A stretch of 64,000 nt of DNA from Caldicellulosiruptor naganoensis (lineage in GTDB: Bacteria; Bacillota; Thermoanaerobacteria; Caldicellulosiruptorales; Caldicellulosiruptoraceae), in NCBI RefSeq assembly GCF_026914285.1, contig NZ_CP113864.1, positions 1,085,001 to 1,149,000 of the forward strand, read 5' to 3'. Shown here in pieces: positions 1-64,000 of the stretch. How positions within the stretch are numbered: the first letter of the stretch is position 1; each line of letters opens with the position of its first letter. The position numbers and the translations under genes were made by a program. The notes under the pieces are model-generated. The model ran no database searches and was not told the DNA's origin. It saw only the letters and a list, made by a program, of their open reading frames with translations.

Positions 1-1497
<1,497 letters not shown>

Positions 1498-1555
1498 ATA
1501 GCGCCTTACCCTATTCACTTGCGAGGCTGCTGAAAAAAGGTAAGAAGAAGCAAAC

Positions 1556-1676
<121 letters not shown>

Positions 1677-1679
1677 TGT

Positions 1680-2182
1680 TTGTTTTATTTTTTGTGTAAA
1701 TGTTATATTTTTAACAATACCTATCTTCCATCTAATATATTTGTACTTATGTCAGTATAAAAAAGCTTTTATATATGTTAATACAGGTCCTTAGAGGCCA
1801 TGTCAGAAACTTTACGTCGAATAAGAACTTGTTTACGTTTATGATAGCTCTTAAAAGGACTTATTGTGTAACATCTTAGACAAGATGATATTCAGCAGAG
1901 ATTTTCATTACAAAATTCAGATAGAATTCTATATTACGTTCAATAAACTTATGGAGAGTATCTTTATTCTCTTTCGTTGACTCTTCTGTTAATCTATTCC
2001 AATCTACTGCTTATTACTCCTGCTATAAATTAAGCGTTCTGAGATACAAAAAAGTTCAAAGTGATTTGGATTACAAAAATATTAAGAAATCTTGTAAATT
2101 TGCTTACCAGTATTGATACCCTTTTTTTGATAGGGTATGATTATAATTAGAAAGACAGACATTATGTAAAGGATGAACGAAA
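1680..2182. other. AT-rich intergenic region, no supported gene
   Basis: About 500 bp between the rRNA operon and the first protein gene. No reading frame with a ribosome binding site is visible on either strand. A 45-codon open stretch on the minus strand (about 2012 to 1876) is flanked by stops and matches nothing I recognise; it may be a remnant of a lost mobile gene. A weak promoter for the next gene probably lies at 2110-2160. Confidence 0.5.
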
Positions 2183-3031
2183 ATGCTTAGGAGAATGATA
2201 GCAAAGGCCCTGATATTACTTATAATTTCATTGATAATAGCCCTTATTATCGAAAGCTTGTTTATGACAGCAAGTGCAAAAAATTTAAATAAATTGCCGG
2301 CTTCAGTTCAAAAAGCGTCAAAATCTGTAAAGCAAAATATACAAAAAGAATTGGTTTTCCAGCAGCAGGTGGATTTGAACTCAGACTCGCAGGTAGATAC
2401 AATAAGCGTTTGGCTGGATAAAAGCCAGAAAAAGTATGTGTTGAGTGTAAACAGTGCCTTTTATCAACCAAAAGAAAATATTTTACAGGTAATTGGAACT
2501 GAAATAGTAGATATAGACAGCAGTGATCAATACAAAGAAGTTCTGTTTCATTATAAGTCAAATAAGGGTGAAAAGTATGTGATATTAGATTATCATAAAG
2601 GTAAAGCGCTCAAAGAACTTCTTAGCTCAGATTCAAAACCGCTCATTTTTGGAAATAAAGAAGTTATCGTTGAAGTAAATATGGACTTTTGGATAAAAAG
2701 AGAAATATATGTCTTAAGCCAGACACTTTCTGGTGTACGGACCTTAAAACTTACTCCACAAGAGTTGTACAATGTTGGTGTTTTTGCATATGTTAAAAAA
2801 CCCTTTGTTTTGTACTCTTATAGAGACCAAAAAAGCAGCAAACTAACAATTACAAGAAAGGGAGAAAAGATAGAAATAGTAGGGTGCGACACATCTAATT
2901 GGTTCAAAGATCAATCGAAGAAGAACAATAAACTTTACGATTGGTACCTTATAAAAACAGAAAAAGGCTTACAAGGCTGGGCAATGCTCAAAGATTTTAT
3001 GAACTACATTGAGATTATAAAGACTCAATAG
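2183..3031 (+). CDS. Secreted or membrane-anchored protein with C-terminal SH3-like domain
   Basis: 282 residues. Residues 1-33 are a basic start followed by a long hydrophobic run (ALILLIISLIIALIIESLF) ending near ASA, so this is an exported or N-terminally anchored protein. The middle part has a repeated beta-rich character. Residues about 205-275 (YSYRDQKSSKLTITRKGEKI ... GLQGWAMLKDF) resemble a bacterial SH3 domain, which in this phylum often binds cell wall; the GxxGWA element is typical. The start ATG follows AGGATGAACGAAA. It is monocistronic and ends at a strong terminator. The exact function is not recognised. Confidence 0.7.
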   Translation: MLRRMIAKALILLIISLIIALIIESLFMTASAKNLNKLPASVQKASKSVKQNIQKELVFQQQVDLNSDSQVDTISVWLDKSQKKYVLSVNSAFYQPKENILQVIGTEIVDIDSSDQYKEVLFHYKSNKGEKYVILDYHKGKALKELLSSDSKPLIFGNKEVIVEVNMDFWIKREIYVLSQTLSGVRTLKLTPQELYNVGVFAYVKKPFVLYSYRDQKSSKLTITRKGEKIEIVGCDTSNWFKDQSKKNNKLYDWYLIKTEKGLQGWAMLKDFMNYIEIIKTQ

Positions 3032-3060
3032 AAAGTGAGAAAGTAAAATATTTTTAATAA

Positions 3061-3096
3061 GGCCATTCGATTGTAAGAATGGTCTTTTTATTTTTT
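3061..3096 (+). terminator. Intrinsic terminator after the SH3-like gene
   Basis: GGCCATTC (3061-3068) pairs with GAATGGTC (3077-3084) and is followed by TTTTTATTTTTT. It separates the upstream gene from aroK, whose own -10 box (TATAAT, 3116-3121) lies just downstream. Confidence 0.85.
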
Positions 3097-3174
3097 CAAT
3101 ATAAAGATTTTATGGTATAATAAATACAAACTTTCACACTATACGGCTTATTAAAAAAGGAAAGGTATATTAAA

Positions 3175-3693
3175 ATGAAGAACATTGTCCTAACAGGATT
3201 TATGGGAAGTGGCAAGACAACCATAGGGAGATTAATTGCAGAAAAATTGAAGATTGATCTTGTTGACACCGACTCTGAGATAATAAAAGAGTTTGGGCTG
3301 ACAATTGACCAGATATTCGAAATACATGGCGAGAAAAAATTTAGAGAATGCGAAAAAAGAGTTATTGAAAGAGTTTCAAAGCTTGAAAACGTTGTTATAT
3401 CAACAGGTGGAGGAGTTGTTTTGGATCCTGAAAATGTAAGACTTTTAAGAAAAAATGGAGTCATTTATTTTTTGTACGCATCTCCTGAAAGTATTCTAAA
3501 AAGGTTAAAAGATGATAACACAAGACCGCTTCTGAAAAATGGTGACAAACTTAGCAACATTATAAGACTTATGAACCTGAGAATGCCGTTTTATAAGAAC
3601 TGTGATTTTGAGATAAACACAGATATCTTAAGTCCTGATCTTGTAGCTGAGAAGATAATTTCAATCCATATGGCAAAGGAGAGTTGGAAATGA
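3175..3693 (+). CDS. aroK: Shikimate kinase
   Basis: 172 residues, the normal length for the family. Phosphorylates shikimate with ATP, step five of the chorismate pathway that feeds the trp operon downstream. The Walker A motif GFMGSGKTT is at residues 8-16, the D-x-D of the shikimate site is in LVDTDSEI (about 30-37), and GGG in STGGGVV (about 82) is the conserved substrate-binding loop. A good Shine-Dalgarno (AAAGGAAAGG) precedes the ATG. The stop overlaps the start of the next gene, so aroK, the AP-endonuclease-like gene and aroQ are translationally coupled. Confidence 0.95.
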   Translation: MKNIVLTGFMGSGKTTIGRLIAEKLKIDLVDTDSEIIKEFGLTIDQIFEIHGEKKFRECEKRVIERVSKLENVVISTGGGVVLDPENVRLLRKNGVIYFLYASPESILKRLKDDNTRPLLKNGDKLSNIIRLMNLRMPFYKNCDFEINTDILSPDLVAEKIISIHMAKESWK

Positions 3694-4562
3694 CAAGGTT
3701 TGGGCCTGCAGGTAACTCCCAGAGCTTTTACGATGCAGGATACAAGTCCAGTGTTGAAGCACCAAAGTGGCTTCATTCTATAGGGCTTTCAGCTTATGAA
3801 TATCAATGCAATAAGGGTGTAAACATTTCAAAGGAGAAAGCAAGGCAAATAGGAGAAGAAGCCAAAAAGTATGATATACTTATATCTATTCATGCTCCTT
3901 ATTATATAAACCTTGGCAGTCAAGAGGAAGAAAAATTGCAAAAGTCAAAAGAATATATTTATGAATGTGTTGAAATTGCAAAAGAAATGAAAGCTGAGCG
4001 GATTGTGTTTCATCCTGGTTCTTGTGCAAAGGTTGACAGAAAACTTGCTTTTGAGACAGCCAAAAAAGCTATACTTGAGGTTGTAAATGTAGTCAAGGAA
4101 ATGAAAGCAGAAGGAATTTTTTTGTGTCCTGAGACAATGGGTAAGAAAAACAACCTTGGAAGTGTGGATGAGATAATAGAAATATGCAAGTTGGACGAAA
4201 TTCTTCTTCCGACAGTTGACTTTGGACATATAAATGCATTTACTGGTGGGAGTTTAAAGACTAAAGAAGATTTTGTGATTCTTTTGAAAAAATTTATTGA
4301 CCAGCTTGGATATGAAAGAATGAAAAGATTTCACAGCCATTTTAGCAGAATTGAATACACATCACAAGGAGAAAAGAAACACTGGAACTATGAAGACAAA
4401 CAATATGAACCTGACTTTGAACCTTTGGCCGAAGCCCTTGTTGAGCTAAAGCTTGAGCCTGTTATTATCTGTGAGTCAAAAGATTATATGAGTGAAGATG
4501 CAATTGTGCTAAAGAAGATATACCTGGAAATATTAGAAAAGAGGATGGGAGAAATAAAATGA
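3690..4562 (+). CDS. AP endonuclease 2 family (Nfo/EndoIV-like) TIM-barrel protein
   Basis: 290 residues. The fold family cleaves abasic sites in DNA using a trinuclear Zn centre, or isomerises sugars. Metal-ligand-like residues are visible in order: H in SIHAPYY, H and E-like positions in RIVFHPGS and LCPETMG, D and H in TVDFGHINA, H in FHSHFS, and E in IICESKD. These fit the EndoIV-type pattern. I chose ATG 3690 rather than the upstream TTG 3684 because AGGAG at 3677-3681 gives an 8-nt spacer. The ATG overlaps the aroK stop. Its place between aroK and aroQ is odd for a repair enzyme, so a role in metabolism cannot be excluded. Confidence 0.8.
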   Translation: MTRFGPAGNSQSFYDAGYKSSVEAPKWLHSIGLSAYEYQCNKGVNISKEKARQIGEEAKKYDILISIHAPYYINLGSQEEEKLQKSKEYIYECVEIAKEMKAERIVFHPGSCAKVDRKLAFETAKKAILEVVNVVKEMKAEGIFLCPETMGKKNNLGSVDEIIEICKLDEILLPTVDFGHINAFTGGSLKTKEDFVILLKKFIDQLGYERMKRFHSHFSRIEYTSQGEKKHWNYEDKQYEPDFEPLAEALVELKLEPVIICESKDYMSEDAIVLKKIYLEILEKRMGEIK

Positions 4563-5005
4563 AAAAGATTTTGATTATAAATGGACCTAATCTTAACCTT
4601 TTGGGTGTTAGAGAGAAAAATATATATGGCACAACAACTTATAATGAACTATTAGAAATAATATCGAAAAAAGCGAGTGAACTCGGGTTAGATGTCCTTT
4701 TTTTTCAATCAAATCATGAAGGTGAAATAATAGATAGAATCCACAGAGCACTTGAGGAGAATATAGAAGGTATAATTATCAACCCAGGTGCCTACACTCA
4801 TTATAGTTATGCTATACACGATGCAATAAAGGCCGTCAACCTTCCAACCATTGAAGTTCATATTTCCAATATTCACGCAAGAGAAGAGTTCAGAAAAAGA
4901 AGTGTAATTGCACCCGCATGTATAGGGCAAATTTCAGGCTTTGGTATCAAGAGCTATATAATTGCACTGTATGCGCTAAAAGAGATTTTAAATCGAGACA
5001 ACTAA
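4559..5005 (+). CDS. aroQ: 3-dehydroquinate dehydratase, type II
   Basis: 148 residues. Dehydrates 3-dehydroquinate to 3-dehydroshikimate, step three of the shikimate pathway. The N-terminus IINGPNLNLLGVRE is the family signature, the catalytic Tyr is in NIYGTTTY, NPGAYTHYSYA (about 77-87) binds substrate, and EVHISNIHAREEFR holds the catalytic His region. The ATG overlaps the preceding TGA (ATGA at 4559), indicating coupling. Together with aroK it forms a small shikimate unit upstream of trp. Confidence 0.95.
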   Translation: MKKILIINGPNLNLLGVREKNIYGTTTYNELLEIISKKASELGLDVLFFQSNHEGEIIDRIHRALEENIEGIIINPGAYTHYSYAIHDAIKAVNLPTIEVHISNIHAREEFRKRSVIAPACIGQISGFGIKSYIIALYALKEILNRDN

Positions 5006-5028
5006 AATACAAAGGTGAGGGATATTAA

Positions 5029-6093
5029 GTGATTGATAACAGAATTGAAAAACTTTTCGATAAAGATGAAAAAATTGAGGCAGTATTTGTATCAAAAAAA
5101 GAGAATGTTAGATATCTTAGCAACTTCAAAGGGGATGAGAGTTTTTTACTACTTACAAGAAATGGGAAAAGATATCTTCTCACAGATTTCAGATATATAG
5201 AGCAAGCTAAAAAAGAAACGTGTGGATTTGAGATTATTGACTATAAAGGAAAGCTTTTTGAAACTGTTTTGGATATACTCTCTCAAAATCAGATAGACTC
5301 ACTTTATTTTGAGGGGTACAACCTCACCTATTCAACATTTTCTGAGATGAAAGAAAAAATAGGTGAAAAAATCTATCCTCTTTCCTTTAGCATTGATGAA
5401 ATAAGAGCTCTTAAAGATGAAGATGAAATTGAGCTTATAAAAAGAGCTGTTGAAATTACAGATAAAGCTTTTGAACATATTCTGAATTTTATAAAACCGG
5501 GTGTTACAGAAAACGAAATTGTTGCAGAGCTTAACTATTTTATATTAAAAAATGGTGCAAAAGGGTTTTCATTTGAGCCCATTGTTGCATCTGGAAAGAG
5601 AAGTTCACTCCCACACGGTACAGCTACAAATAAAAAGATAGAATATAGGGATGCAGTGATAATAGATTTTGGTTGCATATATGACGGTTACATGTCAGAT
5701 ATGACAAGAACAATATTTGTTGGTAGTCCTGATGATACTATGATTCGCATATACAATATTGTAAAAGAAGCACAGCAAAAAGCAGAAGAATTTATAACTG
5801 AGGGACTCAAATGCCTTGAGGTAGATAAAATTGCTCGAGATTATATAGGATGTTTTGGCTACATGGAAAGGTTTGGGCACTCATTGGGACATGGAGTTGG
5901 CCTTGAGATACATGAGCTTCCAAGGCTTTCGCCAAAGTCAGAGACAATTTTAGAAGAAAATATGATTGTAACAGTTGAGCCAGGCATTTATATTGAAGAC
6001 TTGGGTGGTGTGAGAATAGAAGATATGGTAGTTGTAAAGAAAGACGGGTGTAAGGTTTTGACAAGCTCTACAAAAGAGTTGATAATTCTCTAA
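5029..6093 (+). CDS. Xaa-Pro aminopeptidase / M24 family peptidase
   Basis: 354 residues, the usual size for bacterial PepQ/PepP-like M24 peptidases that remove residues next to proline using two metal ions. The N-terminal creatinase-like domain (about 1-125) precedes the pita-bread domain. Metal ligands are visible: D in IIDFGC and D in YMSDMTRT, H in GHSLGHGVGLEIHE, E in VTVEPGIYI and E in GVRIEDM. The start is GTG 5029 with GAGGG about 7 nt upstream. It closes the aro cluster and is followed by the trp promoter. Confidence 0.92.
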   Translation: MIDNRIEKLFDKDEKIEAVFVSKKENVRYLSNFKGDESFLLLTRNGKRYLLTDFRYIEQAKKETCGFEIIDYKGKLFETVLDILSQNQIDSLYFEGYNLTYSTFSEMKEKIGEKIYPLSFSIDEIRALKDEDEIELIKRAVEITDKAFEHILNFIKPGVTENEIVAELNYFILKNGAKGFSFEPIVASGKRSSLPHGTATNKKIEYRDAVIIDFGCIYDGYMSDMTRTIFVGSPDDTMIRIYNIVKEAQQKAEEFITEGLKCLEVDKIARDYIGCFGYMERFGHSLGHGVGLEIHELPRLSPKSETILEENMIVTVEPGIYIEDLGGVRIEDMVVVKKDGCKVLTSSTKELIIL

Positions 6094-6125
6094 GTTACAA
6101 TTTTTCGATTTTCCAGAGTTTCCCA

Positions 6126-6154
6126 TTGCAAGATTTTAGATTTTTTGATATACT
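6126..6154 (+). promoter_or_regulatory. Predicted trp operon promoter
   Basis: TTGCAA (6126-6131), a 17-bp spacer and TATACT (6149-6154). Transcription would start near 6161, giving a leader of about 120 nt before trpE that contains the triplet array. Confidence 0.6.
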
Positions 6155-6244
6155 GAAATTAACTGGAGTTAGGTGAGAAAGATCTTATAGATAAAGTATA
6201 AAATTACACAAGGAATAGAAAAAGCAGAGTTTTTAAATTAAGAT

Positions 6245-6287
6245 GAGACGAGACGAGATGAGAATAGAAGAGAGGAGAGGAGATGAG
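6245..6287 (+). promoter_or_regulatory. TRAP (MtrB) binding site: nine (G/T)AG triplets at 5-nt spacing
   Basis: GAG or TAG occurs at 6245, 6250, 6255, 6260, 6265 (TAG), 6270, 6275, 6280 and 6285, each separated by exactly two bases. AAG at 6240 could be a tenth. TRAP of Bacillus is known to wrap RNA carrying 9-11 such triplets when loaded with tryptophan. The array also contains the trpE Shine-Dalgarno (GGAG at 6274-6277) and overlaps its ATG at 6283, so binding would also block translation. The mtrB gene is not in this window. Confidence 0.88.
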
Positions 6288-6342
6288 CTACAAGATGAAG
6301 AAGGCGGCATACGTGCGCCCCGATAGCTCATCGGGGCTTTTT
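6282..6342 (+). terminator. trp attenuator: intrinsic terminator and competing antiterminator
   Basis: Terminator: GCCCCGAT (6317-6324) pairs with ATCGGGGC (6330-6337) over a 5-nt loop, followed by TTTTT (6338-6342). Antiterminator: GATGAGCTA (6282-6290) is a perfect 9-bp complement of TAGCTCATC (6324-6332), which overlaps the terminator loop and 3' arm. The antiterminator 5' arm contains the last GAG triplet, so bound TRAP would free the terminator. The hairpin lies inside the trpE reading frame. Confidence 0.85.
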
Positions 6343-7662
6343 CGTTATCAAGGTGCAGTTTATAATATTCCTTTCTTTGAGGAATATTCCAACAATTCAA
6401 TAGACATATCTCATATTGATTTTGAGTCAATAAAAGAAGATTACTTTTACTTCGAAAGTTCTCAAATAGTAGCATTCTGTTATGATATTCTTTTGTCCAT
6501 TAAGGTGTTTGGAAACAGAATTGAATTTGAAGATAGTTCTACTAAAATAATTGAGTACAAAGAAGTTTTAGAAAAGACCAATAACATCTTAATGCATCTT
6601 ATTGAAAAGAATGCCTTCATTACAACACGGTTTAATTACCATGCCATAAATTTAATAGAAGATATTTACTCTACTGATGAGCCATATATCGTATTCACTG
6701 TATACAAAAAGAATTTTTTGGTTGACAAAATCTCAGGGATTAGCAAAGTAGTTATTCCTAAAGGGCTTGAATTCAAAGGCAAAGACTTTGTCAAATTTAA
6801 TAAAAATACCAAAAAAGTAACAAGTAGAGTTTTGTACAACACACCAAAAGATTACTACATCAGCATAGTCAAACAAGCAAAAGAGGATATAAGAAATGGA
6901 GAAATTTTTCAGATTGTACTGTCTCAAGTGATAAAGATAAAAAGCGATATTTCAACAAACCAGCTCTTTTACAAAATGAAAGAAAAGAATCCGTCTGAGT
7001 ATTCTATTGTAATAAATACCAAAGATGAGCAGATTGTTTGTTTTTCACCAGAGACGCTGATTAAAAAGGAGAAAAACATTGTAAAGACATTTCCTATTGC
7101 TGGCACATACAGAATCAATGATGGTGATGATGTTGGACAAAAGAAGATAGAAATATTAAAAGACAAGAAAGAAATCAGTGAACACGTCATGCTTGTAGAT
7201 CTGGCCAGAAATGATTTGGGAAGAATCTCAAAGGCCGGCACGGTAAAGGTAGAAGAGTATCTACAAATAAAAAAGCTTTATAACCTCATACACATCTACT
7301 CAGTTGTCACAGGTGAGCTGGAAGAGAAAAATCTTATAAAAGCAATACTTTCAGTGTTTCCGGCAGGAACACTTACAGGTGCACCAAAGGTAAGAGCTAT
7401 GCAACTTATAGAAAAATATGAAAGTCAAAGACGGGGACTTTATGGGGGAGCAATAGGTTATATTTATAAAGACTCCCTTGACTTGGCAATTGCAATCAGA
7501 ATGGCCATAAAAGACAAAAAAGAAAATACTTTCCTTCTTCAGAGCGGAGCTGGAATTGTTAATCTTTCTATTCCTGAGAATGAATATCAAGAGTGTTTAA
7601 CGAAGCTGAGAGCCTTTTTGAAAATTATGGAGGTGGATGAGAATGATATTGTTAATAGATAA
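6283..7662 (+). CDS. trpE: Anthranilate synthase component I
   Basis: 459 residues. Converts chorismate plus ammonia (from TrpG) to anthranilate. The C-terminal chorismate-binding core is complete: IFQIVLSQV, SYE-like NPSEYSIV, PIAGTYR, DLARNDLGR, FPAGTLTGAPKVRAMQ and LQSGAGIV. The N-terminal regulatory half is short and divergent; the usual Trp-binding segment with PVS is not obvious. The first 20 codons include the attenuator hairpin (RPDSSSGLF). ATG 6283 has AGGAG 5 nt upstream; ATG 6295 in the same frame is the alternative. No start codon with a plausible site lies downstream of the hairpin. First gene of trpEGDCFBA. Confidence 0.93.
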   Translation: MSYKMKKAAYVRPDSSSGLFRYQGAVYNIPFFEEYSNNSIDISHIDFESIKEDYFYFESSQIVAFCYDILLSIKVFGNRIEFEDSSTKIIEYKEVLEKTNNILMHLIEKNAFITTRFNYHAINLIEDIYSTDEPYIVFTVYKKNFLVDKISGISKVVIPKGLEFKGKDFVKFNKNTKKVTSRVLYNTPKDYYISIVKQAKEDIRNGEIFQIVLSQVIKIKSDISTNQLFYKMKEKNPSEYSIVINTKDEQIVCFSPETLIKKEKNIVKTFPIAGTYRINDGDDVGQKKIEILKDKKEISEHVMLVDLARNDLGRISKAGTVKVEEYLQIKKLYNLIHIYSVVTGELEEKNLIKAILSVFPAGTLTGAPKVRAMQLIEKYESQRRGLYGGAIGYIYKDSLDLAIAIRMAIKDKKENTFLLQSGAGIVNLSIPENEYQECLTKLRAFLKIMEVDENDIVNR

Positions 7663-8254
7663 CTACGATTCATTTACATTCAATATTTATCAGATGATTG
7701 CAAGCAAAACTCAGGTAGTAGTTTTTAGAAACGACAAGGTTACAATTGACACCATACAAAAACTAAGCCCTGCAGGAATAATAATCTCACCTGGGCCAGG
7801 AAGTCCCAAAGATGCAGGTATTTCATCAGAGGTAGTAAAGAAGTTCGCGGGGGTAGTCCCAATATTGGGGGTATGTTTGGGACATCAGGTGATAGGCGAA
7901 TGTTTTGGAGCAAGAGTTGTGCATGCAAAATCTATATACCATGGAATGAGGTCTCGAGTAGACTTATTAGAAGCAGGTAAAAGAAGTCCACTTTACAAAG
8001 GTGTGCCAGACAGGTTCTTTGCAGGCAGATACCATTCTTTGGTTGTAGAAAAGACAGCATCATTGCAGGGACTCAAAATAGCCGCAGTAAGTGAAGATGA
8101 CGAGGTTATGTCAATTTTAAATGATGAGCTAAAAATATATGGAATTCAATTTCACCCTGAATCAATATTGACACCTGATGGGGAAAAGATATTACAGAAC
8201 TTTTTAGATTTGTGTTATGGGCAGGTGAAAGAAGATGCTCAAAGAGGCGCTTGA
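7643..8254 (+). CDS. trpG: Anthranilate synthase component II (glutamine amidotransferase)
   Basis: 203 residues. Class I glutamine amidotransferase delivering ammonia to TrpE. Visible: [13 protein letters not shown] at the N-terminus, the oxyanion segment SPGPGSP, the nucleophile elbow GVCLGHQ with catalytic Cys, and the His-Glu pair in IQFHPES. ATG 7643 is preferred over ATG 7637 because GGAGG (7629-7633) then sits 9 nt upstream. It overlaps the end of trpE by 20 nt. Confidence 0.95.
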
Positions 8255-9245
8255 GGTTATAACAGCAAAAAAAGATTTGGATTATGTCCAAGTAAAAAGA
8301 CTTTTGGAAAGCATACTTGATGGCGAGCTTGATGAGATAAAGTTTGGAGCTTTTTTGGCAGCACTCAAAACAAAGGGGGAAACAAAAGAAGAAATTTCTG
8401 CTTTTGTCGACGCATTTTATGAAAAGGCTCAAAAGATTGAATATAGTCACCCAAAAACCATAGACACATGCGGCACTGGTGGAGATGGCAAAGGTACATT
8501 CAATATTTCAACTGCAAGTGCGATAGTTCTTAGCTGCTTTGATTTAAAGGTTGCAAAACATGGTAACAGAAGTATTACGAGCAACTCTGGCTCTGCAGAC
8601 ATCTTAGAGAATTTGGGAATAGATATTCAGGCATCAGCTCAAAAGATTTTAGAAGGCTTAGAAAGGCTTAATTTTGCATTTTTATTTGCACCCGTGTACC
8701 ATCCAGCAATAAAAAAGGTAGCAAATGTGAGAAAGTCGCTTGGTATAAGAACAGTTTTTAACATCTTAGGTCCGCTTTTGAACCCTGTAAGTTTGAACTA
8801 TCAAGTTGTTGGTGCTTTTGATTGTGAAGCACAGGAAAAGATAGCTTCTGTTTTGAAAGGAAGAAGAAAAAGAGCGGCCGTTGTCCACAGCCTTGATGGG
8901 CTTGATGAAATTTCGGTTTCACAAAAAACAAGAGTTTTAGAGTTGCAAGGTGATAATGTCAAAGAATACTACATAGACCCAAAAGAGTATGGTATAGAGT
9001 ACACACTTGATGATATTAAAGGATATACCCCGCAAGAGAATGCAAAAATTCTGATGAGTATTTTAAATGGCGAGGTTTCTGCTTATTATTGGGCAGTTGT
9101 TCTAAATTCTGCTTTTGCTCTTTATATTGCCGAGGTTGCAAATGATATTGAAGAAGGTATTGCTTTGTGCCAAAGTGCAATAAAAAAAGGTGATGCTATG
9201 TTAAAGCTTAAAGATTTGCAACAACACTATAAAGTGGGGGCTTAA
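8235..9245 (+). CDS. trpD: Anthranilate phosphoribosyltransferase
   Basis: 336 residues, the family length. Transfers phosphoribose from PRPP to anthranilate. The PRPP-binding motif [16 protein letters not shown] (about 75-90), [15 protein letters not shown] and the anthranilate-side [20 protein letters not shown] are all intact. Starts 20 nt inside trpG, indicating translational coupling. Confidence 0.96.
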
Positions 9246-9249
9246 AAAA

Positions 9250-10032
9250 GTGAGTGTACTTGAAAAGATATTAGATGTCAAGAAGAAAGAAGTCGAAAAG
9301 TGCAAACAATTAGTTCCAGTTACAAAAATGAAAAAATTAGCTATTGAAAAGTGCACTTCTACATCTTGCGAAAACAAGTTCAAGGAGATCTTTAAAAAAG
9401 AGAATTTTTGTATCATTGGTGAAATAAAGCGTGCATCTCCATCTGAAGGCATAATTTCTGAAAATGTTGATGTCAAAGAAATCGCAAAGCTTTATGAGAG
9501 CTTAGGGTTCTTTGCAATATCTGTGCTGACAGAAAAGAACTTTTTCAAGGGAACTGAACAGGACTTGATGGATGTCAAAAGTGCTACTTCTCTCCCTGTT
9601 TTGAGGAAGGATTTCATCATCGACATATGGCAACTGTACCAGACAAAAATAATCGGTGCAGATGCTGCTTTACTTATCACAAAAGCCTTGAGTGAGAAGC
9701 AGCTCAGCATTTTTATAAAGGTGTTAGAGATTCTTGACATTGTTCCTCTTGTTGAAGTTGAAAACGAATATGAGATTGAAAAAGCTTTAAATTGCGGGGC
9801 TAAATTGATAGGGATTAATAACAGAAATTTGGATGATTTAACAATTGACCTTAAAAAAACAGAAAGACTTTTGAAATATATTCCAAAAGATGTAGCAGTT
9901 ATAAGCGAAAGTGGGATAAAATCAAGAGAAGACTTTGAGTATATCCGTTCTTTGGGTGTGGATGGCTGTCTTATAGGAACATCCTTTATGAAGACTCAAA
10001 ATCCTGTTGAGATAATTGGTGAGAGAATATGA
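9250..10032 (+). CDS. trpC: Indole-3-glycerol phosphate synthase
   Basis: 260 residues. Ring-closing decarboxylation of CdRP to indole-3-glycerol phosphate on a TIM barrel. Catalytic Lys in GEIKRASPSEG, PVLRKDFI and the phosphate-binding loops IGINNRNLDDL and ISESGIKS are visible. GTG start four bases after the trpD stop. Confidence 0.95.
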   Translation: MSVLEKILDVKKKEVEKCKQLVPVTKMKKLAIEKCTSTSCENKFKEIFKKENFCIIGEIKRASPSEGIISENVDVKEIAKLYESLGFFAISVLTEKNFFKGTEQDLMDVKSATSLPVLRKDFIIDIWQLYQTKIIGADAALLITKALSEKQLSIFIKVLEILDIVPLVEVENEYEIEKALNCGAKLIGINNRNLDDLTIDLKKTERLLKYIPKDVAVISESGIKSREDFEYIRSLGVDGCLIGTSFMKTQNPVEIIGERI

Positions 10033-10643
10033 TAGTGAAGTTTTGCGGCATAAGAAGAGAAGAAGATGTTGAGTACTGCAACATCTTAAGTCCAACTATG
10101 ATAGGTTTGATCTTTGCCGACAGTCCAAGGAAAGTTGAAAAAGACACTGCAAAGAGACTGCTGGCTATGAAAAATCCTTCTATAAAATCGGTTGGAGTTT
10201 TCAAGAACCAAACTCTCAGCGAAGTCTTAAGTATAAGTAAAGATTTAAAACTTGACTTTATACAACTACATGGCAATGAAAGTATCGAGTTTATCACATA
10301 CTTAAAAAGCCAAGGTTTCAAGATTATTAAAGCAGTCGAGGTAGAGAAGGTAAATGACATTGAAAGATCAAAAATTTATAAGGACATAGTAGACTTTATC
10401 CTTCTTGACAGACCAAAGGGGAAGGAGATAGATATAGTTCAGCTTGCAAAAAATGCCGATTTTGATTTTATCGTTGCAGGTGGAATTACACCCGAAAATA
10501 TTGAAAAATATCTTGCGCTCAATCCTCTTGGGATTGATATCAGTTCAGGGATAGAGACAAATGGATTTAAGGATTTTAACAAAATGAAAACTATCATAGA
10601 AAAATTAACAAAATACAAGGTTGGTGAAGTTAAAAATGGATAA
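10029..10643 (+). CDS. trpF: Phosphoribosylanthranilate isomerase
   Basis: 204 residues. Amadori isomerisation of PRA to CdRP. Contains the catalytic Cys in [15 protein letters not shown], the LHGNE strand, a catalytic Asp in FILLDRPKG and the phosphate loops [10 protein letters not shown] and [10 protein letters not shown]. The ATG overlaps the trpC stop by 4 nt. Separate from trpC, not fused as in enteric bacteria. Confidence 0.95.
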
Positions 10644-11811
10644 GTATTTTGGCAGATTTGGTGGTATGTATGCGCCAGAAACATTGATGCCAGCTCTTTT
10701 AGAAATAGAAAAAGAGTTTGTGAGACTAATCGAAGATGAAAATTTTAAATCTGAATATGAGTTTTATCTCAAAAACTATGTTGGAAGACCATCTCCACTC
10801 TACTTTGCAAAGAATCTGAGTAAACACCTTGGTGTCAAGATATACCTAAAAAGAGAAGATCTAAACCACACAGGTGCTCATAAGATAAACAACTGTATAG
10901 GCCAGGCACTTTTAGCAAAGCACATGGGCAAAAAAAGACTCATTGCTGAAACAGGTGCAGGTCAACACGGTGTTGCAACAGCTACCGTCGCAGCTCTTTT
11001 TGACATGGAATGTGAGATATTCATGGGCGAAGAGGATGCAAAAAGACAGTATCATAATGTGCAGAGAATGAAGATGCTTGGTAGCAGTGTGAGGGTTGTT
11101 GACAAAGGTAGCAAAACGCTAAAAGATGCTATAAACGAAGCAATGCGTGACTGGAGTGAGACATATGATTACACTTTTTATCTTTTTGGTACCGCTGCAG
11201 GCCCACATCCTTTTCCAAGGATAGTAAGATATTTTCAAAGTGTTATTGGCAATGAAACAAAAAAGCAAATTTTAGAGCAAGAGGGAAGACTACCTGACTA
11301 TGTTTTTGCATGTGTGGGTGGTGGGTCAAACGCAATTGGTATTTTTTCAGCCTTTTTAGATGAGCCTGAGGTAAAGCTGATAGGTGTTGAAGGTGCAGGT
11401 GAAGGTGTGAATACTGGGAAGACTGCTGCAACACTTTGCAGCGGCTCTGTGGGCATACTTCATGGTGCAAAGACTTATGTGTTGCAGGATGAAGATGGTC
11501 AGATTTTAAACACACATTCAATATCAGCAGGTCTCGACTATCCAGGGGTTGGGCCTGAGCATGCTTATTTGAAAGAGATAGGAAGAGTTGAGTATGTGGG
11601 GATAGAAGATGAAAAGGCAGTAGAGGCATTTTTGCTTTTGTGTAAGCTGGAAGGGATTATCCCCGCTTTAGAGAGCTCTCATGCCATTGCAGAGGTTGTA
11701 AAAAGGGCAAGAAATGGTATGTTCAAAAAAGACGATGTGGTTGTTATAAATCTTTCTGGAAGAGGAGATAAGGATATTTCTACTATTTTGCAATTTTGGA
11801 GGGAAGATTAA
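10636..11811 (+). CDS. trpB: Tryptophan synthase beta chain
   Basis: 391 residues. PLP-dependent condensation of indole and serine. [13 protein letters not shown] at the start, the PLP Lys in TGAHKINN (about 88), [14 protein letters not shown], the phosphate loop [10 protein letters not shown] and [10 protein letters not shown] are conserved. ATG 10636 with GGTGAAG upstream is chosen over TTG 10621. It overlaps the trpF stop by 8 nt. Confidence 0.96.
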
Positions 11812-11813
11812 AG

Positions 11814-12575
11814 GTGAATTTGATTGATAAGAAATTTGAGGATCTAAAATCGAAGGGGAAAAAGGCATTTATTGGTTATACAACATTTGGCTATCCATCT
11901 AAGGAGGAAACTCTTGATTATATAAAGCTTATCTATTCTTATGTAGATATTTTGGAACTCGGCTTTCCATTTTCTGACCCTGTTGCAGATGGTGAGGTTA
12001 TTCAAAGAGCGTCTGTTAAAGCCTTGAAAGAAGGTGTGAAATTAGATCATCTTTTTTACAGCATAGAAAAGTTCAAAAAGGACAAACCTGTTGCTATAAT
12101 GCTTTATGCAAACACAGTTTACAAAAGGGGAATTGAAAAGTTTTTCAAAGATTGCAAAGACTTTGGCGCAGATGCAGTGATTATACCTGATGTTTCGTAT
12201 GAAGAAAGTGCTGAGTTTAAGGATGCTTGCAGGGAAAATGGAGTGCATTATATTGACCTTGTATCTATAAGCTCAATTGAAAGAGCAAAAATGATTGCAA
12301 GAACTTCAAAAGGGTTTGTTTACTGTGTTACAAGAAAAGGTGTTACAGGCTTTAAAGGCGAAATTGACAAAAGCATTTATGAACTATTAAGTGAACTAAA
12401 AAAAGTTACTTCAACACCCCTGGCAGTAGGATTTGGAATCAAGAGCAAAGAAGATGTGCTGAGGTTTAAAGAGGTAGCAGACGGCATTGTTATCGGAAGT
12501 GCTATTATAAATAAGATTGATGAGGGAAAGGAAGATTTAGCAAGTTTCTTAGAAGCAATTAGAAGTGTCTTATAG
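11814..12575 (+). CDS. trpA: Tryptophan synthase alpha chain
   Basis: 253 residues. Cleaves indole-3-glycerol phosphate and channels indole to TrpB. The catalytic Glu lies in LELGFPFSDPVADG and the catalytic Asp in VIIPDVSYEE; VTGFKG and VGFGIKS bind phosphate. The GTG at 11814 follows the trpB stop by 2 nt with GGAGGG 10 nt upstream; TTG 11796 or 11823 are less likely starts. Last gene of the operon. Confidence 0.93.
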   Translation: MNLIDKKFEDLKSKGKKAFIGYTTFGYPSKEETLDYIKLIYSYVDILELGFPFSDPVADGEVIQRASVKALKEGVKLDHLFYSIEKFKKDKPVAIMLYANTVYKRGIEKFFKDCKDFGADAVIIPDVSYEESAEFKDACRENGVHYIDLVSISSIERAKMIARTSKGFVYCVTRKGVTGFKGEIDKSIYELLSELKKVTSTPLAVGFGIKSKEDVLRFKEVADGIVIGSAIINKIDEGKEDLASFLEAIRSVL

Positions 12576-12590
12576 AAAACAAAAACAATA

Positions 12591-12635
12591 GGGCTCCATA
12601 TCAATTTTTTTGGCTGTTGATATGAAGCCCTTTTT
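12591..12635. terminator. Bidirectional terminator between trpA and argF
   Basis: GGGCTCCATATCAA (12591-12604) pairs with TTGATATGAAGCCC (12617-12630), with one internal mismatch zone, followed by TTTTT for the plus strand. On the minus strand the same hairpin is followed by a weaker T-rich run, serving the convergent argF. Confidence 0.85.
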
Positions 12636-12644
12636 AGAATTATT

Positions 12645-13571
12645 TCATATTCTCCCTAAACACACAAACACCATAATAGCCTTATGTGCATGGAGCCTGT
12701 TTTCGGCCTCATCAAAAACTTTGGATTGAGGACCGTCAATAACCTCAGGAGTAACTTCAAAACCTCTATAAGCGGGAAGACAGTGCAAGAATATTGCATC
12801 CTCTTTTGCAAGTTTCATTAGCTCTTGAGTTACCTGGTAACCTTCAAAATCTTTTATCCTCTTTTCTTTTTCCTCTTCTTGCCCCATCGAAACCCACGTG
12901 TCTGTGTAGACAACATCTGCATCTTTTACAGCCTCTCTTGGATTGTCGGTAAATATAAGATTGCTACCACTTCTCTTTGCCTCATCTTTAGCAAAGTCAA
13001 CAACTTCTTTTTTTATTTCATATCCTTTTGGTGTTGCCACTGCTATATCAAGTCCAAGTTTACTTGCACCTACCAAAAGTGTTGCTGCAACATTATTTCC
13101 ATCGCCAACATAGGCAATTTTCAAATCTTTTAGTCTTCCTTTTTCCTCAAAGATTGTCTGAAAATCAGCTATTATCTGAGTTGGGTGATAGTCATCTGTA
13201 AGACCATTTATAACAGGGATTGAAGAATACTTTGCAAATTCTTCAACCTCACTTTGAGCATATGTTCGAATTACAATCAAATCAAGATACCTTGACAAAA
13301 CCTTTGCAGTGTCTTCTATTGTCTCACCACGACCAAGCTGCAAATCATTTTTACTAAGATAGAGCGAGTATCCACCCAGCTGATTGATTCCCACCTCAAA
13401 TGATACCCTTGTTCGTGTAGAAGCCTTAGTAAAAATCAAACCTAATGTCTTGTGTTTAAGGTAAGGAAAGAAAAAGCCTCTTTTTACTTCACTTTTTAGC
13501 CTACAAGCAAGGTCAACCAAGTACAATATCTCATCTTTTGTCAATTCATTTAAGGAAAGAAAATGTCTCAT
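12645..13571 (-). CDS. argF: Ornithine carbamoyltransferase
   Basis: 308 residues. Makes citrulline from ornithine and carbamoyl phosphate. The carbamoyl-phosphate site [11 protein letters not shown] (about 52-62), HPTQIIADF, the ornithine loop [11 protein letters not shown] and [11 protein letters not shown] are intact. It overlaps the carB end by 26 nt. Grouping with carAB links carbamoyl phosphate supply to arginine synthesis. Confidence 0.95.
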
Positions 13572-16500
13572 ACTGTTTCATCCTTTCTCCTTTGAACAAG
13601 TCATTTAAACAGTAAATATCTCTTTCAAGCTCATCAAGTGAAGTCAACACGTCTACATAGTAAGTTGCTGTATCTATTGAGGTCAAGGTAGTGATGCCAA
13701 ACTCAACTGAAAGTCTTCGCATTTTGAACCCAAATTCGTAATTTGAATCTTTTGATGGAATGTTTATAATAAATGAAAATTTGTCTTCCATTAGCATTTT
13801 TTCAGCAATTTTCTCGTCTATAAACTGAACATTTAAACCTTTTACAATGTTTTTCATACTCTCAGGCATATATACTCTATAATTTATTTCGTATAATTTT
13901 CTTATAATTTGTAAAATTGAATCTCTTTCGCTCTCAGGTGCCATGATAAAACAACTACCCTCTTTTACAAACTTATGATTGGATGCAACAAAAGCTTTGT
14001 AAAGAGCAACCTTAAGATTTTTAGAAATTCCAAGTACTTCACCTGTTGATTTCATCTCTGGTCCTAAATACGCATCCACTTTCGAGAGTTTTGAGAATGA
14101 AAATACAGGTGCTTTTACTGCAAAAAAGTCAGGCTCTTTTACAAGACCAGTTCTGTATCCCAAGTCTCTAAGTTTTTTACCAAGTATCAGTTTTGTAGCT
14201 ATCTTTATCATTGGAATTCCTGTTACTTTGCTCAAAATTGGCACGGTCCTGCTTGCTCTTGGATTTACCTCGATGACATATACATTTTCATCCTTGTCAA
14301 TTACAAACTGGATGTTAAAAAGTCCAACAACTTTGAGGGCACGTGCAAGTTTTATTGTATAATCAACAATCTTTTCTTTTACACTTTCTGAAAGCGTATG
14401 AGGTGGGAAAACTGCCATGCTGTCGCCTGAATGAACACCAGCTCTTTCAATGTGTTCCATAATACCAGGGATTAAAACGTCCTCACCATCAGAAATTCCA
14501 TCAACCTCTGCTTCTTTGCCAACAATATACTTGTCAATCAAAATAGGATGCTTTATAGAAATTTCCATTGCCGCTTTAATATATCTTTCAAGCTCTTGCT
14601 TGCTGTAGACTATCTCCATTGCCCTACCACCAAGTACATAAGATGGCCTTACCAAAACCGGATAGCCAATCTGCTCTGCTACTTTGATTGCATCTTCTAA
14701 GTTGTATGCAGAACCGCCTTGAGGATGAGGTATCTCAAGAGATTTTAAAAGGTTCAAAAACTTGTCTCTGTCCTCAGCGATGTCAATGCTTTCCATTGAT
14801 GTTCCTAAAATCTTTACTCCATTTTTAGCAATGTAAGAAGCCATATTGATAGCTGTCTGCCCACCAAACTGGACAATTACGCCCATAGGTTTTTCTTGCT
14901 TTATAATATCAAGTACGCACTCTTTTGTAAGAGGTTCAAAAAAGAGCTTGTCAGATGTGTCAAAGTCTGTTGAAACAGTTTCAGGATTGTTGTTTATTAT
15001 TATTGCCTCAACACCTTCTTCTTTTAGTGCAAATATTGAGTGCACACAACAATAGTCAAATTCAATGCCTTGCCCAATTCTAATAGGACCAGAGCCAATA
15101 ACTATTGCTTTTTTGTTCGAGCTAACTTGAAGGTCAGTTTCACTTTCATATGTTGAGTAAAAGTAGGGAGTTTTTGCCTCAAACTCACCCGCACATGTAT
15201 CAACCATTTTAAATGAAGGTTTTAATTTACACTTTTCTCTTATTTCAATTACATCATCTACGTCTTCTTTTAGAAGGTTTGCAATATAAGAATCACCAAA
15301 ACCAAGTTTTTTTGCCTTTTTTAAAAGGTCGTATGGCAAAGAGTCAAGGTCATACTTTTTGAGCTGTTTTGACATCTCTACAATGTTTTTGAATTTTTGT
15401 ATAAAGAACAAATCAATTTTGCTAAGCTCACTTAAAAATTTGCAGTCATAGTTTCTTGCCAGTGCCTCACAAATTGCAAATATCCTCTCATCATTGGGGA
15501 TTTTTATATACTCTAAAAGCTCATCATCCTGCATTTCTTCAAATTTCTTGAGTCCAAGCTGGTAATTGATTTTCACATCTAAGGAGTCTATTGCCTTTAG
15601 AAATGCTTCTTCAAATGTTCTTCCGATTGCCATTACCTCACCGGTTGATTTCATCTGTGTTCCCAGTCTTCTGTCAGCTTTTTCAAACTTGTCAAAAGGC
15701 CAACGTGGAACTTTTACGACTACATAGTCAATAGAAGGCTCAAAACTTGCATATGTGTTTTGAGTAATTGGATTTATTATCTCATCAAGTGTAAGACCTA
15801 TTGCAATCTTTGCTGCGATTCGAGCAATAGGATAACCTGTTGCTTTTGATGCTAAGGCAGAAGAACGGCTCACCCTTGGATTTACTTCAATAACAACATA
15901 TTCCATACTGTTTGGATTTAGGGCAAACTGCACATTGCAGCCACCTTCAATTTTGAGACTTCTGATAATATTTATTGCAGCGCTTCTCAGCATCTGATAT
16001 TCTTTATCAGAAAGGGTCTGCGAAGGAGCGACAACAATGCTATCGCCTGTGTGAATTCCAACTGGGTCAATGTTTTCCATGTTGCACACGGTAATACAGT
16101 TGTCTTGACTATCTCTCATCACTTCGTATTCTATTTCTTTCCACCCAAGAACGCTTTGCTCAATCAGAACCTGATGAATTAGAGAAAGTTTCAAACCTTT
16201 ACTTGCGATGTATTTGAGTTCTTCTTCATTATAGGCAATGCCACCACCTGTGCCACCAAGAGTATATGCAGGACGGACAATTACAGGGTACCCAACCTCT
16301 TTCGCAAATTCTAAAGCCTCTTCCACATTATGAGCAATGATACTCTTTGGTACAGGCTCGCCTATCTCAAGCATTGTCTTTTTAAAAAGCTCTCTGTCTT
16401 CAGCCTTTTTGATTGTTTCTAATGATGTTCCCAAAAGTTTTACGTTGTATTTTTCAAGCACTCCAGCCTCAGCTAATTCAAATGCCATGTTTAAAGCAGT

Positions 16501-16779
16501 CTGTCCACCAAGGCCTGCTAAAAGTCCCTGTGGTCTCTCCTTTTTTATTATTTCTTCAATATAGTCAACAGAAATTGGCTCAATATACACTCTGTCAACT
16601 ATTTCAGTGTCTGTCATAATTGTTGCTGGATTTGAGTTGACAAGTACAACTTCTATTCCTTCCTCTTTTAAAGCACGGCAGGCCTGAGTCCCTGAATAAT
16701 CAAACTCAGCAGCCTGCCCAATTACTATTGGTCCAGAGCCAATGATTAAAACCTTTTTTATATCTTCTCTCTTTGGCAT
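13546..16779 (-). CDS. carB: Carbamoyl phosphate synthase large subunit
   Basis: 1077 residues, full length. Two homologous ATP-grasp halves are visible, each starting with a GSGPI(V/R)IGQ(A/G)xEFDYS/C segment (about 14 and 560) and carrying GGQTA(L/I)NMA and VIEVNPR(V/A)SR. The C-terminal allosteric MGS-like region ends with [16 protein letters not shown]. The ATG lies 6 nt after the carA stop. It combines bicarbonate, ammonia and two ATP. Confidence 0.97.
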
Positions 16780-16785
16780 CTTTTG

Positions 16786-17856
16786 CTACACTCCATTCAA
16801 AAGCTTTATATATTGATCAAAAATGTATTTTGAATCATGTGGACCAGGGCTTGCCTCAGGGTGGTATTGAACAGAAACAATTGGAAGGTCTAAATGAGCA
16901 AACCCTTCAACAGTTTTGTCATTGACATTTATATGGGTTATCTTTATTTTGTCGTATTCTTTGTACTCAATTGCATAGTTGTGATTTTGTGAGGTAATGT
17001 AGACTTTGCCAGTTGTTAAATCTTTTACGGGATGATTTCCACCATGGTGGCCGAATTTTAGCTTATATGTCTTAAGTCCTAAACAAAGGCCCAAAAGCTG
17101 ATGTCCTAAACATATTCCAAGGATAGGTTTTTTGAGACTTATAATACTTTTTAGAGTATCAAATATTTCTTCAAGATCAGTAGGATCACCCGGGCCGTTT
17201 GAAAATACAAATCCATCAGGATTTACTTTCATTACTTCATCAAGTGAAGCATTGTATGGAAAAACATACAGATCAAGTCCTCTTTTTGATAGCTCTCTTA
17301 ATATATTCTGCTTTATTCCAAAGTCAAGCACAGCAACCCTCTTGCCATTTCCTTTTATTCTATACATTTCTTTTGTTGAGACTTCTTTTACTAAATGAGG
17401 TTTTTGATTCTTATATTCTGCAATTTTATTCAAAAGAAACTCTTTGTTATCAGTCTCTGTTGAAATTATTCCAAGCATAGAACCTTTGTTTCTTATATGC
17501 TCTGTGATTGCACGTGTATCCACACCTTCAATTGCAACTATACCGTGTTCTTTTAGATACTCGTCTAACGTCTTTTTTGATCTAAAGTTAGAAGGTGTTT
17601 TACATGCTTCTCTTACAATAAAACCCTCAACGTGGGGTTTGTATGATTCAACATCCTCATCGTTTATGCCATAATTTCCTATTAGAGGGTAAGTCATCGT
17701 GACAATCTGACCATTGTAAGAAGGGTCTGTGAGCACTTCTTGATAACCTGTCATACATGTATTGAAAACAACCTCACCAATTGTTTCACCTTCTGCACCA
17801 AGTGAGATTCCTTCAAATGTAAGTCCATCTTCTAAAACAAGTATTGCTTTCTTCAT
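16786..17856 (-). CDS. carA: Carbamoyl phosphate synthase small subunit
   Basis: 356 residues. Glutaminase subunit that supplies ammonia to CarB. N-terminal domain AILVLEDGLTFEG, then a class I amidotransferase domain with FSNGPGDP, the nucleophile loop GICLGHQLLG and the His/Glu pair in QYHPEASPGP. Two in-frame ATGs exist; the one at 17856 has AAGGAG at a 7-nt spacing and is chosen over 17862. It heads carA-carB-argF. Confidence 0.95.
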   Translation of the reverse strand: MKKAILVLEDGLTFEGISLGAEGETIGEVVFNTCMTGYQEVLTDPSYNGQIVTMTYPLIGNYGINDEDVESYKPHVEGFIVREACKTPSNFRSKKTLDEYLKEHGIVAIEGVDTRAITEHIRNKGSMLGIISTETDNKEFLLNKIAEYKNQKPHLVKEVSTKEMYRIKGNGKRVAVLDFGIKQNILRELSKRGLDLYVFPYNASLDEVMKVNPDGFVFSNGPGDPTDLEEIFDTLKSIISLKKPILGICLGHQLLGLCLGLKTYKLKFGHHGGNHPVKDLTTGKVYITSQNHNYAIEYKEYDKIKITHINVNDKTVEGFAHLDLPIVSVQYHPEASPGPHDSKYIFDQYIKLLNGV

Positions 17857-17939
17857 TTTCATTCTCCTTTTTGACCTTTTTGTATATAAGAGTACCAAAA
17901 TAACATCGTAACTTCAATACTTAAATATTGCCTGATAAA

Positions 17940-17968
17940 ATTATATCTCAAAATGAATAAAAATACAA
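17940..17968 (-). promoter_or_regulatory. carA promoter with ArgR-box-like operator
   Basis: Read on the minus strand: TTGTAT (17968-17963), a 17-bp spacer and TATAAT (17945-17940). The plus-strand sequence TGAATAAAAATACA (17954-17967) matches the ARG-box consensus TGAATWWWWATTCA with one mismatch and covers the -35 region. ArgR repression by arginine is the natural inference. Confidence 0.55.
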
Positions 17969-17982
17969 CAACAATTTTATTT

Positions 17983-19817
17983 TTATTCGAAATTTACATT
18001 ATAGTGTTTTGCCCAAAAGTCGAGTTGTACAATGTATCCAAAAAACTGTGGAAGTGTCATGAGCTGTCCAAACCATGGTTTTTCAAATGTAAAGTTAGGA
18101 TTATCTAAAATTTCTTTGAGCTGCTCTTTATTGATAATTTCAAAAATTGGTGAATGAGATTCTATGATCTTTTTGACTTTTTCACTTACATTTTTCAAAT
18201 ATCTTGGATTATAGGTTTTTGGATAAGGACTCTTTTTGCGATTTTTTACAATTTCAGGTATTAAGTCTTCAAATGCACTTCTTAGAACTCCTTTTTCTGC
18301 ATTTTCAAGATATTTTACTTTCCACGGAATGTTGTAGAGAAATTCAACAAGTCTATAGTCTGCAAACGGGACTCTTACCTCAAGAGAGTTTGTCATACTC
18401 ATTCTGTCTTTTCTGTTTAAAAGAGTGAGCATAAACTATTTGACATTTAGATAATAGAGGATCCTGTGACTTAGTTCTTCTTCCGATCAGATTCTGGTAA
18501 AATAATTTTTGAAATTGATTGCTGATATTTAGAATTTACATACTCTTTCAGCTCATCTTTTGAATATTTTTGAGACAGGAGTTTTAACCTAAAATCCAAG
18601 GATGGCGACCACGGAAAGGTACTTACATCTTTGTAAATGCTGTTCCAATACCATGGGTATCCACCAAAAATCTCATCGCCACATTCACCGGAAAGAGCTA
18701 CTTTCGCATATTTTCTCACTTCTTTTGTAAATAGCAAAAGTGATGAATCAATGTCGGCCATTCCTGGAAGATCATTTGCAACTGTGGCTTGATAAAGACT
18801 TTCTGAGAGTAAATCGTTGTCAATTTCAATTATGGTGTGTTCTGTTCCAATTTCTTTCGAAGCTATTTTTGCAAAGTCTGTATCAAGCGTGGGCTGAAAC
18901 ATATTAAAGGTGTAATACCGTTTATTTTCTTTATAATCAATGGAAAATGTCTTTAACGTTTTGCATTCTCTTTTTAAAGCTTTAGCAGCTACTGTTGTAA
19001 TAATTGTAGAGTCAAGTCCACCAGATAAGAATGAGCAAATTTCAAAGTCAGATACAAGCTGTCTTTCAATTGCATCAATTACAAGACTTCTAACCATCTC
19101 TTTTATTTAATCAACATTTTTGTCAATACTTTGAAACTTTAATTCCCAATATTCTTTTATTGTTATACCTTTTGGATCATATATGACATAATGTGCAGGA
19201 GGCAGCTCTATTATATCTTTAAAAATAGCACAAAAGGGTGACCTTGCAGGACAAAGTCCTATAAGTTCATATACTCCTTCCTTGCCGACTACAGGAGAGA
19301 TAAGAGGATGTCTCAAGAGTGCCTTGATTTCGGAAGCAAACAAAAAGTTACCATTTTTTAGAGAGAAAAACAGAGGTTTTACTCCTAAGTGGTCACGAGC
19401 TAAAAAAAGTTCCTTGGTAGTTTCGTTATAAACTGCGAAAGCAAATATCCCATTCAAACGTTTTACACACTCTTCTTTCCAGTGAATATATGATGTTAAA
19501 AGTACTTCTGTGTCAGAGTAAGAAGAGAATGTATAACCTTGAGTTTGTAATTCTTTTTTAAGCTCTGGGGTATTGTACAACTCTCCATTGTAAACTATGA
19601 TATACTTCTGATTGTTGTGCTCTTTTACCATTGGTTGTTTCCAACCTTCAGGATCGATTATGGTAAGTCGCCTGTGACCTAAAAGAGCATTTTTTGAAAG
19701 ATAAAAACCACCTTCATCAGGGCCACGGTGTAAGAGTACATCTGCCATATTTTTTATGATGTCATCACAGTTTGAAATGTCCTTCCAGTAACATATCCAG
19801 CCACTAATTCCACACAT
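17983..19817 (-). pseudogene. asnB: Asparagine synthetase (glutamine-hydrolysing), disrupted
   Basis: The intact gene would be about 610 residues and make asparagine from aspartate and glutamine. Start MCGISGW has the catalytic Cys2, and HRGPDEGG, SGGLDST (ATP pyrophosphatase loop) and LEVRVPFADYR are all present. Three lesions break it. An in-frame TAA lies after KNVD (about 19107-19109). A -1 frameshift follows SDRK (about 18475). An in-frame TAG (about 18438) sits where the family has Trp, in LNVK-stop-FMLTLL. The pieces are otherwise well conserved, so inactivation looks recent, or the sequence has errors. Confidence 0.88.
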
Positions 19818-20002
19818 GATGTTTTCCTTGTGCGTAGCTTGAAAAAGAATTTCATTTACAATATATTAAACAAGTAACAAATTTGTGATTTAAGGTTTTC
19901 TAATACTTTGAAATTTTTAATTCCCCTTGGGTTATTGACATATATGATAAGATGTTTTATAATAAATCTTGCTCTGAGAAAAAAATAGAATTGAAAATAA
20001 GC

Positions 20003-20094
20003 GGAAGGGTGTCCGAGTGGTTTAAGGAGCTGGTCTTGAAAACCAGTGACCCGCTTTACGCGGGCCGTGGGTTCGAATCCCACCCCTTCCGCCA
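20003..20094 (+). tRNA. tRNA-Ser (anticodon TGA)
   Basis: Acceptor arm GGAAGGG (20003-20009) pairs with CCCTTCC (20084-20090), discriminator G, encoded CCA. The anticodon loop CTTGAAA gives TGA. The long variable arm (CCCGCTTTACGCGGG) is typical of tRNA-Ser. Confidence 0.97.
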
Positions 20095-20190
20095 TTAATT
20101 TTTTAGGAATTTTCGTAGCAAAGAACGCATTAAAAGGACTTGCAAGTTTTTGGACAGATAGTGTAATATTATAATTGAGCACGATAATGC

Positions 20191-20219
20191 AGGACCATGA
20201 ATAAAGTGGTCTTTTTTTG
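20191..20219 (+). terminator. Terminator after tRNA-Ser
   Basis: AGGACCA (20191-20197) pairs with TGGTCTT (20207-20213), and seven T residues follow. It separates the tRNA from ispE. Confidence 0.65.
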
Positions 20220-20374
20220 TTAATACCTTGTATATAGAGATAACACTTTCAAGGGAATTTCAGGAAAATGTTCCTAATATTTCTATAATTTTTTTTGATA
20301 AAATAACTAAATGGAGAATACAATATACAATCTCTGAATTGGTTAATACATCATTGTGAAAGGTGTGGAATGAA

Positions 20375-21226
20375 TTGGTATTAAAGGCTTACGCAAAAAT
20401 CAACTTAACACTGGATGTCATTTCAAAAAGAGATGATGGTTACCATGAGATCAAAACGATAATGCAAACAGTAGATTTGTATGATATAATCGATATTGAA
20501 AAGATAGAAGAAGATAGCATAATTGTAACAACTTCAAGTGAAAACATTCCAACTGACAACAAAAACCATGCATACATTGCTGCGGCTCTTGTGAAAGAAC
20601 GTTTTGGAGTAAAAGAAGGTGTTAAGATACATATTCAAAAGAATATTCCGATTTCAGCAGGTTTAGCAGGTGGTAGTACTGATGCCGCAGCTGTTTTAAG
20701 GGGACTAAATGAAATGTTTAAACTAAACTTAAGCCAAGATGAGCTAATCAAGCTTGGAAGAGAAATTGGTGCAGACGTTCCATTTTGCTTAGTTGGTGGT
20801 ACAGCCCTTTGTGAGGGGATAGGTGAAAAGGTTACAAAACTAAAGTCGGTGCCAAAGATGAATATATTGATTGCAAAACCAGAGGTATATGTTTCAACTC
20901 AAGCAGTTTATGAGGCTCTTGACCTTAACAAAATCAAAAAGAGGCCCAATACAGATGCTATGATTGCAGCAATTGAAGAGGGTAATGTCCGAGAAATTGC
21001 CAAAAATTTGTGTAATGTTTTAGAAACTGTTACTGTGAATCAGTATCCTGTAATAAACAGAGTTAAAGACATTATGAGAAATAACAATGCGCTTGGGACT
21101 GTCATGACAGGAAGTGGGCCTGCTGTATTTGGGATATTTGCTAACCAGTACGATGCTCTCAAAGCTGTTGACAGGCTAAAGGTTTTTATTAAGGAGATAA
21201 TCCTGACTACCACATGTGATATTTAA
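20375..21226 (+). CDS. ispE: 4-diphosphocytidyl-2-C-methyl-D-erythritol kinase
   Basis: 283 residues. GHMP kinase of the non-mevalonate isoprenoid pathway; ispD of the same pathway lies at 33 kb. KAYAKINLTLDV holds the catalytic Lys region, PISAGLAGGSTDAAAVLRGL is the ATP loop, GADVPFCLVGG carries the catalytic Asp, and MTGSGPAVFG is the third GHMP motif. TTG 20375 has AAAGGTG about 9 nt upstream; the in-frame GTG 20363 lacks a spaced Shine-Dalgarno but adds four residues. Confidence 0.94.
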   Translation: MVLKAYAKINLTLDVISKRDDGYHEIKTIMQTVDLYDIIDIEKIEEDSIIVTTSSENIPTDNKNHAYIAAALVKERFGVKEGVKIHIQKNIPISAGLAGGSTDAAAVLRGLNEMFKLNLSQDELIKLGREIGADVPFCLVGGTALCEGIGEKVTKLKSVPKMNILIAKPEVYVSTQAVYEALDLNKIKKRPNTDAMIAAIEEGNVREIAKNLCNVLETVTVNQYPVINRVKDIMRNNNALGTVMTGSGPAVFGIFANQYDALKAVDRLKVFIKEIILTTTCDI

Positions 21227-21261
21227 ATTTTTAGTAATCAAAAGTAGGAGTTGTGAGAAAA

Positions 21262-21942
21262 ATGAATGAGAAAAATGAATCGCATTATTTTTTGATAGAA
21301 AACTATAAACCACTGAGAGAGATAGTATTCGAAAAGCTCAGGGACATGATTGTCAATGGTGAGTTAAAGCCCGGCGAGAGACTGATGGAGATAAAACTTG
21401 CAGAGATGCTGGGAGTTTCCAGAACACCAATCAGAGAAGCAATTAGAAAACTTGAGTTGGAAGGACTTGTTGTAATGCTTCCCCGTAAGGGTGCTTATGT
21501 TGCGGATATTTCTAAAAAAGAGATTATGGATGTTTTGGAGATAAGAGCTGCTTTGGATAAGTTAGCAGCAGGCCTTGCCGCTCAGAGGATGACAAAATCA
21601 GAAAAAGAAGAGCTGAAAAAGGTGCTGGCATCGTTTGAAAAGAATTTTAAGCTGGGTAACATTGAAGGCATGATAAACGATGATATTAGGTTACATGATA
21701 TCATCTATGTGGGTGCAAAAAATGAAAAACTTCAACATATCATCAATAATTTGCGAGAACAGATTACAAGATTTAGGATTATATATCTAAAGGAGATATA
21801 CAGAAAAAGTGAAAATCTATTAAATGAACACAAAGAAATTGTAGAAGCAATCTTAAGTGGAGATGCAGACAAAGCACAAAAGGTGGCAGAAGAGCATATA
21901 AAAAATCAAGAGATAGAACTAATTAAAGGCTTGAAATTTTAA
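21262..21942 (+). CDS. GntR family regulator, FadR/FCD subfamily
   Basis: 226 residues. The N-terminal winged helix (LGVSRTPIREAIRKLELEGL, about 50-69) binds DNA; the C-terminal all-helical FCD domain (about 85-220) with RLHDIIY and EHKEIVEAI holds the metal or ligand-binding His/Asp residues. Such proteins usually sense organic acids. ATG 21262 is taken, with GGAG 11 nt upstream; GTG 21253 is possible. It sits between ispE and a nucleotidyltransferase; the target is unknown. Confidence 0.88.
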   Translation: MNEKNESHYFLIENYKPLREIVFEKLRDMIVNGELKPGERLMEIKLAEMLGVSRTPIREAIRKLELEGLVVMLPRKGAYVADISKKEIMDVLEIRAALDKLAAGLAAQRMTKSEKEELKKVLASFEKNFKLGNIEGMINDDIRLHDIIYVGAKNEKLQHIINNLREQITRFRIIYLKEIYRKSENLLNEHKEIVEAILSGDADKAQKVAEEHIKNQEIELIKGLKF

Positions 21943-21958
21943 CAAAAAGGTGAAGAAT

Positions 21959-22711
21959 ATGGTAAATGCTGTAATATTAGCAGGCTCTGATAAGAGCAAA
22001 TCAGGGACCCCTTATGAATGTAAAGCATTAATAAAACTGAATGATAAGTTCATGATTGAATATGTCTTAGATGCCGTGTGCAATTCAAAGTATGTTTCAC
22101 GAATAGTCGTAGTAGGGCCTCTAAGACTTAAAGAAGTATTAGAAGCAAAATATCCAAGGGTAGAGTTTATAGAAGAAGATACATCAATCATGAAGAATGC
22201 AAAAAAAGCAATTGAATATCTAAATAGTAATAAAAAAATATTGTTTCTAACTTCGGATTTACCATTTATAACTTCTGAAGCCATAGATCATTTTATTGAA
22301 GAGTCAATAAAAACAGGTGCTGATATTTGCTACCCTATTGTCGAAAAAAGTATAAACGATGAAAAGTATCCTCAAATGAAAAGAACATATGGAACAGTAA
22401 AAGAGGGGACATTTACAGGTGGGAATGCAATAATTATCAATCCATCAGTATTCGACAGGTGCTACAGGCTTGCTGAAAAACTTGTTGAAAAGCGGAAAAA
22501 CCCTATCGCGATGGCAAGGTTGATAGGGCCAACTATTCTTTTGCTCTTTTTAACAAAGAAACTTTCAATTCAGCGGGTGGAAAAGAGAGTTTCAAAGGTG
22601 TTCAAAGTAAAAGCTAAGGCCATTATCTCTACATACCCTGAGATTGGACAGGATGTTGACAAGGATTCTGATTTAACGGTAGCAAAATTTTATCTTCAGA
22701 AAAAAAGATAG
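21959..22711 (+). CDS. MobA-like nucleotidyltransferase family protein
   Basis: 250 residues. AVILAGSDKSKSG at the N-terminus is the NTP-binding loop of the NTP_transf_3 (MobA/GlmU-type) fold, and LFLTSDLPFIT carries the metal-binding Asp. A canonical GGxGxR loop is replaced by a looser GSDKSKSG, so the substrate cannot be read from sequence. ATG 21959 follows AAGGTGAAG. Cotranscribed with the GntR gene, 16 bp apart. Confidence 0.75.
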   Translation: MVNAVILAGSDKSKSGTPYECKALIKLNDKFMIEYVLDAVCNSKYVSRIVVVGPLRLKEVLEAKYPRVEFIEEDTSIMKNAKKAIEYLNSNKKILFLTSDLPFITSEAIDHFIEESIKTGADICYPIVEKSINDEKYPQMKRTYGTVKEGTFTGGNAIIINPSVFDRCYRLAEKLVEKRKNPIAMARLIGPTILLLFLTKKLSIQRVEKRVSKVFKVKAKAIISTYPEIGQDVDKDSDLTVAKFYLQKKR

Positions 22712-22790
22712 AATTCCTATTGAAATTGTGGTATAATATCAATTGATGTAAATATCATTATGTCAATATCTAAATGAAGGAGGCAAGAAA

Positions 22791-23006
22791 ATGCCGAGAA
22801 TAACTCCTGATACAATTATTGCTGATGTGCTCAAAATTGACAGAGGAACTATTCCTATATTTTTGAACAATGGGCTTCATTGTTTAGGATGCCCATCAGC
22901 ACAAGGTGAGAGCATTGAAGAAGCTTGTGCTTTGCATGGGATAGATGCTCAAAAGCTTGTTGATGAGTTAAATGAATATCTCAAAAGCAAAGGGTTGTTA
23001 GATTAA
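22791..23006 (+). CDS. DUF1858 domain protein
   Basis: 71 residues. The whole protein is one DUF1858 domain with the characteristic CLGCPSAQGESIEEA segment (about 25-39), a CxxC pair that may bind metal or undergo thiol chemistry. The family is linked to hybrid cluster proteins and redox metabolism in anaerobes. A good AAGGAGG site precedes the ATG and a TATAAT lies at about 22732. Confidence 0.9.
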   Translation: MPRITPDTIIADVLKIDRGTIPIFLNNGLHCLGCPSAQGESIEEACALHGIDAQKLVDELNEYLKSKGLLD

Positions 23007-23053
23007 AAAACTCTTTACATCTTCAAAAAATAGTATTAAAATATAATTACGAT

Positions 23054-23127
23054 GCGGGTGTAGTTCAATGGTAGAACACCAGCTTCCCAAGCTGGTAGCG
23101 TGGGTTCGATTCCCATCACCCGCTCCA
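23054..23127 (+). tRNA. tRNA-Gly (anticodon CCC)
   Basis: GCGGGTG (23054-23060) pairs with CACCCGC (23117-23123), discriminator T, encoded CCA. The anticodon stem CCAGC/GCTGG encloses TTCCCAA, giving CCC. Confidence 0.95.
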
Positions 23128-23135
23128 GGAGTTAA

Positions 23136-23169
23136 AAATAAAGGGGGTAAAAAGCCCCTTTATTTTTAT
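23136..23169 (+). terminator. Hairpin with T-tract between tRNA-Gly and tRNA-Thr
   Basis: AAATAAAGGGG and CCCCTTTATTT form a long stem followed by TTTATAAA. It probably ends the tRNA-Gly transcript, so tRNA-Thr would need its own promoter or read-through. Confidence 0.6.
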
Positions 23170-23173
23170 AAAT

Positions 23174-23249
23174 GCCCACGTAGCTCAGTAGGCAGAGCGT
23201 CACCTTGGTAAGGTGGAGGTCGCCGGTTCGATCCCGGTCGTGGGCTCCA
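23174..23249 (+). tRNA. tRNA-Thr (anticodon GGT)
   Basis: GCCCACG pairs with CGTGGGC, and CCA is encoded. The anticodon loop TTGGTAA gives GGT. It lies directly upstream of rpmG, as in many Firmicutes. Confidence 0.96.
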
Positions 23250-23432
23250 TTTTAGTTGTTGACAATTTTAATTGTTTATGATAGATTTAAAAAGTCAAAT
23301 AAAAAAGGCATATTTTTTTTTGCTAATTTTGTGCTTGCAATTGAATAAGAGATGGTAATACAAATCTAAGCTGAAAACAAAGAAAGCAGTCATTTTAAAA
23401 GGTTTTAGGGTAGCGGAGGTGAATAGAATAAA

Positions 23433-23597
23433 ATGGCAGCAAAAGGGGCGAGGATGATAATTCATCTGGAATGTTCAGAGTGCAAAAACAGAAATTACAC
23501 CACTGAAAAAAACAAGAGGAATGACCCAGACAGGCTTGAGCTAAGAAAGTACTGCAAGTTTTGCCGAAAGCACACCATTCATAGAGAAACCAAGTAG
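23433..23597 (+). CDS. rpmG: 50S ribosomal protein L33
   Basis: 54 residues. Zinc-type L33: two CxxC pairs (CSEC and CKFC) with the family core [28 protein letters not shown] stands about 10 nt before ATG 23433; an internal ATG at 23454 would give a shorter form closer to the typical 49 residues. First gene of rpmG-secE-nusG-rplKAJL. Confidence 0.93.
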
Positions 23598-23618
23598 TTA
23601 AAAAAAGAGGATGTGTGG

Positions 23619-23891
23619 ATGATGGTGGAGAAGAAAAAAGTAGAAAAACCAATTGTAAAATCCGTTTCTAACAGAAAAAAAGTAACATTTAAAGAATGGT
23701 GGACAAAAACAGTAAAGTTTTTTAGAGATGTAAAAATTGAAATGAAGAAGGTAGTATGGCCTTCTCGAAAGCAAGTTATGAAACACACAATTGTTGTTTT
23801 AGCGTTTACGTTATTTTTCACAGTATTTATTTTACTGGCTGACGTCGTGTACGAGCAGCTTATCTTTAAGTTATTACTTAAGGTAAGATAG
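23619..23891 (+). CDS. secE: Preprotein translocase subunit SecE
   Basis: 90 residues. Single-span Sec translocon subunit: a basic N-terminal part, the amphipathic segment EMKKVVWPSRKQVMKHT (about 43-59) that is the family signature, and one C-terminal membrane helix (VVLAFTLFFTVFILLADVVY). ATG 23619 has AGAGG 8 nt upstream and is preferred to GTG 23613. Confidence 0.93.
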   Translation: MMVEKKKVEKPIVKSVSNRKKVTFKEWWTKTVKFFRDVKIEMKKVVWPSRKQVMKHTIVVLAFTLFFTVFILLADVVYEQLIFKLLLKVR

Positions 23892-23948
23892 CAATTCCAG
23901 TAGAAGAATCAATTAAGAAAAAGGAGGGCGGGCTTTTAGCCCTTCAAG

Positions 23949-24473
23949 ATGAGTGATAAGGAAGCAAAGTGGTATGTTATTCATACCTATGCTGGGTATG
24001 AAAACAAAGTAAAAGCAAATTTAGAAAAGATAATTGAAAATAGAAATCTTTCTGATAAAATATTAGATATCAGGATTCCTACTGAACTTGTGACAGAAAT
24101 TAAAGATGGCAAAAAGATTGTAAAAGAAAAAAAGAAATTTCCTTCGTATGTTTTAATTAAAGCTGTAATGGACAATGACATCTGGTACACAATTAGGAGT
24201 GTAAGAGGTGTAACTGGGTTTGTAGGACCAGAATCTAAACCCACTCCTCTTACCGATGAAGAAATTGAGGCAATGGGTATAAAAGAAGAAGTGATTGAGG
24301 TATTTGATATTGAAGTCGGTGATAATGTAAAGGTCATCTCTGGTCCATTTGCAGATTTTTATGGGCCTGTAATTGAGATAAATAAAGAAAAAAAGAAAGT
24401 AAAGGTAATGCTGAATCTATTTGGAAGAGAGACGCCTGTAGAGTTTGATTATCACCAAGTAGAAAAGTTTTAA
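23949..24473 (+). CDS. nusG: Transcription termination/antitermination factor NusG
   Basis: 174 residues. NGN domain ([20 protein letters not shown]) followed by a KOW domain ([21 protein letters not shown], about 124-144). Normal length. It binds RNA polymerase and couples it to Rho or ribosomes. It lies between secE and rplK as in most bacteria. Confidence 0.97.
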
Positions 24474-24507
24474 CATAGACAAAAAGGTGGGAGGTGACAG
24501 ATTCAAA

Positions 24508-24933
24508 ATGGCGAAGAAAGTTTTAACACAAATTAAGCTTCAGATTCCGGCAGGAAAAGCAACGCCAGCACCACCAGTTGGACCAGCATTAGGTCAGCAT
24601 GGTGTTAATATTATGCAGTTTTGCAAAGAGTTTAATGAGAGAACAGCAAAGGATGCTGGGCTTATTATCCCAGTTGTTATAACAGTATATTCTGATAGGT
24701 CATTTACATTCATTACAAAAACTCCACCAACATCAGTTTTACTGAAAAAAGCTGCGGGAATTGAGAGTGGTTCACCAAAACCAAACAAGCAAAAGGTTGC
24801 TACTTTGAAAAGAGATGTAATCAGAAAGATTGCTGAACAAAAGATGCCAGACTTGACAGCTGCATCATTAGAAGCAGCAATGAGAACTATCGAAGGAACT
24901 GCGAAGAGCATGGGAATTGTTGTGGAAGACTAA
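24508..24933 (+). CDS. rplK: 50S ribosomal protein L11
   Basis: 141 residues. [20 protein letters not shown] is the family signature. It binds 23S domain II at the GTPase centre. ATG 24508 with GGGAGGTGA about 10 nt upstream is chosen over the longer GTG form. Confidence 0.97.
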
Positions 24934-25017
24934 TTTGTCCTCGCACAGCTTTTGAGAAGAAAGTGGGAGGTTATTTAAAACCGCAAATACCACAACGAAG
25001 GAGGTTTTGAAGTAGGA

Positions 25018-25710
25018 ATGTTCAGAGGCAAAAAATATCAAGAAGCAGCAAAACTTGTTGACAAAACGAAGTTATATGATCCAGAAGAAGCTATTGATTT
25101 AGCTTTAAAAACATCTTATGCTAAATTTGACGAAACAGTAGAAGTGCATGTAAGACTCAACGTTGACCCAAGACATGCAGACCAGCAAGTAAGAGGTACG
25201 GTTGTTCTTCCAAATGGAACAGGTAAAAGTGTAAGAGTACTTGTATTTGCAAAAGGTGACAAGGCAAAAGAAGCCGAAGAAGCTGGTGCTGATTATGTAG
25301 GAGCAGAAGAACTTGTTGCAAAGATTCAAAATGAAGGTTGGACAGACTTTGACGTATGTATCGCAACACCTGATATGATGGCTTCAGTCGGAAGGCTTGG
25401 TAAAATATTGGGTCCAAAAGGTCTTATGCCAAACCCAAAATCAGGAACAGTAACAATGGATATTGCAAAGGCTGTAAAAGAAGCAAAAGCTGGTAGAATA
25501 GAGTTTAGAATTGACAAGACGGGTATAATTCATTGCCCAGTTGGAAAGGTTTCATTTGGTAAGGAAAAGCTTCTTGAGAACTACAGAACACTTATGGATG
25601 CGATAATCAAAGCAAGACCACCTGCAGCGAAGGGACAGTTTATAAGAAGTATTACTGTTGCAACTACAATGGGCCCAGGAATAAAGATTAATCCATTAAA
25701 ACCAATGTAA
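25018..25710 (+). CDS. rplA: 50S ribosomal protein L1
   Basis: 230 residues, normal length. L1-stalk protein that also represses its own operon in other bacteria. Conserved [29 protein letters not shown] and TMGPGIKI segments are present. GGAGG precedes the start by about 15 nt with a second AGGA nearer. Confidence 0.97.
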
Positions 25711-25743
25711 TTTCGAAAAAAATAGCTAAAAAAGTGAATATTC

Positions 25744-25913
25744 TACAACCGAAGACAGTAGGTGCAAAGCACTAATGAAAAAGTGCTTTGCTTAAAGTTT
25801 GCCTACCGAGGTTGTAATTATTTTACGTCCATCGGCTAACAAGATGTGTTTAATCTTTATTGTTAGCCGAAGGCAGGATAATTACAGCCTCTTTAAGGTA
25901 AACTTAAAGAGGC
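25744..25913 (+). promoter_or_regulatory. L10 leader (autoregulatory RNA for rplJ-rplL)
   Basis: Between rplA and rplJ are 236 nt of structured RNA. A long arm pairs ACAACC (25745-25750) with GGTTGT (25810-25815) and encloses GCAAAGCAC/GTGCTTTGC. A second hairpin (CGGCTAACAA/TTGTTAGCCG) follows. The last hairpin, GCCTCTTTAAG/CTTAAAGAGGC (25887-25913), with a weak T-rich tail, looks like an attenuator. This matches the L10(L12)4-binding leader known in Firmicutes; the pairing is seen, the role is by family. Confidence 0.85.
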
Positions 25914-25946
25914 TTTAATAATTTATGGATACAGGAGGTGAGTTTA

Positions 25947-26471
25947 TTGCCAAAATCAAGGCAATTGAAAGAGCAGCTTCTGGCTGAGTACAAAGAAAAG
26001 CTTTCGAAAGCAAAAGCAGGTGTCATTGTGTGCAATCATGGAATTACAAGCGAACAGGATATTGCTTTGAGAAAAAAGTTTAGAGAAGCTGGAATAGAGT
26101 ACAAAGTAGTAAAGAAGACGCTCTTTACGTTTGCAGTTAGGGAGAATAATTTGTCAGAGCTTGAGCAATTTTTTGAAGGACCAATTGCTGTTGCATTTTC
26201 TTATGATGATCCTGTAAAAGTGGCAAAAGTTTTAAAAGAGAGTGCAAAAGACCTTGAAAAGTTAGAAATTAGAGGCGGGTTTATTGAAGGCAAGATTATT
26301 TCTGCAAAAGAGGTTGAGGCACTTTCAAAACTTCCATCAAAAGAAGAACTGGTTGCAAAGATGCTTGGTGGCTTGAATGCTCCTATGTCTGGGCTTGTTT
26401 ATGTACTCTCTGGTACTATTCGAAAGCTTGTTCTGGCACTCGATGCTATTGCTAAAAAGCAGAGTGCTTAA
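25947..26471 (+). CDS. rplJ: 50S ribosomal protein L10
   Basis: 174 residues. Stalk base that carries L7/L12 dimers. Begins PKSRQLKEQLLAEYKEKL; KVVKKTLFTFAVRE and the C-terminal L12-binding helix region are present. TTG 25947 is chosen because GGAGG (25934-25938) is 8 nt upstream, while GTG 25938 overlaps the ribosome binding site. Confidence 0.95.
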   Translation: MPKSRQLKEQLLAEYKEKLSKAKAGVIVCNHGITSEQDIALRKKFREAGIEYKVVKKTLFTFAVRENNLSELEQFFEGPIAVAFSYDDPVKVAKVLKESAKDLEKLEIRGGFIEGKIISAKEVEALSKLPSKEELVAKMLGGLNAPMSGLVYVLSGTIRKLVLALDAIAKKQSA

Positions 26472-26510
26472 CATAAATAAAAAAATTTTAAAATGGGAGG
26501 TTGTTTGAAG

Positions 26511-26900
26511 ATGGCAAGCGAAAAGGTTCAAAAATTAATTGAAGAGATTAAAACACTGACAGTTTTAGAACTTTCTGAAATGGTAAAAGCATTAGAAGAA
26601 GAATTTGGTGTTACAGCAGCAGCTCCAGTTGCTGTTGCAGCAGCTCCAGTTGCAGGTGCTCAGGCAGCAGCTCCAGCAGCTGAGGAGAAGACAGAGTTTA
26701 ATGTTATCTTGGCAGATCCTGGCGCTGACAAGATTAAAGTTATCAAAGTTGTAAGAGAGATTACTGGTCTTGGTCTTAAAGAAGCAAAGGACCTTGTGGA
26801 TGGTGCTCCGAAGCCAATTAAGGAAAATGTTTCAAAAGACGAAGCTGAGCAGATTAAGAAGAAGTTAGAAGAAGTTGGTGCAAAAGTTGAGCTCAAGTAA
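26511..26900 (+). CDS. rplL: 50S ribosomal protein L7/L12
   Basis: 129 residues. N-terminal dimerisation helix, an Ala-rich hinge (about 42-65, [20 protein letters not shown]) and the globular C-domain ([20 protein letters not shown], then [10 protein letters not shown]) that recruits translation factors. GGGAGG is 10 nt before the ATG. Confidence 0.97.
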
Positions 26901-26906
26901 TTAAAG

Positions 26907-26936
26907 AGGGCAGGGAGATTTCTTCCTGCCCTTTTC
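26907..26936 (+). terminator. Terminator after rplL
   Basis: AGGGCAGG (26907-26914) pairs with CCTGCCCT (26925-26932), then TTTTC. It closes the ribosomal protein operon, which here does not continue into rpoB. Confidence 0.85.
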
Positions 26937-27038
26937 AATTTTGAGGTGAAATTTTACTGAGATTGTGGTATTATAAAAGCATATGAGATTGGCCTTATTG
27001 TAAGTTTAGAAATTATCAAAAGAAAGGTTGAGAAAAAA

Positions 27039-27410
27039 ATGAATGAAAAGTACTTAGAAATTATTCAAAAGGTAAATGAGCTCACATCTACAATGTCAGA
27101 GGTTTTCGACCACATTGTGAATGTTCAGATTCCAGAGCTCAGGTTTGAAGATTCTTTTTATCTTCTAAACGATATTATTGAGGCTTTTTTGAGTATTTCA
27201 AATGCCCTGAAAGTAATTCAAACTGAATTTGATGTACGAAGTGCAATGTCTTTAGAAGATGAAATACAGAAGAGTTTAGAAGAGCTTCTTGAACTGTACA
27301 AAGAACCTGACAGTGAAAAACTTTTAAAAAAGTACAAAGATGATATGATTCCGTTGTATAAAAAGTGGCAAGATGAACTTTTGCTCTCAATCAACAAATA
27401 TCAAGCATAA
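27039..27410 (+). CDS. Small helical protein, function unknown
   Basis: 123 residues, almost wholly predicted helical and acidic, with no Cys and no membrane segment. Heptad-like stretches (EEIQ-type and LEELLELYKEPDSEKLLKKY) suggest coiled coil. A TATAAA-like box lies at about 26970 and AAAGG upstream of the ATG, with its own terminator downstream, so it is a monocistronic gene. I do not recognise a family. Confidence 0.75.
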   Translation: MNEKYLEIIQKVNELTSTMSEVFDHIVNVQIPELRFEDSFYLLNDIIEAFLSISNALKVIQTEFDVRSAMSLEDEIQKSLEELLELYKEPDSEKLLKKYKDDMIPLYKKWQDELLLSINKYQA

Positions 27411-27457
27411 GACAGGCTTAAAGATTTAAGCCAAGAAAATTTAAACAAAAGACAAAA

Positions 27458-27498
27458 AAGAGGCTGAAACTCATTTTTTTGAGAACAGCCTCTTTTTA
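27458..27498. terminator. Terminator after the 123-residue protein gene
   Basis: AGAGGCTG and CAGCCTCT flank an inner ACTCA/TGAG pairing, followed by TTTTTACTT. It lies between convergent transcripts. Confidence 0.8.
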
Positions 27499-27550
27499 CT
27501 TATCTTGGCTTTTTCATTTTTCAAAGTACTTAAACTGCGATGTATAAAGA

Positions 27551-28575
27551 TTATAATAAAAGCCTTTTTTCAAGGAGTTCCTGACGGTTTCCCTCTTCCA
27601 CAATTTGTCCATTGTGAATTACAAATATCCTATCAGCATTTCTAATTGTTGAAAGCCTGTGGGCAATAATTATTGAGGTTCTGTTTTTTGTAATTCTTTC
27701 AATAGCTTCTTGAATGAGAACCTCGGTTTGAGTATCCCCAGCAGATGTTGCTTCATCTAATATCAGAATTTTTGGGTCAGCTAAAAGAGCTTTCGCGAAG
27801 GCAATGAGCTGTCTTTGGCCAATAGAAAGTCTGCTTCCTCTTTCATTTACTCCTGTGTCATAGCCATTTTCCATTTTCATTATAAACTCATGGGCATTTA
27901 CGGTCTTTGCAGCTTTTATTACCTCATCCATTCTACTAAAACTCTTCCTTTTGAGACGTCATAAAAACGAGGTATAAGATTTACAAGTGATGATTTTCCT
28001 GAACCAGTTGGGCCCATGATAGCTACTTTCATTTTAGGTTTTATCTCAAAGTTGATATCTTCTAAAACGAGATTTCCAAAGTGTTTAAAATATACGTTTT
28101 CAAACTTGACCCGGCCCCCTTTGACTTCATATGAGGTAGGCTTTCCTTTGATTTTGATTGGTGTGTGCAAAAGTCCAAAAACTCTTTTACATAAGGCATT
28201 TGCTCTTTCTACCATGCTAAATAATCCATCCCAATGACATAAGAGGCCATACAATTGCCCAACAAATACCCTTGAAAAGTCATAAGAGTACCAATTGTGA
28301 TTGATTTGTTTATCACCATAAAACCACCCAATGCAAAAATAGTCAAAACAAGCAAAGAGGTTACAACTTCAATCATAGGAAAGAACCTTCCCCAGATAAG
28401 TCCCACAAGAATGTTTTGTTCCTTTTAGTCTTGGTTTGCTGATGAAAATTTTTCAATTTCAAAATCTTCTTGTGAAAGTGCCTTTACTATCCTTATGCCA
28501 GTTATGTTCTCTTGTGTGGCTGTGTTTAGCTTTGAATACTTTTCGCGTATCTTAATAAATCTGGTCGTATCGTTT
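27551..28575 (-). pseudogene. ABC exporter (transmembrane plus ATPase), decayed remnant
   Basis: Minus-strand pieces of a fused ABC exporter half. The transmembrane part reads KIREKYSKLNTATQENITGI to about 28573, has an in-frame TAA (about 28428), then a frameshift near 28225. The ATPase has Walker A GPTGSGKSSL, then an internal deletion of roughly 50 residues: RVLVEW runs straight into DEVIKAAK, so the Q-loop region is missing. The signature RLSIGQRQ and Walker B ILILDEATS remain. The first half of the membrane domain is absent. It cannot make a working transporter. Confidence 0.88.
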
Positions 28576-28804
28576 TATCAAAATTTTTTTAGATTGTCCA
28601 CCTGAAGAACATCTACCAATATTTGTTTTTATAATTTTTGCTTTATGAAATTTCAATACTATTGTAACCTTGCGACATCTAAAAATAAATATAAGAGTTT
28701 TAATATTTAGCTCAATTTTTTAAGATACTCTTTGCTCATCATAAAAGTTTGAGTCTTTTAATAATATTGTTTATAGATACTTGACAGGAATTAAAATTTT
28801 ATAG

Positions 28805-31361
28805 ATGATAACTAAACTTCTTGAATTTCATGAAAGAGGGCTTTTGTCTGAAAAAGCAAAAAAGAATATTGAAAGATTTGGACTAAATGAAATAAAAGTC
28901 GAAAAGAGGAAAAGTACGTTTTCGATTTTTTTGGACCAGTTTAAAGGCATTTTGGTCGTAATATTAGCACTTTCTACAGCAATGTCATTTTTGCTTGGTG
29001 AGTTTTTGAATGCTGGCGTCATCTTTTCTTTGATAATCCTAAATGGGATATTAGGGTTTGTGCAAGAGTTTAGAGCCGAAAAGGCTATAGAATCACTAAA
29101 AAACTACATCTCATATAAAGCAAAAGTAGTAAGAGATGGTAATATAGAGGAAATAGAAACCAAATTCGTAACAGTAAATGACATAGTTATTATTGAAGAA
29201 GGTGACAAAATTCCGGCAGATGGTATTTTATTAAGATCTTTTTCCTTAGCAGTGAATGAATCAATTTTAACTGGTGAATCGCTGCCAGTTGAAAAGGATG
29301 AAAAAAATGAAAATAGGCTGTATATGGGTACTTATGTTATAAAAGGAAAAGGTATAATGAAAGGAACATCAATTGGGCTTGAAACGAAAATGGGTAAAAT
29401 TGCCAAAGCCCAGGCTGAGATTGAAGAGTATAAAACACCTCTTCAAAAAAAGCTTAGCCAGCTTGGCAAACAACTTGCCTTAGTTTGTCTTAGCATATGT
29501 GCTGTTATCGTCGTATTAGGAATTTTAAGAAAGCAAAACATCTATGATATGTTCATGGTAGGAATTTCTTTAGCAGTTGCAGCAATTCCTGAGGGTCTTC
29601 CTGCTGTGGTGACAATAACCTTGGCAGTAGGAGTTCAAAGAATGGCAAGGAAAAATGCGCTTATAAGAAAGCTTTCAGCGGTTGAAACATTGGGTTGTGT
29701 AAACATTATCTGTTCAGACAAGACAGGAACTCTGACTGAAAATAAGATAACTGTTAAAAGAATAGAAACCATTGACATGAGTATTGAAGTCGAAGGAACG
29801 GGGTATGATTTAAAAGGAAGAATATTGTTAAATGGGCGAATTGTGAAAAATCAAGTACTTGATTATTTGGTTATGTGTGCAATCAACTGTAATAATGCTG
29901 AATTTAGTAACTATAAAGACAAACAATATAAAGTTTCAGGCGATCCAACTGAAATAGCTCTTTTAGTTCTTGCCAAAAAATATCGCGAAACATTAAACAA
30001 AGGTGAAAGAAGATTAGAAATTCCATTTGATTCTCAAAGAAAGTATATGGGAGTTTTTGTGAAATACGAAAATGCTAAAATTCTTTTTGTAAAAGGTGCG
30101 TTTGAAAAACTAATTGAAAAGCGCAGGTTCTATATGTGCGAGGATGGCACTATAAGGCAGCTTGGTTATAATGAAAAGAGAGTTATTACAAAAAAGAACG
30201 AGTTGTTGTGTATGTCCTCTATGAGGGTTTTACTTTTGTGTATGAAATTTGAATCGAGTACTGTTGACAACATGATATTATTAGGACTTGTGGGGATGAT
30301 AGACCCTCCGAAAAAAGGAGTTAAATTGGCAATTGAAAAGGCAAAAAAAGCAGGAGTCAAGACTATTATGATAACAGGCGACCACAAACTGACAGCATTT
30401 TCAATTGCAAAAGATTTGAGCATTGTTTCTTCATTTGACGAAGTGGTAGATGGTGAAGAACTTGAGAAAGACGAAAAGATATTAGAAAAGAAGATTGACA
30501 AGATTACGGTATTTGCGAGAGTTGATCCTTTGCACAAATTAAAGATTGTGAGACTTCTCAAGAAAAAAGGGAACATTGTTGCAATGACAGGTGATGGAGT
30601 AAATGATGCCCCGGCAGTAAAGGAAGCTGATATAGGAATTGCAATGGGACTTAGCGGAAGTGATGTTACCAGAGAGGCTGCTTCAATGATTTTGCTCGAT
30701 GATAATTACACTACTATTGTTCATGCAATTGAGGAAGGGAGACTTATTTACAGCAATATTAGAAAATTTATAAAAATACCTCCTTGCTTGCAACATTGGA
30801 GAGGTTCTGATAATGCTTTTTACCTCCATTTTTAATCTACCAATTACACTTTTGCCAACGCAGATTTTATGGGTAAATCTTGTAACAGATGGTCTTCCCG
30901 CAGCAGCTCTTTCAATGTCAAAAGGTGATGATACTTTTATGAGACAAAAGCCAAGACCAAGAGATGAGAGCATTTTTGCAGGGGGACTGTCAAAAGAGAT
31001 AATTTTAAGAGGTTTCGCAATTGGCTTTTTTGCAAGCCTTTCATTTTACCTTCCTATTATGAAAGGATATGATATAAAAACAGCAAGAACAGTAGCATTT
31101 GCAACTCTTGTTTTATCACAACTTATTTATTCATTTGAATGTTCAACCCCAAAAAGAAACATTTTCAACTTGCTGCATGGAAGTTTATATCTACTATTTA
31201 GTGTAACTGTATCATTTGTATTATTTTTACTGGTAATTTACATACCACAGCTGGGTATAGTATTTGAAGTAAGTTGCTTGGGATTTCTGGAGTGGATGAT
31301 TATCATAATTTGTTCATTATTTCCTTTTCTGCTTCATTCTATATTTGCAAAAAATATCTAA
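28805..31361 (+). pseudogene. Cation-transporting P-type ATPase (Ca2+ type), single frameshift
   Basis: Two overlapping frames (28805-30835 and 30813-31361) together give about 850 residues. Visible: TGES actuator loop, membrane helix 4 with AAIPEGLPAVV (Ca2+-type PEGL), the phosphorylation site CSDKTGTLTEN, GDPTE, TGDHKLTA and MTGDGVNDAPAVKEADIG. The frame breaks in an A5 run at 30772-30776: removing one A restores FIKYLLACNIGEVLIMLF into the second frame. Everything else looks functional, so this may be a sequencing error, phase variation or recent loss. The N-terminus starts right after a stop and is about 20 residues shorter than usual. Confidence 0.85.
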
Positions 31362-31457
31362 AGTGATAAAATAATATAAGAAGGTTATTTGATAAAAAAA
31401 TGTCATATTCGAAATCAAAGAAATAAAAAATACTATGAGAAAGGAGATTTGAAAAGA

Positions 31458-33110
31458 ATGAAGATTGTGATAATTGGAGGCGTTGCAGCTGGAGCATCTG
31501 CTGCTACAAAGGCGCGCCGAACTAATGAAAATGCTGAGATTATTCTCTTTGAACAAGGAGAATATGTGTCTTTTGCAAACTGTGGACTTCCTTATTATGT
31601 TGGAGGAACAATTCCAAAAAGAGAAAGTCTACTGGTGGTAAGAGAAGAACTCTTCAGAAAGCGATATAATATTGATGTGAGATTGTTGTCTCAAGTAATA
31701 AAAATTAACCGAGACAGAAAAACAGTTACAGTTTTAGATAAAAAAAATAATACAACTTATGAAGAAAACTATGACAAACTGATTATAGCAACTGGTGCAA
31801 GGCCTTTTGTTTTGCCGTTTTTAAAGGATTGTGAAAACTCTTATACCTGCTTTACGCTCTATGATGTAGATAGAATTAAAGAAGATCTCGCAAACAAGCA
31901 TGTCAAGAAGGCTGTTGTAATTGGAGCAGGATATATTGGTATGGAACTTACTGAACAGTTATGTGAGATAGGGCTTGAATGTACAATTGTAGAGTTAAAA
32001 GACTCAATCTTGCCACAGTTTGACAAAGAGATGACAAACCTAATTTTGGATACACTGAAGACCAAGGGAATTGAAGTTAAAACTGGGGTTTCTGTAATTG
32101 ATGTTAAAATTGAAAATGGTATTGCAAAGAAATTGGTACTTTCAAATGGTGAAGAGATTGAATGCGATGCAGTATTTCAAACAGCTGGTGTAATTCCAAA
32201 TGTGGAACTTGCAAAAGAGGCAGGGCTTGAAGTAAACAGGGGTATTGTTGTTAACAGCAAAATGCAAACATCTGATCCTGACATATATGCAGCAGGAGAT
32301 GCAGTTGAAGTCAAAAGCATTATAACAGGCAAAAATGTATGGATACCACTTGCAGGTCCTGCTAACAAGCAAGGAAGAGTTGCGGGGTGTAATGCAGCAG
32401 GTGGTAATTTGGAATTCAAGGGTGTTGTAGGTAGCTCTATTATCAAGGTGTTTGATTGGGCTTTGGCGAAAGTAGGGCTCAGCGAAAATGAATGTAAATC
32501 ACTTGGGCTTGACTACAATGTGACAATTGTTCATCCTCTTCACCATGCAGGGTACTATCCAGGTGGCAAACAGCTAACTATAAAGCTTATGTTTGATAAC
32601 AAAACTGGCAGAATTTACGGTGCAGAGATTGTTGGGAAAGATGGAGTGGACAAGCGCGCAGATGTAATTGCAACTGCTATATATGCAGGGCTTACAGTAT
32701 TTGATTTAGAAAATCTTGACCTTGTATATGCACCGCCTTTCTCTTCAGCAAAAGACCCTGTTATAATGGCAGGTATGACAGCTGCAAATATCGTAAGAGG
32801 CGAGGTTAAGAATGTCTTACCTGATAAAGTATATGACCTTCTTGATAACAAAGAATATTTTATACTTGATATCAGAACTCCAGAAGAGTATGAATTTGGG
32901 CACATTAAAGGTGCAGTGAATATTCCAGTTGATGAGCTAAGAGGAAGGATAAATGAGCTTCCGAAAGACAAAAAGATAATTGCTTACTGTGGAGTTGGTT
33001 TTAGGTCATACCATTCATGTTTGATTTTGAAGGCAAATGGATTTGACTGTTTGAATATGAGTGGTGGCTGGACTTCGTGGAGAATGTACTATCCTGATTC
33101 GGTGGAATAA
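31458..33110 (+). CDS. CoA-disulfide reductase fused to a rhodanese domain
   Basis: 550 residues. FAD-dependent reductase of the single-Cys family: GGVAAGASAATKARR (about 7-21) binds FAD, SFANCGLPYYVGG has the redox Cys42, VVIGAGYIGMEL binds NAD(P)H and YAAGDAVEV is the second FAD motif. A C-terminal rhodanese domain (about 455-545) has its catalytic Cys at about 511 (AYCGVGFRSY). Such fusions reduce CoA disulfides, persulfides or polysulfide in anaerobes and protect against oxygen or use sulfur. ATG 31458 with AAGGAG upstream is chosen over a TTG 69 nt earlier. Confidence 0.93.
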   Translation: MKIVIIGGVAAGASAATKARRTNENAEIILFEQGEYVSFANCGLPYYVGGTIPKRESLLVVREELFRKRYNIDVRLLSQVIKINRDRKTVTVLDKKNNTTYEENYDKLIIATGARPFVLPFLKDCENSYTCFTLYDVDRIKEDLANKHVKKAVVIGAGYIGMELTEQLCEIGLECTIVELKDSILPQFDKEMTNLILDTLKTKGIEVKTGVSVIDVKIENGIAKKLVLSNGEEIECDAVFQTAGVIPNVELAKEAGLEVNRGIVVNSKMQTSDPDIYAAGDAVEVKSIITGKNVWIPLAGPANKQGRVAGCNAAGGNLEFKGVVGSSIIKVFDWALAKVGLSENECKSLGLDYNVTIVHPLHHAGYYPGGKQLTIKLMFDNKTGRIYGAEIVGKDGVDKRADVIATAIYAGLTVFDLENLDLVYAPPFSSAKDPVIMAGMTAANIVRGEVKNVLPDKVYDLLDNKEYFILDIRTPEEYEFGHIKGAVNIPVDELRGRINELPKDKKIIAYCGVGFRSYHSCLILKANGFDCLNMSGGWTSWRMYYPDSVE

Positions 33111-33123
33111 TGGGGGACTTAAA

Positions 33124-33798
33124 ATGACTACATTTGCTATTGTATGTGCTGCAGGTAGTGGCAAGAGGTTTGGGGGCAAGACCCCCAAACAATTTTTATT
33201 TTTAAAAGATAAGATGATAATTGAATATTCACTTTCTGTTTTTGAAGCCTCACCTTTTATAGACGGTGTTGTAATTTTAATTCCAGACGGTTATAAAGAA
33301 ATTGGGAATCTACTTAAAGAAAAGTACAAAAAGATTCTTTTTTGGAATTATGGAGAAGATGAAAGAGCAAAGACGGTGAAAAAAGGTCTTGATCTTATAA
33401 AAGGTATGTGTGACTTTGTGGCTATACACGATGCTGCCCGACCTTTCATTAACTTGCAACTAATAGAAAAGTTGGTTTTAGAAGTAAAAGATAGTCTTGC
33501 AGTTGCACCAGCTGTGTCAGCAAAAGATACTGTAAAGTATGTTACTGATGGATATATTCAAAATACTATTCCAAGGGAGAATGTTTACTTAGTCCAGACT
33601 CCGCAGGTTTTCAAGTTTGATTTGATTTACGCAGCATATGAAAAATTTAAAGATGTTTGTTTTACTGATGATTTGCAATATGTGGAGGCAATTGGGGTAA
33701 AGCCTAAGATAGTCGAGAGTACCGGCTTGAATTTTAAGATTACTACACAAGAAGATATGATTTTTGCAAAGGCAATTGCTGAACAACTTTTAAAATAG
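33124..33798 (+). CDS. ispD: 2-C-methyl-D-erythritol 4-phosphate cytidylyltransferase
   Basis: 224 residues. Couples MEP to CTP in isoprenoid synthesis. CAAGSGKRFGGKTPKQF is the CTP-binding loop, IHDAARPFI and the AVSAKDTVKYV region bind MEP, and LVQTPQVFKF is conserved. Codons 16-23 form an unusual hairpin in the DNA (see findings). It starts 13 nt after the upstream gene. Confidence 0.94.
   Translation: MTTFAIVCAAGSGKRFGGKTPKQFLFLKDKMIIEYSLSVFEASPFIDGVVILIPDGYKEIGNLLKEKYKKILFWNYGEDERAKTVKKGLDLIKGMCDFVAIHDAARPFINLQLIEKLVLEVKDSLAVAPAVSAKDTVKYVTDGYIQNTIPRENVYLVQTPQVFKFDLIYAAYEKFKDVCFTDDLQYVEAIGVKPKIVESTGLNFKITTQEDMIFAKAIAEQLLK
33168..33203 (+). other. Terminator-like hairpin inside ispD
   Basis: GTTTGGGGG (33168-33176) is a perfect complement of CCCCCAAAC (33182-33190) over a 5-nt loop, followed by AATTTTTATTTTT. 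It encodes RFGGKTPKQF. It resembles an intrinsic terminator 45 nt into the gene; a function is inference. Confidence 0.5.
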
Positions 33799-33835
33799 TA
33801 AAATAACTTTTAAGAAATTTTGAAGAAGAGGTAAT

Positions 33836-34651
33836 TTGATAGTGAAGGTATATGCACTGGTTGGGCCAAGTGGGTCAGGGAAGAGTTACAAAGCCTTGAT
33901 TGTTGCTAAAATGATTGGTGCAGAAGCGATTATCGATGATGGCATTTTGGTGTACAATTCAAAGCTTATAGCAGGGAAATCAGCCAAAAAAGAACCTACA
34001 TATTTAGCCTCTATAAGGAGAGCTCTTTTTATGGAAGAGGAGCATGCAAATGAGGTAAAGGAAGCTATAAAGAGTCTTTCAATCAAAAGTATACTAATTT
34101 TGGCTACTTCAAAACAGATGGCACAAAAGATTGCCCAGCGTTTAGAACTTGGGAAAATAGAAAAATTTATTGATATTCATGAGGTTTCAAGTGAGATAGA
34201 AATTAAAAAAGCAATGACAACAAGGAACAAAGAGGGAAAGCATGTGGTGCCAGTACCTACATTCGAGATAAAAAAAGATTTTTCAGGGCTGTTGATATAT
34301 CCTTTGAGACTTTTTAAAAGGATAAATCTCAACGACTACATTATTGCTGAAAAAACAATCGTAAGACCTACATTTAGTTACTTTGGTGAATACACAATTT
34401 CAGAGAATGTATTAATTGCCTATATAAAAAATGTTTTAAAGAAAAATCCAAATATAGCAAAAGTCTTATCAATAGATTTTGCTATGAAGAACAATCTTTT
34501 GTATATAAAAGTAGAAGTTATATTGAAATTTGGTTGTAATATTAAATCAGAACTTGAAAAGATTCAAGAAAAAATAAAAGAGGAAATAGAATATTATACA
34601 TCCATAAATGTGGAATACATTCATCTTGTTGCAAAGGGTGTACAGGTTTAA
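33836..34651 (+). CDS. P-loop protein with possible Asp23-like C-terminal domain
   Basis: 271 residues. Residues 3-16 (VYALVGPSGSGKSYK) are a strong Walker A; DDGILVYNSKL and AMTTRNKEGKHVVPVPTFEI follow. The last 95 residues (KTIVRPTFSYFGEYTISENV ... EYYTSINVEYIHLVAKGVQV) resemble an Asp23/YloU-type alpha/beta domain. I do not know a described function for this pairing. Either TTG 33836 or GTG 33842 may start it; AGAGG is 4 or 10 nt away respectively. It lies downstream of ispD by 37 nt. Confidence 0.75.
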   Translation: MIVKVYALVGPSGSGKSYKALIVAKMIGAEAIIDDGILVYNSKLIAGKSAKKEPTYLASIRRALFMEEEHANEVKEAIKSLSIKSILILATSKQMAQKIAQRLELGKIEKFIDIHEVSSEIEIKKAMTTRNKEGKHVVPVPTFEIKKDFSGLLIYPLRLFKRINLNDYIIAEKTIVRPTFSYFGEYTISENVLIAYIKNVLKKNPNIAKVLSIDFAMKNNLLYIKVEVILKFGCNIKSELEKIQEKIKEEIEYYTSINVEYIHLVAKGVQV

Positions 34652-34663
34652 CTGAAGAAATTT

Positions 34664-35422
34664 TCATTTATACTTTCCCAATTTTTCAATTGCGTTTATG
34701 AGAGAATTTCTAACTTCATGAGGAATTACATTATTTGCATTTCTGTAATCAAACTGTTTGTTAAATTCACAAATGTTTTGGTAAAGGCGCGAGATTGCGT
34801 CAAGTTCAATCTTACAAATCTTTTCAACAAAGTGATCAAGATCTCTTGAGTGTAGGTGGTTTTGAGAAAACTTAAGTAAGTCGCATAAGTGGTAAAGACA
34901 AAACCCTTTTGAACTGAGAACTTTCTGTTGAAAATCCTTTTTTGTTTTCCACATAAAAAAGAATACGTCAAAATAATTTTTCATTCTTGCATTAATTCTT
35001 TCACAGATAACGCACTGAGAGTTCGTATTTTCGAAAAACTTAAGCAGGTCCTTTAGAAGATTTTCTTTAGATGTCTTATTGTTCAATATTCGTTTTAGAA
35101 ACCCTTCTTTTTTTTGAGAATTTGAAGATATAAAATGCGAAGAAAGAATCTTTTCAAAATTGGTTTTTATTTCGTAAAGGTGGGTTTCTAACATGAGACC
35201 ATAAGGAAGTTTATTTTTTTGCTCAAGTAACATATGAAAGTGTCTTGAGCAAAAACCTTTTTTGTTTGTTTCCACACGAGAGTCGACTTCCATTACACTC
35301 TCACCGAGCACAATTTCTAAACACTGTTTTTCAAAGTTGTTTTCGAGATAACAAAATGCACATTCACAATCAACCGAGAATGCATCATTTACAGGAATCA
35401 TGTATATCTTTTCATCAGCCAT
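34664..35422 (-). CDS. DUF6062-type Cys-rich protein
   Basis: 252 residues. Cys/His pairs are spaced along the protein: CECAFC (about 19-24), CSRHFH (about 58), CVICERI (about 147) and CLYHLCDLL (about 185). This pattern fits the DUF6062 family of Firmicutes, whose function is unknown; metal or Fe-S binding is a reasonable guess. It is convergent with the P-loop gene and monocistronic. Confidence 0.75.
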   Translation of the reverse strand: MADEKIYMIPVNDAFSVDCECAFCYLENNFEKQCLEIVLGESVMEVDSRVETNKKGFCSRHFHMLLEQKNKLPYGLMLETHLYEIKTNFEKILSSHFISSNSQKKEGFLKRILNNKTSKENLLKDLLKFFENTNSQCVICERINARMKNYFDVFFFMWKTKKDFQQKVLSSKGFCLYHLCDLLKFSQNHLHSRDLDHFVEKICKIELDAISRLYQNICEFNKQFDYRNANNVIPHEVRNSLINAIEKLGKYK

Positions 35423-35609
35423 TGTATTTTCAACTCCTTTGAAAGTTTTTACTTTTCTTTATAAATTTTTGACACAAGATAAAAATATGATAACATTTAT
35501 TTTACAATTTTTGCTGCTTAGGCTCAATACCAATTTTTTTATGGAATATTTATAGAAAATATGGGTATAAAATTCTTAAAGATGAATTAAATACTGGAGT
35601 GAGGTATTA

Positions 35610-37982
35610 ATGAAAGTTACGCCCGAAAAATTAAAAAGGTATGTAGACTTGTCTGAATTTAATTTCAATACCACTGAGGAAATAGAACCACTTAGAACGA
35701 TAATTGGCCAAGAAAGAGCGAGAAAAGCCTTTGAGTTTGGTCTAAAGATTAGTACAAAAGGATATAACATCTATATGTGTGGTCCGACTGGTACTGGAAA
35801 GACAAGTTTCGCAGAAAGCTATCTTAGAGAAATTGCAAGACAAAAACCTGCACCAAATGACTGGGTATATGTATATAACTTTTCTAATCCTGACTCACCA
35901 ATTGCAATTAGCCTCCCCAAAGGAATGGGAAGAGTGTTTAAAAAAGACATGTCAGATTTTATAGAGGCAGTTATTAACGACCTAAAAAAGGTGTTTGCAA
36001 GTGAAGAGTATGAAAATGACAAAAATAATGTCTATAATGAATATCAAGAAAAAAGAACTCAACTTTTAGATAACTTAGCTGAAGAAGCAAGGAGATATGG
36101 ATTTGAGATAAAGTATACACCAAGTGGTGTGTATTTCATTCCAATTGTGGATGGAAGAGCTATTTCAGAGGCTGAGTATCCTGAACTTGAAAAGTCAATA
36201 AGAGATGAGATAGAAAAAAAGATTAAAAAACTTCAACTTGAAACACAAGAAGTCTTAAAGAAGATAAAACTTCTTGAAAAAGAGTTAAAAGAGAGGATAA
36301 AAGAGCTTCAGAAAAAAGTGGCAGTGTTCACAATAAGCCATTATGTTTATGAAATCAGAAACAAGTATAAAGAAAATCAAAAGGTACTTGACTTTATTAA
36401 TAGTGTTACAAATGATATAGTGGAGAATCTTGATGATTTTTTGGACAAAGACGATGATGAACAAAACTTGCCGTTTCAGTTTCTTCCGTATAAAAAGACT
36501 TCTAACATAGACAAATACAAGGTAAACGTAATTGTAGACAACTCAGACTTAGATGGAGCACCAGTCGTGTATGAGGTAAATCCAACTTACTACAATCTCA
36601 TAGGCAAAATTGAATATGAAAATGAAATGGGGAATGTTCTGGTTACTGATTTTACCAAGATAAAAGCTGGTGCAATCCATAGGGCAAATGGTGGGTATCT
36701 GATACTTCAGGCGAAAGACATTTTAAGCTATCCTCAAGCGTGGGAAGCATTGAAAAGAGTTCTAAAAACGGGTGAGATAGTCATTGAAAATCTAAAAGAT
36801 ATTTATGGGCTTTTTATTACATCCACTTTAAAACCTGAACCAATACCTGTTGACTTAAAAGTAGTTTTAATTGGAAGTGAATATATTTACAACATTTTAT
36901 ATACTTACGATGAAGATTTCAGGAAGCTGTTTAAGATTAAAGCTGACTTTGATAGTGAAATGGAATATAATCAACAAAATGTATATAAGATGATTCAATT
37001 TATAAGTTCATTCTGCAAAAAGGAAAATGCTCTACCGTTTTCGAGGGAAGCAGTGGAAAAAGTAGTAGAATATTCATGTAGACTTGTTGAAAATCAGGAG
37101 AAGCTTTCAACACGCTTTAATGATATAGTTGAGATATTGGCAGAGGCAAATACTTGGGCACAACTTGAAAAAAGCGATGTAGTTAAAAAAGAACATGTAA
37201 TAAAGGCAATTTGTGAAAAGGAATATAGAAGTTCAAAGTATGAAGAGAAAATAAATGAAATGATTGAAGATGGAACTATTCTTGTTGATGTGGATGGATA
37301 CAAAACCGCCCAAATAAATGCTCTTGCAATTCTGGATGTTGGTGATTATGTCTTTGGTAAACCTTCGCGTATAACAGTTACCACCAGCAGCGGCAGAAGT
37401 GGTATAATAAATATTGAGCGAGAGGTGCAGATGTCTGGCAAAACCCACAGCAAGGGAATAATGATAATCTCAGGATATATTGCAGAAATGTTTGCTCAAG
37501 ATATGCCACTTACACTAAATGCAACCATATGTTTTGAACAGCTGTACTCTGGCATTGAAGGAGATTCAGCCTCAGCTGCTGAGTTGTGTGCTCTTCTTTC
37601 TGCTTTGAGTGATGTTCCAATTTACCAGGGAATTGCAGTAACAGGTTCAGTAAATCAAAAAGGGGAGATTCAGCCTGTTGGTGGTGTGACAAAGAAGATA
37701 GAGGGATTCTATTATGTTTGCAAGAAAAAGGGGTTTACAGGAAAGCAGGGTGTGATAATTCCATATCAGAATATAAAAAATTTAGTTTTATGTGACGATA
37801 TTGTGGAAGATGTTAAAAATGGCAGATTTCATATCTGGGCGGTAAAAACAATTGATGAAGCCATGGAGATTTTGACAGGGAGAAAATTTGATGAGATTAT
37901 AATGCTTTCAAAACAGAAGCTTAAAAAATATTTAGATAATCTTACAAACGTAAACTCCCAATATAGAGAAAAGGAGGAATGA
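35610..37982 (+). CDS. Lon-like ATP-dependent protease (AAA_32 / LonC-type)
   Basis: 790 residues. N-terminal part with Walker A GPTGTGKTSF (about 56-65), a long coiled-coil insertion (about 195-240, rich in EKKIKKLQ repeats), a second AAA-like portion with GGYLILQAKDIL, and a C-terminal Lon protease domain. Catalytic Ser is in GDSASAAELCALLSAL (about residue 655) and catalytic Lys in GGVTKKIEG (about 698). This is the AAA_32 architecture found in Firmicutes and Thermotogae rather than classical LonA. It is followed within 6 nt by a nitroreductase. Confidence 0.9.
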   Translation: MKVTPEKLKRYVDLSEFNFNTTEEIEPLRTIIGQERARKAFEFGLKISTKGYNIYMCGPTGTGKTSFAESYLREIARQKPAPNDWVYVYNFSNPDSPIAISLPKGMGRVFKKDMSDFIEAVINDLKKVFASEEYENDKNNVYNEYQEKRTQLLDNLAEEARRYGFEIKYTPSGVYFIPIVDGRAISEAEYPELEKSIRDEIEKKIKKLQLETQEVLKKIKLLEKELKERIKELQKKVAVFTISHYVYEIRNKYKENQKVLDFINSVTNDIVENLDDFLDKDDDEQNLPFQFLPYKKTSNIDKYKVNVIVDNSDLDGAPVVYEVNPTYYNLIGKIEYENEMGNVLVTDFTKIKAGAIHRANGGYLILQAKDILSYPQAWEALKRVLKTGEIVIENLKDIYGLFITSTLKPEPIPVDLKVVLIGSEYIYNILYTYDEDFRKLFKIKADFDSEMEYNQQNVYKMIQFISSFCKKENALPFSREAVEKVVEYSCRLVENQEKLSTRFNDIVEILAEANTWAQLEKSDVVKKEHVIKAICEKEYRSSKYEEKINEMIEDGTILVDVDGYKTAQINALAILDVGDYVFGKPSRITVTTSSGRSGIINIEREVQMSGKTHSKGIMIISGYIAEMFAQDMPLTLNATICFEQLYSGIEGDSASAAELCALLSALSDVPIYQGIAVTGSVNQKGEIQPVGGVTKKIEGFYYVCKKKGFTGKQGVIIPYQNIKNLVLCDDIVEDVKNGRFHIWAVKTIDEAMEILTGRKFDEIIMLSKQKLKKYLDNLTNVNSQYREKEE

Positions 37983-37987
37983 TTTTA

Positions 37988-38491
37988 ATGGATGTATTAG
38001 AGATACTAAAAAGTAGAAGAAGCATTAGAAAATACAAAAAGAATATGCCCCTTGACAGAGAGACCATTGAAAAGATAATTGACGCTGCACGCTTTGCGCC
38101 AACAGCTCGCGGAAACCAAGGATGGGAGTTTGTTGTTGTAACAGATGATGAACTAAAAAAACAGATTGCACAAAAGGCACGTTATGGAAGGTTTATAGAA
38201 GATGCGTCGTGTTGTGTTGCAGTCTTATATGAAAAAGGGTTTGAATATATTTTAGAAGACATGTCAGCAGCTTCGACTTACATCTTAATCGCAGCAAAAG
38301 CACTGGGGCTTGGTAGTTGTTGGGTTGCAAGTTATAAGAAAGAGCACTCTGAGGAGGTAAAAAGGCTTTTGAATGTTCCAGACCATTTAGAATTATGTGC
38401 TTTAATTAGCATCGGATACCCTGATGAAGAACCTGTAAGAAATAAAAAAGAACTATCTTCCATATTACATTGGAATCAATACAAAAGGTAA
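37988..38491 (+). CDS. Nitroreductase family protein
   Basis: 167 residues. FMN-dependent fold: LKSRRSIRKYKK and FAPTARGNQGWEFVVV (about 37-52) contact FMN; AAKALGLGSCWVASYKKE is the second conserved segment. The substrate is unknown. ATG 37988 with AAGGAGG 10 nt upstream is preferred over ATG 37979. Confidence 0.9.
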   Translation: MDVLEILKSRRSIRKYKKNMPLDRETIEKIIDAARFAPTARGNQGWEFVVVTDDELKKQIAQKARYGRFIEDASCCVAVLYEKGFEYILEDMSAASTYILIAAKALGLGSCWVASYKKEHSEEVKRLLNVPDHLELCALISIGYPDEEPVRNKKELSSILHWNQYKR

Positions 38492-38523
38492 ATTTTATTT
38501 TAGGAGAATGGGGGTTAAATGAA

Positions 38524-38919
38524 ATGTTCAAAGAGCTTGAGATAAGGACAAGGGATAGGATTGACTTTGTAGATATTACAAATAAACTCAAAGAGATTGT
38601 AAGACAATCAAATATTGAAGAAGGGCTTATGACAGTATTTATACCTCACACTACAGCAGGTGTTACAATTAATGAACATGCTGACCCTTCGGTTATTAGT
38701 GATATTAAAAAGCAACTTGAAAAATTAGTGCCTTTAAATAATGGTTATAGCCATAGCGAGGGAAATTCTGATGCACATATAAAAGCAAGTTTGATAGGCT
38801 CATCTGTCAATATAATAATTAGAAACGGTGAGCTTATGCTTGGTACATGGCAGGGGGTATTTTTCTGTGAATTCGACGGTCCGAGAAGAAGAAAAATTTA
38901 CGTCTATATAAAGCAATAA
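38524..38919 (+). CDS. YjbQ family (UPF0047) protein
   Basis: 131 residues. The family signature is visible: VFIPHTTAGVTINEHADPSV (about 39-58), GNSDAHIKASLIG and TWQGVFFCEFDGPRRRK. Members have been linked to thiamine-phosphate hydrolysis, with the cellular role unsettled. ATG 38524 lies 32 nt after the nitroreductase stop. Confidence 0.92.
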   Translation: MFKELEIRTRDRIDFVDITNKLKEIVRQSNIEEGLMTVFIPHTTAGVTINEHADPSVISDIKKQLEKLVPLNNGYSHSEGNSDAHIKASLIGSSVNIIIRNGELMLGTWQGVFFCEFDGPRRRKIYVYIKQ

Positions 38920-38928
38920 TAGGGAAGC

Positions 38929-38990
38929 CTGAACACCTGCCAAATTAGACACCTTCTCATTTTAAAAATGGCGGGTGTTCAGAACTTTTA
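38929..38990 (+). terminator. Terminator after yjbQ
   Basis: CTGAACACC (38929-38937) pairs with GGTGTTCAG (38974-38982), then AACTTTTATT. The loop is long (36 nt), so efficiency is uncertain. Confidence 0.6.
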
Positions 38991-38996
38991 TTGCAT

Positions 38997-39025
38997 TTGA
39001 CAAAGCAATAACCTTGTGCTAAAAT
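38997..39025 (+). promoter_or_regulatory. Promoter of tRNA-Leu(TAG)
   Basis: TTGACA (38997-39002), 17-bp spacer, TAAAAT (39020-39025). The same box pair occurs ahead of both copies of the tRNA-Leu(TAA) 5' half. Confidence 0.75.
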
Positions 39026-39042
39026 AAATTACGCAAAGACAA

Positions 39043-39127
39043 GCGGGTATGGCGGAATTGGCAGACGCGCTAGACTTAGGATCTAGTGGCAACAGCCGTG
39101 GGGGTTCAAGTCCCTCTACCCGCACCA
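39043..39127 (+). tRNA. tRNA-Leu (anticodon TAG)
   Basis: GCGGGTA (39043-39049) pairs with TACCCGC (39117-39123), discriminator A, encoded CCA. The anticodon loop CTTAGGA gives TAG. A long variable arm is present. It is intact and lies just outside the integrated element. Confidence 0.97.
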
Positions 39128-39162
39128 AAAGATAAACACTCTTGACAAGTGAAAGGAAAGAG

Positions 39163-39222
39163 ATTAAAATATATAATTGCGATGCCGGAGTGGCGGAACT
39201 GGCAGACGCACAGGACTTAAAA
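39163..39222 (+). repeat. attL: promoter -10 and 5' half of tRNA-Leu(TAA)
   Basis: Sixty bases identical to 47022-47081. It covers TAAAAT, the start of the tRNA (GCCGGAG at 39184) and the gene up to the anticodon loop (CTTAAAA), where identity stops. A TTGACA at 39142-39147, 17 bp before TAAAAT, makes a complete promoter, so this truncated tRNA half is still likely transcribed, now into the element. Confidence 0.93.
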
Positions 39223-39353
39223 CTACCAAATATGGATGTAATTAGAAACTAAGAATTATCAAGGCTTTGAACATTTTAAATTTACACAATTGAGTAAAAA
39301 GGTCTGTTATGGTCATGAAATAAAAACAGGAGAACAAAGTATTATCCAAACGC

Positions 39354-39400
39354 AACCACCAAACACCGAAAGAATAAAAGTAGGTGTGAGGTGGTTTTTA
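39354..39400 (+). promoter_or_regulatory. Hairpin sequestering the integrase ribosome binding site
   Basis: AACCACC (39354-39360) pairs with GGTGGTT (39390-39396) and ACACC (39363-39367) with GGTGT (39383-39387), with a 2x2 internal loop. The 3' arm contains GAGGTG, the Shine-Dalgarno of the integrase, and runs into TTTTTATT. It could act as a terminator for read-through from the tRNA promoter, as a translation block, or both. Confidence 0.6.
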
Positions 39401-39402
39401 TT

Positions 39403-40362
39403 ATGCCTAAACAACTCAAAGTCAACAATTCAAATTCAGATTGGGAAGACGCATTACAGCTTTTCTTATCTTACAAAAAAGCACAAGGTAGAAGTGATTT
39501 AACGATTAGGGACTATGAACGTCACATCAGTTCATTTTTTAGACGTTACCCAGATTGCTTTAATGACACAGAGAAGTTAAGAAAGTGTTTGATTGAGTAT
39601 TTATCGCAACCAATGAAACCAGTGACTTACAATCTGAGAATGAAAAACTTAAAAGCCTTTTTAAATTGGTGTGTTGAAGAAGGGATTATTCCGTCAAATC
39701 CCATTGCTAAATTCAAGCCAAGAAAGACAGATGACAGAATTGTTGAAATTGACATTGAAACACTTCAAAAGCTACTCCAGTTACCAGATAGAAAGACATT
39801 TGCTGGTTTACGTGATTATGCATTGATGTTATTGACACTTGACACAGGAATAAGACCTAAAGAAGCCTTTTCATTGCTAAAAGACCATTTTGATTTTAAG
39901 AATTTGCAGGTTGTAATTCCTTCAGATGTAGCAAAGACAAGAGTATCAAGAGTGCTGCCAATCTCACCAGTAACAGCAAACGCAATAAAAAAACTCATCT
40001 CTTCAAGACATCCCCAATGGGATGACAGCGTTCCTGTATTTTGTTCAGTATCAGGAAAGCCTTTAAACAGGTATAGATGGAATGAAAGAATGAGAGAGTA
40101 TAGTAAACAATTAGGTGTGAAAATAAGACCATATGATTTAAGGCATATGTTTGCTTTGCTGTATCTCAAAAATGGTGGTTATGAATTGAGTTTGCAAAAG
40201 ATAATGGGACATACAACATTGGAAATGACAAAAAAGTACGTCCACTTTACCCAGAAAGACCTACAAGAAATTCATGCAAAGGCAACACCGATTAACACTT
40301 TGCTAAAACAACCCTTAAACAGGGTTGGGAATATAAAAAATCAAAATAAAAAGAAAGAGTGA
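39403..40362 (+). CDS. Tyrosine recombinase / integrase
   Basis: 319 residues. N-terminal SAM-like core-binding domain (about 20-100, LQLFLSYKKAQGRSDLTIRD) and a catalytic domain: first Arg in TLDTGIRPKEAF, Lys region in TRVSRVLPIS, second box RPYDLRHMFALLYLKNGG, GH in IMGHTTLEMT and nucleophile Tyr in KKYVHF. The usual first His of HxxR is Tyr here, a tolerated change. ATG 39403 with GAGGTG about 10 nt upstream. It sits next to attL and is the likely integration/excision enzyme. Confidence 0.93.
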   Translation: MPKQLKVNNSNSDWEDALQLFLSYKKAQGRSDLTIRDYERHISSFFRRYPDCFNDTEKLRKCLIEYLSQPMKPVTYNLRMKNLKAFLNWCVEEGIIPSNPIAKFKPRKTDDRIVEIDIETLQKLLQLPDRKTFAGLRDYALMLLTLDTGIRPKEAFSLLKDHFDFKNLQVVIPSDVAKTRVSRVLPISPVTANAIKKLISSRHPQWDDSVPVFCSVSGKPLNRYRWNERMREYSKQLGVKIRPYDLRHMFALLYLKNGGYELSLQKIMGHTTLEMTKKYVHFTQKDLQEIHAKATPINTLLKQPLNRVGNIKNQNKKKE

Positions 40363-40370
40363 GTTTAAAG

Positions 40371-40700
40371 ATGTTATACCATTTTTATGATGAGGAAAGC
40401 AAAATAGACTTCTTTGTTGGCTACAGTGACGTGTTTAAAGACAATCAGGTTGCAGGTGGTGGTTGTTTAATTTTAGAGGAAATGGGCATTTAAAATGTTT
40501 ATCTTCAAGTGAACAGAAAAATTGACAGAGACAAAAGAATAAAAGCGAGGTTTAAGCTATTAGAAGGGATTGATAAGGCTTTAGGAATGTTACCATTTCA
40601 AAGTAGTGTTGTAAGAGTGTATGCCGACGAGGACAAGCTTTCAGGTGTAATTGCTGTAGTGGACGAAAAAGAAGACGCAGAAGTTGTTATGACATACTGA
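40371..40700 (+). pseudogene. Small element gene with an in-frame stop codon
   Basis: ATG 40371 opens a 40-codon frame (MLYHFYDEESKIDFFVGYSD ...) ending at TAA 40491-40493. The same frame continues with NVYLQVNRKIDRDKRIKARF and on to a stop at 40700, giving a would-be protein of about 109 residues. Either the gene is broken by one nonsense change, or two small genes lie in the same frame (a GTG start at 40509 has no clear ribosome binding site). It begins 8 nt after the integrase stop. The family is not recognised. Confidence 0.55.
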
Positions 40701-40960
40701 GACAAAAAAGTTGTATGCACAAGTTTAAGCAACCTGTTTTATGTAAACTTTGTCAGGTAGAACACATGTTTGAGTATACCTTAATAGGGTATGGTATTAA
40801 GAAAAGAAAATAGCAATACCAAGCATTTGAATTGATGGCAAAATGCACAATAAAAATGAAGTATTCACTGCTATAAGTCATTGTTTTACCTTTTATTTCA
40901 ACAGTATCAAGGTTTTGCATATAGTGCAATTTTCACATAATAGCTAAAAAAATAAGGGTT

Positions 40961-41066
40961 TTGCAAGAGTTGTGGTATAATAATATATAGAAGGGTAAAA
41001 AGTGAATACTTTTAAAAGCTGCCTTCAGAAGAAGTTTTAAGCTTCTTTGGGGCAGCTTTTATTTTT
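40961..41066 (+). ncRNA. Candidate short transcript or attenuator leader ahead of XRE gene 1
   Basis: Possible promoter TTGCAA (40961-40966), 17-bp spacer, TATATA (40984-40989), with TATAAT also at 40976. About 20-75 nt downstream is a strong hairpin: GCTGCC (41018-41023)/GGCAGC (41051-41056) stacked on AAGAAG/CTTCTT, then TTTTATTTTT. A transcript would be about 70 nt unless it reads through into the XRE gene at 41096. The rest of 40701-41095 shows no gene. Confidence 0.45.
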
Positions 41067-41095
41067 GAAAAACACAGGAAAGGGGTTGTTTTGAG

Positions 41096-41308
41096 ATGAC
41101 AAAATTAGAATATTTGAAAAAACAGCATAATTTATCATCAGCTAAACTATCTTTGGCAGCTGGTATTAATTACACCTTGTTGACTTCAATTGAGAGAGGG
41201 GAAAGAAAAGCTTATCCAAAAATTAAAAGGAGATTAGCCGAATTTTTCAATGTGGCAGAAGATGACTTGTTTAATGAAGATGGGTCGTTGAAAGAGATTG
41301 AGGATTAA
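41096..41308 (+). CDS. XRE/Cro-type helix-turn-helix protein 1
   Basis: 70 residues, one HTH domain (LSSAKLSLAAGINYTLLTSI, about 14-33) and the tail NEDGSLKEIED. Likely repressor or activator of element functions. It is a paralogue of the next gene: both have ERGxRKxYPK in the recognition region and end in a xPDG/NEDG-S/TLK motif. Confidence 0.88.
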   Translation: MTKLEYLKKQHNLSSAKLSLAAGINYTLLTSIERGERKAYPKIKRRLAEFFNVAEDDLFNEDGSLKEIED

Positions 41309-41325
41309 TCTTTTTCAAGTAACAA

Positions 41326-41435
41326 TTGTGCAAAATCACGATTTTTAGAGGCAATTTATAGCTTCTAAAAGGAAAATCAGAAAGTAATTTAAGAAAAAAG
41401 TAGTTTTTTCAAGCACTAAAACATTTGTGCAAAAT
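41326..41435. repeat. Two TTGTGCAAAAT sites between the XRE genes
   Basis: TTGTGCAAAAT at 41326-41336 and TTTGTGCAAAAT at 41424-41435, 98 bp apart, in the 290-bp gap between the two regulators. The same motif, inverted and direct, recurs three times near the right end of the element. They may be operators or integrase arm sites. Confidence 0.45.
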
Positions 41436-41598
41436 ATGATTGTAAGGTGAGTATAAAAGTGGGAAATTATTAACAACTATGAGTTCTTTTGCTACACTAT
41501 ATTTAGGTTGAAGTAATTTTTAAAGAACAAGATATTGATGTTGCCCATTACTTTGAATATATTAAGTAGTGATAAAAAAAAAAGAAGGAGTGATATTT

Positions 41599-41820
41599 AT
41601 GACAGTTTTAGAAAAAATTAGAAAAGACAAGGGATTATCTCAAAGCAAGTTAGGACTTGCAATCGGTGTAAATCCTAACCTAATTTCACAAATCGAAAGG
41701 GGTTGGCGAAAACCTTATCCAAAATTATTGCAGTCTCTGGCAACGTTTTTGGGTGTGTCCATAGAAGAAATTGCAAATCCAGATGGCACACTAAAGGTGG
41801 TGGACAGCAAAACGGCATAA
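41599..41820 (+). CDS. XRE/Cro-type helix-turn-helix protein 2
   Basis: 73 residues. HTH domain KGLSQSKLGLAIGVNPNLIS (about 11-30), ERGWRKPYPK, then NPDGTLKVVDSKTA. ATG 41599 with AAGGAG 8 nt upstream is chosen over a GTG 30 nt earlier. With gene 1 it probably forms the control switch of the element. Confidence 0.88.
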   Translation: MTVLEKIRKDKGLSQSKLGLAIGVNPNLISQIERGWRKPYPKLLQSLATFLGVSIEEIANPDGTLKVVDSKTA

Positions 41821-41909
41821 AAAAAAAAGTGGTTCTTTTTTAAAACCACTTAAACAAGAAACAATTTTATTCTCCATTTAATTTTAATTATATCACAGCC
41901 AAAAGTCAA
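41819..41909 (-). ncRNA. Candidate antisense small RNA
   Basis: Minus strand: TTGACT (41909-41904), 17-bp spacer, TAAAAT (41886-41881), then about 25 nt of leader, a hairpin AAGTGGTT/AACCACTT (41851-41827) and ten T residues. It would give an RNA of about 55 nt that ends against the last codon of XRE gene 2. Plasmids often use such short RNAs for copy control; the role here is inference. Confidence 0.4.
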
Positions 41910-41963
41910 GAGTTATCAAAAAATAGTAGGCAATTTTCTGAAAATGAAAGGGGGTTTACAAAA

Positions 41964-42290
41964 ATGTTAATGAAAGTTTACAACAAATTTTTGCAACGCG
42001 AGGTTGTAGCTGGTGATTATAATTCCAGCGAAAAAGTCTTTTACAAAGAAGTTTTTACACGCAGCAAGTTACTTGTCCTAAATGCGTATGGAATTGAAAA
42101 GTGCGTTGTTGAAAAACTCAAGGAAAGAGGTTGTAAGCTAATACGGATTGAGGAGGTAGATACAGGAAATATCTTTGAAATTGACTTTGACAAGTTTATC
42201 GAAAAAGCTATTTTGCGTACATTTGGCAATTCCACGGAACAGTATTATTTGCCGCTAAAATACTTTACAAAGGTTGAAAAGGCTTCTTAA
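41964..42290 (+). CDS. Element protein of unknown function (108 aa)
   Basis: 108 residues, mixed alpha/beta, one Cys, no membrane segment. AAAGGGGG lies about 10 nt before ATG 41964; ATG 41970 is also possible. It ends just before a hairpin ahead of the primase gene. No family is recognised. Confidence 0.65.
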   Translation: MLMKVYNKFLQREVVAGDYNSSEKVFYKEVFTRSKLLVLNAYGIEKCVVEKLKERGCKLIRIEEVDTGNIFEIDFDKFIEKAILRTFGNSTEQYYLPLKYFTKVEKAS

Positions 42291-42298
42291 AATCCTTC

Positions 42299-42328
42299 GC
42301 TGCCCTATTCGGTTACCGGTAGGGCGGC
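42299..42328 (+). promoter_or_regulatory. Long hairpin ahead of the primase-helicase gene
   Basis: GCTGCCCTA (42299-42307) pairs with TAGGGCGGC (42320-42328); an inner CGG-TTA-CCG extends the stem. No T-run follows, so it is not a simple terminator. It could be an RNA control element or a single-strand initiation structure. Confidence 0.5.
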
Positions 42329-42372
42329 TTAATTGGTCTAAAATCAGCAAAACAAAAAAGGGGGGGCACAAA

Positions 42373-44202
42373 GTGGAAGCTAAAGACATTGTAAAGGCAA
42401 TCAAAGAAAAAATTGATATTGTTGACTACATAGGACGGTTTTTGTTCTTACAAAAGGAAGGTAGCAGCTACAAGGCTATCTGTCCATTTCACCCAGATAA
42501 AAACCCATCGTTTTATATCAAGCCCAGCGAACAGTTTTTTCATTGCTTTGGCTGTGGCGTTGGCGGTGATGTCATCAAATTTGCCCAGCTTTACCATAAC
42601 ATATCCTTTGGGGAGGCAATTAAGATGTTAGCCGAGGAAATAGGTTTGCCTATTAGTGATAAGCAAGCAGAAAACTTTACGCAAGACCAAAAACTTTCTC
42701 ATGACCAAATTGTAGCATATGTCGAAATATGTTCACAATGTGCAAAACTAACAAACTATTTCGCTGATAGGGGAATTTCACCTACCCTAATTGAGAAGTA
42801 CAAGCTGGGATATGATGTTGAAAATAACGCAATTGTACTACCTATCTTCCAAGACGGGCAGATAATAAGCTATGTGCGTCGCAATCTTGATGATAACAAG
42901 CCACGTTATGAATTCCCTAAAGGACACAAAGCGATACCTTTCAATTTGGACATACTCAAAGACGACCTGCAAACTAACGTTTTTATCACTGAAGGAATTT
43001 TTGACGCATTAACAATTGAAGCAGCAATTGGACAGCCAGCAATCGCACTAAATGGCTGCGAAAATCAAAACGAGTTTGTACAAATCCTAAATCGTATTAA
43101 GCCAGAGAACAAGAAGTTTTTTATCCTGTTTGACAACGACGAGGCAGGCAGCAAAGCAGCAAAACAACTTTTTGATAAGATGAAAAAACAGTATGAAGTG
43201 GCTATTTGTAGATGGGAAGGTGCACCTTACAAAGACATCAACGAGTTTTGGCAAAACTCTCAAGACGAGTGTATAAAGTTTTTAAAATGGCAGCTTAAAG
43301 CGGCTTTTTATCCCTATGCACTCATTAATTTTGCTGCCCAGTATGTTGATTTTCTCAAGTCTGATAAATTCAAAGCTATTTCCACAGGATTTAAGCAATT
43401 AGACGATGTGTTAAATGGGGGTTTTGTACCAGGAAACCTGTATGTCTTTGGTGCAAAGCCCAGCGTTGGTAAAACAACGTTTTTGTTGCAACTTATAGAC
43501 AACTTCTTACAGCAAGGTTATGAGTGTGTCTTCCTATCTGCCGAAATGCCAAAAGAAGAGATTTTGACAAGGATTTTTTGCCGTGAATATGGGCTTAGAA
43601 AGGCAAACGTGAAAGTCCCTGCTTTTGACTTCTATCGCAAACTCAGGACAAGAACAGCAAGAGAAGAAGAAATGCAAGAGTACATGAATGTTGTCAGAGA
43701 TTACACCCAAAAATTTGCTTTCAAGCTGCATATTGTGGAAGAACAAAAGCTTGACGATGTACCTTATATTCTTGACCGATTACAAAAACCTATCTTGTTC
43801 ATTGATTACTTACAGCTTCTCCAACCAGCAAAACCATATCAAAGCGATAAGCAACGAGTTGACCTGATAATGCAAGAGTTGTTTGAAATTAAAAACAAGT
43901 TTTTACTCCCAGTTGTAGCTATCAGCAGCTTGAATAGGGAAAGCTATGACGACGATGATATAAAAGCTTTCAAAGAATCTGGTTCAATTGAATATGGAAC
44001 AGCAGCCGCTTTCCTAATGAAAAGAGATGACGACAAACCTATTCACGATGACTACAAAGGTAATGGTTATACAATCAAATTCAATTGTGTCAAAAACAGA
44101 TATGGCAGCATAGGGGATGACATAACAATGCGATTCTGGGGTGGCATATACCTATTCGAGGAGGTTGAAAACAGTGAGAGAAAACCAAGCTTTGACAAGT
44201 AA
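42373..44202 (+). CDS. Primase-helicase fusion (CHC2 zinc finger, TOPRIM, RecA/DnaB-type)
   Basis: 609 residues. Residues 37-61 are a CHC2 zinc finger (CPFH ... CFGC), about 200-260 a TOPRIM domain (ITEGIFDA, FDNDEAGS) that makes primers, and from about 345 a DnaB-like helicase: Walker A GAKPSVGKTTF (about 360), LSAEMPKEEI, Walker B PILFIDYLQLL (about 474) and the Gln-like sensor region VVAISSLNRES. The order matches phage T7 gp4/Twinkle-type primase-helicases. GTG 42373 after GGGGGG. It would let the element replicate on its own helicase. Confidence 0.93.
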   Translation: MEAKDIVKAIKEKIDIVDYIGRFLFLQKEGSSYKAICPFHPDKNPSFYIKPSEQFFHCFGCGVGGDVIKFAQLYHNISFGEAIKMLAEEIGLPISDKQAENFTQDQKLSHDQIVAYVEICSQCAKLTNYFADRGISPTLIEKYKLGYDVENNAIVLPIFQDGQIISYVRRNLDDNKPRYEFPKGHKAIPFNLDILKDDLQTNVFITEGIFDALTIEAAIGQPAIALNGCENQNEFVQILNRIKPENKKFFILFDNDEAGSKAAKQLFDKMKKQYEVAICRWEGAPYKDINEFWQNSQDECIKFLKWQLKAAFYPYALINFAAQYVDFLKSDKFKAISTGFKQLDDVLNGGFVPGNLYVFGAKPSVGKTTFLLQLIDNFLQQGYECVFLSAEMPKEEILTRIFCREYGLRKANVKVPAFDFYRKLRTRTAREEEMQEYMNVVRDYTQKFAFKLHIVEEQKLDDVPYILDRLQKPILFIDYLQLLQPAKPYQSDKQRVDLIMQELFEIKNKFLLPVVAISSLNRESYDDDDIKAFKESGSIEYGTAAAFLMKRDDDKPIHDDYKGNGYTIKFNCVKNRYGSIGDDITMRFWGGIYLFEEVENSERKPSFDK

Positions 44203-45091
44203 ATTCATAGCCGAAATTAACCTTGCCATCAACCCAATTGTACCCTTTAGGGGAACAGCAACATTACAAAATGGCAAAGTCTTTTGGGAAAGTAAAACCA
44301 GTGAAGGCGGTATCATAAAAGGCATGAGTACGCGTACCCTAACAGAATTTGACCGAGAAATTTACTTTGCTATCCTCACCTATAAGGTCGAGAATGGTAT
44401 TATCGACAACACTTTTGAAATTCCCTTGACCTACCTTTTGAAAAAGAAAGGACTTAAAGTTTGCAAAGCGAATAAACAGAAACTTTTTGAGACCCTTTAT
44501 ACCCTTTTCCAAACAGGAATCCAAAGAGAGGAGTTTTATCGTCCCAATGGAGAGAGGAAAAAAGAAAGCTTCTATTTGCTGACTTCTTTAAGTTACTGTT
44601 ACAAAATCCTCAAAGAAGACAAAGAAGAAGAACGCAAAATAGGAGAAAATGATAGCTGGCTGCCTACCCAAGAAGGGAAGTACGTCAAGAAGGTCAAAGT
44701 TAGCATTCCACCTTCTATCAATGAAAACATCAATTTGCGTTACCTAATTTTTGGCGATTATCGAGTAATTGAAAAAATCAACAAAAACCAAGTCGCAAAG
44801 CGAATTTACTACTACTGTTTAAGTCGTTGCCGCAAGAACAATACACACAAACGTAACAAGGCAGCATTCATAAATGACATAATCCCCGAAAAACCATTAG
44901 AACAAGCAAGACCTTTAGTCATGCAAGCTTTGTCCTTGCTACAACAGTTAGGAGTGATTAGCTACCACTTTGACCTAAAAGATAATATCATCCTGCAAAT
45001 AACCGAGAAAGCACAAAAACATCTGGATGTTATAAATATACAGCTTGAAAAGTATAATTATACAGTCACACAGCAAGAAAAGCGGGAGTAA
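44174..45091 (+). CDS. Probable replication initiator protein
   Basis: 305 residues, basic, all-soluble, with winged-helix-like segments (FDREIYFAILTYKVENG and ARPLVMQALSLLQQLGVISY). No enzymatic motif is visible. Three 23-bp iterons start within its last codons and its stop lies inside iteron 1, the typical layout of plasmid Rep genes that bind iterons. GTG 44174 has GGAGG 9 nt upstream and overlaps the primase-helicase by 29 nt. The exact Rep family is not identified. Confidence 0.7.
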   Translation: MRENQALTSKFIAEINLAINPIVPFRGTATLQNGKVFWESKTSEGGIIKGMSTRTLTEFDREIYFAILTYKVENGIIDNTFEIPLTYLLKKKGLKVCKANKQKLFETLYTLFQTGIQREEFYRPNGERKKESFYLLTSLSYCYKILKEDKEEERKIGENDSWLPTQEGKYVKKVKVSIPPSINENINLRYLIFGDYRVIEKINKNQVAKRIYYYCLSRCRKNNTHKRNKAAFINDIIPEKPLEQARPLVMQALSLLQQLGVISYHFDLKDNIILQITEKAQKHLDVINIQLEKYNYTVTQQEKRE

Positions 45092-45145
45092 TTACCTATG
45101 AAAAGCGGGAGTATTTACCTACGAAAAGCGGGAGTAATTACCTGA
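45077..45145 (+). repeat. Three 23-bp iterons, probable replication origin
   Basis: GAAAAGCGGGAGTAATTACC occurs at 45077, 45100 (one change, TATTTACC) and 45123, each 23 bp apart. Iteron 1 spans the stop codon of the initiator gene. An adjacent AT-rich stretch and a perfect hairpin at 45209 complete an origin-like region. Confidence 0.85.
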
Positions 45146-45208
45146 CTTTTAGGGGACGCAAACCCTTGAAAATTCTGAGTTTTTCCCTTTTAAACTTAAA
45201 CATAAATA

Positions 45209-45231
45209 GGGAAGGGGTAAACCCTTCCCTA
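45209..45231. other. Perfect hairpin beside the iterons
   Basis: AGGGAAGGG (45209-45217) pairs with CCCTTCCCT (45223-45231) over GTAAA. No T-run follows on the plus strand; it may be part of the origin or control the next gene. Confidence 0.6.
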
Positions 45232-45310
45232 ACTGAATGAATAAAAATTACACACATGCTTTTCCCCTGCTTGAATAAAGTTGCAAACGCAAAAGGTGGA
45301 GGTTGCTGGT

Positions 45311-46030
45311 ATGCGACCGTGGGAGTGGCTTGCCCTAATTGAAGAGTCCAAGAATGTTGCAAACAATGTTGGCGTTGCTGCTGGTTGTCCATTGGTTGCT
45401 ACTGTTATAATGGACAAGGCAGCTATAACGCTGGTTAACCAAGTTAACCCAGTAAAAGCAGCAAGTAAGCAAGTTAACCACACAATAAGGCTTATGACTG
45501 AACTTGAAATAAGGGAAGTTGTAACAAAACAAAAGCCTTCCTACTTTGCAAAGCTGAAAAAGAAGGCTTATGACAAGCAACTTTGCAGTAAGGAAGGGCA
45601 TTTCTGGGCTATGATGGAGAGACTATCACAGGAGTTTGGAAAGAAAACTCCCAGTGAAAATGATTTGCAGCTGTACACAAAATTTGCAAAGTGTGCACAG
45701 CGAGAATGGGAAATTGAAAAGCTACAAACTTCCCTAAAAGTCAAGTGTCCTGCATGTAACGGTATAGATTTTGAGTTTGCCGAAAAAAGGCAGCAAAAGG
45801 GGTTTGTTTGCTTACAGTGTTTGAAAACAACGGGTAGAGTTGAATTTGTGGTTGGCGTTAAAATCGAAAACGATGTGACAGAATGGGCAGAACGCATAAC
45901 ATTAGGAACAGGACACCTTGTCCCTAATAGCAAGTGTACACGCTGCGGTGCAAGTTTTAAATGGTTTAGCAGCGACAAATGGGAAGGCTGGCTTTGTAGT
46001 GGTTGTGGCGAGGAATTTATAACGTGCTAA
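45311..46030 (+). CDS. Double zinc-ribbon element protein, function unknown
   Basis: 239 residues. The N-terminal half is helical and hydrophobic in part (NVANNVGVAAGCPLVATVIM). The C-terminal half has two Cys4 sets: CPAC ... CLQC (about 149-175) and CTRCG ... CSGCG (about 211-235), two zinc ribbons. ATG 45311 with GGTGGAGG 8 nt upstream. As the last gene and next to the origin, it may act in replication, partition or as cargo. No family recognised. Confidence 0.7.
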   Translation: MRPWEWLALIEESKNVANNVGVAAGCPLVATVIMDKAAITLVNQVNPVKAASKQVNHTIRLMTELEIREVVTKQKPSYFAKLKKKAYDKQLCSKEGHFWAMMERLSQEFGKKTPSENDLQLYTKFAKCAQREWEIEKLQTSLKVKCPACNGIDFEFAEKRQQKGFVCLQCLKTTGRVEFVVGVKIENDVTEWAERITLGTGHLVPNSKCTRCGASFKWFSSDKWEGWLCSGCGEEFITC

Positions 46031-46059
46031 AAGGCTTTAAAACGTGCATTAATTAGCAG

Positions 46060-46091
46060 GGACGTATCAAAATACGTCCTTTGTGTTTTTC
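46060..46091 (+). terminator. Terminator after the zinc-ribbon gene
   Basis: GGACGTAT (46060-46067) pairs with ATACGTCC (46072-46079) over CAAA, followed by TTTGTGTTTTT. It ends the element's main transcript. Confidence 0.85.
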
Positions 46092-47021
46092 GTTCAAAAG
46101 AAACCGGTTTCAAAGGATTTTGTCTTAAAAAATTGCCTTTGAGATTAGAAGTATCAAGGAATAGAAGGCAATTTATTTCTAAACAAGCAATATCAAGACT
46201 TTTCAGGTTTTGTTGAAAAATGGTATTTGCAATATAGAGACTGAATTGTTTATGTTAAGGTGTGAAGGTTATAAAAAGCTGGCAAATTCTTGAAATAATT
46301 TACATAAGTTGACAGTTAAAATACTGGGCAGGGATAGTAAAAGACTGGATTGAATGAGGTTAACATAATGCAACGTTTTGCACAAAATGAGTAAACTTTA
46401 GTGGGGTATTGGGTTTACACATCCAAGCCTTGAGAGATGGCTAATTGAGAATGATTTTCAATTAGAAAAATAGGGTCAAACTGCGTTATTTTGTAACTGG
46501 TAATGAAGAAGATAGGGCAGTTTACAGAAAAGAAAATAAATTACAACAAAGATGATTATTAGCATTTGGAAAGCCAAAGCTATGGCATAGTAAGACAAAT
46601 AAGGTGACGTTGTAAATTTATGTTTGCACAAAATAGCATTTTTGTGCAATGTTAAAATATAGAATTGATTTCTGGCAGCAAGTGTAAGGAAAGTAAAGCC
46701 ATGAAGCAGCCAAAAGCAAGGTGTAGGGGCAAGAAATTGAAGAAGGTTCATTGTTGCGTGCTGCCTTTAGCCGATATTTTGAAGCATAAAATTAGATGTT
46801 ATGATATGCTGTTATGGCAACAGATAGCAATTAAACTCAAACAAATTTTCTCTATTGAGAATTCTTTACTTTGGGGTTAAACTGATAACGAACAAACCAT
46901 ACAGGATTTTTGAATGTTTTAATTTGAGAACACTTAAAAGTCCTGTTCGGTAAATGAGTTTTTTAAAGGTGTTTGGTGGTTTTTGCGAGTAAAAAAACTC
47001 TTGACAATGCTTGAAAACCCT
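46092..47021. other. Right-end noncoding region of the element
   Basis: About 930 bp without a supported gene. It holds three TTTGTGCAAAAT-like sites (46376-46388 inverted, 46623-46634 inverted, 46639-46650 direct; the last two form a near palindrome). It ends with TTGACA (47001-47006), which is the -35 of the restored tRNA promoter. Position next to attR suits integrase arm sites or excision control. Confidence 0.5.
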
Positions 47022-47029
47022 ATTAAAAT
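47001..47029 (+). promoter_or_regulatory. Element-supplied promoter of the tRNA-Leu(TAA) cluster
   Basis: TTGACA (47001-47006), 17-bp spacer, TAAAAT (47024-47029). The -35 and most of the spacer lie outside the 60-bp repeat, so they came with the element. It resembles the original promoter left at 39142-39170 but the spacer differs. Confidence 0.75.
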
Positions 47030-47081
47030 ATATAATTGCGATGCCGGAGTGGCGGAACTGGCAGACGCACAGGACTTAAAA
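47022..47081 (+). repeat. attR: identical 60-bp copy
   Basis: Identical to 39163-39222. It ends in the anticodon loop of the intact tRNA-Leu(TAA). Confidence 0.93.
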
Positions 47082-47132
47082 TCCTGGGACCTGAATAAGG
47101 TCGTACCGGTTCAAGTCCGGTTTCCGGCACCA
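47043..47132 (+). tRNA. tRNA-Leu (anticodon TAA), reconstituted at attR
   Basis: GCCGGAG (47043-47049) pairs with TTCCGGC (47122-47128), discriminator A, encoded CCA. The anticodon loop CTTAAAA gives TAA. The 5' half up to the loop comes from the element, the 3' half from the host chromosome. Confidence 0.95.
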
Positions 47133-47137
47133 GATAT

Positions 47138-47213
<76 letters not shown>

Positions 47214-47233
47214 AATATAAATATAATGGGAAT

Positions 47234-47310
47234 GGCGGCGTAGCTCAGTTGGCTAGAGCATGCGGTTCATACCCGCAGTGTCAGCGGTTCGAATCCGTTC
47301 GCCGCCACCA
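47234..47310 (+). tRNA. tRNA-Met, elongator-like (anticodon CAT)
   Basis: GGCGGCG pairs with CGCCGCC, loop TTCATAC gives CAT, encoded CCA. A tRNA-Ile read through a lysidine-modified CAT anticodon cannot be excluded from sequence alone. Confidence 0.9.
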
Positions 47311-47339
47311 TTTTATGTTAAGAGGACATTTAAAGATAT

Positions 47340-47414
47340 GGCCCCGTGGTCAAGTGGTTAAGACACAGGCCTTTCACGCCTGTAACAGGGGTTCGAATCC
47401 CCTCGGGGTCACCA
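47340..47414 (+). tRNA. tRNA-Glu (anticodon TTC)
   Basis: GGCCCCG pairs with CGGGGTC, loop CTTTCAC gives TTC, encoded CCA. Last gene of the tRNA cluster; its synthetase gene gltX lies 4 kb downstream. Confidence 0.95.
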
Positions 47415-47431
47415 AAACAGAAAATATGAGC

Positions 47432-47465
47432 AAAAAGGGCTTTGTTAAAAGCCCTTTTTTATTTT
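47432..47465 (+). terminator. Terminator after the tRNA cluster
   Basis: AAAAAGGGCTTT and AAAGCCCTTTTTT form a long stem ending in TTTTTTATTTT. It closes the tRNA transcript just before the TetR promoter. Confidence 0.88.
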
Positions 47466-47467
47466 AG

Positions 47468-47518
47468 TTGTAAAAAATACAAAAATTTTTTATAATAAAA
47501 AGTAAGTAAGTACTTACT
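47468..47518 (+). promoter_or_regulatory. Promoter and TetR-type operator of the efflux operon
   Basis: TTGTAA (47468-47473), 17-bp spacer, TATAAT (47491-47496). A perfect 14-bp palindrome AGTAAGTACTTACT (47505-47518) covers the expected start site, the classic position for autorepression by the TetR protein encoded next. Confidence 0.7.
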
Positions 47519-47549
47519 GAAAAACTTAGGGGAGGAGAAGATATTAAAA

Positions 47550-48161
47550 TTGAGGAAAAGTGAAGATACTAAGAACAGAATAATTCAATCAGCCATAAAG
47601 TTGATTTCACAAAATGGTTATGCTGCCACAACAACAGCTCAAATAGCAAAAGAAGCAGGTATTTCTGAAGCTACACTGTTTAAGTATTTTAAAGACAAGG
47701 AGAATTTACTTCATAAAGTTGTAAGTGTTGCCCTGACACAAATCTTAGATTCTATTGCTCTTTCTCCTTTTAAAGAAAATATCAAAAAGAACAAGGATTT
47801 AAAAGCTTCTGAATTTTTGAGGTCAATTATAAATGAAAGACTTGAAATGCTGGACAAAAACATTGACCTTTTTAAGATTATTCTAATAGAAATTAATTAT
47901 AATGACTCTCTCAAAAATGAGGTTATAAAAAATATGGTGCCTAAAACCTGTGAGGCAAAGGGTTTGATTGAGAGGATACTAATACGAAAAGGGAATATTT
48001 CAAAAGAGATGGCAAAAGGCATTTCAAGAATGATGATAGGCACTCTTCTTACTTTTTTATTCCAAAAATATATTCTGGGCATTGAGACAACAAGTGATGA
48101 GATTGAAGAGGAGATAGAAAATGTATTAAATGTGATAAAAAAGTCTATTGGGGAGGAGTAA
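47550..48161 (+). CDS. TetR/AcrR family regulator
   Basis: 203 residues. N-terminal HTH with the family pattern ATTTAQIAKEAGISEATLFK (about 26-45) and YFKDKENLL; the C-terminal ligand domain is divergent, as usual. TTG start 47550 with GGGGAGGAG about 12 nt upstream; no other start fits. It heads the HlyD/ABC operon and likely represses it until an unknown compound binds. Confidence 0.92.
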   Translation: MRKSEDTKNRIIQSAIKLISQNGYAATTTAQIAKEAGISEATLFKYFKDKENLLHKVVSVALTQILDSIALSPFKENIKKNKDLKASEFLRSIINERLEMLDKNIDLFKIILIEINYNDSLKNEVIKNMVPKTCEAKGLIERILIRKGNISKEMAKGISRMMIGTLLTFLFQKYILGIETTSDEIEEEIENVLNVIKKSIGEE

Positions 48162-48165
48162 AAGG

Positions 48166-49275
48166 ATGATAAAGGCGATATTGCAATCTAAAAACTTTAA
48201 GGTATTTTCTACTGTCCTTTTTTTAATTTCAATTTTTACTTTCTTTTTGACAGGGTGCAGAGAAGAAAATGCTGAAGATGTGTACTCATCAACTGTAGAG
48301 GTATCGACTATTGATATAAACACTGAGATTGCTGGGAGAGTAGAGAAAATCTTTATTGAAGAAGGCTCTAAGGTTAAAAAAGGTGATATAATAGCAAAGA
48401 TTGATTCAAACCTTTATGAAATTCAAAAAAATATAGCACAGGCAAACCTTGAAGTTGCTAAATTGTCTGCGGATATCGCTGAGCAAAATTGGGAATTAGC
48501 AAAGCTAAAATATCAGCTTCTTTCTAGAAAACCATCGAAATACCAGATTAATCAGATAAAAGAAAATATTCTACAGCTACAAGATATAAAATCAGGAAAT
48601 GAAAATAACATTGAATTTTTAGAAGAGAACGTAAAAAATTTAGAAAAGATGAAAATGGCTAATTTGGACACAATAAAGCTATTATCAGAGCTAAAAATGC
48701 AATTAAATTCCCTAAAGGCTCAAAATAGTAGTGTGACACATCAGATTAATTCATTAGAAAACCAACTTGAAATGGTGAAAAACGAATCTGTTACAGATGA
48801 GGATAAAATGATTACTGAGATTTCTGTTGACATTGCAAAGAGAAACTATTTGCAAGCTCTCTCTTATGTAAATATGGCAGAGCAGAACTTAAAAATTGCT
48901 GATTTGAATCTGAGAAAGACCACAATTACCTCACCTGTTGATGGTATTGTTTTAACAAAAGGGGTTGACCAAGGACAGTTTGTTGGTATTGGTACGTTTA
49001 TAGCTCGAATAGGCTTAAGCGACTACTATCTTGAAATATATGTTCCTTCAGCACAGCTACAAAAACTTTCGCTTGGTAAGAAGGTTGAGATTATCTTAGA
49101 TAGCAACAAAAAAGCGTATGGTGAGATTGTGTTTATTTCTGATAAAGGAGAGTTTACACCAAGGAACGTAGAGACAAAAGAGGAAAAACAAAAAGTGGTT
49201 TTTATGGTCAAGATAAAAGTAACAAAAAACAAAGATATTTTAAAACCTGGAATGCTTGTTGACGTGAAAATTTAG
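48166..49275 (+). CDS. HlyD-type membrane fusion lipoprotein of an ABC efflux system
   Basis: 369 residues. N-terminal signal with a lipobox-like end (FFLTGC), a first lipoyl half EIAGRVEKIFIEEGSKVKKG, a central helical hairpin (about 85-225, coiled coil), the second lipoyl half (TITSPVDGIVLTKGVDQGQF) and a beta-barrel domain. This is an adaptor linking the ABC-2 pump to the envelope. ATG 48166 with GGGGAGGAG upstream, 4 nt after the tetR-like stop. Confidence 0.9.
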   Translation: MIKAILQSKNFKVFSTVLFLISIFTFFLTGCREENAEDVYSSTVEVSTIDINTEIAGRVEKIFIEEGSKVKKGDIIAKIDSNLYEIQKNIAQANLEVAKLSADIAEQNWELAKLKYQLLSRKPSKYQINQIKENILQLQDIKSGNENNIEFLEENVKNLEKMKMANLDTIKLLSELKMQLNSLKAQNSSVTHQINSLENQLEMVKNESVTDEDKMITEISVDIAKRNYLQALSYVNMAEQNLKIADLNLRKTTITSPVDGIVLTKGVDQGQFVGIGTFIARIGLSDYYLEIYVPSAQLQKLSLGKKVEIILDSNKKAYGEIVFISDKGEFTPRNVETKEEKQKVVFMVKIKVTKNKDILKPGMLVDVKI

Positions 49276-49302
49276 TTTTTTAAAAATTTGAGGTGATGAT
49301 AG

Positions 49303-50025
49303 GTGGAATATGCAATCAAGGTAGAAGGGCTTACAAAAAAGTTTGGGGAGCTTGTTGCGGTAAATGACATATCATTTAGTATTCCCAAAGGTAGCATCTT
49401 TGCCTTGCTTGGGCCAAATGGGTCTGGGAAGACAACCACAATTAAAATAATTTGCGGTGTTTTAAGAGCTACAAAAGGATATGTAGAAGTACTTGGAAAG
49501 GATGTCTCAAAATATCCAGAACAAGTAAAGCAAAATATAGGCTATGTCTCTCAAAAGTTTAGTCTATATGAGGATTTAACAATTGTAGAGAACATTGAAT
49601 TTTATGGTGCGATATATGGCCTTTCTAAGGATGAGATTGAAGAGAAAAAGGCAAAGCTACTTAAATTTTTTGGTTTTGAAGGCAGAGAAAAATCGCTTGT
49701 CGGCACGCTTTCTGGCGGAATGAAACAAAAACTTGCCTTTGCTTGTGCAACACTTCACACTCCACAAATCTTAATCTTAGATGAGCCAACAGCTGGAGTT
49801 GACCCTATCTCAAGGAAAGAGTATTGGGAGATGATAAGAATTTTTGCAAAGTCGGGCGTTACAGTATTAGTAACCACCCATTATATGGATGAGGCTGAGA
49901 GGTGTGACTATGTTGCTTTTATGTTCAATGGGATTTTGAAAGAGGTAGACACACCTGCAAATGTCAAGACAAAGTATTCGTCACATAGTATTGAAGATGT
50001 GTTTGTGAAGGTATTCTCACAGTAA
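49303..50025 (+). CDS. ABC transporter ATP-binding protein
   Basis: 240 residues. Walker A GPNGSGKTTT (about 34-43), Q-loop in VSQKFSLY, signature LSGGMKQKLAF, Walker B ILILDEPTAGVDP and switch His in VTTHYMDEA. It powers drug or lipid export with the next gene. GTG 49303 with GAGGTGA 7 nt upstream. Confidence 0.95.
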   Translation: MEYAIKVEGLTKKFGELVAVNDISFSIPKGSIFALLGPNGSGKTTTIKIICGVLRATKGYVEVLGKDVSKYPEQVKQNIGYVSQKFSLYEDLTIVENIEFYGAIYGLSKDEIEEKKAKLLKFFGFEGREKSLVGTLSGGMKQKLAFACATLHTPQILILDEPTAGVDPISRKEYWEMIRIFAKSGVTVLVTTHYMDEAERCDYVAFMFNGILKEVDTPANVKTKYSSHSIEDVFVKVFSQ

Positions 50026-50057
50026 AAAGATTGCTTAAGATAGAGGTGAGATTTAAA

Positions 50058-51168
50058 ATGAATGGTTTCTCAATAAGAAGATTTGTTGCCATTGCGAAAA
50101 AGGAGTTTATTCAAATTAAAAGAGATAAGGCAAGTTTTGTTATAGCATTTGTGGCACCATTTATTATGCTTATGCTCTTTGGCTATGCTGTCAAGATAGA
50201 TGTCGAAAATGTGAGCATAGGAATACTTGATATGGCAAAAACTCAGGAGAGTAGAGAACTTATAAAAAAGCTTCAAAATACAAGGTATTTTAAGCCAACT
50301 TTTTTTGCACAAAATCAGGTAGAGATAGAAAGTAGTCTTGACAGTGGTAAAATTAAAGCTGCTTTGATTATCCCTTCTGACTTTACAAAACTTCTTAAAC
50401 AAAACAAAAGTCCTGAGGTACTTTTCATAGTAGATGGGACAGACCCAACAATTGCAAAGACAGTATTTTCAAGTGGTATTTTAACAATGCAAAACTTTGG
50501 TCAGAAAAGTTATTTTGCAAGACCTACTGTTGATGTCAGAACACGGGTAAAATACAACCCTTCTATGAAAAGTGAACTTTTTACAATTCCTGGCCTTATG
50601 GGGCTCATTATGCAAAATATAACTATAATACTTACAGCCTTTGCAATTGTAAGAGAAAGAGAAAAAGGTACAATGGAACAGTTAATAGTAACTCCAATAA
50701 AATCTATCGAGCTAATTTTAGCGAAACTTGTTCCTTATACATTTCTTGGGACTGGGTGACTTTTTAGTTGCGCTCCTGTTTGGAATACTCTGGTTTAATG
50801 TACCTGTGAGAGGCAATATTCTTTTGCTGTTTATCTTGGGGATGGAATTTGTCATTTGTGCGCTCATGATAGGAATGCTCATATCTTCTGTCTCAAAAAC
50901 ACAGCTTCAGGCAATGCAGCTTGCACTTTTGTTTTTGTTGCCAAGTGTGCTGCTTTCAGGTTTTATGTTCCCCCGCGAAGCAATGCCAGCTGTGATAAGG
51001 TTTATAGGTAATTTTATTCCTCTTACTTACTTTTTGATAATATTAAGAGGGATCATTCTCAAAGGTGTCGGGATAGAATATCTGTGGGATGAGGTCTTGG
51101 TGTTAATATTTTTAGGGCTTGTACTTCTTTTTATTTCAATAAAGAGATTTTCAAAGAGGCTTGACTGA
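50058..51168 (+). pseudogene. ABC-2 type permease, single frameshift
   Basis: About 370 residues over two frames (to 50759 and from about 50728). N-terminal membrane helix FVIAFVAPFIMLMLFGYAV, a large outside domain, then ITIILTAFAIVREREKGTMEQL, the family EREKGT motif. The break is in TTTCTTGGGACTGGGTGA (about 50742-50759): dropping one A gives YTFLGLGDFLVALLFG and continues to the end. All other parts look intact, so a sequencing error or very recent mutation is likely. ATG 50058 with GAGGTGAG upstream. Confidence 0.85.
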
Positions 51169-51265
51169 TTTAAGCATCTTGGAAAAATTGAAAATCTTTT
51201 TGGTTGACATCTGGTGGGAGTTTAGCTTAAAATATTATAATGTAAAGAAGAATTTATAAGCTTTT

Positions 51266-51352
51266 GCGGATGTGGCGGAATTGGCAGACGCGCAAGACTC
51301 AGGATCTTGTGGGGCTCTCCCCATGGGGGTTCAAATCCCCCCATCCGCACCA
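51266..51352 (+). tRNA. tRNA-Leu (anticodon CAG)
   Basis: GCGGATG pairs with CATCCGC, loop CTCAGGA gives CAG, long variable arm, encoded CCA. TTGACA at about 51204-51209 with TAAAAT 18 bp later gives a promoter like those of the other tRNA-Leu genes. Confidence 0.96.
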
Positions 51353-51374
51353 GATGAGAAAATATAAAAAATGA

Positions 51375-51413
51375 CCTCACCAGGGAACAAAGCTGGTGAG
51401 GTTTTTATTTTTT
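51375..51413. terminator. Terminator between tRNA-Leu(CAG) and gltX
   Basis: CCTCACCAG (51375-51383) pairs with CTGGTGAGG (51393-51401), then TTTTTATTTTTT. It faces the tRNA; gltX ends 60 bp further. Confidence 0.9.
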
Positions 51414-51471
51414 GGAGTGATAAAAATAACTATTACTACCATGCAAAACATTTACCAAAGCCAATTTTATT

Positions 51472-52920
51472 CTACTTATTCAAAAATTTTTCACAAGTTC
51501 TCTCTATTCTTTTTACAACCTCTTTCTTACCAAGTACCTCCATCATCTCAAAAAGCCCGGGAGTGACTGTTCTTCCACTTATACAAACTCTAATTGTATG
51601 AATAATGTTTGCCGCCTTTACATTTAAGCTTTCGGCTTTTTTACGAACAAGACTTTCAATCTCAGGAGCTGAAAAAGGTTCTAAGTTTTTTAGCTCATCT
51701 GAAAGAGATTTAACGATATTGAGATTTTCAGGTGTTAGGTATTTTTCAACTCCTTTTTGATCATATTCGTAGCTATCATCAAAAAAGTATGTGCTTGCAT
51801 CCACAACCTCGACTAAAGTCTTTACCTTTTCACGAACAAGTTTCAAAGCAGATTTTACATACTCTTTGTCAAACCTCTCAATTTCGATGCCTTTTTTAGA
51901 GTAGAAATATTTCATTCTTTCATACAAGTCTTCAATATGAATCTCTTTCAGATAATGACCATTTATCCATGTGAGCTTATTTATATCATATATAGCAGCA
52001 TTTTTGGACACTTTCTCAAGCTCAAATTTTTCAATAGCTTCATCAAGTCCAATTATTGTTCTATCTTCTCCAGGTGACCAGCCGAGCAACAAAAGATAAT
52101 TCACAATAGCCTCTTTTAAATAACCATTTTCAAAAAACTCTTCCACAGAAGTTGCACCATGGCGTTTGCTCAATTTGCTTCTATCTGGCGCTAAAATCAT
52201 TGGAACATGAGCAAATTGGGGCGGGGTTAGATTTAAAGCCTGATAAATAATAAGCTGTTTTGGCGTGTTTGAAAGATGTTCTTCAGCTCTTATTACATGT
52301 GAGATTTTCATAAAATAGTCGTCAACCACACATACAAAGTTATACGTTGGATTGCCGTCTGATTTTAATATTATAAAATCATCCAACTGGTCATTTGAAA
52401 ACTCAACATCTCCTCGAATTATGTCATGGACTACTGTAACACCATCTTGTGGTGCCTTTATTCTGACAACTGCCTTTTCACCATTTTTTATTCTTCTTTT
52501 TGCTTCCTCTAAACTTATATTTCTGCATTTTTTGCTGTATTTGTAAGATACCTTATTTTGCTTTGCAATTTCCCTTTCCTTTTCAATCTCTTCTTGGGAG
52601 CAAAAACAGTAGTAAGCCTTACCTTCTTCTAATAGTTTATTGATGTACTCCATATAAATGTCTTTCCTTTGAGATTGGAAATATGGTCCAAACTCTCCAC
52701 CAATGTCAGGTCCTTCATCCCATTCAATTCCAAGCCATCTCAAACTTCTCATAATACCTTCTGCCCACTCTTCTCTTGACCTCTCAAGGTCGGTGTCTTC
52801 TATACGCAAAATAAATTTTCCATTGTGTTTTTTGGCAAATAGATAGTTAAAAAGTGCTGTCCTTGCACCGCCTATGTGAAGCTGACCTGTTGGACTTGGT
52901 GCAAATCTGACTCTTACCAT
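51472..52920 (-). CDS. gltX: Glutamyl-tRNA synthetase
   Basis: 482 residues. Class I synthetase charging tRNA-Glu. FAPSPTGQLHIGGARTALFN at the start holds the HIGH-type motif (HIGG), LRIEDTDLERS binds Glu, and DRSKLSKRHGATSV is the KMSKS loop. The C-terminal anticodon-binding helical domain is complete. Its promoter is in the 465-bp gap downstream in plus coordinates. Confidence 0.96.
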   Translation of the reverse strand: MVRVRFAPSPTGQLHIGGARTALFNYLFAKKHNGKFILRIEDTDLERSREEWAEGIMRSLRWLGIEWDEGPDIGGEFGPYFQSQRKDIYMEYINKLLEEGKAYYCFCSQEEIEKEREIAKQNKVSYKYSKKCRNISLEEAKRRIKNGEKAVVRIKAPQDGVTVVHDIIRGDVEFSNDQLDDFIILKSDGNPTYNFVCVVDDYFMKISHVIRAEEHLSNTPKQLIIYQALNLTPPQFAHVPMILAPDRSKLSKRHGATSVEEFFENGYLKEAIVNYLLLLGWSPGEDRTIIGLDEAIEKFELEKVSKNAAIYDINKLTWINGHYLKEIHIEDLYERMKYFYSKKGIEIERFDKEYVKSALKLVREKVKTLVEVVDASTYFFDDSYEYDQKGVEKYLTPENLNIVKSLSDELKNLEPFSAPEIESLVRKKAESLNVKAANIIHTIRVCISGRTVTPGLFEMMEVLGKKEVVKRIERTCEKFLNK

Positions 52921-53386
52921 CTTTTTACTCCTTTCATGCTAAGTTGCGTTTTGATTTGGTATTATAAGTTGTTTAGTTTATAACAGATTGTATTATAACA
53001 CAAAAATGCTGTTGAGAGAGCTGATTTTTTGAGAAAGAAAATAAATATTTTTTACTTTCAATTTCATAAACTGCACAGAAATTCAAAGAAATAAAGAGCA
53101 AATTAAAGCGTGTAGGGGAGCTAGATTTAAAAAATGAAGAGTAAAAAAAAGCGAAAAATGGATGTTGACATAGTATGAAATGTTTGGATAAAATATTAGC
53201 ATAAAATTAAGTCCAGAAAGTGGACAAATAAGAAGATTTAGTTTATGTATCAAGGAAGCAAGAAAATATTACAAATATGAGGAAAGTGACCAGACTGTTT
53301 AGATGTTTTAAATGATTGATAACGCTCATATTGAGCGTTCTGCAAAAAGCTAAATTAAATTTTAAAATTTGGAGGAGGAAAGTGTA
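52921..53386. other. Divergent intergenic region with promoter and palindrome
   Basis: No gene on either strand. TTGACA (53165-53170), 18-bp spacer, TAAAAT (53189-53194) faces right. A perfect palindrome AACGCTCA-TAT-TGAGCGTT (53321-53339) lies 48 bp before the next start codon and could be an operator or RNA hairpin. GGAGGAGG (53371-53378) is the ribosome binding site for ATG 53387. Confidence 0.6.
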
Positions 53387-55807
53387 ATGAATGCAAGAAA
53401 TAAGAAGTTTTTAAGTATGATTTTAGCAATGTTTTTGGTACTCCAATTTTTACCGTTCAATATGTTTGCTGCTGATGGTGAAGTTCAGATGTCTGGACGG
53501 GAAGCTGTTGATTATGCTTTGTTTTCTGCAAGTCGAGAGAGCGCATAATTACTGAATGGTTCAAGAATCAGCATAAAGGGTGATGTGCATACTAATGCGG
53601 ACTTTGTGTGTCAAGGTTCAGAGCTTGTTATTGACGGTGTATGTGAAGCTTCAGGTAAAGTGAGTGCAAAGAATGCAAAAGCTTTAATAACCAAAGAAAT
53701 TGAATGTGCACCCATTATTGATATGTCAGATTATACTACTGAGATTAAAACAATAGCAAGTGAAAATACTGAGGTATTTGAAGCTGACCAGAAATACCAT
53801 GGGAACAGTATAGTATTCGAGAAATCTATCATTGCTAATGGGAGTATTTTTGTAAATGGTTCGAAATTTACAACTAATGACTATATAATAGCAACGAAAG
53901 ATATTTCAATTAATGTGGTGAAAAGTGAAATTGGCTTTAAAGATGGGAGTGTTATTTGTTCTGAAACAGGTAATATTACATTTAATGATTCTGGGTTAAT
54001 ATAAAGGGTATCATTTATGCGCCCAAAGGAACTGTTACTATTTATTCGGGAATATTTACTTTGAAAGGAAAGATATTGGGAAATAAAATAATTTTTAGAG
54101 GAAGTACTTTAAATGTACAGAGTAGCAAAGAGGATATAGATTTAATTTACAGAGAAACAGATATAATTTTTGATCAAATTCGAAATGAATATGAATGCAA
54201 TATTGAACATAAAATATCATTTACGATAGTGGACAAGTTTGGCAAACCAGTACCGAATGTTATCTGTTCAATAAGTGTTACAGGCAATGCAACTGCACCA
54301 AGTTCTGTTACGACCAATAGTGATGGAAAAGCAACTATTGTTATTTCGGATAGTATGAATGAATCAATTACGCTAACAATAAGATTAATGGTAGTTTTGA
54401 AAATGAACTTATTGGGTGGCAAACGGACGGAGATGGGAGAGTAACAACTGGGCTTGGCTTTGTAAAGCCGACAGATGGAGCAAGATGGGGATTATTTCAA
54501 CAGGTTTAGGCTATACGTTAGAACATGGTGAGCTAAAGCAAAGAATATTTATACCTGAATATGCCAACAAGTTAATATTTGATTGGAATGTTTTATCAGA
54601 AGAATTTTTAGAATGGATAGGTTCACGCTACGATGATCCATTTGTTGTAACAATAACCTTAGAGGGTGAAAATGGGCAGGAGGTTAAGATTTTAGATTTG
54701 GACATAAATAAAATAGCTTCAATGTTTAATGCGACAGAAACTAACGGTGGGAATTTAATAAATGTTTCACCTGAGATAGTGTTTGATAAAGGCGATGTAT
54801 GGATGACAGACTGGCAGACCACAGAATTTGATGTAACACCATTCAGAGGGCAGAATGCAGTTTTGAAATTTAGCGTTAAAGATGCGGTTGATACCATATA
54901 TACGACAGCTGTGTTGATAGATAATATTAGATTTGATGTAAATTACGGATATTCAGGGCGACCAGTAGAAGTTGATCCACTGATGTTTAGCAAAGATTTT
55001 AGCAGGGGTATTTTTAATAACACAAAGGGAATAAGTTATATATTTTATGATCCAAAAAACTTTAAATCACAAGCAGAGTTTGCGAGAAAATGGGTTAGAT
55101 TTAAAAATGGATACAAGAGTATAGAACAGGTTAAAGCCATCCAAGTAGAAACAGAGGAAGTATTTGTGAGGGAATGGAATAATATGAGAGATGAAGGGAT
55201 TGACAACGTAATTTTGTTTTTTCACGGTAAGTATTATGCTATAGTGATAAATAATGATAGAGACATTGATGGTGATAAAAAAACAGATAAAGAAAACCTA
55301 ACAGTCAATCCAGACGGGAAGACACTACATGATGATTTAGCAACTGAAATAAGGAAATTAAAGGAAAAGAAAATAAAGGAACTAGTACTGCTAAGTTGCA
55401 ATAATGGTTTGCTTGATGCTATAGACACAAAAGCAACAATAAGTGAAAAAGATAAAAAATTAGTTACCCTTGGTAACGTGGCACAGGCATTTTTAGAAAC
55501 GCAGAATGTTGAGAAAGTAGAGGGGTTTGATGGTTCATTGAGTTTTTTCGGGGGCACATGTTTTCCAAGAATTGCTTTAGACCAGAGTTCTTTTTACGAA
55601 CAGCTCGAGCAATTAGAGAATTATAAAAGGCACAAAAATTTTCCAAGGCCGGTTGGACTCTCGTATAATCCTTTCGGAATAAAAGTATTACCTGTTGGGA
55701 AGGTCATATATTTTAAAGATAGAAATGGAAAGACGAAATGTTCATATAAGTGTGATAAATTTTTAGTAGAGATAGAGGTGATAGGTAATTATGATGGAAA
55801 AGAGTGA
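53387..55807 (+). pseudogene. Large secreted protein with Ig-like and caspase-like domains, broken
   Basis: About 800 residues if repaired. Signal peptide (MILAMFLVLQFLPFNMFA), a beta-rich region with ISIKGDVHTNADF and NIKGIIYAPKGTVTIY (bactofilin-like repeats), a Big-1-type Ig domain (DKFGKPVPNVICS ... TTNSDGKA), a jelly-roll-like domain (IFIPEYANKLIFDWNV), and a C-terminal domain with ILFFHGK and LVLLSCNNG, a His/Cys pair like clan CD peptidases. Lesions: TAA at 53546-53548, and single-base losses near 53998, 54384 and 54488. The frames join smoothly after each repair. Confidence 0.75.
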
Positions 55808-56308
55808 AAGCAAAAAAGGGATGGGTTGTTGGATAATATTAACAATCAGTGTAGGTATGTTTATTTTTTTGGTGGTATATATATCCTATTATACCTTTTG
55901 AAGTTAAAACTTATTATGTTGGTTGGATAGAGAGTGACAAAGAAATAGAAAAAATTATTTGGCGAGACGAGCTTATAGAAGACGAAGTTAGTATGTTATT
56001 AAGGTTAGGAGATGATAAAAATAAAAGCTATCGTATCCAGAAACTATTAGAAAAACTGAGAAAGGTGGATAGTAATAAATATAGATTGGCAATAGTCTAT
56101 GGTTCACGAATTAAAAGAATTAAGAAATCAATGGACAATATTTGTACTTTTGATGTGTTAGAATTTGAAAGAAATATACCTGAAAACAAAATTCATTATT
56201 ACTTAATAGACAGAAGAATCACTGCAACAAATTTTGATCTTTGGAGATAAGTATAATTGGTTATAGTGCCAAATTAGCATGCTGAATGTTATTATACAAA
56301 ATGTTGTA
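55672..56308 (+). repeat. Direct repeat, copy A (tail of the secreted gene plus next gene)
   Basis: About 640 bp closely matching 58762-59400 (copy B), starting at TTTCGGAATAAAAG in both. It carries the last 45 codons of the secreted protein gene and the small membrane protein gene. The RCC1 gene lies between the two copies, so one unit spans 3.09 kb. Confidence 0.85.
55791..56250 (+). pseudogene. Small membrane-anchored protein gene, copy A, frameshifted
   Basis: ATG 55791 gives 36 residues with one membrane helix (GCWIILTISVGMFIFLVVY) and a TGA at 55899. The following frame (IPFEVKTYYVGWIES ... FERNIPENKIHYYLIDRR) continues to 56250 without a start until 55993. One base separates the frames; a T7 run at about 55863-55870 is a possible slip site. 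Copy B has the same break. Its C-terminus is shorter and degraded compared with copy B. Function unknown; it overlaps the end of the secreted protein gene. Confidence 0.6.
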
Positions 56309-56359
56309 ATATAAAATATAAAAAGGTAAAACTATAATTAATTTTGGTAGAGGTGCAAA

Positions 56360-58591
56360 ATGAAAATGAGAAAAATAAAGTATGCAGTATTATTGTTTTT
56401 AATTTTTAGTTTTCTAAGTATGACCTTATCAAATGCAAATTCAAAGAATAAAGAAAACAGCAAAGAGTTGCAGGGAGAAAATTTTAAGGTTATTTCATCA
56501 GGTGCCGGGAGTCTTCACACGTTGGCAATTAAAGATGATGGAACAGTGTGGGCATGGGGATATAATGGTTTTGGGCAGCTTGGCAATGGCACATATAAAG
56601 ATTCGTGTATTCCTGTTCGTGTTAAGGGGCTCAAGGATGTGGTGGCAGTATCAGCAGGGACGTTTCATTCTTTGGCGTTAAAGAAGGATGGGAGTGTATG
56701 GATTTGGGGTCATACTAACTATGGACAGAGAAAAAGCGATGTATATAGAGATTTTACAACACCAGTGAAGGTAAAAGAACTAAAAAATATAGTTGCGATT
56801 GCAGCTGGGTGGGATTTTTCATTGGCTGTTGGTTCTGACGGAAGCGTTTGGGCATGGGGTATAAACAATCATGGGGAGCTTGGAATTGGGAGTTTAAAAC
56901 CATCAGCTGTTCCAGTAAAGGTGAAAGGGTTAAAAGATGTAGTAGCAGTTTCAGCAGGACTTTATCATTCATTGGCACTGAAACGTGATGGTACTGTTTG
57001 GAGTTGGGGATATAATGAAGATGGTGAGCTCGGGAACAGACCAACTGAAGATTATACTGTTTCTGTTCCTGTCCGTGTAAAGGGATTATCTGATGTTATA
57101 GCAATCTCAGCAGGTGGTTTTCATTCTATAGCACTAAATAAAGATGGCGCTGTTTGGATTTGGGGTGGAGGTATAATTGAGAAAAATGGGAAAATAGATA
57201 ATTCATATATTCCTGTACGTATAAGATGGTTAAATAAGGTTGTAGCTATTGCTGCCGGTTATCGTCATTCAATAGCATTGAAAGATGATGGGACAGTATG
57301 GGTATGGGGACATAATTCTTATGGTGTGCTTGGTAGTAATGTTGGTGAGCATTCATTTTTGCCTGTTCAGGTTAAGGGTTTAAAGAACGTTGTAGCAGTT
57401 GCCGCAGGCAGATTGCATTCAGTTGCTTTAACAAAAAATGGTACTATTTGGGCATGGGGGAATAATGCTTTTGGTCAGCTGGGAAGAGAGAATAATAGCT
57501 TTTCTTTAAATCTTCCATATAAAGTGAAATGGCTTGACAATGTTGTAGCAATTGCTGCGGGTGGTTCTCATACGTTAGCAATAAAAAGAGATGGAACAGT
57601 TTGGTCATGGGGTGCTAATAACAAAGGTCAGCTTGGTAACGGGACTTATAAATCTTCGTATATTCCTACGTGTGTAAAGGGACTGAATAATGCTGTGTTA
57701 GTGGAGGCTGGATCTCAACATTCATTAGCAGTAGATAAAGATGGCACTGTTTGGGTATGGGGATTTATTGAAAGTGTGTGGAGTGAAAAAAATACTAAAG
57801 ATATATTATCTCCACTACCAATAAAGATTGGAAAATTAAACGATATTACGGAAATAGCTGGTGGATTAGATTACATATTGGTTTTAAGAAAAGATGGGAA
57901 CATATGGGGGTGTGGTAATGATTTTTATTTTCGCAAATTTACCGACAGTTCAGTAAGTTCTGTGACTAAATTAATACGTTTAGATAATATAAAAAATGTG
58001 AGGTCAATTGCAGCAGGTTACTTTCATTCATTGGCTGTGAGAACTGATGGGACTGTTTGGTCATGGGGTGATACTAATTTAGATAATAAAAAGAAATATC
58101 TTAATTTTTCAGAAAAGCCAGTTAAAATAAAGGGATTGAGTGGAGTAGTAAAAGTAGCGGCTGGTAAATATCATTCTTTGGCTTTGAAAAAGGATGGTAC
58201 TGTTTGGAGTTGGGGATATAATGCTTATGGTCAGCTTGGGAATGGGACAAGAGAGACATCTTTTGTTCCTGTACGTGTGAAAGGTCTAAACAATGTAGTA
58301 GCAATTGCTGCAGGGGATTACCATTCAATGGCACTGAAAAAAGATGGAACTGTTTGGGTATGGGGTTCAAACATTAGAGGGCAGCTTGGTAGAAGAAATA
58401 TAGAATTTTCAACAATTCCTTTAAAAGTAGAAAAGCTTGACAATGTTGTGGCAATTGCTGCAGGAGATACTCATTCAGTAGCGCTTAAAAAAGATGGAAC
58501 AGTATGGGTGTGGGGGATTGAATGTGACAGAGATCTTAGCAAAGAGATTCTTTCCTCTTCATCTATTCCGGTACAAATAAAATTCAGATGA
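56360..58591 (+). CDS. Secreted RCC1-repeat protein (14 repeats)
   Basis: 743 residues. Signal peptide (YAVLLFLIFSFLSMTLSNA, about 8-26), then fourteen repeats of about 50 residues built on HSLALKKDGTVWxWGxNxxG, counted from the WG motifs. Fourteen repeats suit two seven-bladed propellers. No catalytic domain follows. Propellers of this family bind proteins; in secreted bacterial forms the partner is unknown. ATG 56360 has GAGGTG 6 nt upstream. The gene lies between two direct repeats. Confidence 0.9.
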   Translation: MKMRKIKYAVLLFLIFSFLSMTLSNANSKNKENSKELQGENFKVISSGAGSLHTLAIKDDGTVWAWGYNGFGQLGNGTYKDSCIPVRVKGLKDVVAVSAGTFHSLALKKDGSVWIWGHTNYGQRKSDVYRDFTTPVKVKELKNIVAIAAGWDFSLAVGSDGSVWAWGINNHGELGIGSLKPSAVPVKVKGLKDVVAVSAGLYHSLALKRDGTVWSWGYNEDGELGNRPTEDYTVSVPVRVKGLSDVIAISAGGFHSIALNKDGAVWIWGGGIIEKNGKIDNSYIPVRIRWLNKVVAIAAGYRHSIALKDDGTVWVWGHNSYGVLGSNVGEHSFLPVQVKGLKNVVAVAAGRLHSVALTKNGTIWAWGNNAFGQLGRENNSFSLNLPYKVKWLDNVVAIAAGGSHTLAIKRDGTVWSWGANNKGQLGNGTYKSSYIPTCVKGLNNAVLVEAGSQHSLAVDKDGTVWVWGFIESVWSEKNTKDILSPLPIKIGKLNDITEIAGGLDYILVLRKDGNIWGCGNDFYFRKFTDSSVSSVTKLIRLDNIKNVRSIAAGYFHSLAVRTDGTVWSWGDTNLDNKKKYLNFSEKPVKIKGLSGVVKVAAGKYHSLALKKDGTVWSWGYNAYGQLGNGTRETSFVPVRVKGLNNVVAIAAGDYHSMALKKDGTVWVWGSNIRGQLGRRNIEFSTIPLKVEKLDNVVAIAAGDTHSVALKKDGTVWVWGIECDRDLSKEILSSSSIPVQIKFR

Positions 58592-58761
58592 AGATTGAGT
58601 ATTAGACTATAAATAATTTTGTATAATAGACAAACAGCAGAATGTCAAGAGGTAGGGGATATAATATACCAAATAAAAATAACATTCAAATTTTACTTAA
58701 TTCAGCTTTTAAGAAGTATTTAGCTTAACTTATTGGTATTAGTAAGTGTTTTATTTATGGT

Positions 58762-59400
58762 TTTCGGAATAAAAGTATTACCTGTTAGGAAGGTCATATA
58801 TTTTAAAGATAGAAATGGAAGGATGAAATGTTTATATTGGTGTGATAAATTTTTAGTAGAGATAGAGGTGATAAGTAATTATGATGGAAAAGGGTGAAAG
58901 CAAAAAAGGGATGGGTTGTTGGGCAATATTAACAATCAGTGTAGGTATGTTTATTTTTTTGGTGGTATATATATCCTATTATACCTTTTGAAGTTAAAAC
59001 TTATTATATTGGTTGGATAGAGAGTGACAAAGAAATAGAAAAAATTATTTGGCGAGGCAGTTTTGTAGAATATGAGGTTAATATGTTGTTAGTGTTAGGG
59101 TATGATAAAAATAAAAGCTATCGTGTCCAGAAACTATTAGAAAAACTGAGAAAGGTGGATAGTAATAAATATAAATTGTTAGTAGTCTATGGTTCACGAA
59201 TTAAAAGAATTAAGAAATCAATGGACAATATTTGTACTTTTGATGTGTTAGAATTTGAAAGAAATATACCTGAAAACAAAATTCATTATTACTTAATAGA
59301 CAGAAGAATCCCTGCAATAAGTCCTGAATTTTGGGGGATAAGAATAATTGATTATAGTACCAAAATTAGTTTGTTAAATGTTATTGTACAAAATGTTGTA
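58762..59400 (+). repeat. Direct repeat, copy B
   Basis: Matches 55672-56308 with scattered substitutions. It begins abruptly inside a coding frame (FGIKVLPVRKVIYFKDRNGR), so the 5' part of the secreted gene was not duplicated or has been lost. Confidence 0.85.
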
Positions 59401-59466
59401 GATATTTATTATGGACAATCAATTAGGTTGTTGAATAATAAATATTACCAACAATACATAAAATAA
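58881..59466 (+). pseudogene. Small membrane-anchored protein gene, copy B, same frameshift
   Basis: ATG 58881 opens the same 36-residue membrane segment, TGA at 58989; the second frame runs to 59466 and keeps a longer C-terminus (WGIRIIDYSTKISLLNVIVQ ...) than copy A. The shared frame break means it predates the duplication or is tolerated, for example by ribosomal frameshifting or by two separate products. Function unknown. Confidence 0.6.
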
Positions 59467-59482
59467 ACAAAAGTTTTTGATT

Positions 59483-60245
59483 TCATTCATAAGTAAAAGA
59501 AAACTTCTTACCTTCTAATTTTCTAAAAAGTTGCTCAAATAGAAAAGTAATTAATATCCAATCAATAAATCTTTTATGATTTCTAAATTCCTTGAGCCTC
59601 ACATTCTCAGGATTATATTCTCCTTTTAATTTGCTAAATAGTCTTTCAATCTTTGTTCTCTGCTTGTATAGCTTTTTACCCTCTTCAGTTTCTAAAAATC
59701 TTATGTTCTTGCTTCTAAAACTATTGCTAACATTGTTTTTATTTTTCTTGTTTCTTTTATTTATCCCAGCAACAAATTTAACTTTAAGCTTATTTGCTAT
59801 ATTAAATCAGCTGCTACAATCGTATCCCGCATCTGCTAAAACAATCTCACAACTCAAGCCCCATGCCCTATACAAAAGCTCTTTTTGTCTTGAGTCATGT
59901 TCGTTTGCTGTTGCTAAAATTCAGAAAAGTGGTATTACTTCTTCTTTACCTGCACACAAAAGATGTAATTTGTATCCCCTGAAAAATCCTATTGTAATAT
60001 GTATACATATTTTTGCTTCTAAATCATTTTTGGCACTTCTCAGCGACGGCGAGTCAACTTTTGCTATACTCATATCAGGTTTTATTTCAGCTATTACTAT
60101 GTCCTTTATATCTTGCATGCATTCTTTCTATATTGTTCTTGACAACTTTGCAAAATATGAATAGTTTGGACTTTCTTCCATACCTATTGCTCTTTTAAAC
60201 TCTGTGTCTTGGTTTATTCGATATTTTAATTCTCTGAAATTTTTC
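59483..60245 (-). pseudogene. DDE transposase of an IS4/IS5-like element, three in-frame stops
   Basis: Minus-strand frame with transposase features in order: FKRAIGMEESPNYSYFAKL, first Asp in AKVDSPSLRSAKND, second Asp in IVLADAGYD and the Glu in KIERLFSKLKGEYNP. It is interrupted by in-frame stops near 60132, 59921 and 59811. Long dead insertion sequence; terminal repeats are not resolved. CCCCCTTGTGTT (60245-60256) and AACACAAGAGGGG (60288-60300) form an inverted pair next to it. Confidence 0.8.
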
Positions 60246-60300
60246 CCCCTTGTGTTTTGTTGTGATTTTCTCTTAAATTAAAATTATAACACAAGAGGGG

Positions 60301-60514
60301 TATTTTCTTTTGTTGCTACGTTTACTATAACATGGTTATTTCTTTTATTCAACAACCTCAGGATAGAAATAATTTCATATAATACATTATATCATAATTA
60401 CATTTATTAGAAATATTAGTTTAGAATTCCGTTTATCCATATCAAAAGTACTCGGAATATATAATTTAAAAATTTTAAAAATCATCGAAAAATACAGGTG
60501 ACAGAATCAAATTT
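60301..60514. other. Intergenic region before the GntR/YtrA-type operon
   Basis: AT-rich, no gene seen. A GTGACA (60498-60503) could be the -35 of the operon that starts at 60566. Confidence 0.4.
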
Positions 60515-60540
60515 TAGTGTTATATAATTATATAACACTA
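60515..60540 (+). promoter_or_regulatory. 26-bp perfect palindrome, likely GntR operator over the -10 box
   Basis: TAGTGTTATATAA (60515-60527) is followed directly by its exact inverse complement (60528-60540). TATAAT at 60523-60528 lies inside it. It stands 26 bp before the first gene of an operon encoding a YtrA-type GntR protein, the natural candidate to bind it. Confidence 0.7.
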
Positions 60541-60565
60541 TAAAAATCAAACAGGAGGGTAGGTT

Positions 60566-61681
60566 ATGCATTTTAATCAAAATGTTTTAGGACTTATTGG
60601 TTTGCTGGTGGTCATTTTTTTCATTGTACTTGGGCTTTTCTATCTTATATCCAAAAATAGCTCTAACATATTTCAGATTAAAAAATTTTACACAAGCCAA
60701 ACAATGAGACTTGTTTTATCACTGTTGTCAATTTTATTTGCATGGATTTTTCCATGGACTGCATTAAAGGTTTTATTTGTACTAAGTTGCATTTTGTTTT
60801 TATTTAGTATTTTTCCAATAAAGAAAACCTCTTTTGGAATGGTTATTGCTGTAGCCTTAGTCACATTGGTTATTGTTGGTTTAATTATATCTCAACTTCA
60901 CTACTATTCTTCTGATAAGCAAGATTATAAGTTTTCTGGGTTATCAAAAAGTATTTCACAAATAATTTCTGATGTGATTACCAGCAGCGACTTTATTGAG
61001 GTTTATCATTCAATCACTTATTCTCCAGACCAGAATATGTCAATTAAGAATTTTGATGAAATTGTAATTACCTGTTCAGGCGGAATAGATTTAGAACTCA
61101 TTGATGATGAAGATACCATCTATTTTCCTTCAGTGCTCAAAACAAAAGTTTCAGGAAAAACTTTGAAAGTCTTTGACAGAAATACAGAATTTGATACAAC
61201 ATATGAAATAAGACTTGGTACAAAATCTTTGAGAAATGTGAAAATTTCCTGTAGAGGGCTAAAAACAAGAGGGAATGGGAAGTTCAAAAATCTAACAGTA
61301 AATTCAGATGGCAGCTTTATTCAAGGGCAGATTGAAGCAACAGATGATATTTCTATAGACTGTGCAGGGCTTGAGCTGAGAGCTGATTTTAAGGGGAAGC
61401 ATTTGAAGGTTAATTCTTCTGGAGCAGATATAAATTCACAGTTGATATTTGACAAAATTGAAATTGATTCAACAGGATTGAATATCAGGGCAAAAGCAAG
61501 GTTTGAGGAGTTTGATATTAATGCAACAGGATTGAATGGATCAATTAATATTTTAAATAGCGAAAATGAAAAGGGCATTTTGAACATTGAAGCAACAGGT
61601 GGTATTGTAAAAATCAATAACCTTTACAGTGCACCTGTTACAACCAAAACTTCAGGTTATGTAAAACTTATAAGAGAGTGA
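60566..61681 (+). CDS. Membrane protein with C-terminal DUF4097-like beta-helix domain
   Basis: 371 residues. Three or four membrane helices in 1-125 (LGLIGLLVVIFFIVLGLFYL, LVLSLLSILFAWIFPW, FVLSCILFLFSIF, MVIAVALVTLVIVGLII). Residues about 155-370 are a regular beta structure with short repeats (LRNVKISCRGLKTRGNGKFK, LTVNSDGSFIQG, IEIDSTGLNIRAKA), like the adhesin-type DUF4097 domain. Such proteins pair with envelope-stress regulators. AGGAGGGTAGG precedes the ATG. Confidence 0.78.
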   Translation: MHFNQNVLGLIGLLVVIFFIVLGLFYLISKNSSNIFQIKKFYTSQTMRLVLSLLSILFAWIFPWTALKVLFVLSCILFLFSIFPIKKTSFGMVIAVALVTLVIVGLIISQLHYYSSDKQDYKFSGLSKSISQIISDVITSSDFIEVYHSITYSPDQNMSIKNFDEIVITCSGGIDLELIDDEDTIYFPSVLKTKVSGKTLKVFDRNTEFDTTYEIRLGTKSLRNVKISCRGLKTRGNGKFKNLTVNSDGSFIQGQIEATDDISIDCAGLELRADFKGKHLKVNSSGADINSQLIFDKIEIDSTGLNIRAKARFEEFDINATGLNGSINILNSENEKGILNIEATGGIVKINNLYSAPVTTKTSGYVKLIRE

Positions 61682-62052
61682 TGATTAAAATGCTGAGAAA
61701 AGTTGATAAACACAGCGGTGTTCCTGCATACGTGCAGATTGTCAACATGATTAAATCAGAGATAATACTTGGAAATCTTCAGCAAGGTTCACAGCTTCCA
61801 ACTGTAAGAGAACTTCAGGCAATTTTTGATGTGAATATAAACACAGTCTTAAAAGCACTGGAAAAACTAAAAGCCGAAGGTTTTATTGAAGCAGAACAGG
61901 GGATTGGGTATTTTGTGAAGAAGGATATTGATGTTGATAAAAAGATAATTGAGATAATAAAAGAGTGTGTTAGGGAACTTAAAAGTCATCAAATAGATTT
62001 TTACACAGCCGTGATTTTATTTGAGGAGGTGTGGAAAAATGAAGAGGTTTGA
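61681..62052 (+). CDS. GntR family regulator, YtrA subfamily
   Basis: 123 residues. Short protein with only the winged helix (PAYVQIVNMIKSEIILGNLQ, then QLPTVRELQAIFDVNINTVL) and a short C-terminal helical tail, the YtrA pattern. In Bacillus such proteins repress operons for cell-wall stress. The start overlaps the preceding stop (TGATG). It probably binds the palindrome at 60515. Confidence 0.9.
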   Translation: MIKMLRKVDKHSGVPAYVQIVNMIKSEIILGNLQQGSQLPTVRELQAIFDVNINTVLKALEKLKAEGFIEAEQGIGYFVKKDIDVDKKIIEIIKECVRELKSHQIDFYTAVILFEEVWKNEEV

Positions 62053-62269
62053 ATTTTCAAGAATTTTAAATTTTAACATCGAAGAAAGTCTAACAAAAAT
62101 GGATATTTACATTGGAAAAGAACTAAAAGAAAAAACAGGTCAAATACTATTTTTCACGCTAATATTGTTTATACCGAGTTTTACCATAAGAGTTATTGGC
62201 ATAATACTTCTATGTTCTGCAATGCTTGTAAATGATATCTTGACTTTGTCAGTTAAGAGGTGTTTTTGA
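62039..62269 (+). CDS. Small two-helix membrane protein
   Basis: 76 residues; an N-terminal amphipathic part, then two adjacent membrane helices (ILFFTLILFIPSFTI and VIGIILLCSAMLVNDIL). ATG 62039 with GGAGG about 10 nt upstream, overlapping the GntR gene. Third gene of the operon. Function unknown. Confidence 0.7.
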   Translation: MKRFEFSRILNFNIEESLTKMDIYIGKELKEKTGQILFFTLILFIPSFTIRVIGIILLCSAMLVNDILTLSVKRCF

Positions 62270-62378
62270 GCTAACAAAAAATAACAAAGTCTTAATTTAT
62301 GCGGGTTTCAAGAAGAGAAAAATAAAAAATTTTAAAAAATGTAGGGACAAATTTTAGCTTAATATATACTGAATTTGC

Positions 62379-62407
62379 TTGACTTTTTAAATATTTTGTG
62401 GTACAAT
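62379..62407 (+). promoter_or_regulatory. Promoter of the IS1634-type transposase
   Basis: TTGACT (62379-62384), 17-bp spacer, TACAAT (62402-62407), 29 bp before the transposase ATG. Confidence 0.6.
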
Positions 62408-62436
62408 ATAACAAACTATCTTCAAGGAGTTGCCAT

Positions 62437-64000
62437 ATGTTTGTCAAAATTACTAATGCTGGCGGTTATCAGTATGTTAGGTTAGTCGAAAATTACCGTG
62501 AAAATGGTAAAGTAAAGCAAAGAGTACTATTTAACTTTGGTAGACTTGATATTCTCAAAGATGACCCCGCTTTTAAAAACATTGTAAAAAAACTATCTGA
62601 TATTGTCGCTGAAACAACTACTGAGAATGCAAAAGCTGTTACTATTGAATCTGAAGAAGATATTTCGGATGCAGTTGTAAAAAACTGGGGATACATTGTA
62701 TACAGAAAGTTATGGCAGGAGCTTGAAATTGATAAGTTTTTAAAAGGGAAAGCAGCAAAAGAGAGAAAGATAAAATTTGATGTAGACAAAGTAAGTTTTT
62801 TAATGACCATACAGAGATTGATAGAGCCAATGAGCAAACTAAGAACTTATCATCAGAGAAGCAAATATTTTGGATTTGAAGAGGATATAGATTTGAATCA
62901 ATTGTACAGGTGTTTAGATTTTCTTGACAGTGTAAAAGAAGATTTAGAGACATACCTGTATCAGAGAAATAAAGACTTATTTAAGATGGTAGTTGATGTA
63001 GTGTTTTATGATGTGACGACAATATACTTTGAGAGTTGTAGAGCGGATGAACTTAAAAATTTTGGGTTTAGCAAAGACAACAAGGTAAATGAAGTGCAAG
63101 TTGTATTAGGGCTTTTGGTGGACAAAGAAGGCAGACCGATAGGGTATGAACTTTTTCCTGGTAATACGATAGATAGCAAGACGATGGTAAAGATACTGAG
63201 GAAGCTGAAGGAAAAATTTAGTATAGATAAGATAATAATAGTAGCAGACAAAGGGCTTAACAGCAGAATAAATTTAAAGATGATAAAAGAAGCTGGGTAC
63301 GACTATATAGTAGCAAGCAGATTAAAGAATGCAAGTAAAGAAATTTTAGATGAAGTTTTTAATGAAGAAGGATATAAAAGACTTGATGGCAAAAGATGTT
63401 TGAATGCTGAAGAAATTTATGGTGATGAATTCAAATATAAGGTATTGGAAAGAACAAATATTGTCAAGGATGAAGAGGGTAAAGAGTTCAAAATAGAAGA
63501 GAATTTGATAATAACGTATTCAAGCAAGAGAGCCAAGAAAGACAAAGAAGACAGAGAGAGATTGGTAAGAAAAGCCAAAGAGCTTTTAGAGAACAAAGGA
63601 AGCATAACAGCCTTAGAAAAGAAAGGTGCAAGGAAATATTTGAAGAAGAAATCAAAATCAGAAGAATATGTATTGGATGAGGAAACGATAAAACGAGATG
63701 AGAAATTTGACGGTTATTATGCAATTCAAACGAGCAAAAAGGATATGGATGTAGAAGAGGTTTTAGGAGCATATCACGATTTATGGAAGATAGAACAGTC
63801 ATTCAGAGTAATGAAAAGCTGTTTAGAAGTGCGACCGATATATCACTTTACAGAAAGCAGAATAAAAGGACATTTTGTGATATGTTTTTTGGCATTTTTA
63901 CTGCAAAGGACATTGGAATATATTTTGAGGAGAAAAGGTAAAGGAATAAGTAGTGAAAGGATAATGGAAGCAATATATTCAATGAACTTTTTTGAAATAG
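62437..64000 (+). CDS. IS1634-family DDE transposase (runs off the window)
   Basis: 521 codons are open up to the window edge, with no in-frame stop; the TAG at 63998-64000 is out of frame. DDE residues: D192 in FYDVTTIYFES, D271 in IVADKGLNSR and E453 in DLWKIEQSFRVMKS. The N-terminus FVKITNAGGYQYVRLVENYR is typical of this IS group. AAGGAG precedes the ATG. Probably an intact insertion sequence; its right end is not visible and the left inverted repeat lies somewhere in 62280-62380. Confidence 0.9.
   Translation, partial: MFVKITNAGGYQYVRLVENYRENGKVKQRVLFNFGRLDILKDDPAFKNIVKKLSDIVAETTTENAKAVTIESEEDISDAVVKNWGYIVYRKLWQELEIDKFLKGKAAKERKIKFDVDKVSFLMTIQRLIEPMSKLRTYHQRSKYFGFEEDIDLNQLYRCLDFLDSVKEDLETYLYQRNKDLFKMVVDVVFYDVTTIYFESCRADELKNFGFSKDNKVNEVQVVLGLLVDKEGRPIGYELFPGNTIDSKTMVKILRKLKEKFSIDKIIIVADKGLNSRINLKMIKEAGYDYIVASRLKNASKEILDEVFNEEGYKRLDGKRCLNAEEIYGDEFKYKVLERTNIVKDEEGKEFKIEENLIITYSSKRAKKDKEDRERLVRKAKELLENKGSITALEKKGARKYLKKKSKSEEYVLDEETIKRDEKFDGYYAIQTSKKDMDVEEVLGAYHDLWKIEQSFRVMKSCLEVRPIYHFTESRIKGHFVICFLAFLLQRTLEYILRRKGKGISSERIMEAIYSMNFFEI

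What the first reader, a model, noticed from the sequence alone, without database searches (positions are those of the whole stretch)
39163..47081. A 7.86-kb integrative element with its own replication module and no obvious cargo
Perfect 60-bp flanking repeats, an integrase, two paralogous XRE regulators, a CHC2-TOPRIM-helicase fusion, a probable Rep protein, iterons and two unknown proteins. It lacks capsid, packaging and mobilisation genes. It may be an integrating theta plasmid or a satellite that uses another element's transfer. The set is compact, and I do not recognise it as a described family.
Basis: partly seen in the sequence, partly recalled or inferred. Interest (0 to 1): 0.8.

Follow-up and report, generated by a model that had tools for sequence, protein, structure and literature searches.

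The report
Mosaic integrating plasmid in tRNA-Leu gene
A small DNA parasite of heat-loving bacteria inserts itself into a gene for a transfer RNA, hands that gene a new promoter and front half, and carries a replication kit borrowed from a second family of such parasites, some of which also carry what looks like a phage DNA-packaging gene.

Summary
In detail: a 7,859-bp element with perfect 60-bp ends sits in a tRNA-Leu(UAA) gene of a Caldicellulosiruptor genome. It is, or recently was, mobile: the site is occupied in 3 of 12 genus genomes and empty in 9; seven relatives sit there or in tRNA-Leu(CAA), tRNA-Arg and tRNA-Trp genes; its integrase is 98.5% identical to one in a species whose flanks are mostly 72-78% identical. 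It is a mosaic: ends, integrase and first XRE from a tRNA-Leu lineage; second XRE, p108, primase-helicase and zinc protein from a tRNA-Arg/Trp lineage; Rep and iterons a third, diverged cassette. The 'paralogous XREs' look like a fusion scar. In all eight elements one edge of the repeat lies at the anticodon loop, but Leu elements carry the tRNA's 5' half plus promoter, Arg/Trp elements the 3' half; so the tRNA here runs on an element-borne promoter. Three of the five relatives with the same module, and the free plasmid pATHE01, carry a probable small terminase; this element does not. Best reading: an integrating iteron plasmid from a satellite-like family, transfer route unknown. New variant of a known kind. 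No circle or transfer was tested.

The parts
39142..39170 (+). host tRNA-Leu promoter (TTGACA-17-TAAAAT), displaced by the element and now reading toward int
   Evidence: 11 of 12 consensus; resembles the spacer at the empty site of G011 and differs from the right copy
39163..39222 (+). left direct repeat (attL): -10 region plus 5' half of tRNA-Leu; anticodon loop at 39216-39222
39354..39396 (+). hairpin that pairs the int ribosome-binding site, followed by a T run; its 5' arm (39354-39367) is also inverted-repeated at 46968-46981 (candidate integrase arm site)
   Evidence: -18.4 kcal/mol, z -4.2; pairs kept in 7 elements; inverted repeat I23
39403..40362 (+). tyrosine integrase
   Evidence: PF00589 7.7e-28; 98-99% to the integrases of G003a and G005
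40359..40700 (+). p113, start overlapping the int stop; broken here by a premature stop; among the eight elements found only in the four of the tRNA-Leu lineage
41096..41308 (+). XRE1, from the tRNA-Leu lineage
   Evidence: 90-93% to G005 and G001
41599..41820 (+). XRE2, from the tRNA-Arg/Trp lineage
   Evidence: 72-78% to the four Arg/Trp elements, 83% to the mosaic G003a
41964..42290 (+). p108, unknown conserved protein
   Evidence: 79-82% in 4 elements, 44% in G003a
42373..44202 (+). CHC2 zinc finger - TOPRIM - DnaB-type helicase fusion
   Evidence: 73-88% in five sister elements, one of them with an in-frame stop
44174..45091 (+). Rep initiator (inferred), about 30% to sister Reps
   Evidence: model weak over all, its C-terminal part (about 200-280) at pLDDT 71-91 looks winged-helix-like
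45077..45143 (+). three 23-bp iterons, inferred origin
45311..46030 (+). zinc-ribbon protein, conserved in the module
   Evidence: 67-79% in five sister elements
46058..46114 (+). terminator-like hairpin and flank where similarity switches from the Arg/Trp lineage to the Leu lineage
46058..47021 (+). right arm of the tRNA-Leu lineage, no frame above 91 codons
   Evidence: 86-98% to G005
47001..47029 (+). element-borne promoter that now serves the host tRNA
   Evidence: 11 of 12 consensus; DNA upstream of it shared by the three occupied sites, unlike the host copies
47022..47081 (+). right direct repeat (attR); anticodon loop at 47075-47081
47043..47132 (+). reconstituted tRNA-Leu(taa)

Best explanation
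The element is an integrating, iteron-type theta plasmid that arose by mosaic exchange. Shown by sequence comparison: a tyrosine integrase and attachment ends of the tRNA-Leu type; a junction that leaves the host tRNA-Leu(UAA) with an element-supplied promoter and 5' half; relatives at other sites and in other species; a replication module shared with a second lineage. Inferred: strand exchange at the 7-nt anticodon loop (from the repeat edges). The excised circle re-joins the two ends, so that int is then read from the element's own tRNA promoter through a hairpin that masks its ribosome-binding site. Rep binds the 23-bp iterons and the primase-helicase fusion opens and primes the origin, sparing the host DnaG and DnaB. 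The XREs keep this off while integrated. Spread between cells uses someone else's machinery. Phage particles are the leading candidate, because close relatives carry a probable small terminase.
For: Site occupied in 3 of 12 genomes, empty in the other 9. Integrase 98.5% versus flanking chromosome mostly 72-78% to G005. Mosaic blocks. Rep and iterons vary together: 23-bp arrays directly behind rep in 6 of 6 elements with this module, the divergent Rep with the most divergent iteron. Primase-helicase relatives occur on small circular plasmids together with Rep and a tyrosine integrase: pSMQ-316, p29887. Small-terminase assignment in relatives.
Against: No circular form, copy-number or transfer data. 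Rep has no known family and a poor fold model (mean pLDDT 52), and profile comparison with a Rep_3 plasmid protein found nothing. p113, perhaps needed for excision, is broken here, so this copy may be stuck. No small terminase, and no DNA match to the two prophage regions examined (no rows for this element). The predicted circle junction was not found in viral contigs. The promoter scan as a whole is barely above chance (28 found, 21.9 expected); the two tRNA promoters are its two best matches.
Confidence: 0.72

Rival explanations
1. It is a phage satellite (PICI-like): induced by a helper phage, replicated by its own module and packaged in helper capsids, using the helper's terminase or that of a co-resident TerS-bearing satellite.
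For: Gene set int, XRE, primase-helicase/Rep without structural genes. Three of the five relatives with this module carry a probable small terminase plus a sigma-like gene; a relative of that terminase lies directly upstream of a large terminase in a G010 prophage and in 7 of 12 viral contigs. Some PICIs lack terS and carry pac or cos instead (PMC6092414, passages). Plasmid pMP1 of the thermophile Marinitoga, without terS, is packaged by a phage (PMC11921389, passages).
Against: No terS here, no DNA shared with the two prophage regions examined, XREs and int on one strand, and no large terminase of the two Pfam families searched in the own genome (other families not searched).
Confidence: 0.33
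2. It is a locked-in remnant: p113 was its excision factor and is broken, so the element is inherited vertically while its tRNA promoter keeps it fixed.
For: p113 overlaps the int stop, occurs among the eight elements only with the tRNA-Leu integrases, and has a premature stop here while three relatives are intact. Sister G003a at the same site has a stop in its primase-helicase and a frameshifted XRE1.
Against: The other element genes listed are open and conserved; the role of p113 is unknown; a 63-codon frame with a GTG start remains downstream of the stop.
Confidence: 0.2
3. It is a mobilisable element that travels by conjugation through a co-resident conjugative element acting on an unrecognised oriT.
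For: TraG/VirD4-type coupling protein in 7 of 12 genus genomes.
Against: None in this genome; no relaxase among the eight proteins scanned.
Confidence: 0.1

Closest known systems
Small circular plasmids with a CHC2-TOPRIM-DnaB fusion, Rep (Rep_3 type) and tyrosine integrase (pSMQ-316 of Streptococcus thermophilus; p29887 of Streptococcus sp.)
   Same: Related primase-helicase (26-27% identity over 97-99% of the query), own Rep, a tyrosine recombinase, HTH gene, no relaxase in the listed genes (that gene table is incomplete)
   Different: Held as free circles; their Reps hit PF01051 whereas the Rep here does not; no tRNA site looked for
pTN3-type archaeal integrative plasmids
   Same: Use the 5' half of a tRNA gene, and the rebuilt tRNA is expressed from the integrase promoter (PMC8371274, section 18 read)
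   Different: Archaeal; their integrase gene is split into int(N) and int(C) on integration (PMC8371274, passages), which does not happen here
Phage-inducible chromosomal islands (SaPI/PICI)
   Same: Integrase, HTH regulators, primase/Rep, no structural genes; three sister elements carry a probable small terminase
   Different: This copy lacks terS, XREs and int lie on one strand, no helper or induction shown
pATHE01, 8.3-kb plasmid of C. bescii (NC_012036.1)
   Same: Shares the TerS + sigma gene pair with the G007 element (62% and 71%) and has an ATPase related to that of G005 (46%)
   Different: No integrase among its listed genes; no relative of the primase-helicase or Rep of this element found on it
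pMP1 of Marinitoga piezophila
   Same: Plasmid of a thermophile without structural genes or terS, packaged by a temperate phage (PMC11921389, passages)
   Different: Integration is not mentioned in the passages seen; no sequence comparison done here
tRNA-dependent lysogeny of mycobacteriophages
   Same: The incoming element secures the function of the tRNA gene it integrates into (PMC10865867, abstract and outline)
   Different: There a whole phage-borne tRNA gene replaces a destroyed one; here the gene is rebuilt at the junction

Membership tests
Phage-inducible chromosomal island (PICI) | integrase and specific attachment site | tested here: met
Phage-inducible chromosomal island (PICI) | own replication genes and origin | tested here: met
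   gene content and iterons only; activity not shown
Phage-inducible chromosomal island (PICI) | divergently transcribed regulators beside int (recalled) | tested here: not met
   both XREs lie on the + strand, as does int
Phage-inducible chromosomal island (PICI) | terS or a helper pac/cos site | tested here: inconclusive
   no terS relative in this element; no shared DNA with the G010 and G006 prophage regions; other helpers and short pac/cos sites not examined
Phage-inducible chromosomal island (PICI) | phage-dependent induction and packaging | not testable with these tools
   needs culture
Integrative plasmid with 5'-half tRNA site (pTN3-like in function) | element restores the 5' half and promoter of the tRNA | tested here: met
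Integrative plasmid with 5'-half tRNA site (pTN3-like in function) | integrase gene split by integration (archaeal type) | tested here: not met
   int is a whole frame of 319 codons inside the element
Actinomycete integrative conjugative element | FtsK-like translocase for transfer (recalled) | tested here: not met
   no such family among the eight proteins scanned
Integrative mobilizable or conjugative element | relaxase | tested here: not met
   none among the eight proteins scanned
Temperate phage | capsid, portal, large terminase | tested here: not met
   none among the eight proteins scanned

The most novel reading that the evidence does not exclude
Caldicellulosiruptor hosts a genus-wide network of satellite plasmids that trade chassis (integrase and att ends), replication cassettes (helicase, Rep plus iterons) and a phage packaging cassette (TerS plus sigma). 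This element is a stripped, TerS-less member that is packaged in trans by phage or sister-satellite terminases. Its integrase lineage switched once from carrying the 3' half of a tRNA to carrying the 5' half with promoter, so that the only tRNA-Leu(UAA) gene found in this host depends on the parasite's promoter.
Probability: 0.3. Interest if true: 0.75.

Novelty: new variant of a known kind. Interest (0 to 1): 0.56.

Why it matters
It gives a compact natural experiment. Sister integrases with the same apparent crossover point carry opposite halves of the tRNA, so the evolution of tRNA-site polarity can be tested directly. Rep and iterons change together inside otherwise shared replication modules. 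Probable TerS genes on a small plasmid and on integrated elements of a cellulose-degrading thermophile point to phage-borne gene flow. The parts could also serve as integration and replication tools for this genus.

Tried and rejected
Considered and rejected: fixed unique remnant (seven related elements with both ends); XRE duplication within the element (each XRE groups with a different lineage); conjugative or mobilisable element by gene content. Defence function: PADLOC was run on p108, Rep, the zinc protein, the intact p113 of G003a and two cargo proteins of relatives (int, XREs and primase-helicase not run). For this element's three proteins the only match was Rep to LmuC at E 0.01; the G008 cargo matched PprRE at 0.0022; I give neither weight.

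Led nowhere: Rep against solved structures and against plasmid Rep_3 or unknown plasmid proteins by profile; Rep fold model mean pLDDT 52, no Foldseek match at E 0.001 or better, best RctB at 0.017; genome-contig scans gave none or only distant matches of 22-40%; viral-contig scans with Rep, the zinc protein and the predicted circle junction found none; the Rep hit G372 outside the genus has no convincing relative of the other module genes; motif TTGTGCAAAA as an operator: 4 in the window against 0.66 expected, one of them outside the element, not pursued; search of the whole element against plasmids found, in the ten rows listed, only the repeat/tRNA ends, about 1% of the query. In one search two outgroup rows were read on the wrong strand; that tree is discarded and one search used. 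G003b was left out of the hairpin count because its hairpin differs; it folds to -18.7 kcal/mol. The rows listed by the literature searches (several lists were capped; one search returned none) show no description of this family; pATHE01 is named in one held paper, PMC7071700, seen in the listing only. Williams 2002, the key review of tRNA sites, is not held and is known here only through PMC8371274 (section and passages) and the reference list of PMC4383910 (passages).
Full report
WHAT IS THERE. The window is G000:C1:1085001-1149000 of a one-contig 2.49-Mb genome. The genus is Caldicellulosiruptor, because genus-mate G002 contains the C. bescii plasmid pATHE01. The 60-bp repeats are perfect and 7,859 bp apart. 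The intact tRNA-Leu(taa) is at the right end and a 39-bp 5' fragment of it at the left. Pfam gives an integrase, two XREs and a CHC2-TOPRIM-DnaB fusion. p108, Rep and the zinc-ribbon protein match no Pfam or NCBIfam family above cut-off.

MOBILITY. All 12 genus genomes hold the tRNA cluster. The upstream DNA shows three occupied sites (G000, G003, G005) and nine empty ones, where the end of the preceding tRNA-Leu(tag) lies within about 75 bp. Seven further elements with both ends were mapped: G003a and G005 at the same gene; G001 at tRNA-Leu(caa) with a 99-bp repeat; G007, G010 and G008 at tRNA-Arg(tcg); G003b at tRNA-Trp. The integrase here is 98.5% identical in DNA to that of G005. The flanking chromosome that aligns is 78% on the left and 72-77% on the right, apart from tRNA stretches (93% over 146 bp, 80% over 100 bp); much of the right flank does not align. 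That points to recent movement between species. Against G003a the contrast is weak: integrase 97.8%, flanks 86 and 97%.

MOSAIC. By DNA similarity: window 39163-41434 is 93.7% to G005; 41529-44177 is 79-82% to G003b and G007 (72-75% to G008 and G010); between 44178 and 45255 no similar DNA was found in the seven elements at that threshold; 45256-46114 is 73-83% to the elements with this module; 46058-47081 is 86-98% to G005. XRE1 groups with G005 and G001 (90-93%), XRE2 with the Arg/Trp elements (72-78%). G005, G001, G007, G003b, G010 and G008 each show one XRE of these types. G003a shares the XRE1-XRE2 junction, with XRE1 frameshifted. G005 and G001, in tRNA-Leu genes, carry a different replication protein (32% to each other), which in G005 is a DnaB N-terminal domain plus an AAA ATPase. 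So a Leu chassis received an Arg/Trp replication module.

REP AND ITERONS. Rep is 30-34% identical to the five sister Reps, which are 86-94% identical to one another. Behind rep, all six elements with this module have 2.9-3.6 copies of a 23-bp repeat. Part of it is shared (AGTA..TACCT), the rest differs, and the copy here is the most different. This is what a Rep-specificity cassette would look like; binding is not shown. In 398 genomes of the phylum the Rep profile matched 5, four of them from this genus and one weakly (E 2.2e-4).

THE ATTACHMENT SITE. In 8 of 8 elements the 7-nt anticodon loop lies at one edge of the repeat: the last 7 bases in the four Leu elements, starting at base 4 in the four Arg/Trp elements. 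The int gene lies on the same side each time. The simplest reading is one crossover point, the loop, with attP carrying either the 5' or the 3' half of the tRNA. In a tree with six Xer-like chromosomal proteins as outgroup the Leu integrases form one clade (99/99), joined with the Arg integrases (98/98), with Trp outside. So 3'-half carriage is probably older and the 5'-half type arose once. The basis is small, 8 integrases of one genus, and the Trp row is flagged as long, so its place is less sure.

PROMOTER HAND-OVER. The two best promoter-like matches in 39000-47200 are the tRNA promoters at 39142 and 47001, both 11 of 12 (the scan as a whole found 28 against 21.9 expected). The DNA upstream of the right copy is nearly the same in the three occupied genomes and differs from the host versions in the nine empty ones; the left copies are host-specific. 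Hence the tRNA now runs on the element's promoter. By similarity no second tRNA-Leu(taa) was found in this genome; apart from the left fragment the next tRNA-Leu match is 76%. According to PMC8371274 (section 18) this arrangement is seldom met in bacteria.

INT LEADER. A hairpin covers the int ribosome-binding site (39354-39396; -18.4 kcal/mol, z -4.2). In 7 elements all 35 inner-stem cells pair, and each of the 5 positions changes on both sides in at least one element; 48 of 49 outer cells pair. These seven fall into about three lineages, so the evidence is moderate. A damping role on int is inferred.

PACKAGING LINK. Elements G007, G003b and G010 carry a 157-aa protein and a sigma-like protein. 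Relatives of the 157-aa protein give 17 matches in 10 of 12 genomes, none in this one. One lies directly before a large terminase, portal and capsid in a G010 prophage. In viral contigs 12 relatives were found, and in 7 a relative of that large terminase follows; one of the 7 is that same prophage and two others look alike, so about five are independent. In the other 5 no such relative was found; a frame of 500-620 codons follows. I therefore read the protein as a small terminase, although PHROGs lists its family as of unknown function and Pfam has no good match. In the ten other loci examined, pATHE01 included, the pair TerS-sigma occurs without relatives of the terminase, portal or capsid proteins taken from these prophages; one TerS is broken. 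Two partial matches (G005, G001) were not examined. This element has no trace of either gene, and G008 keeps a 33-aa fragment of the sigma-like gene. No DNA is shared between this element and the two prophage regions.

LIMITS. Genomes are one per species and unnamed. No reads, no circle, no transfer data. Functions of p108, p113 and the zinc protein are unknown.

Noticed in passing
L092 (G002:C2, NC_012036.1) 3117-4658: The free C. bescii plasmid pATHE01 carries the small-terminase-like gene and its sigma-like neighbour, so it may be a phage-packaged plasmid.
   Followed up: partly
L208/L209 (G010:C1:900000-939999): Prophage with TerS, TerL, portal and capsid, identical in the compared genes to contig IMGVR_UViG_649633025 (L217); a candidate helper beside a TerS-bearing element in the same genome.
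   Followed up: partly
G010:C1:1727717 onward (L027/L030): A second related integrase with a stop and part of a cargo gene follows the G010 element directly: a stacked remnant without a further att copy within the stretch read.
   Followed up: partly
L024/L029 (G003a, element positions 7251-10410): Transposase-like genes (IS110-like by eye, not scanned) inside the element, and a stop codon in the primase-helicase: a decaying sister element at the same tRNA-Leu site.
   Followed up: partly
L075 (G001 element, positions 2118-4265): 715-aa protein rich in Q and K with internal repeats (by eye), no PHROGs match, as cargo next to XRE1.
   Followed up: no
G007 and G010 elements 1225-2184 minus; G008 and G003b elements 1132-2427 minus: Two kinds of cargo protein, not matching each other, with C-terminal cysteine motifs by eye, occupy the same slot between int and XRE in the Arg/Trp elements.
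   Followed up: partly
G000:C1:264566 and 826799: Fragments of related integrases elsewhere in the own genome (59% and 49% over short stretches), traces of earlier elements.
   Followed up: no

Follow-up and report, generated by a model that had tools for sequence, protein, structure and literature searches.

A small element integrated at a tRNA-Leu gene of Caldicellulosiruptor naganoensis very probably carries a complete iteron replication module, i.e., a Rep initiator, iterons, an AT-rich block, a primase-helicase and a hairpin, that is active in the excised circle. In the window, by which we mean the whole 64,000-nucleotide stretch of DNA analyzed, and in its comparison with other genomes, we observe at the level of sequence the borders of this element, its empty sites, the iteron array and its conservation, the hairpin, and the exchange of rep and origin as one cassette.

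The integrated element is 7,859 bp long and is bounded by perfect 60-bp direct repeats (39163-39222 and 47022-47081), with its genes in the order integrase, 63-aa ORF, XRE, XRE, 108-aa ORF, primase-helicase, Rep, origin and zinc-ribbon protein. Its main features are:

39163-39222, plus strand: attL, 60-bp direct repeat that covers the -10 end of the promoter and the 5′ half of tRNA-Leu UAA, identical to 47022-47081
39391-40362, plus strand: tyrosine integrase (PF00589, 7.9e-28)
41096-41308, plus strand: XRE/Cro-type regulator 1 (HTH_3)
41569-41820, plus strand: XRE/Cro-type regulator 2 (HTH_3, 1.4e-12), conserved in relatives
41964-42290, plus strand: small conserved ORF of 108 aa with no assigned function (42-82% identity, seven related elements)
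42274-44202, plus strand: primase-helicase fusion of CHC2 zinc finger, Toprim and DnaB_C (PF01807, 2e-31; PF13155, 1e-14; PF03796, 9e-31)
44174-45091, plus strand: Rep, replication initiator of 305 aa, predicted tandem winged helix (models match RctB and RepE54)
45311-46030, plus strand: conserved zinc-ribbon-like protein downstream of the origin (weak Zn-ribbon match; 65-79% identity within the genus)
47001-47029, plus strand: promoter (TTGACA-17-TAAAAT; promoter scan) now reading into the restored tRNA-Leu; its sequence differs from the promoter at attL
47022-47081, plus strand: attR, second 60-bp copy, identical to attL, where the intact tRNA-Leu (47043-47132) begins

With integrase, att repeats and empty sites all present, these features mark the element as a tRNA-site integrative element. 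The empty sites are found in three genomes of the same genus (G001, G003 and G009), where the tRNA-Leu genes that flank the element lie about 55 bp apart; the elements of G002 and G005 have the same 60-bp repeats at both ends, and two further elements inserted at this tRNA have an integrase 98-99% identical to that of the window. The integrase, primase-helicase and Rep of the window are all intact open frames, with the true start of the primase-helicase probably near 42376, and the 108-aa ORF is always directly upstream of the primase-helicase. Pfam, PHROGs and PADLOC scans of the ORFs recognized no packaging or interference genes, and the scan for defense genes returned primase and DNA-binding look-alikes only. 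The element also supplies its own promoter (47001-47029) for the tRNA-Leu gene, the original promoter and 5′ half having been displaced.

Examination of the region from the rep gene onward located the following parts of the putative origin:

44465-44512, plus strand: codons of the predicted WH1 recognition helix, residues 98-113 (secondary structure and column partition)
45031-45065, plus strand: pair of 13-mers, TATAAATATACAG and TATAATTATACAG, 22 bp apart, within the rep end (repeat search)
45077-45099, plus strand: iteron 1, holding the rep stop codon (repeat search, Tandem Repeats Finder)
45100-45122, plus strand: iteron 2 (repeat search, Tandem Repeats Finder)
45123-45145, plus strand: iteron 3 (repeat search, Tandem Repeats Finder)
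45157-45165, plus strand: conserved motif CGCAAACCC, between the iterons and the AT-rich block (comparison with relatives)
45169-45204, plus strand: AT-rich block, candidate unwinding element (78% A+T)
45207-45231, no strand assigned: hairpin with perfect 10-bp arms and a 5-nt loop (fold and covariation)

The first-pass annotation had described three 23-bp direct repeats starting in the last codons of rep, and this is what we find: three units at 45077-45145, with a period of exactly 23 bp and 91% identity to the first unit, which spans the stop codon as GAAAAGCGGGAG-TAA-TTACC. The array has the highest Tandem Repeats Finder score of the 64-kb window (120), and at a shift of 23 it matches itself at 41 of 44 positions, whereas 40 dinucleotide shuffles of the entire window reach 30 of 44 at most. 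Outside the array, the element has no further copy of the 20-mer iteron core at up to 5 mismatches, and a scan of the whole 2.49-Mb host genome (15 bases, 2 mismatches) gave two extra weak matches, both distant, with one for the reversed control. Pairs of GCATAAATATACG, likewise 22 bp apart, are present at the rep end of several same-genus relatives, which also have inverted TTATGCA copies past the hairpin.

The rep frame (44174-45091) opens with a GTG codon with GAGGAGG just before it, and its product is extended at the C terminus by about 25 residues, absent in the relatives, whose codons run into the first repeat. Searches of the window Rep against Pfam, PHROGs, NCBIfam and PDB sequences gave nothing convincing, and none of the eight Rep members matches the Rep_3 Pfam family. 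AlphaFold models of Rep, built from 8-9 sequences and of moderate confidence (pLDDT 68 and 74), both contain two winged-helix domains, so that the predicted fold of Rep is the tandem winged helix known from iteron initiators. Their best structural match is to domains 2-3 of RctB (Z 11.9 and 11.7); the better model also matches RepE54 (Z 8.4) and the iteron complex 1rep (Z 8.3 over 178 residues, rmsd 9.1). How the domains are placed probably explains this large rmsd; WH1 taken as a single domain superposes on 6h24 at 3.6-3.7 Å (Z 8.7-8.9).

Homologues of this Rep are present in five elements in four other genomes of the same genus and in two Thermoanaerobacter/Caldanaerobacter-type genomes, which belong to the same class as the host of the window; an extra copy of the latter type lies on a short MAG contig (L023). 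In samples taken across the phylum, full matches were confined to two genera, and one candidate, G409, was rejected as a chance match to a Crp-type regulator. Plasmid records, phage records and viral contigs gave no relatives and no free plasmid of the family, whose members are integrated wherever found. Tracing each related element except the L023 contig identified tRNA-derived direct repeats of 43-120 bp at spacings of 7.6-13.7 kb. We checked whether the repeats were absent from these elements, and in 7 of 7 the same gene is closely followed on its 3′ side by 3-4 iterons, at a period of exactly 23 bp. Next come a GGGTTTGCGG-type motif, then an AT-rich block and then a hairpin, and the primase-helicase is directly upstream of rep in every case. 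The overlap of array and gene end that had been reported holds for the window but is not a general trait, since the arrays of the relatives start roughly 40-55 bases past the rep stop codon.

Placed in register, the iterons of the window (TAYGAAAAGCGGGAGTAWTTACC) and of L015 (CCCGTAAAACTGTAGGAATTACC), L021 (TATCGAAAACCATAGTATATACC), L016 (TATAAAAAATCGCAGTATATACC) and L018 (TATAAAAAATCGTAGTATGTACC) share the skeleton AAAA-box-AG[TG]A-TACC, in which AAAA and AG.A..TACC are constant and the intervening 4-bp box is variable. The register of the bound unit is uncertain, because TACCTAYRAAAA, which spans the junction between units, varies little as well.

Individual members of the family vary around this plan. 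In Thermoanaerobacter thermocopriae (L024, 8238-10014) the primase-helicase gene is broken into three, with Rep and iterons intact, and G005 contains two family elements in one genome (L018 and L060), at tRNA-Trp and tRNA-Leu and with the boxes TCGT and CCAT; at 7946-11105 of L060, two apparent IS110-type transposases, judged from translations alone, have enlarged the element to 13.7 kb. A tandem arrangement of elements at tRNA-Arg is suggested for L064 (G010, 2477-12843) by a 120-bp repeat and by another related integrase, located 9.2 kb downstream. At L058 (G002, 743-8486), the tRNA-Leu site used in the window is occupied by an element of nearly equal size (7861 bp) whose integrase is 99% identical, and the entire replication module is replaced by a DnaB_N and AAA_25 protein; four 11-bp repeats TACGAAAAAAG at 6588-6632 of this locus may belong to another origin.

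Comparison of the window element with its same-genus relatives demonstrated that Rep stands apart from its neighbors: amino-acid identity is 69-86% for the primase-helicase, 65-79% for the zinc-ribbon protein and about 30% for Rep. At the nucleotide level, L016 and L019 match the window at 98-100% over 44000-44100, about 20-72% from about 44150 to 45300, and back to 76-98% over most of the sequence past 45300, so that the low-identity block coincides almost fully with the interval that the first-pass annotation had marked (44174-45231). The iterons of the window differ from those of the same-genus elements, and the segment after them (CGCAAACCC..CTGAGTTTTTC) resembles Thermoanaerobacter-type origins, unlike those of its own genus. 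These alignments show rep and origin as a single replaced block, at about 44180-45300. Rapid divergence in place of cassette exchange was rejected, with flanks 98-100% identical near the break; uniform fast divergence does not account for the low block, because the same-genus Reps, apart from that of the window, are 86-94% identical among themselves. Together with the array in seven relatives and the predicted tandem winged-helix Rep, this joint movement of rep and repeats supports the earlier proposal of a plasmid-type origin.

Among the five same-genus Reps, the iteron box is CCAT in L019 and L021 and TCGC or TCGT in L016, L018 and L020. Apart from artefacts at the alignment ends, four residues alone match this split, i.e., 94, 97, 99 and 102 in window numbering, and residue 98 is S when the box ends in C and Q when it ends in T. 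Residues 94-102 fall where the predicted WH1 recognition helix begins (98-113 in the window, 103-117 in L016), and overall similarity does not group the proteins by box (L021 is 91.3% identical to L016 and 89.8% to L019). Four such columns within 9 residues have a P of about 0.0003, with only two or three independent changes underneath, and since so few events underlie the clustering we treat a specificity code as a hypothesis. Both winged-helix domains of R6K pi touch the iteron (PMC4980987), and box-tracking residues in WH1 fit with this. It is possible, although we lean against it, that cassettes are exchanged and then retuned by a few residues at the WH1 helix start that read the 4-bp box, letting related elements coexist in one cell without cross-recognition; G005 has two such elements, with boxes TCGT and CCAT.

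The remaining parts of the origin are also shared with the relatives. The motif is on the opposite strand in the same-genus relatives (GGGTTTGCG), and the AT-rich block beside the iterons is present by composition, at only 78% A+T in the window against 81-92% in the relatives. The perfect hairpin that had been placed about 60 bp beyond the repeats lies at 45207-45231, 62 bp after the last repeat, with a folding z of about -4.8 to -5.2 equaled by 0 of 200 shuffles. In five same-genus relatives its 9-bp stem is paired in 45 of 45 cells and has three two-sided compensatory changes, a covariation score reached by 0 of 500 shuffles; because the stem is fully paired with two-sided changes, the hairpin appears to be maintained, as DNA or RNA, and kept under selection.

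We propose that the predicted Rep would bind the three 23-bp iterons at and just past the end of its own gene and thereby open the adjacent AT-rich block (about 45169-45204), where the element-encoded primase-helicase would load and start replication, in a circle excised by the integrase from the tRNA-Leu site. Since the window origin has no perfect DnaA box, with one-mismatch sites only (one perfect site is present in L018 among the relatives), the recruitment of the helicase is a guess. The hairpin would probably be a priming or polarity signal. Since the element has its own primase-helicase, a hypothetical priming role comparable to that of the RSF1010 stem-loops is attractive, RepB′ being the protein that primes at stem-loops in IncQ plasmids (PMC4234260).

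For this one part of the module, the chance that the hairpin is a transcription terminator only, outside the origin, is a little short of even. The terminator scan finds a terminator-like site on the minus strand only, the stem followed by TTTATGTTTA, and the minus strand of the relatives likewise leads into T-rich sequence past the stem; however, there is no T-run on the plus strand, the direction of rep and its neighbors, no conserved minus-strand gene that would need a terminator was recognized, and the fixed position beside the AT-rich block fits an IncQ-like priming site (PMC4234260). Decay of the whole origin, i.e., a plasmid that integrated long ago and lost replication, with the repeats as a remnant, is improbable: the integrated state of every member and a broken primase-helicase in the relative in G036 are what one would expect of it, but in the window the three key frames are intact, iterons, attL and attR are near perfect, and the covariation of the hairpin in the relatives implies selection. 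Very unlikely, in spite of two XRE regulators in the element and an array that overlaps a coding end between two genes, is that the repeats are operators through which Rep or an XRE protein controls transcription where the rep operon ends and onward into the zinc-ribbon gene, with no origin at all, since the promoter scan found no promoter-like site between array and downstream gene, the array changes along with rep and not with the better conserved second XRE gene, and an AT-rich block and hairpin follow the array in all same-genus relatives.

Read as an active replication module, the window element and its relatives form a thermophile replicon series in which initiator and origin are swapped as a block and for which one can name the few residues that track a DNA box. 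This makes it possible to test, with short DNA probes and point mutants, how replication specificity and incompatibility evolve. In addition, the compact origin with its primase-helicase might serve in vectors for thermophilic anaerobes; pBAS2, the native replicon of C. bescii vectors, resembles a rolling-circle plasmid (PMC3643907).

Several known systems resemble the module in part. As in the iteron plasmids (F/RepE, pPS10/RepA and R6K/pi, and RctB of Vibrio chromosome 2), direct repeats lie beside rep, the initiator is WH1-WH2 (here by prediction) and an AT-rich block is adjacent; unlike them, the window has its repeats 3′ of rep, its own primase-helicase and integration at a tRNA gene, its iteron unit is 23 bp compared with 17-22 in the examples of PMC4980987, and no sequence similarity of its Rep to RepE, RepA, pi or RctB was detected. 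Three iterons are also present in pSC101 and some IncQ plasmids (PMC4980987). IncQ RSF1010 shares iterons, a stem-loop, and an element-encoded helicase, primase and iteron-binding initiator, the last putative here (PMC4234260), but in the window helicase and primase are one protein, there is one hairpin in place of ssiA and ssiB, and a profile search detected no similarity to RepC in the element. With regard to PF10134 (RPA, replication initiator protein A), the Reps of L017 (23.0 bits) and L015 (20.9 bits) match below the gathering cutoff of 27, and the weakly related 568-aa Rep of L066 (G383, 2661-4524) passes it and is accompanied by about five 21-22-bp repeats that have TACCT..AAAA in common with the window iterons; the window Rep has no match, and the L066 repeats are upstream of the gene. 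Phage-inducible chromosomal islands (PICI/SaPI) share the integrase and att site, the order primase then rep, and the position of the origin directly 3′ of rep (PMC6092414). In PICIs the AT-rich region of the origin invariably has an iteron set on either side (PMC6092414), whereas the window has one set on one side, as do the relatives, with one array on the rep side, and its integrase and regulators are not divergent and no packaging or interference gene was recognized. The best reading of these sequences is that the array would work in the manner of iteron plasmids while occupying the position of a PICI origin. With binding and replication putative, we class the module as a new variant among iteron replicons, one that small tRNA-integrating elements carry and that has its iterons 3′ of rep.
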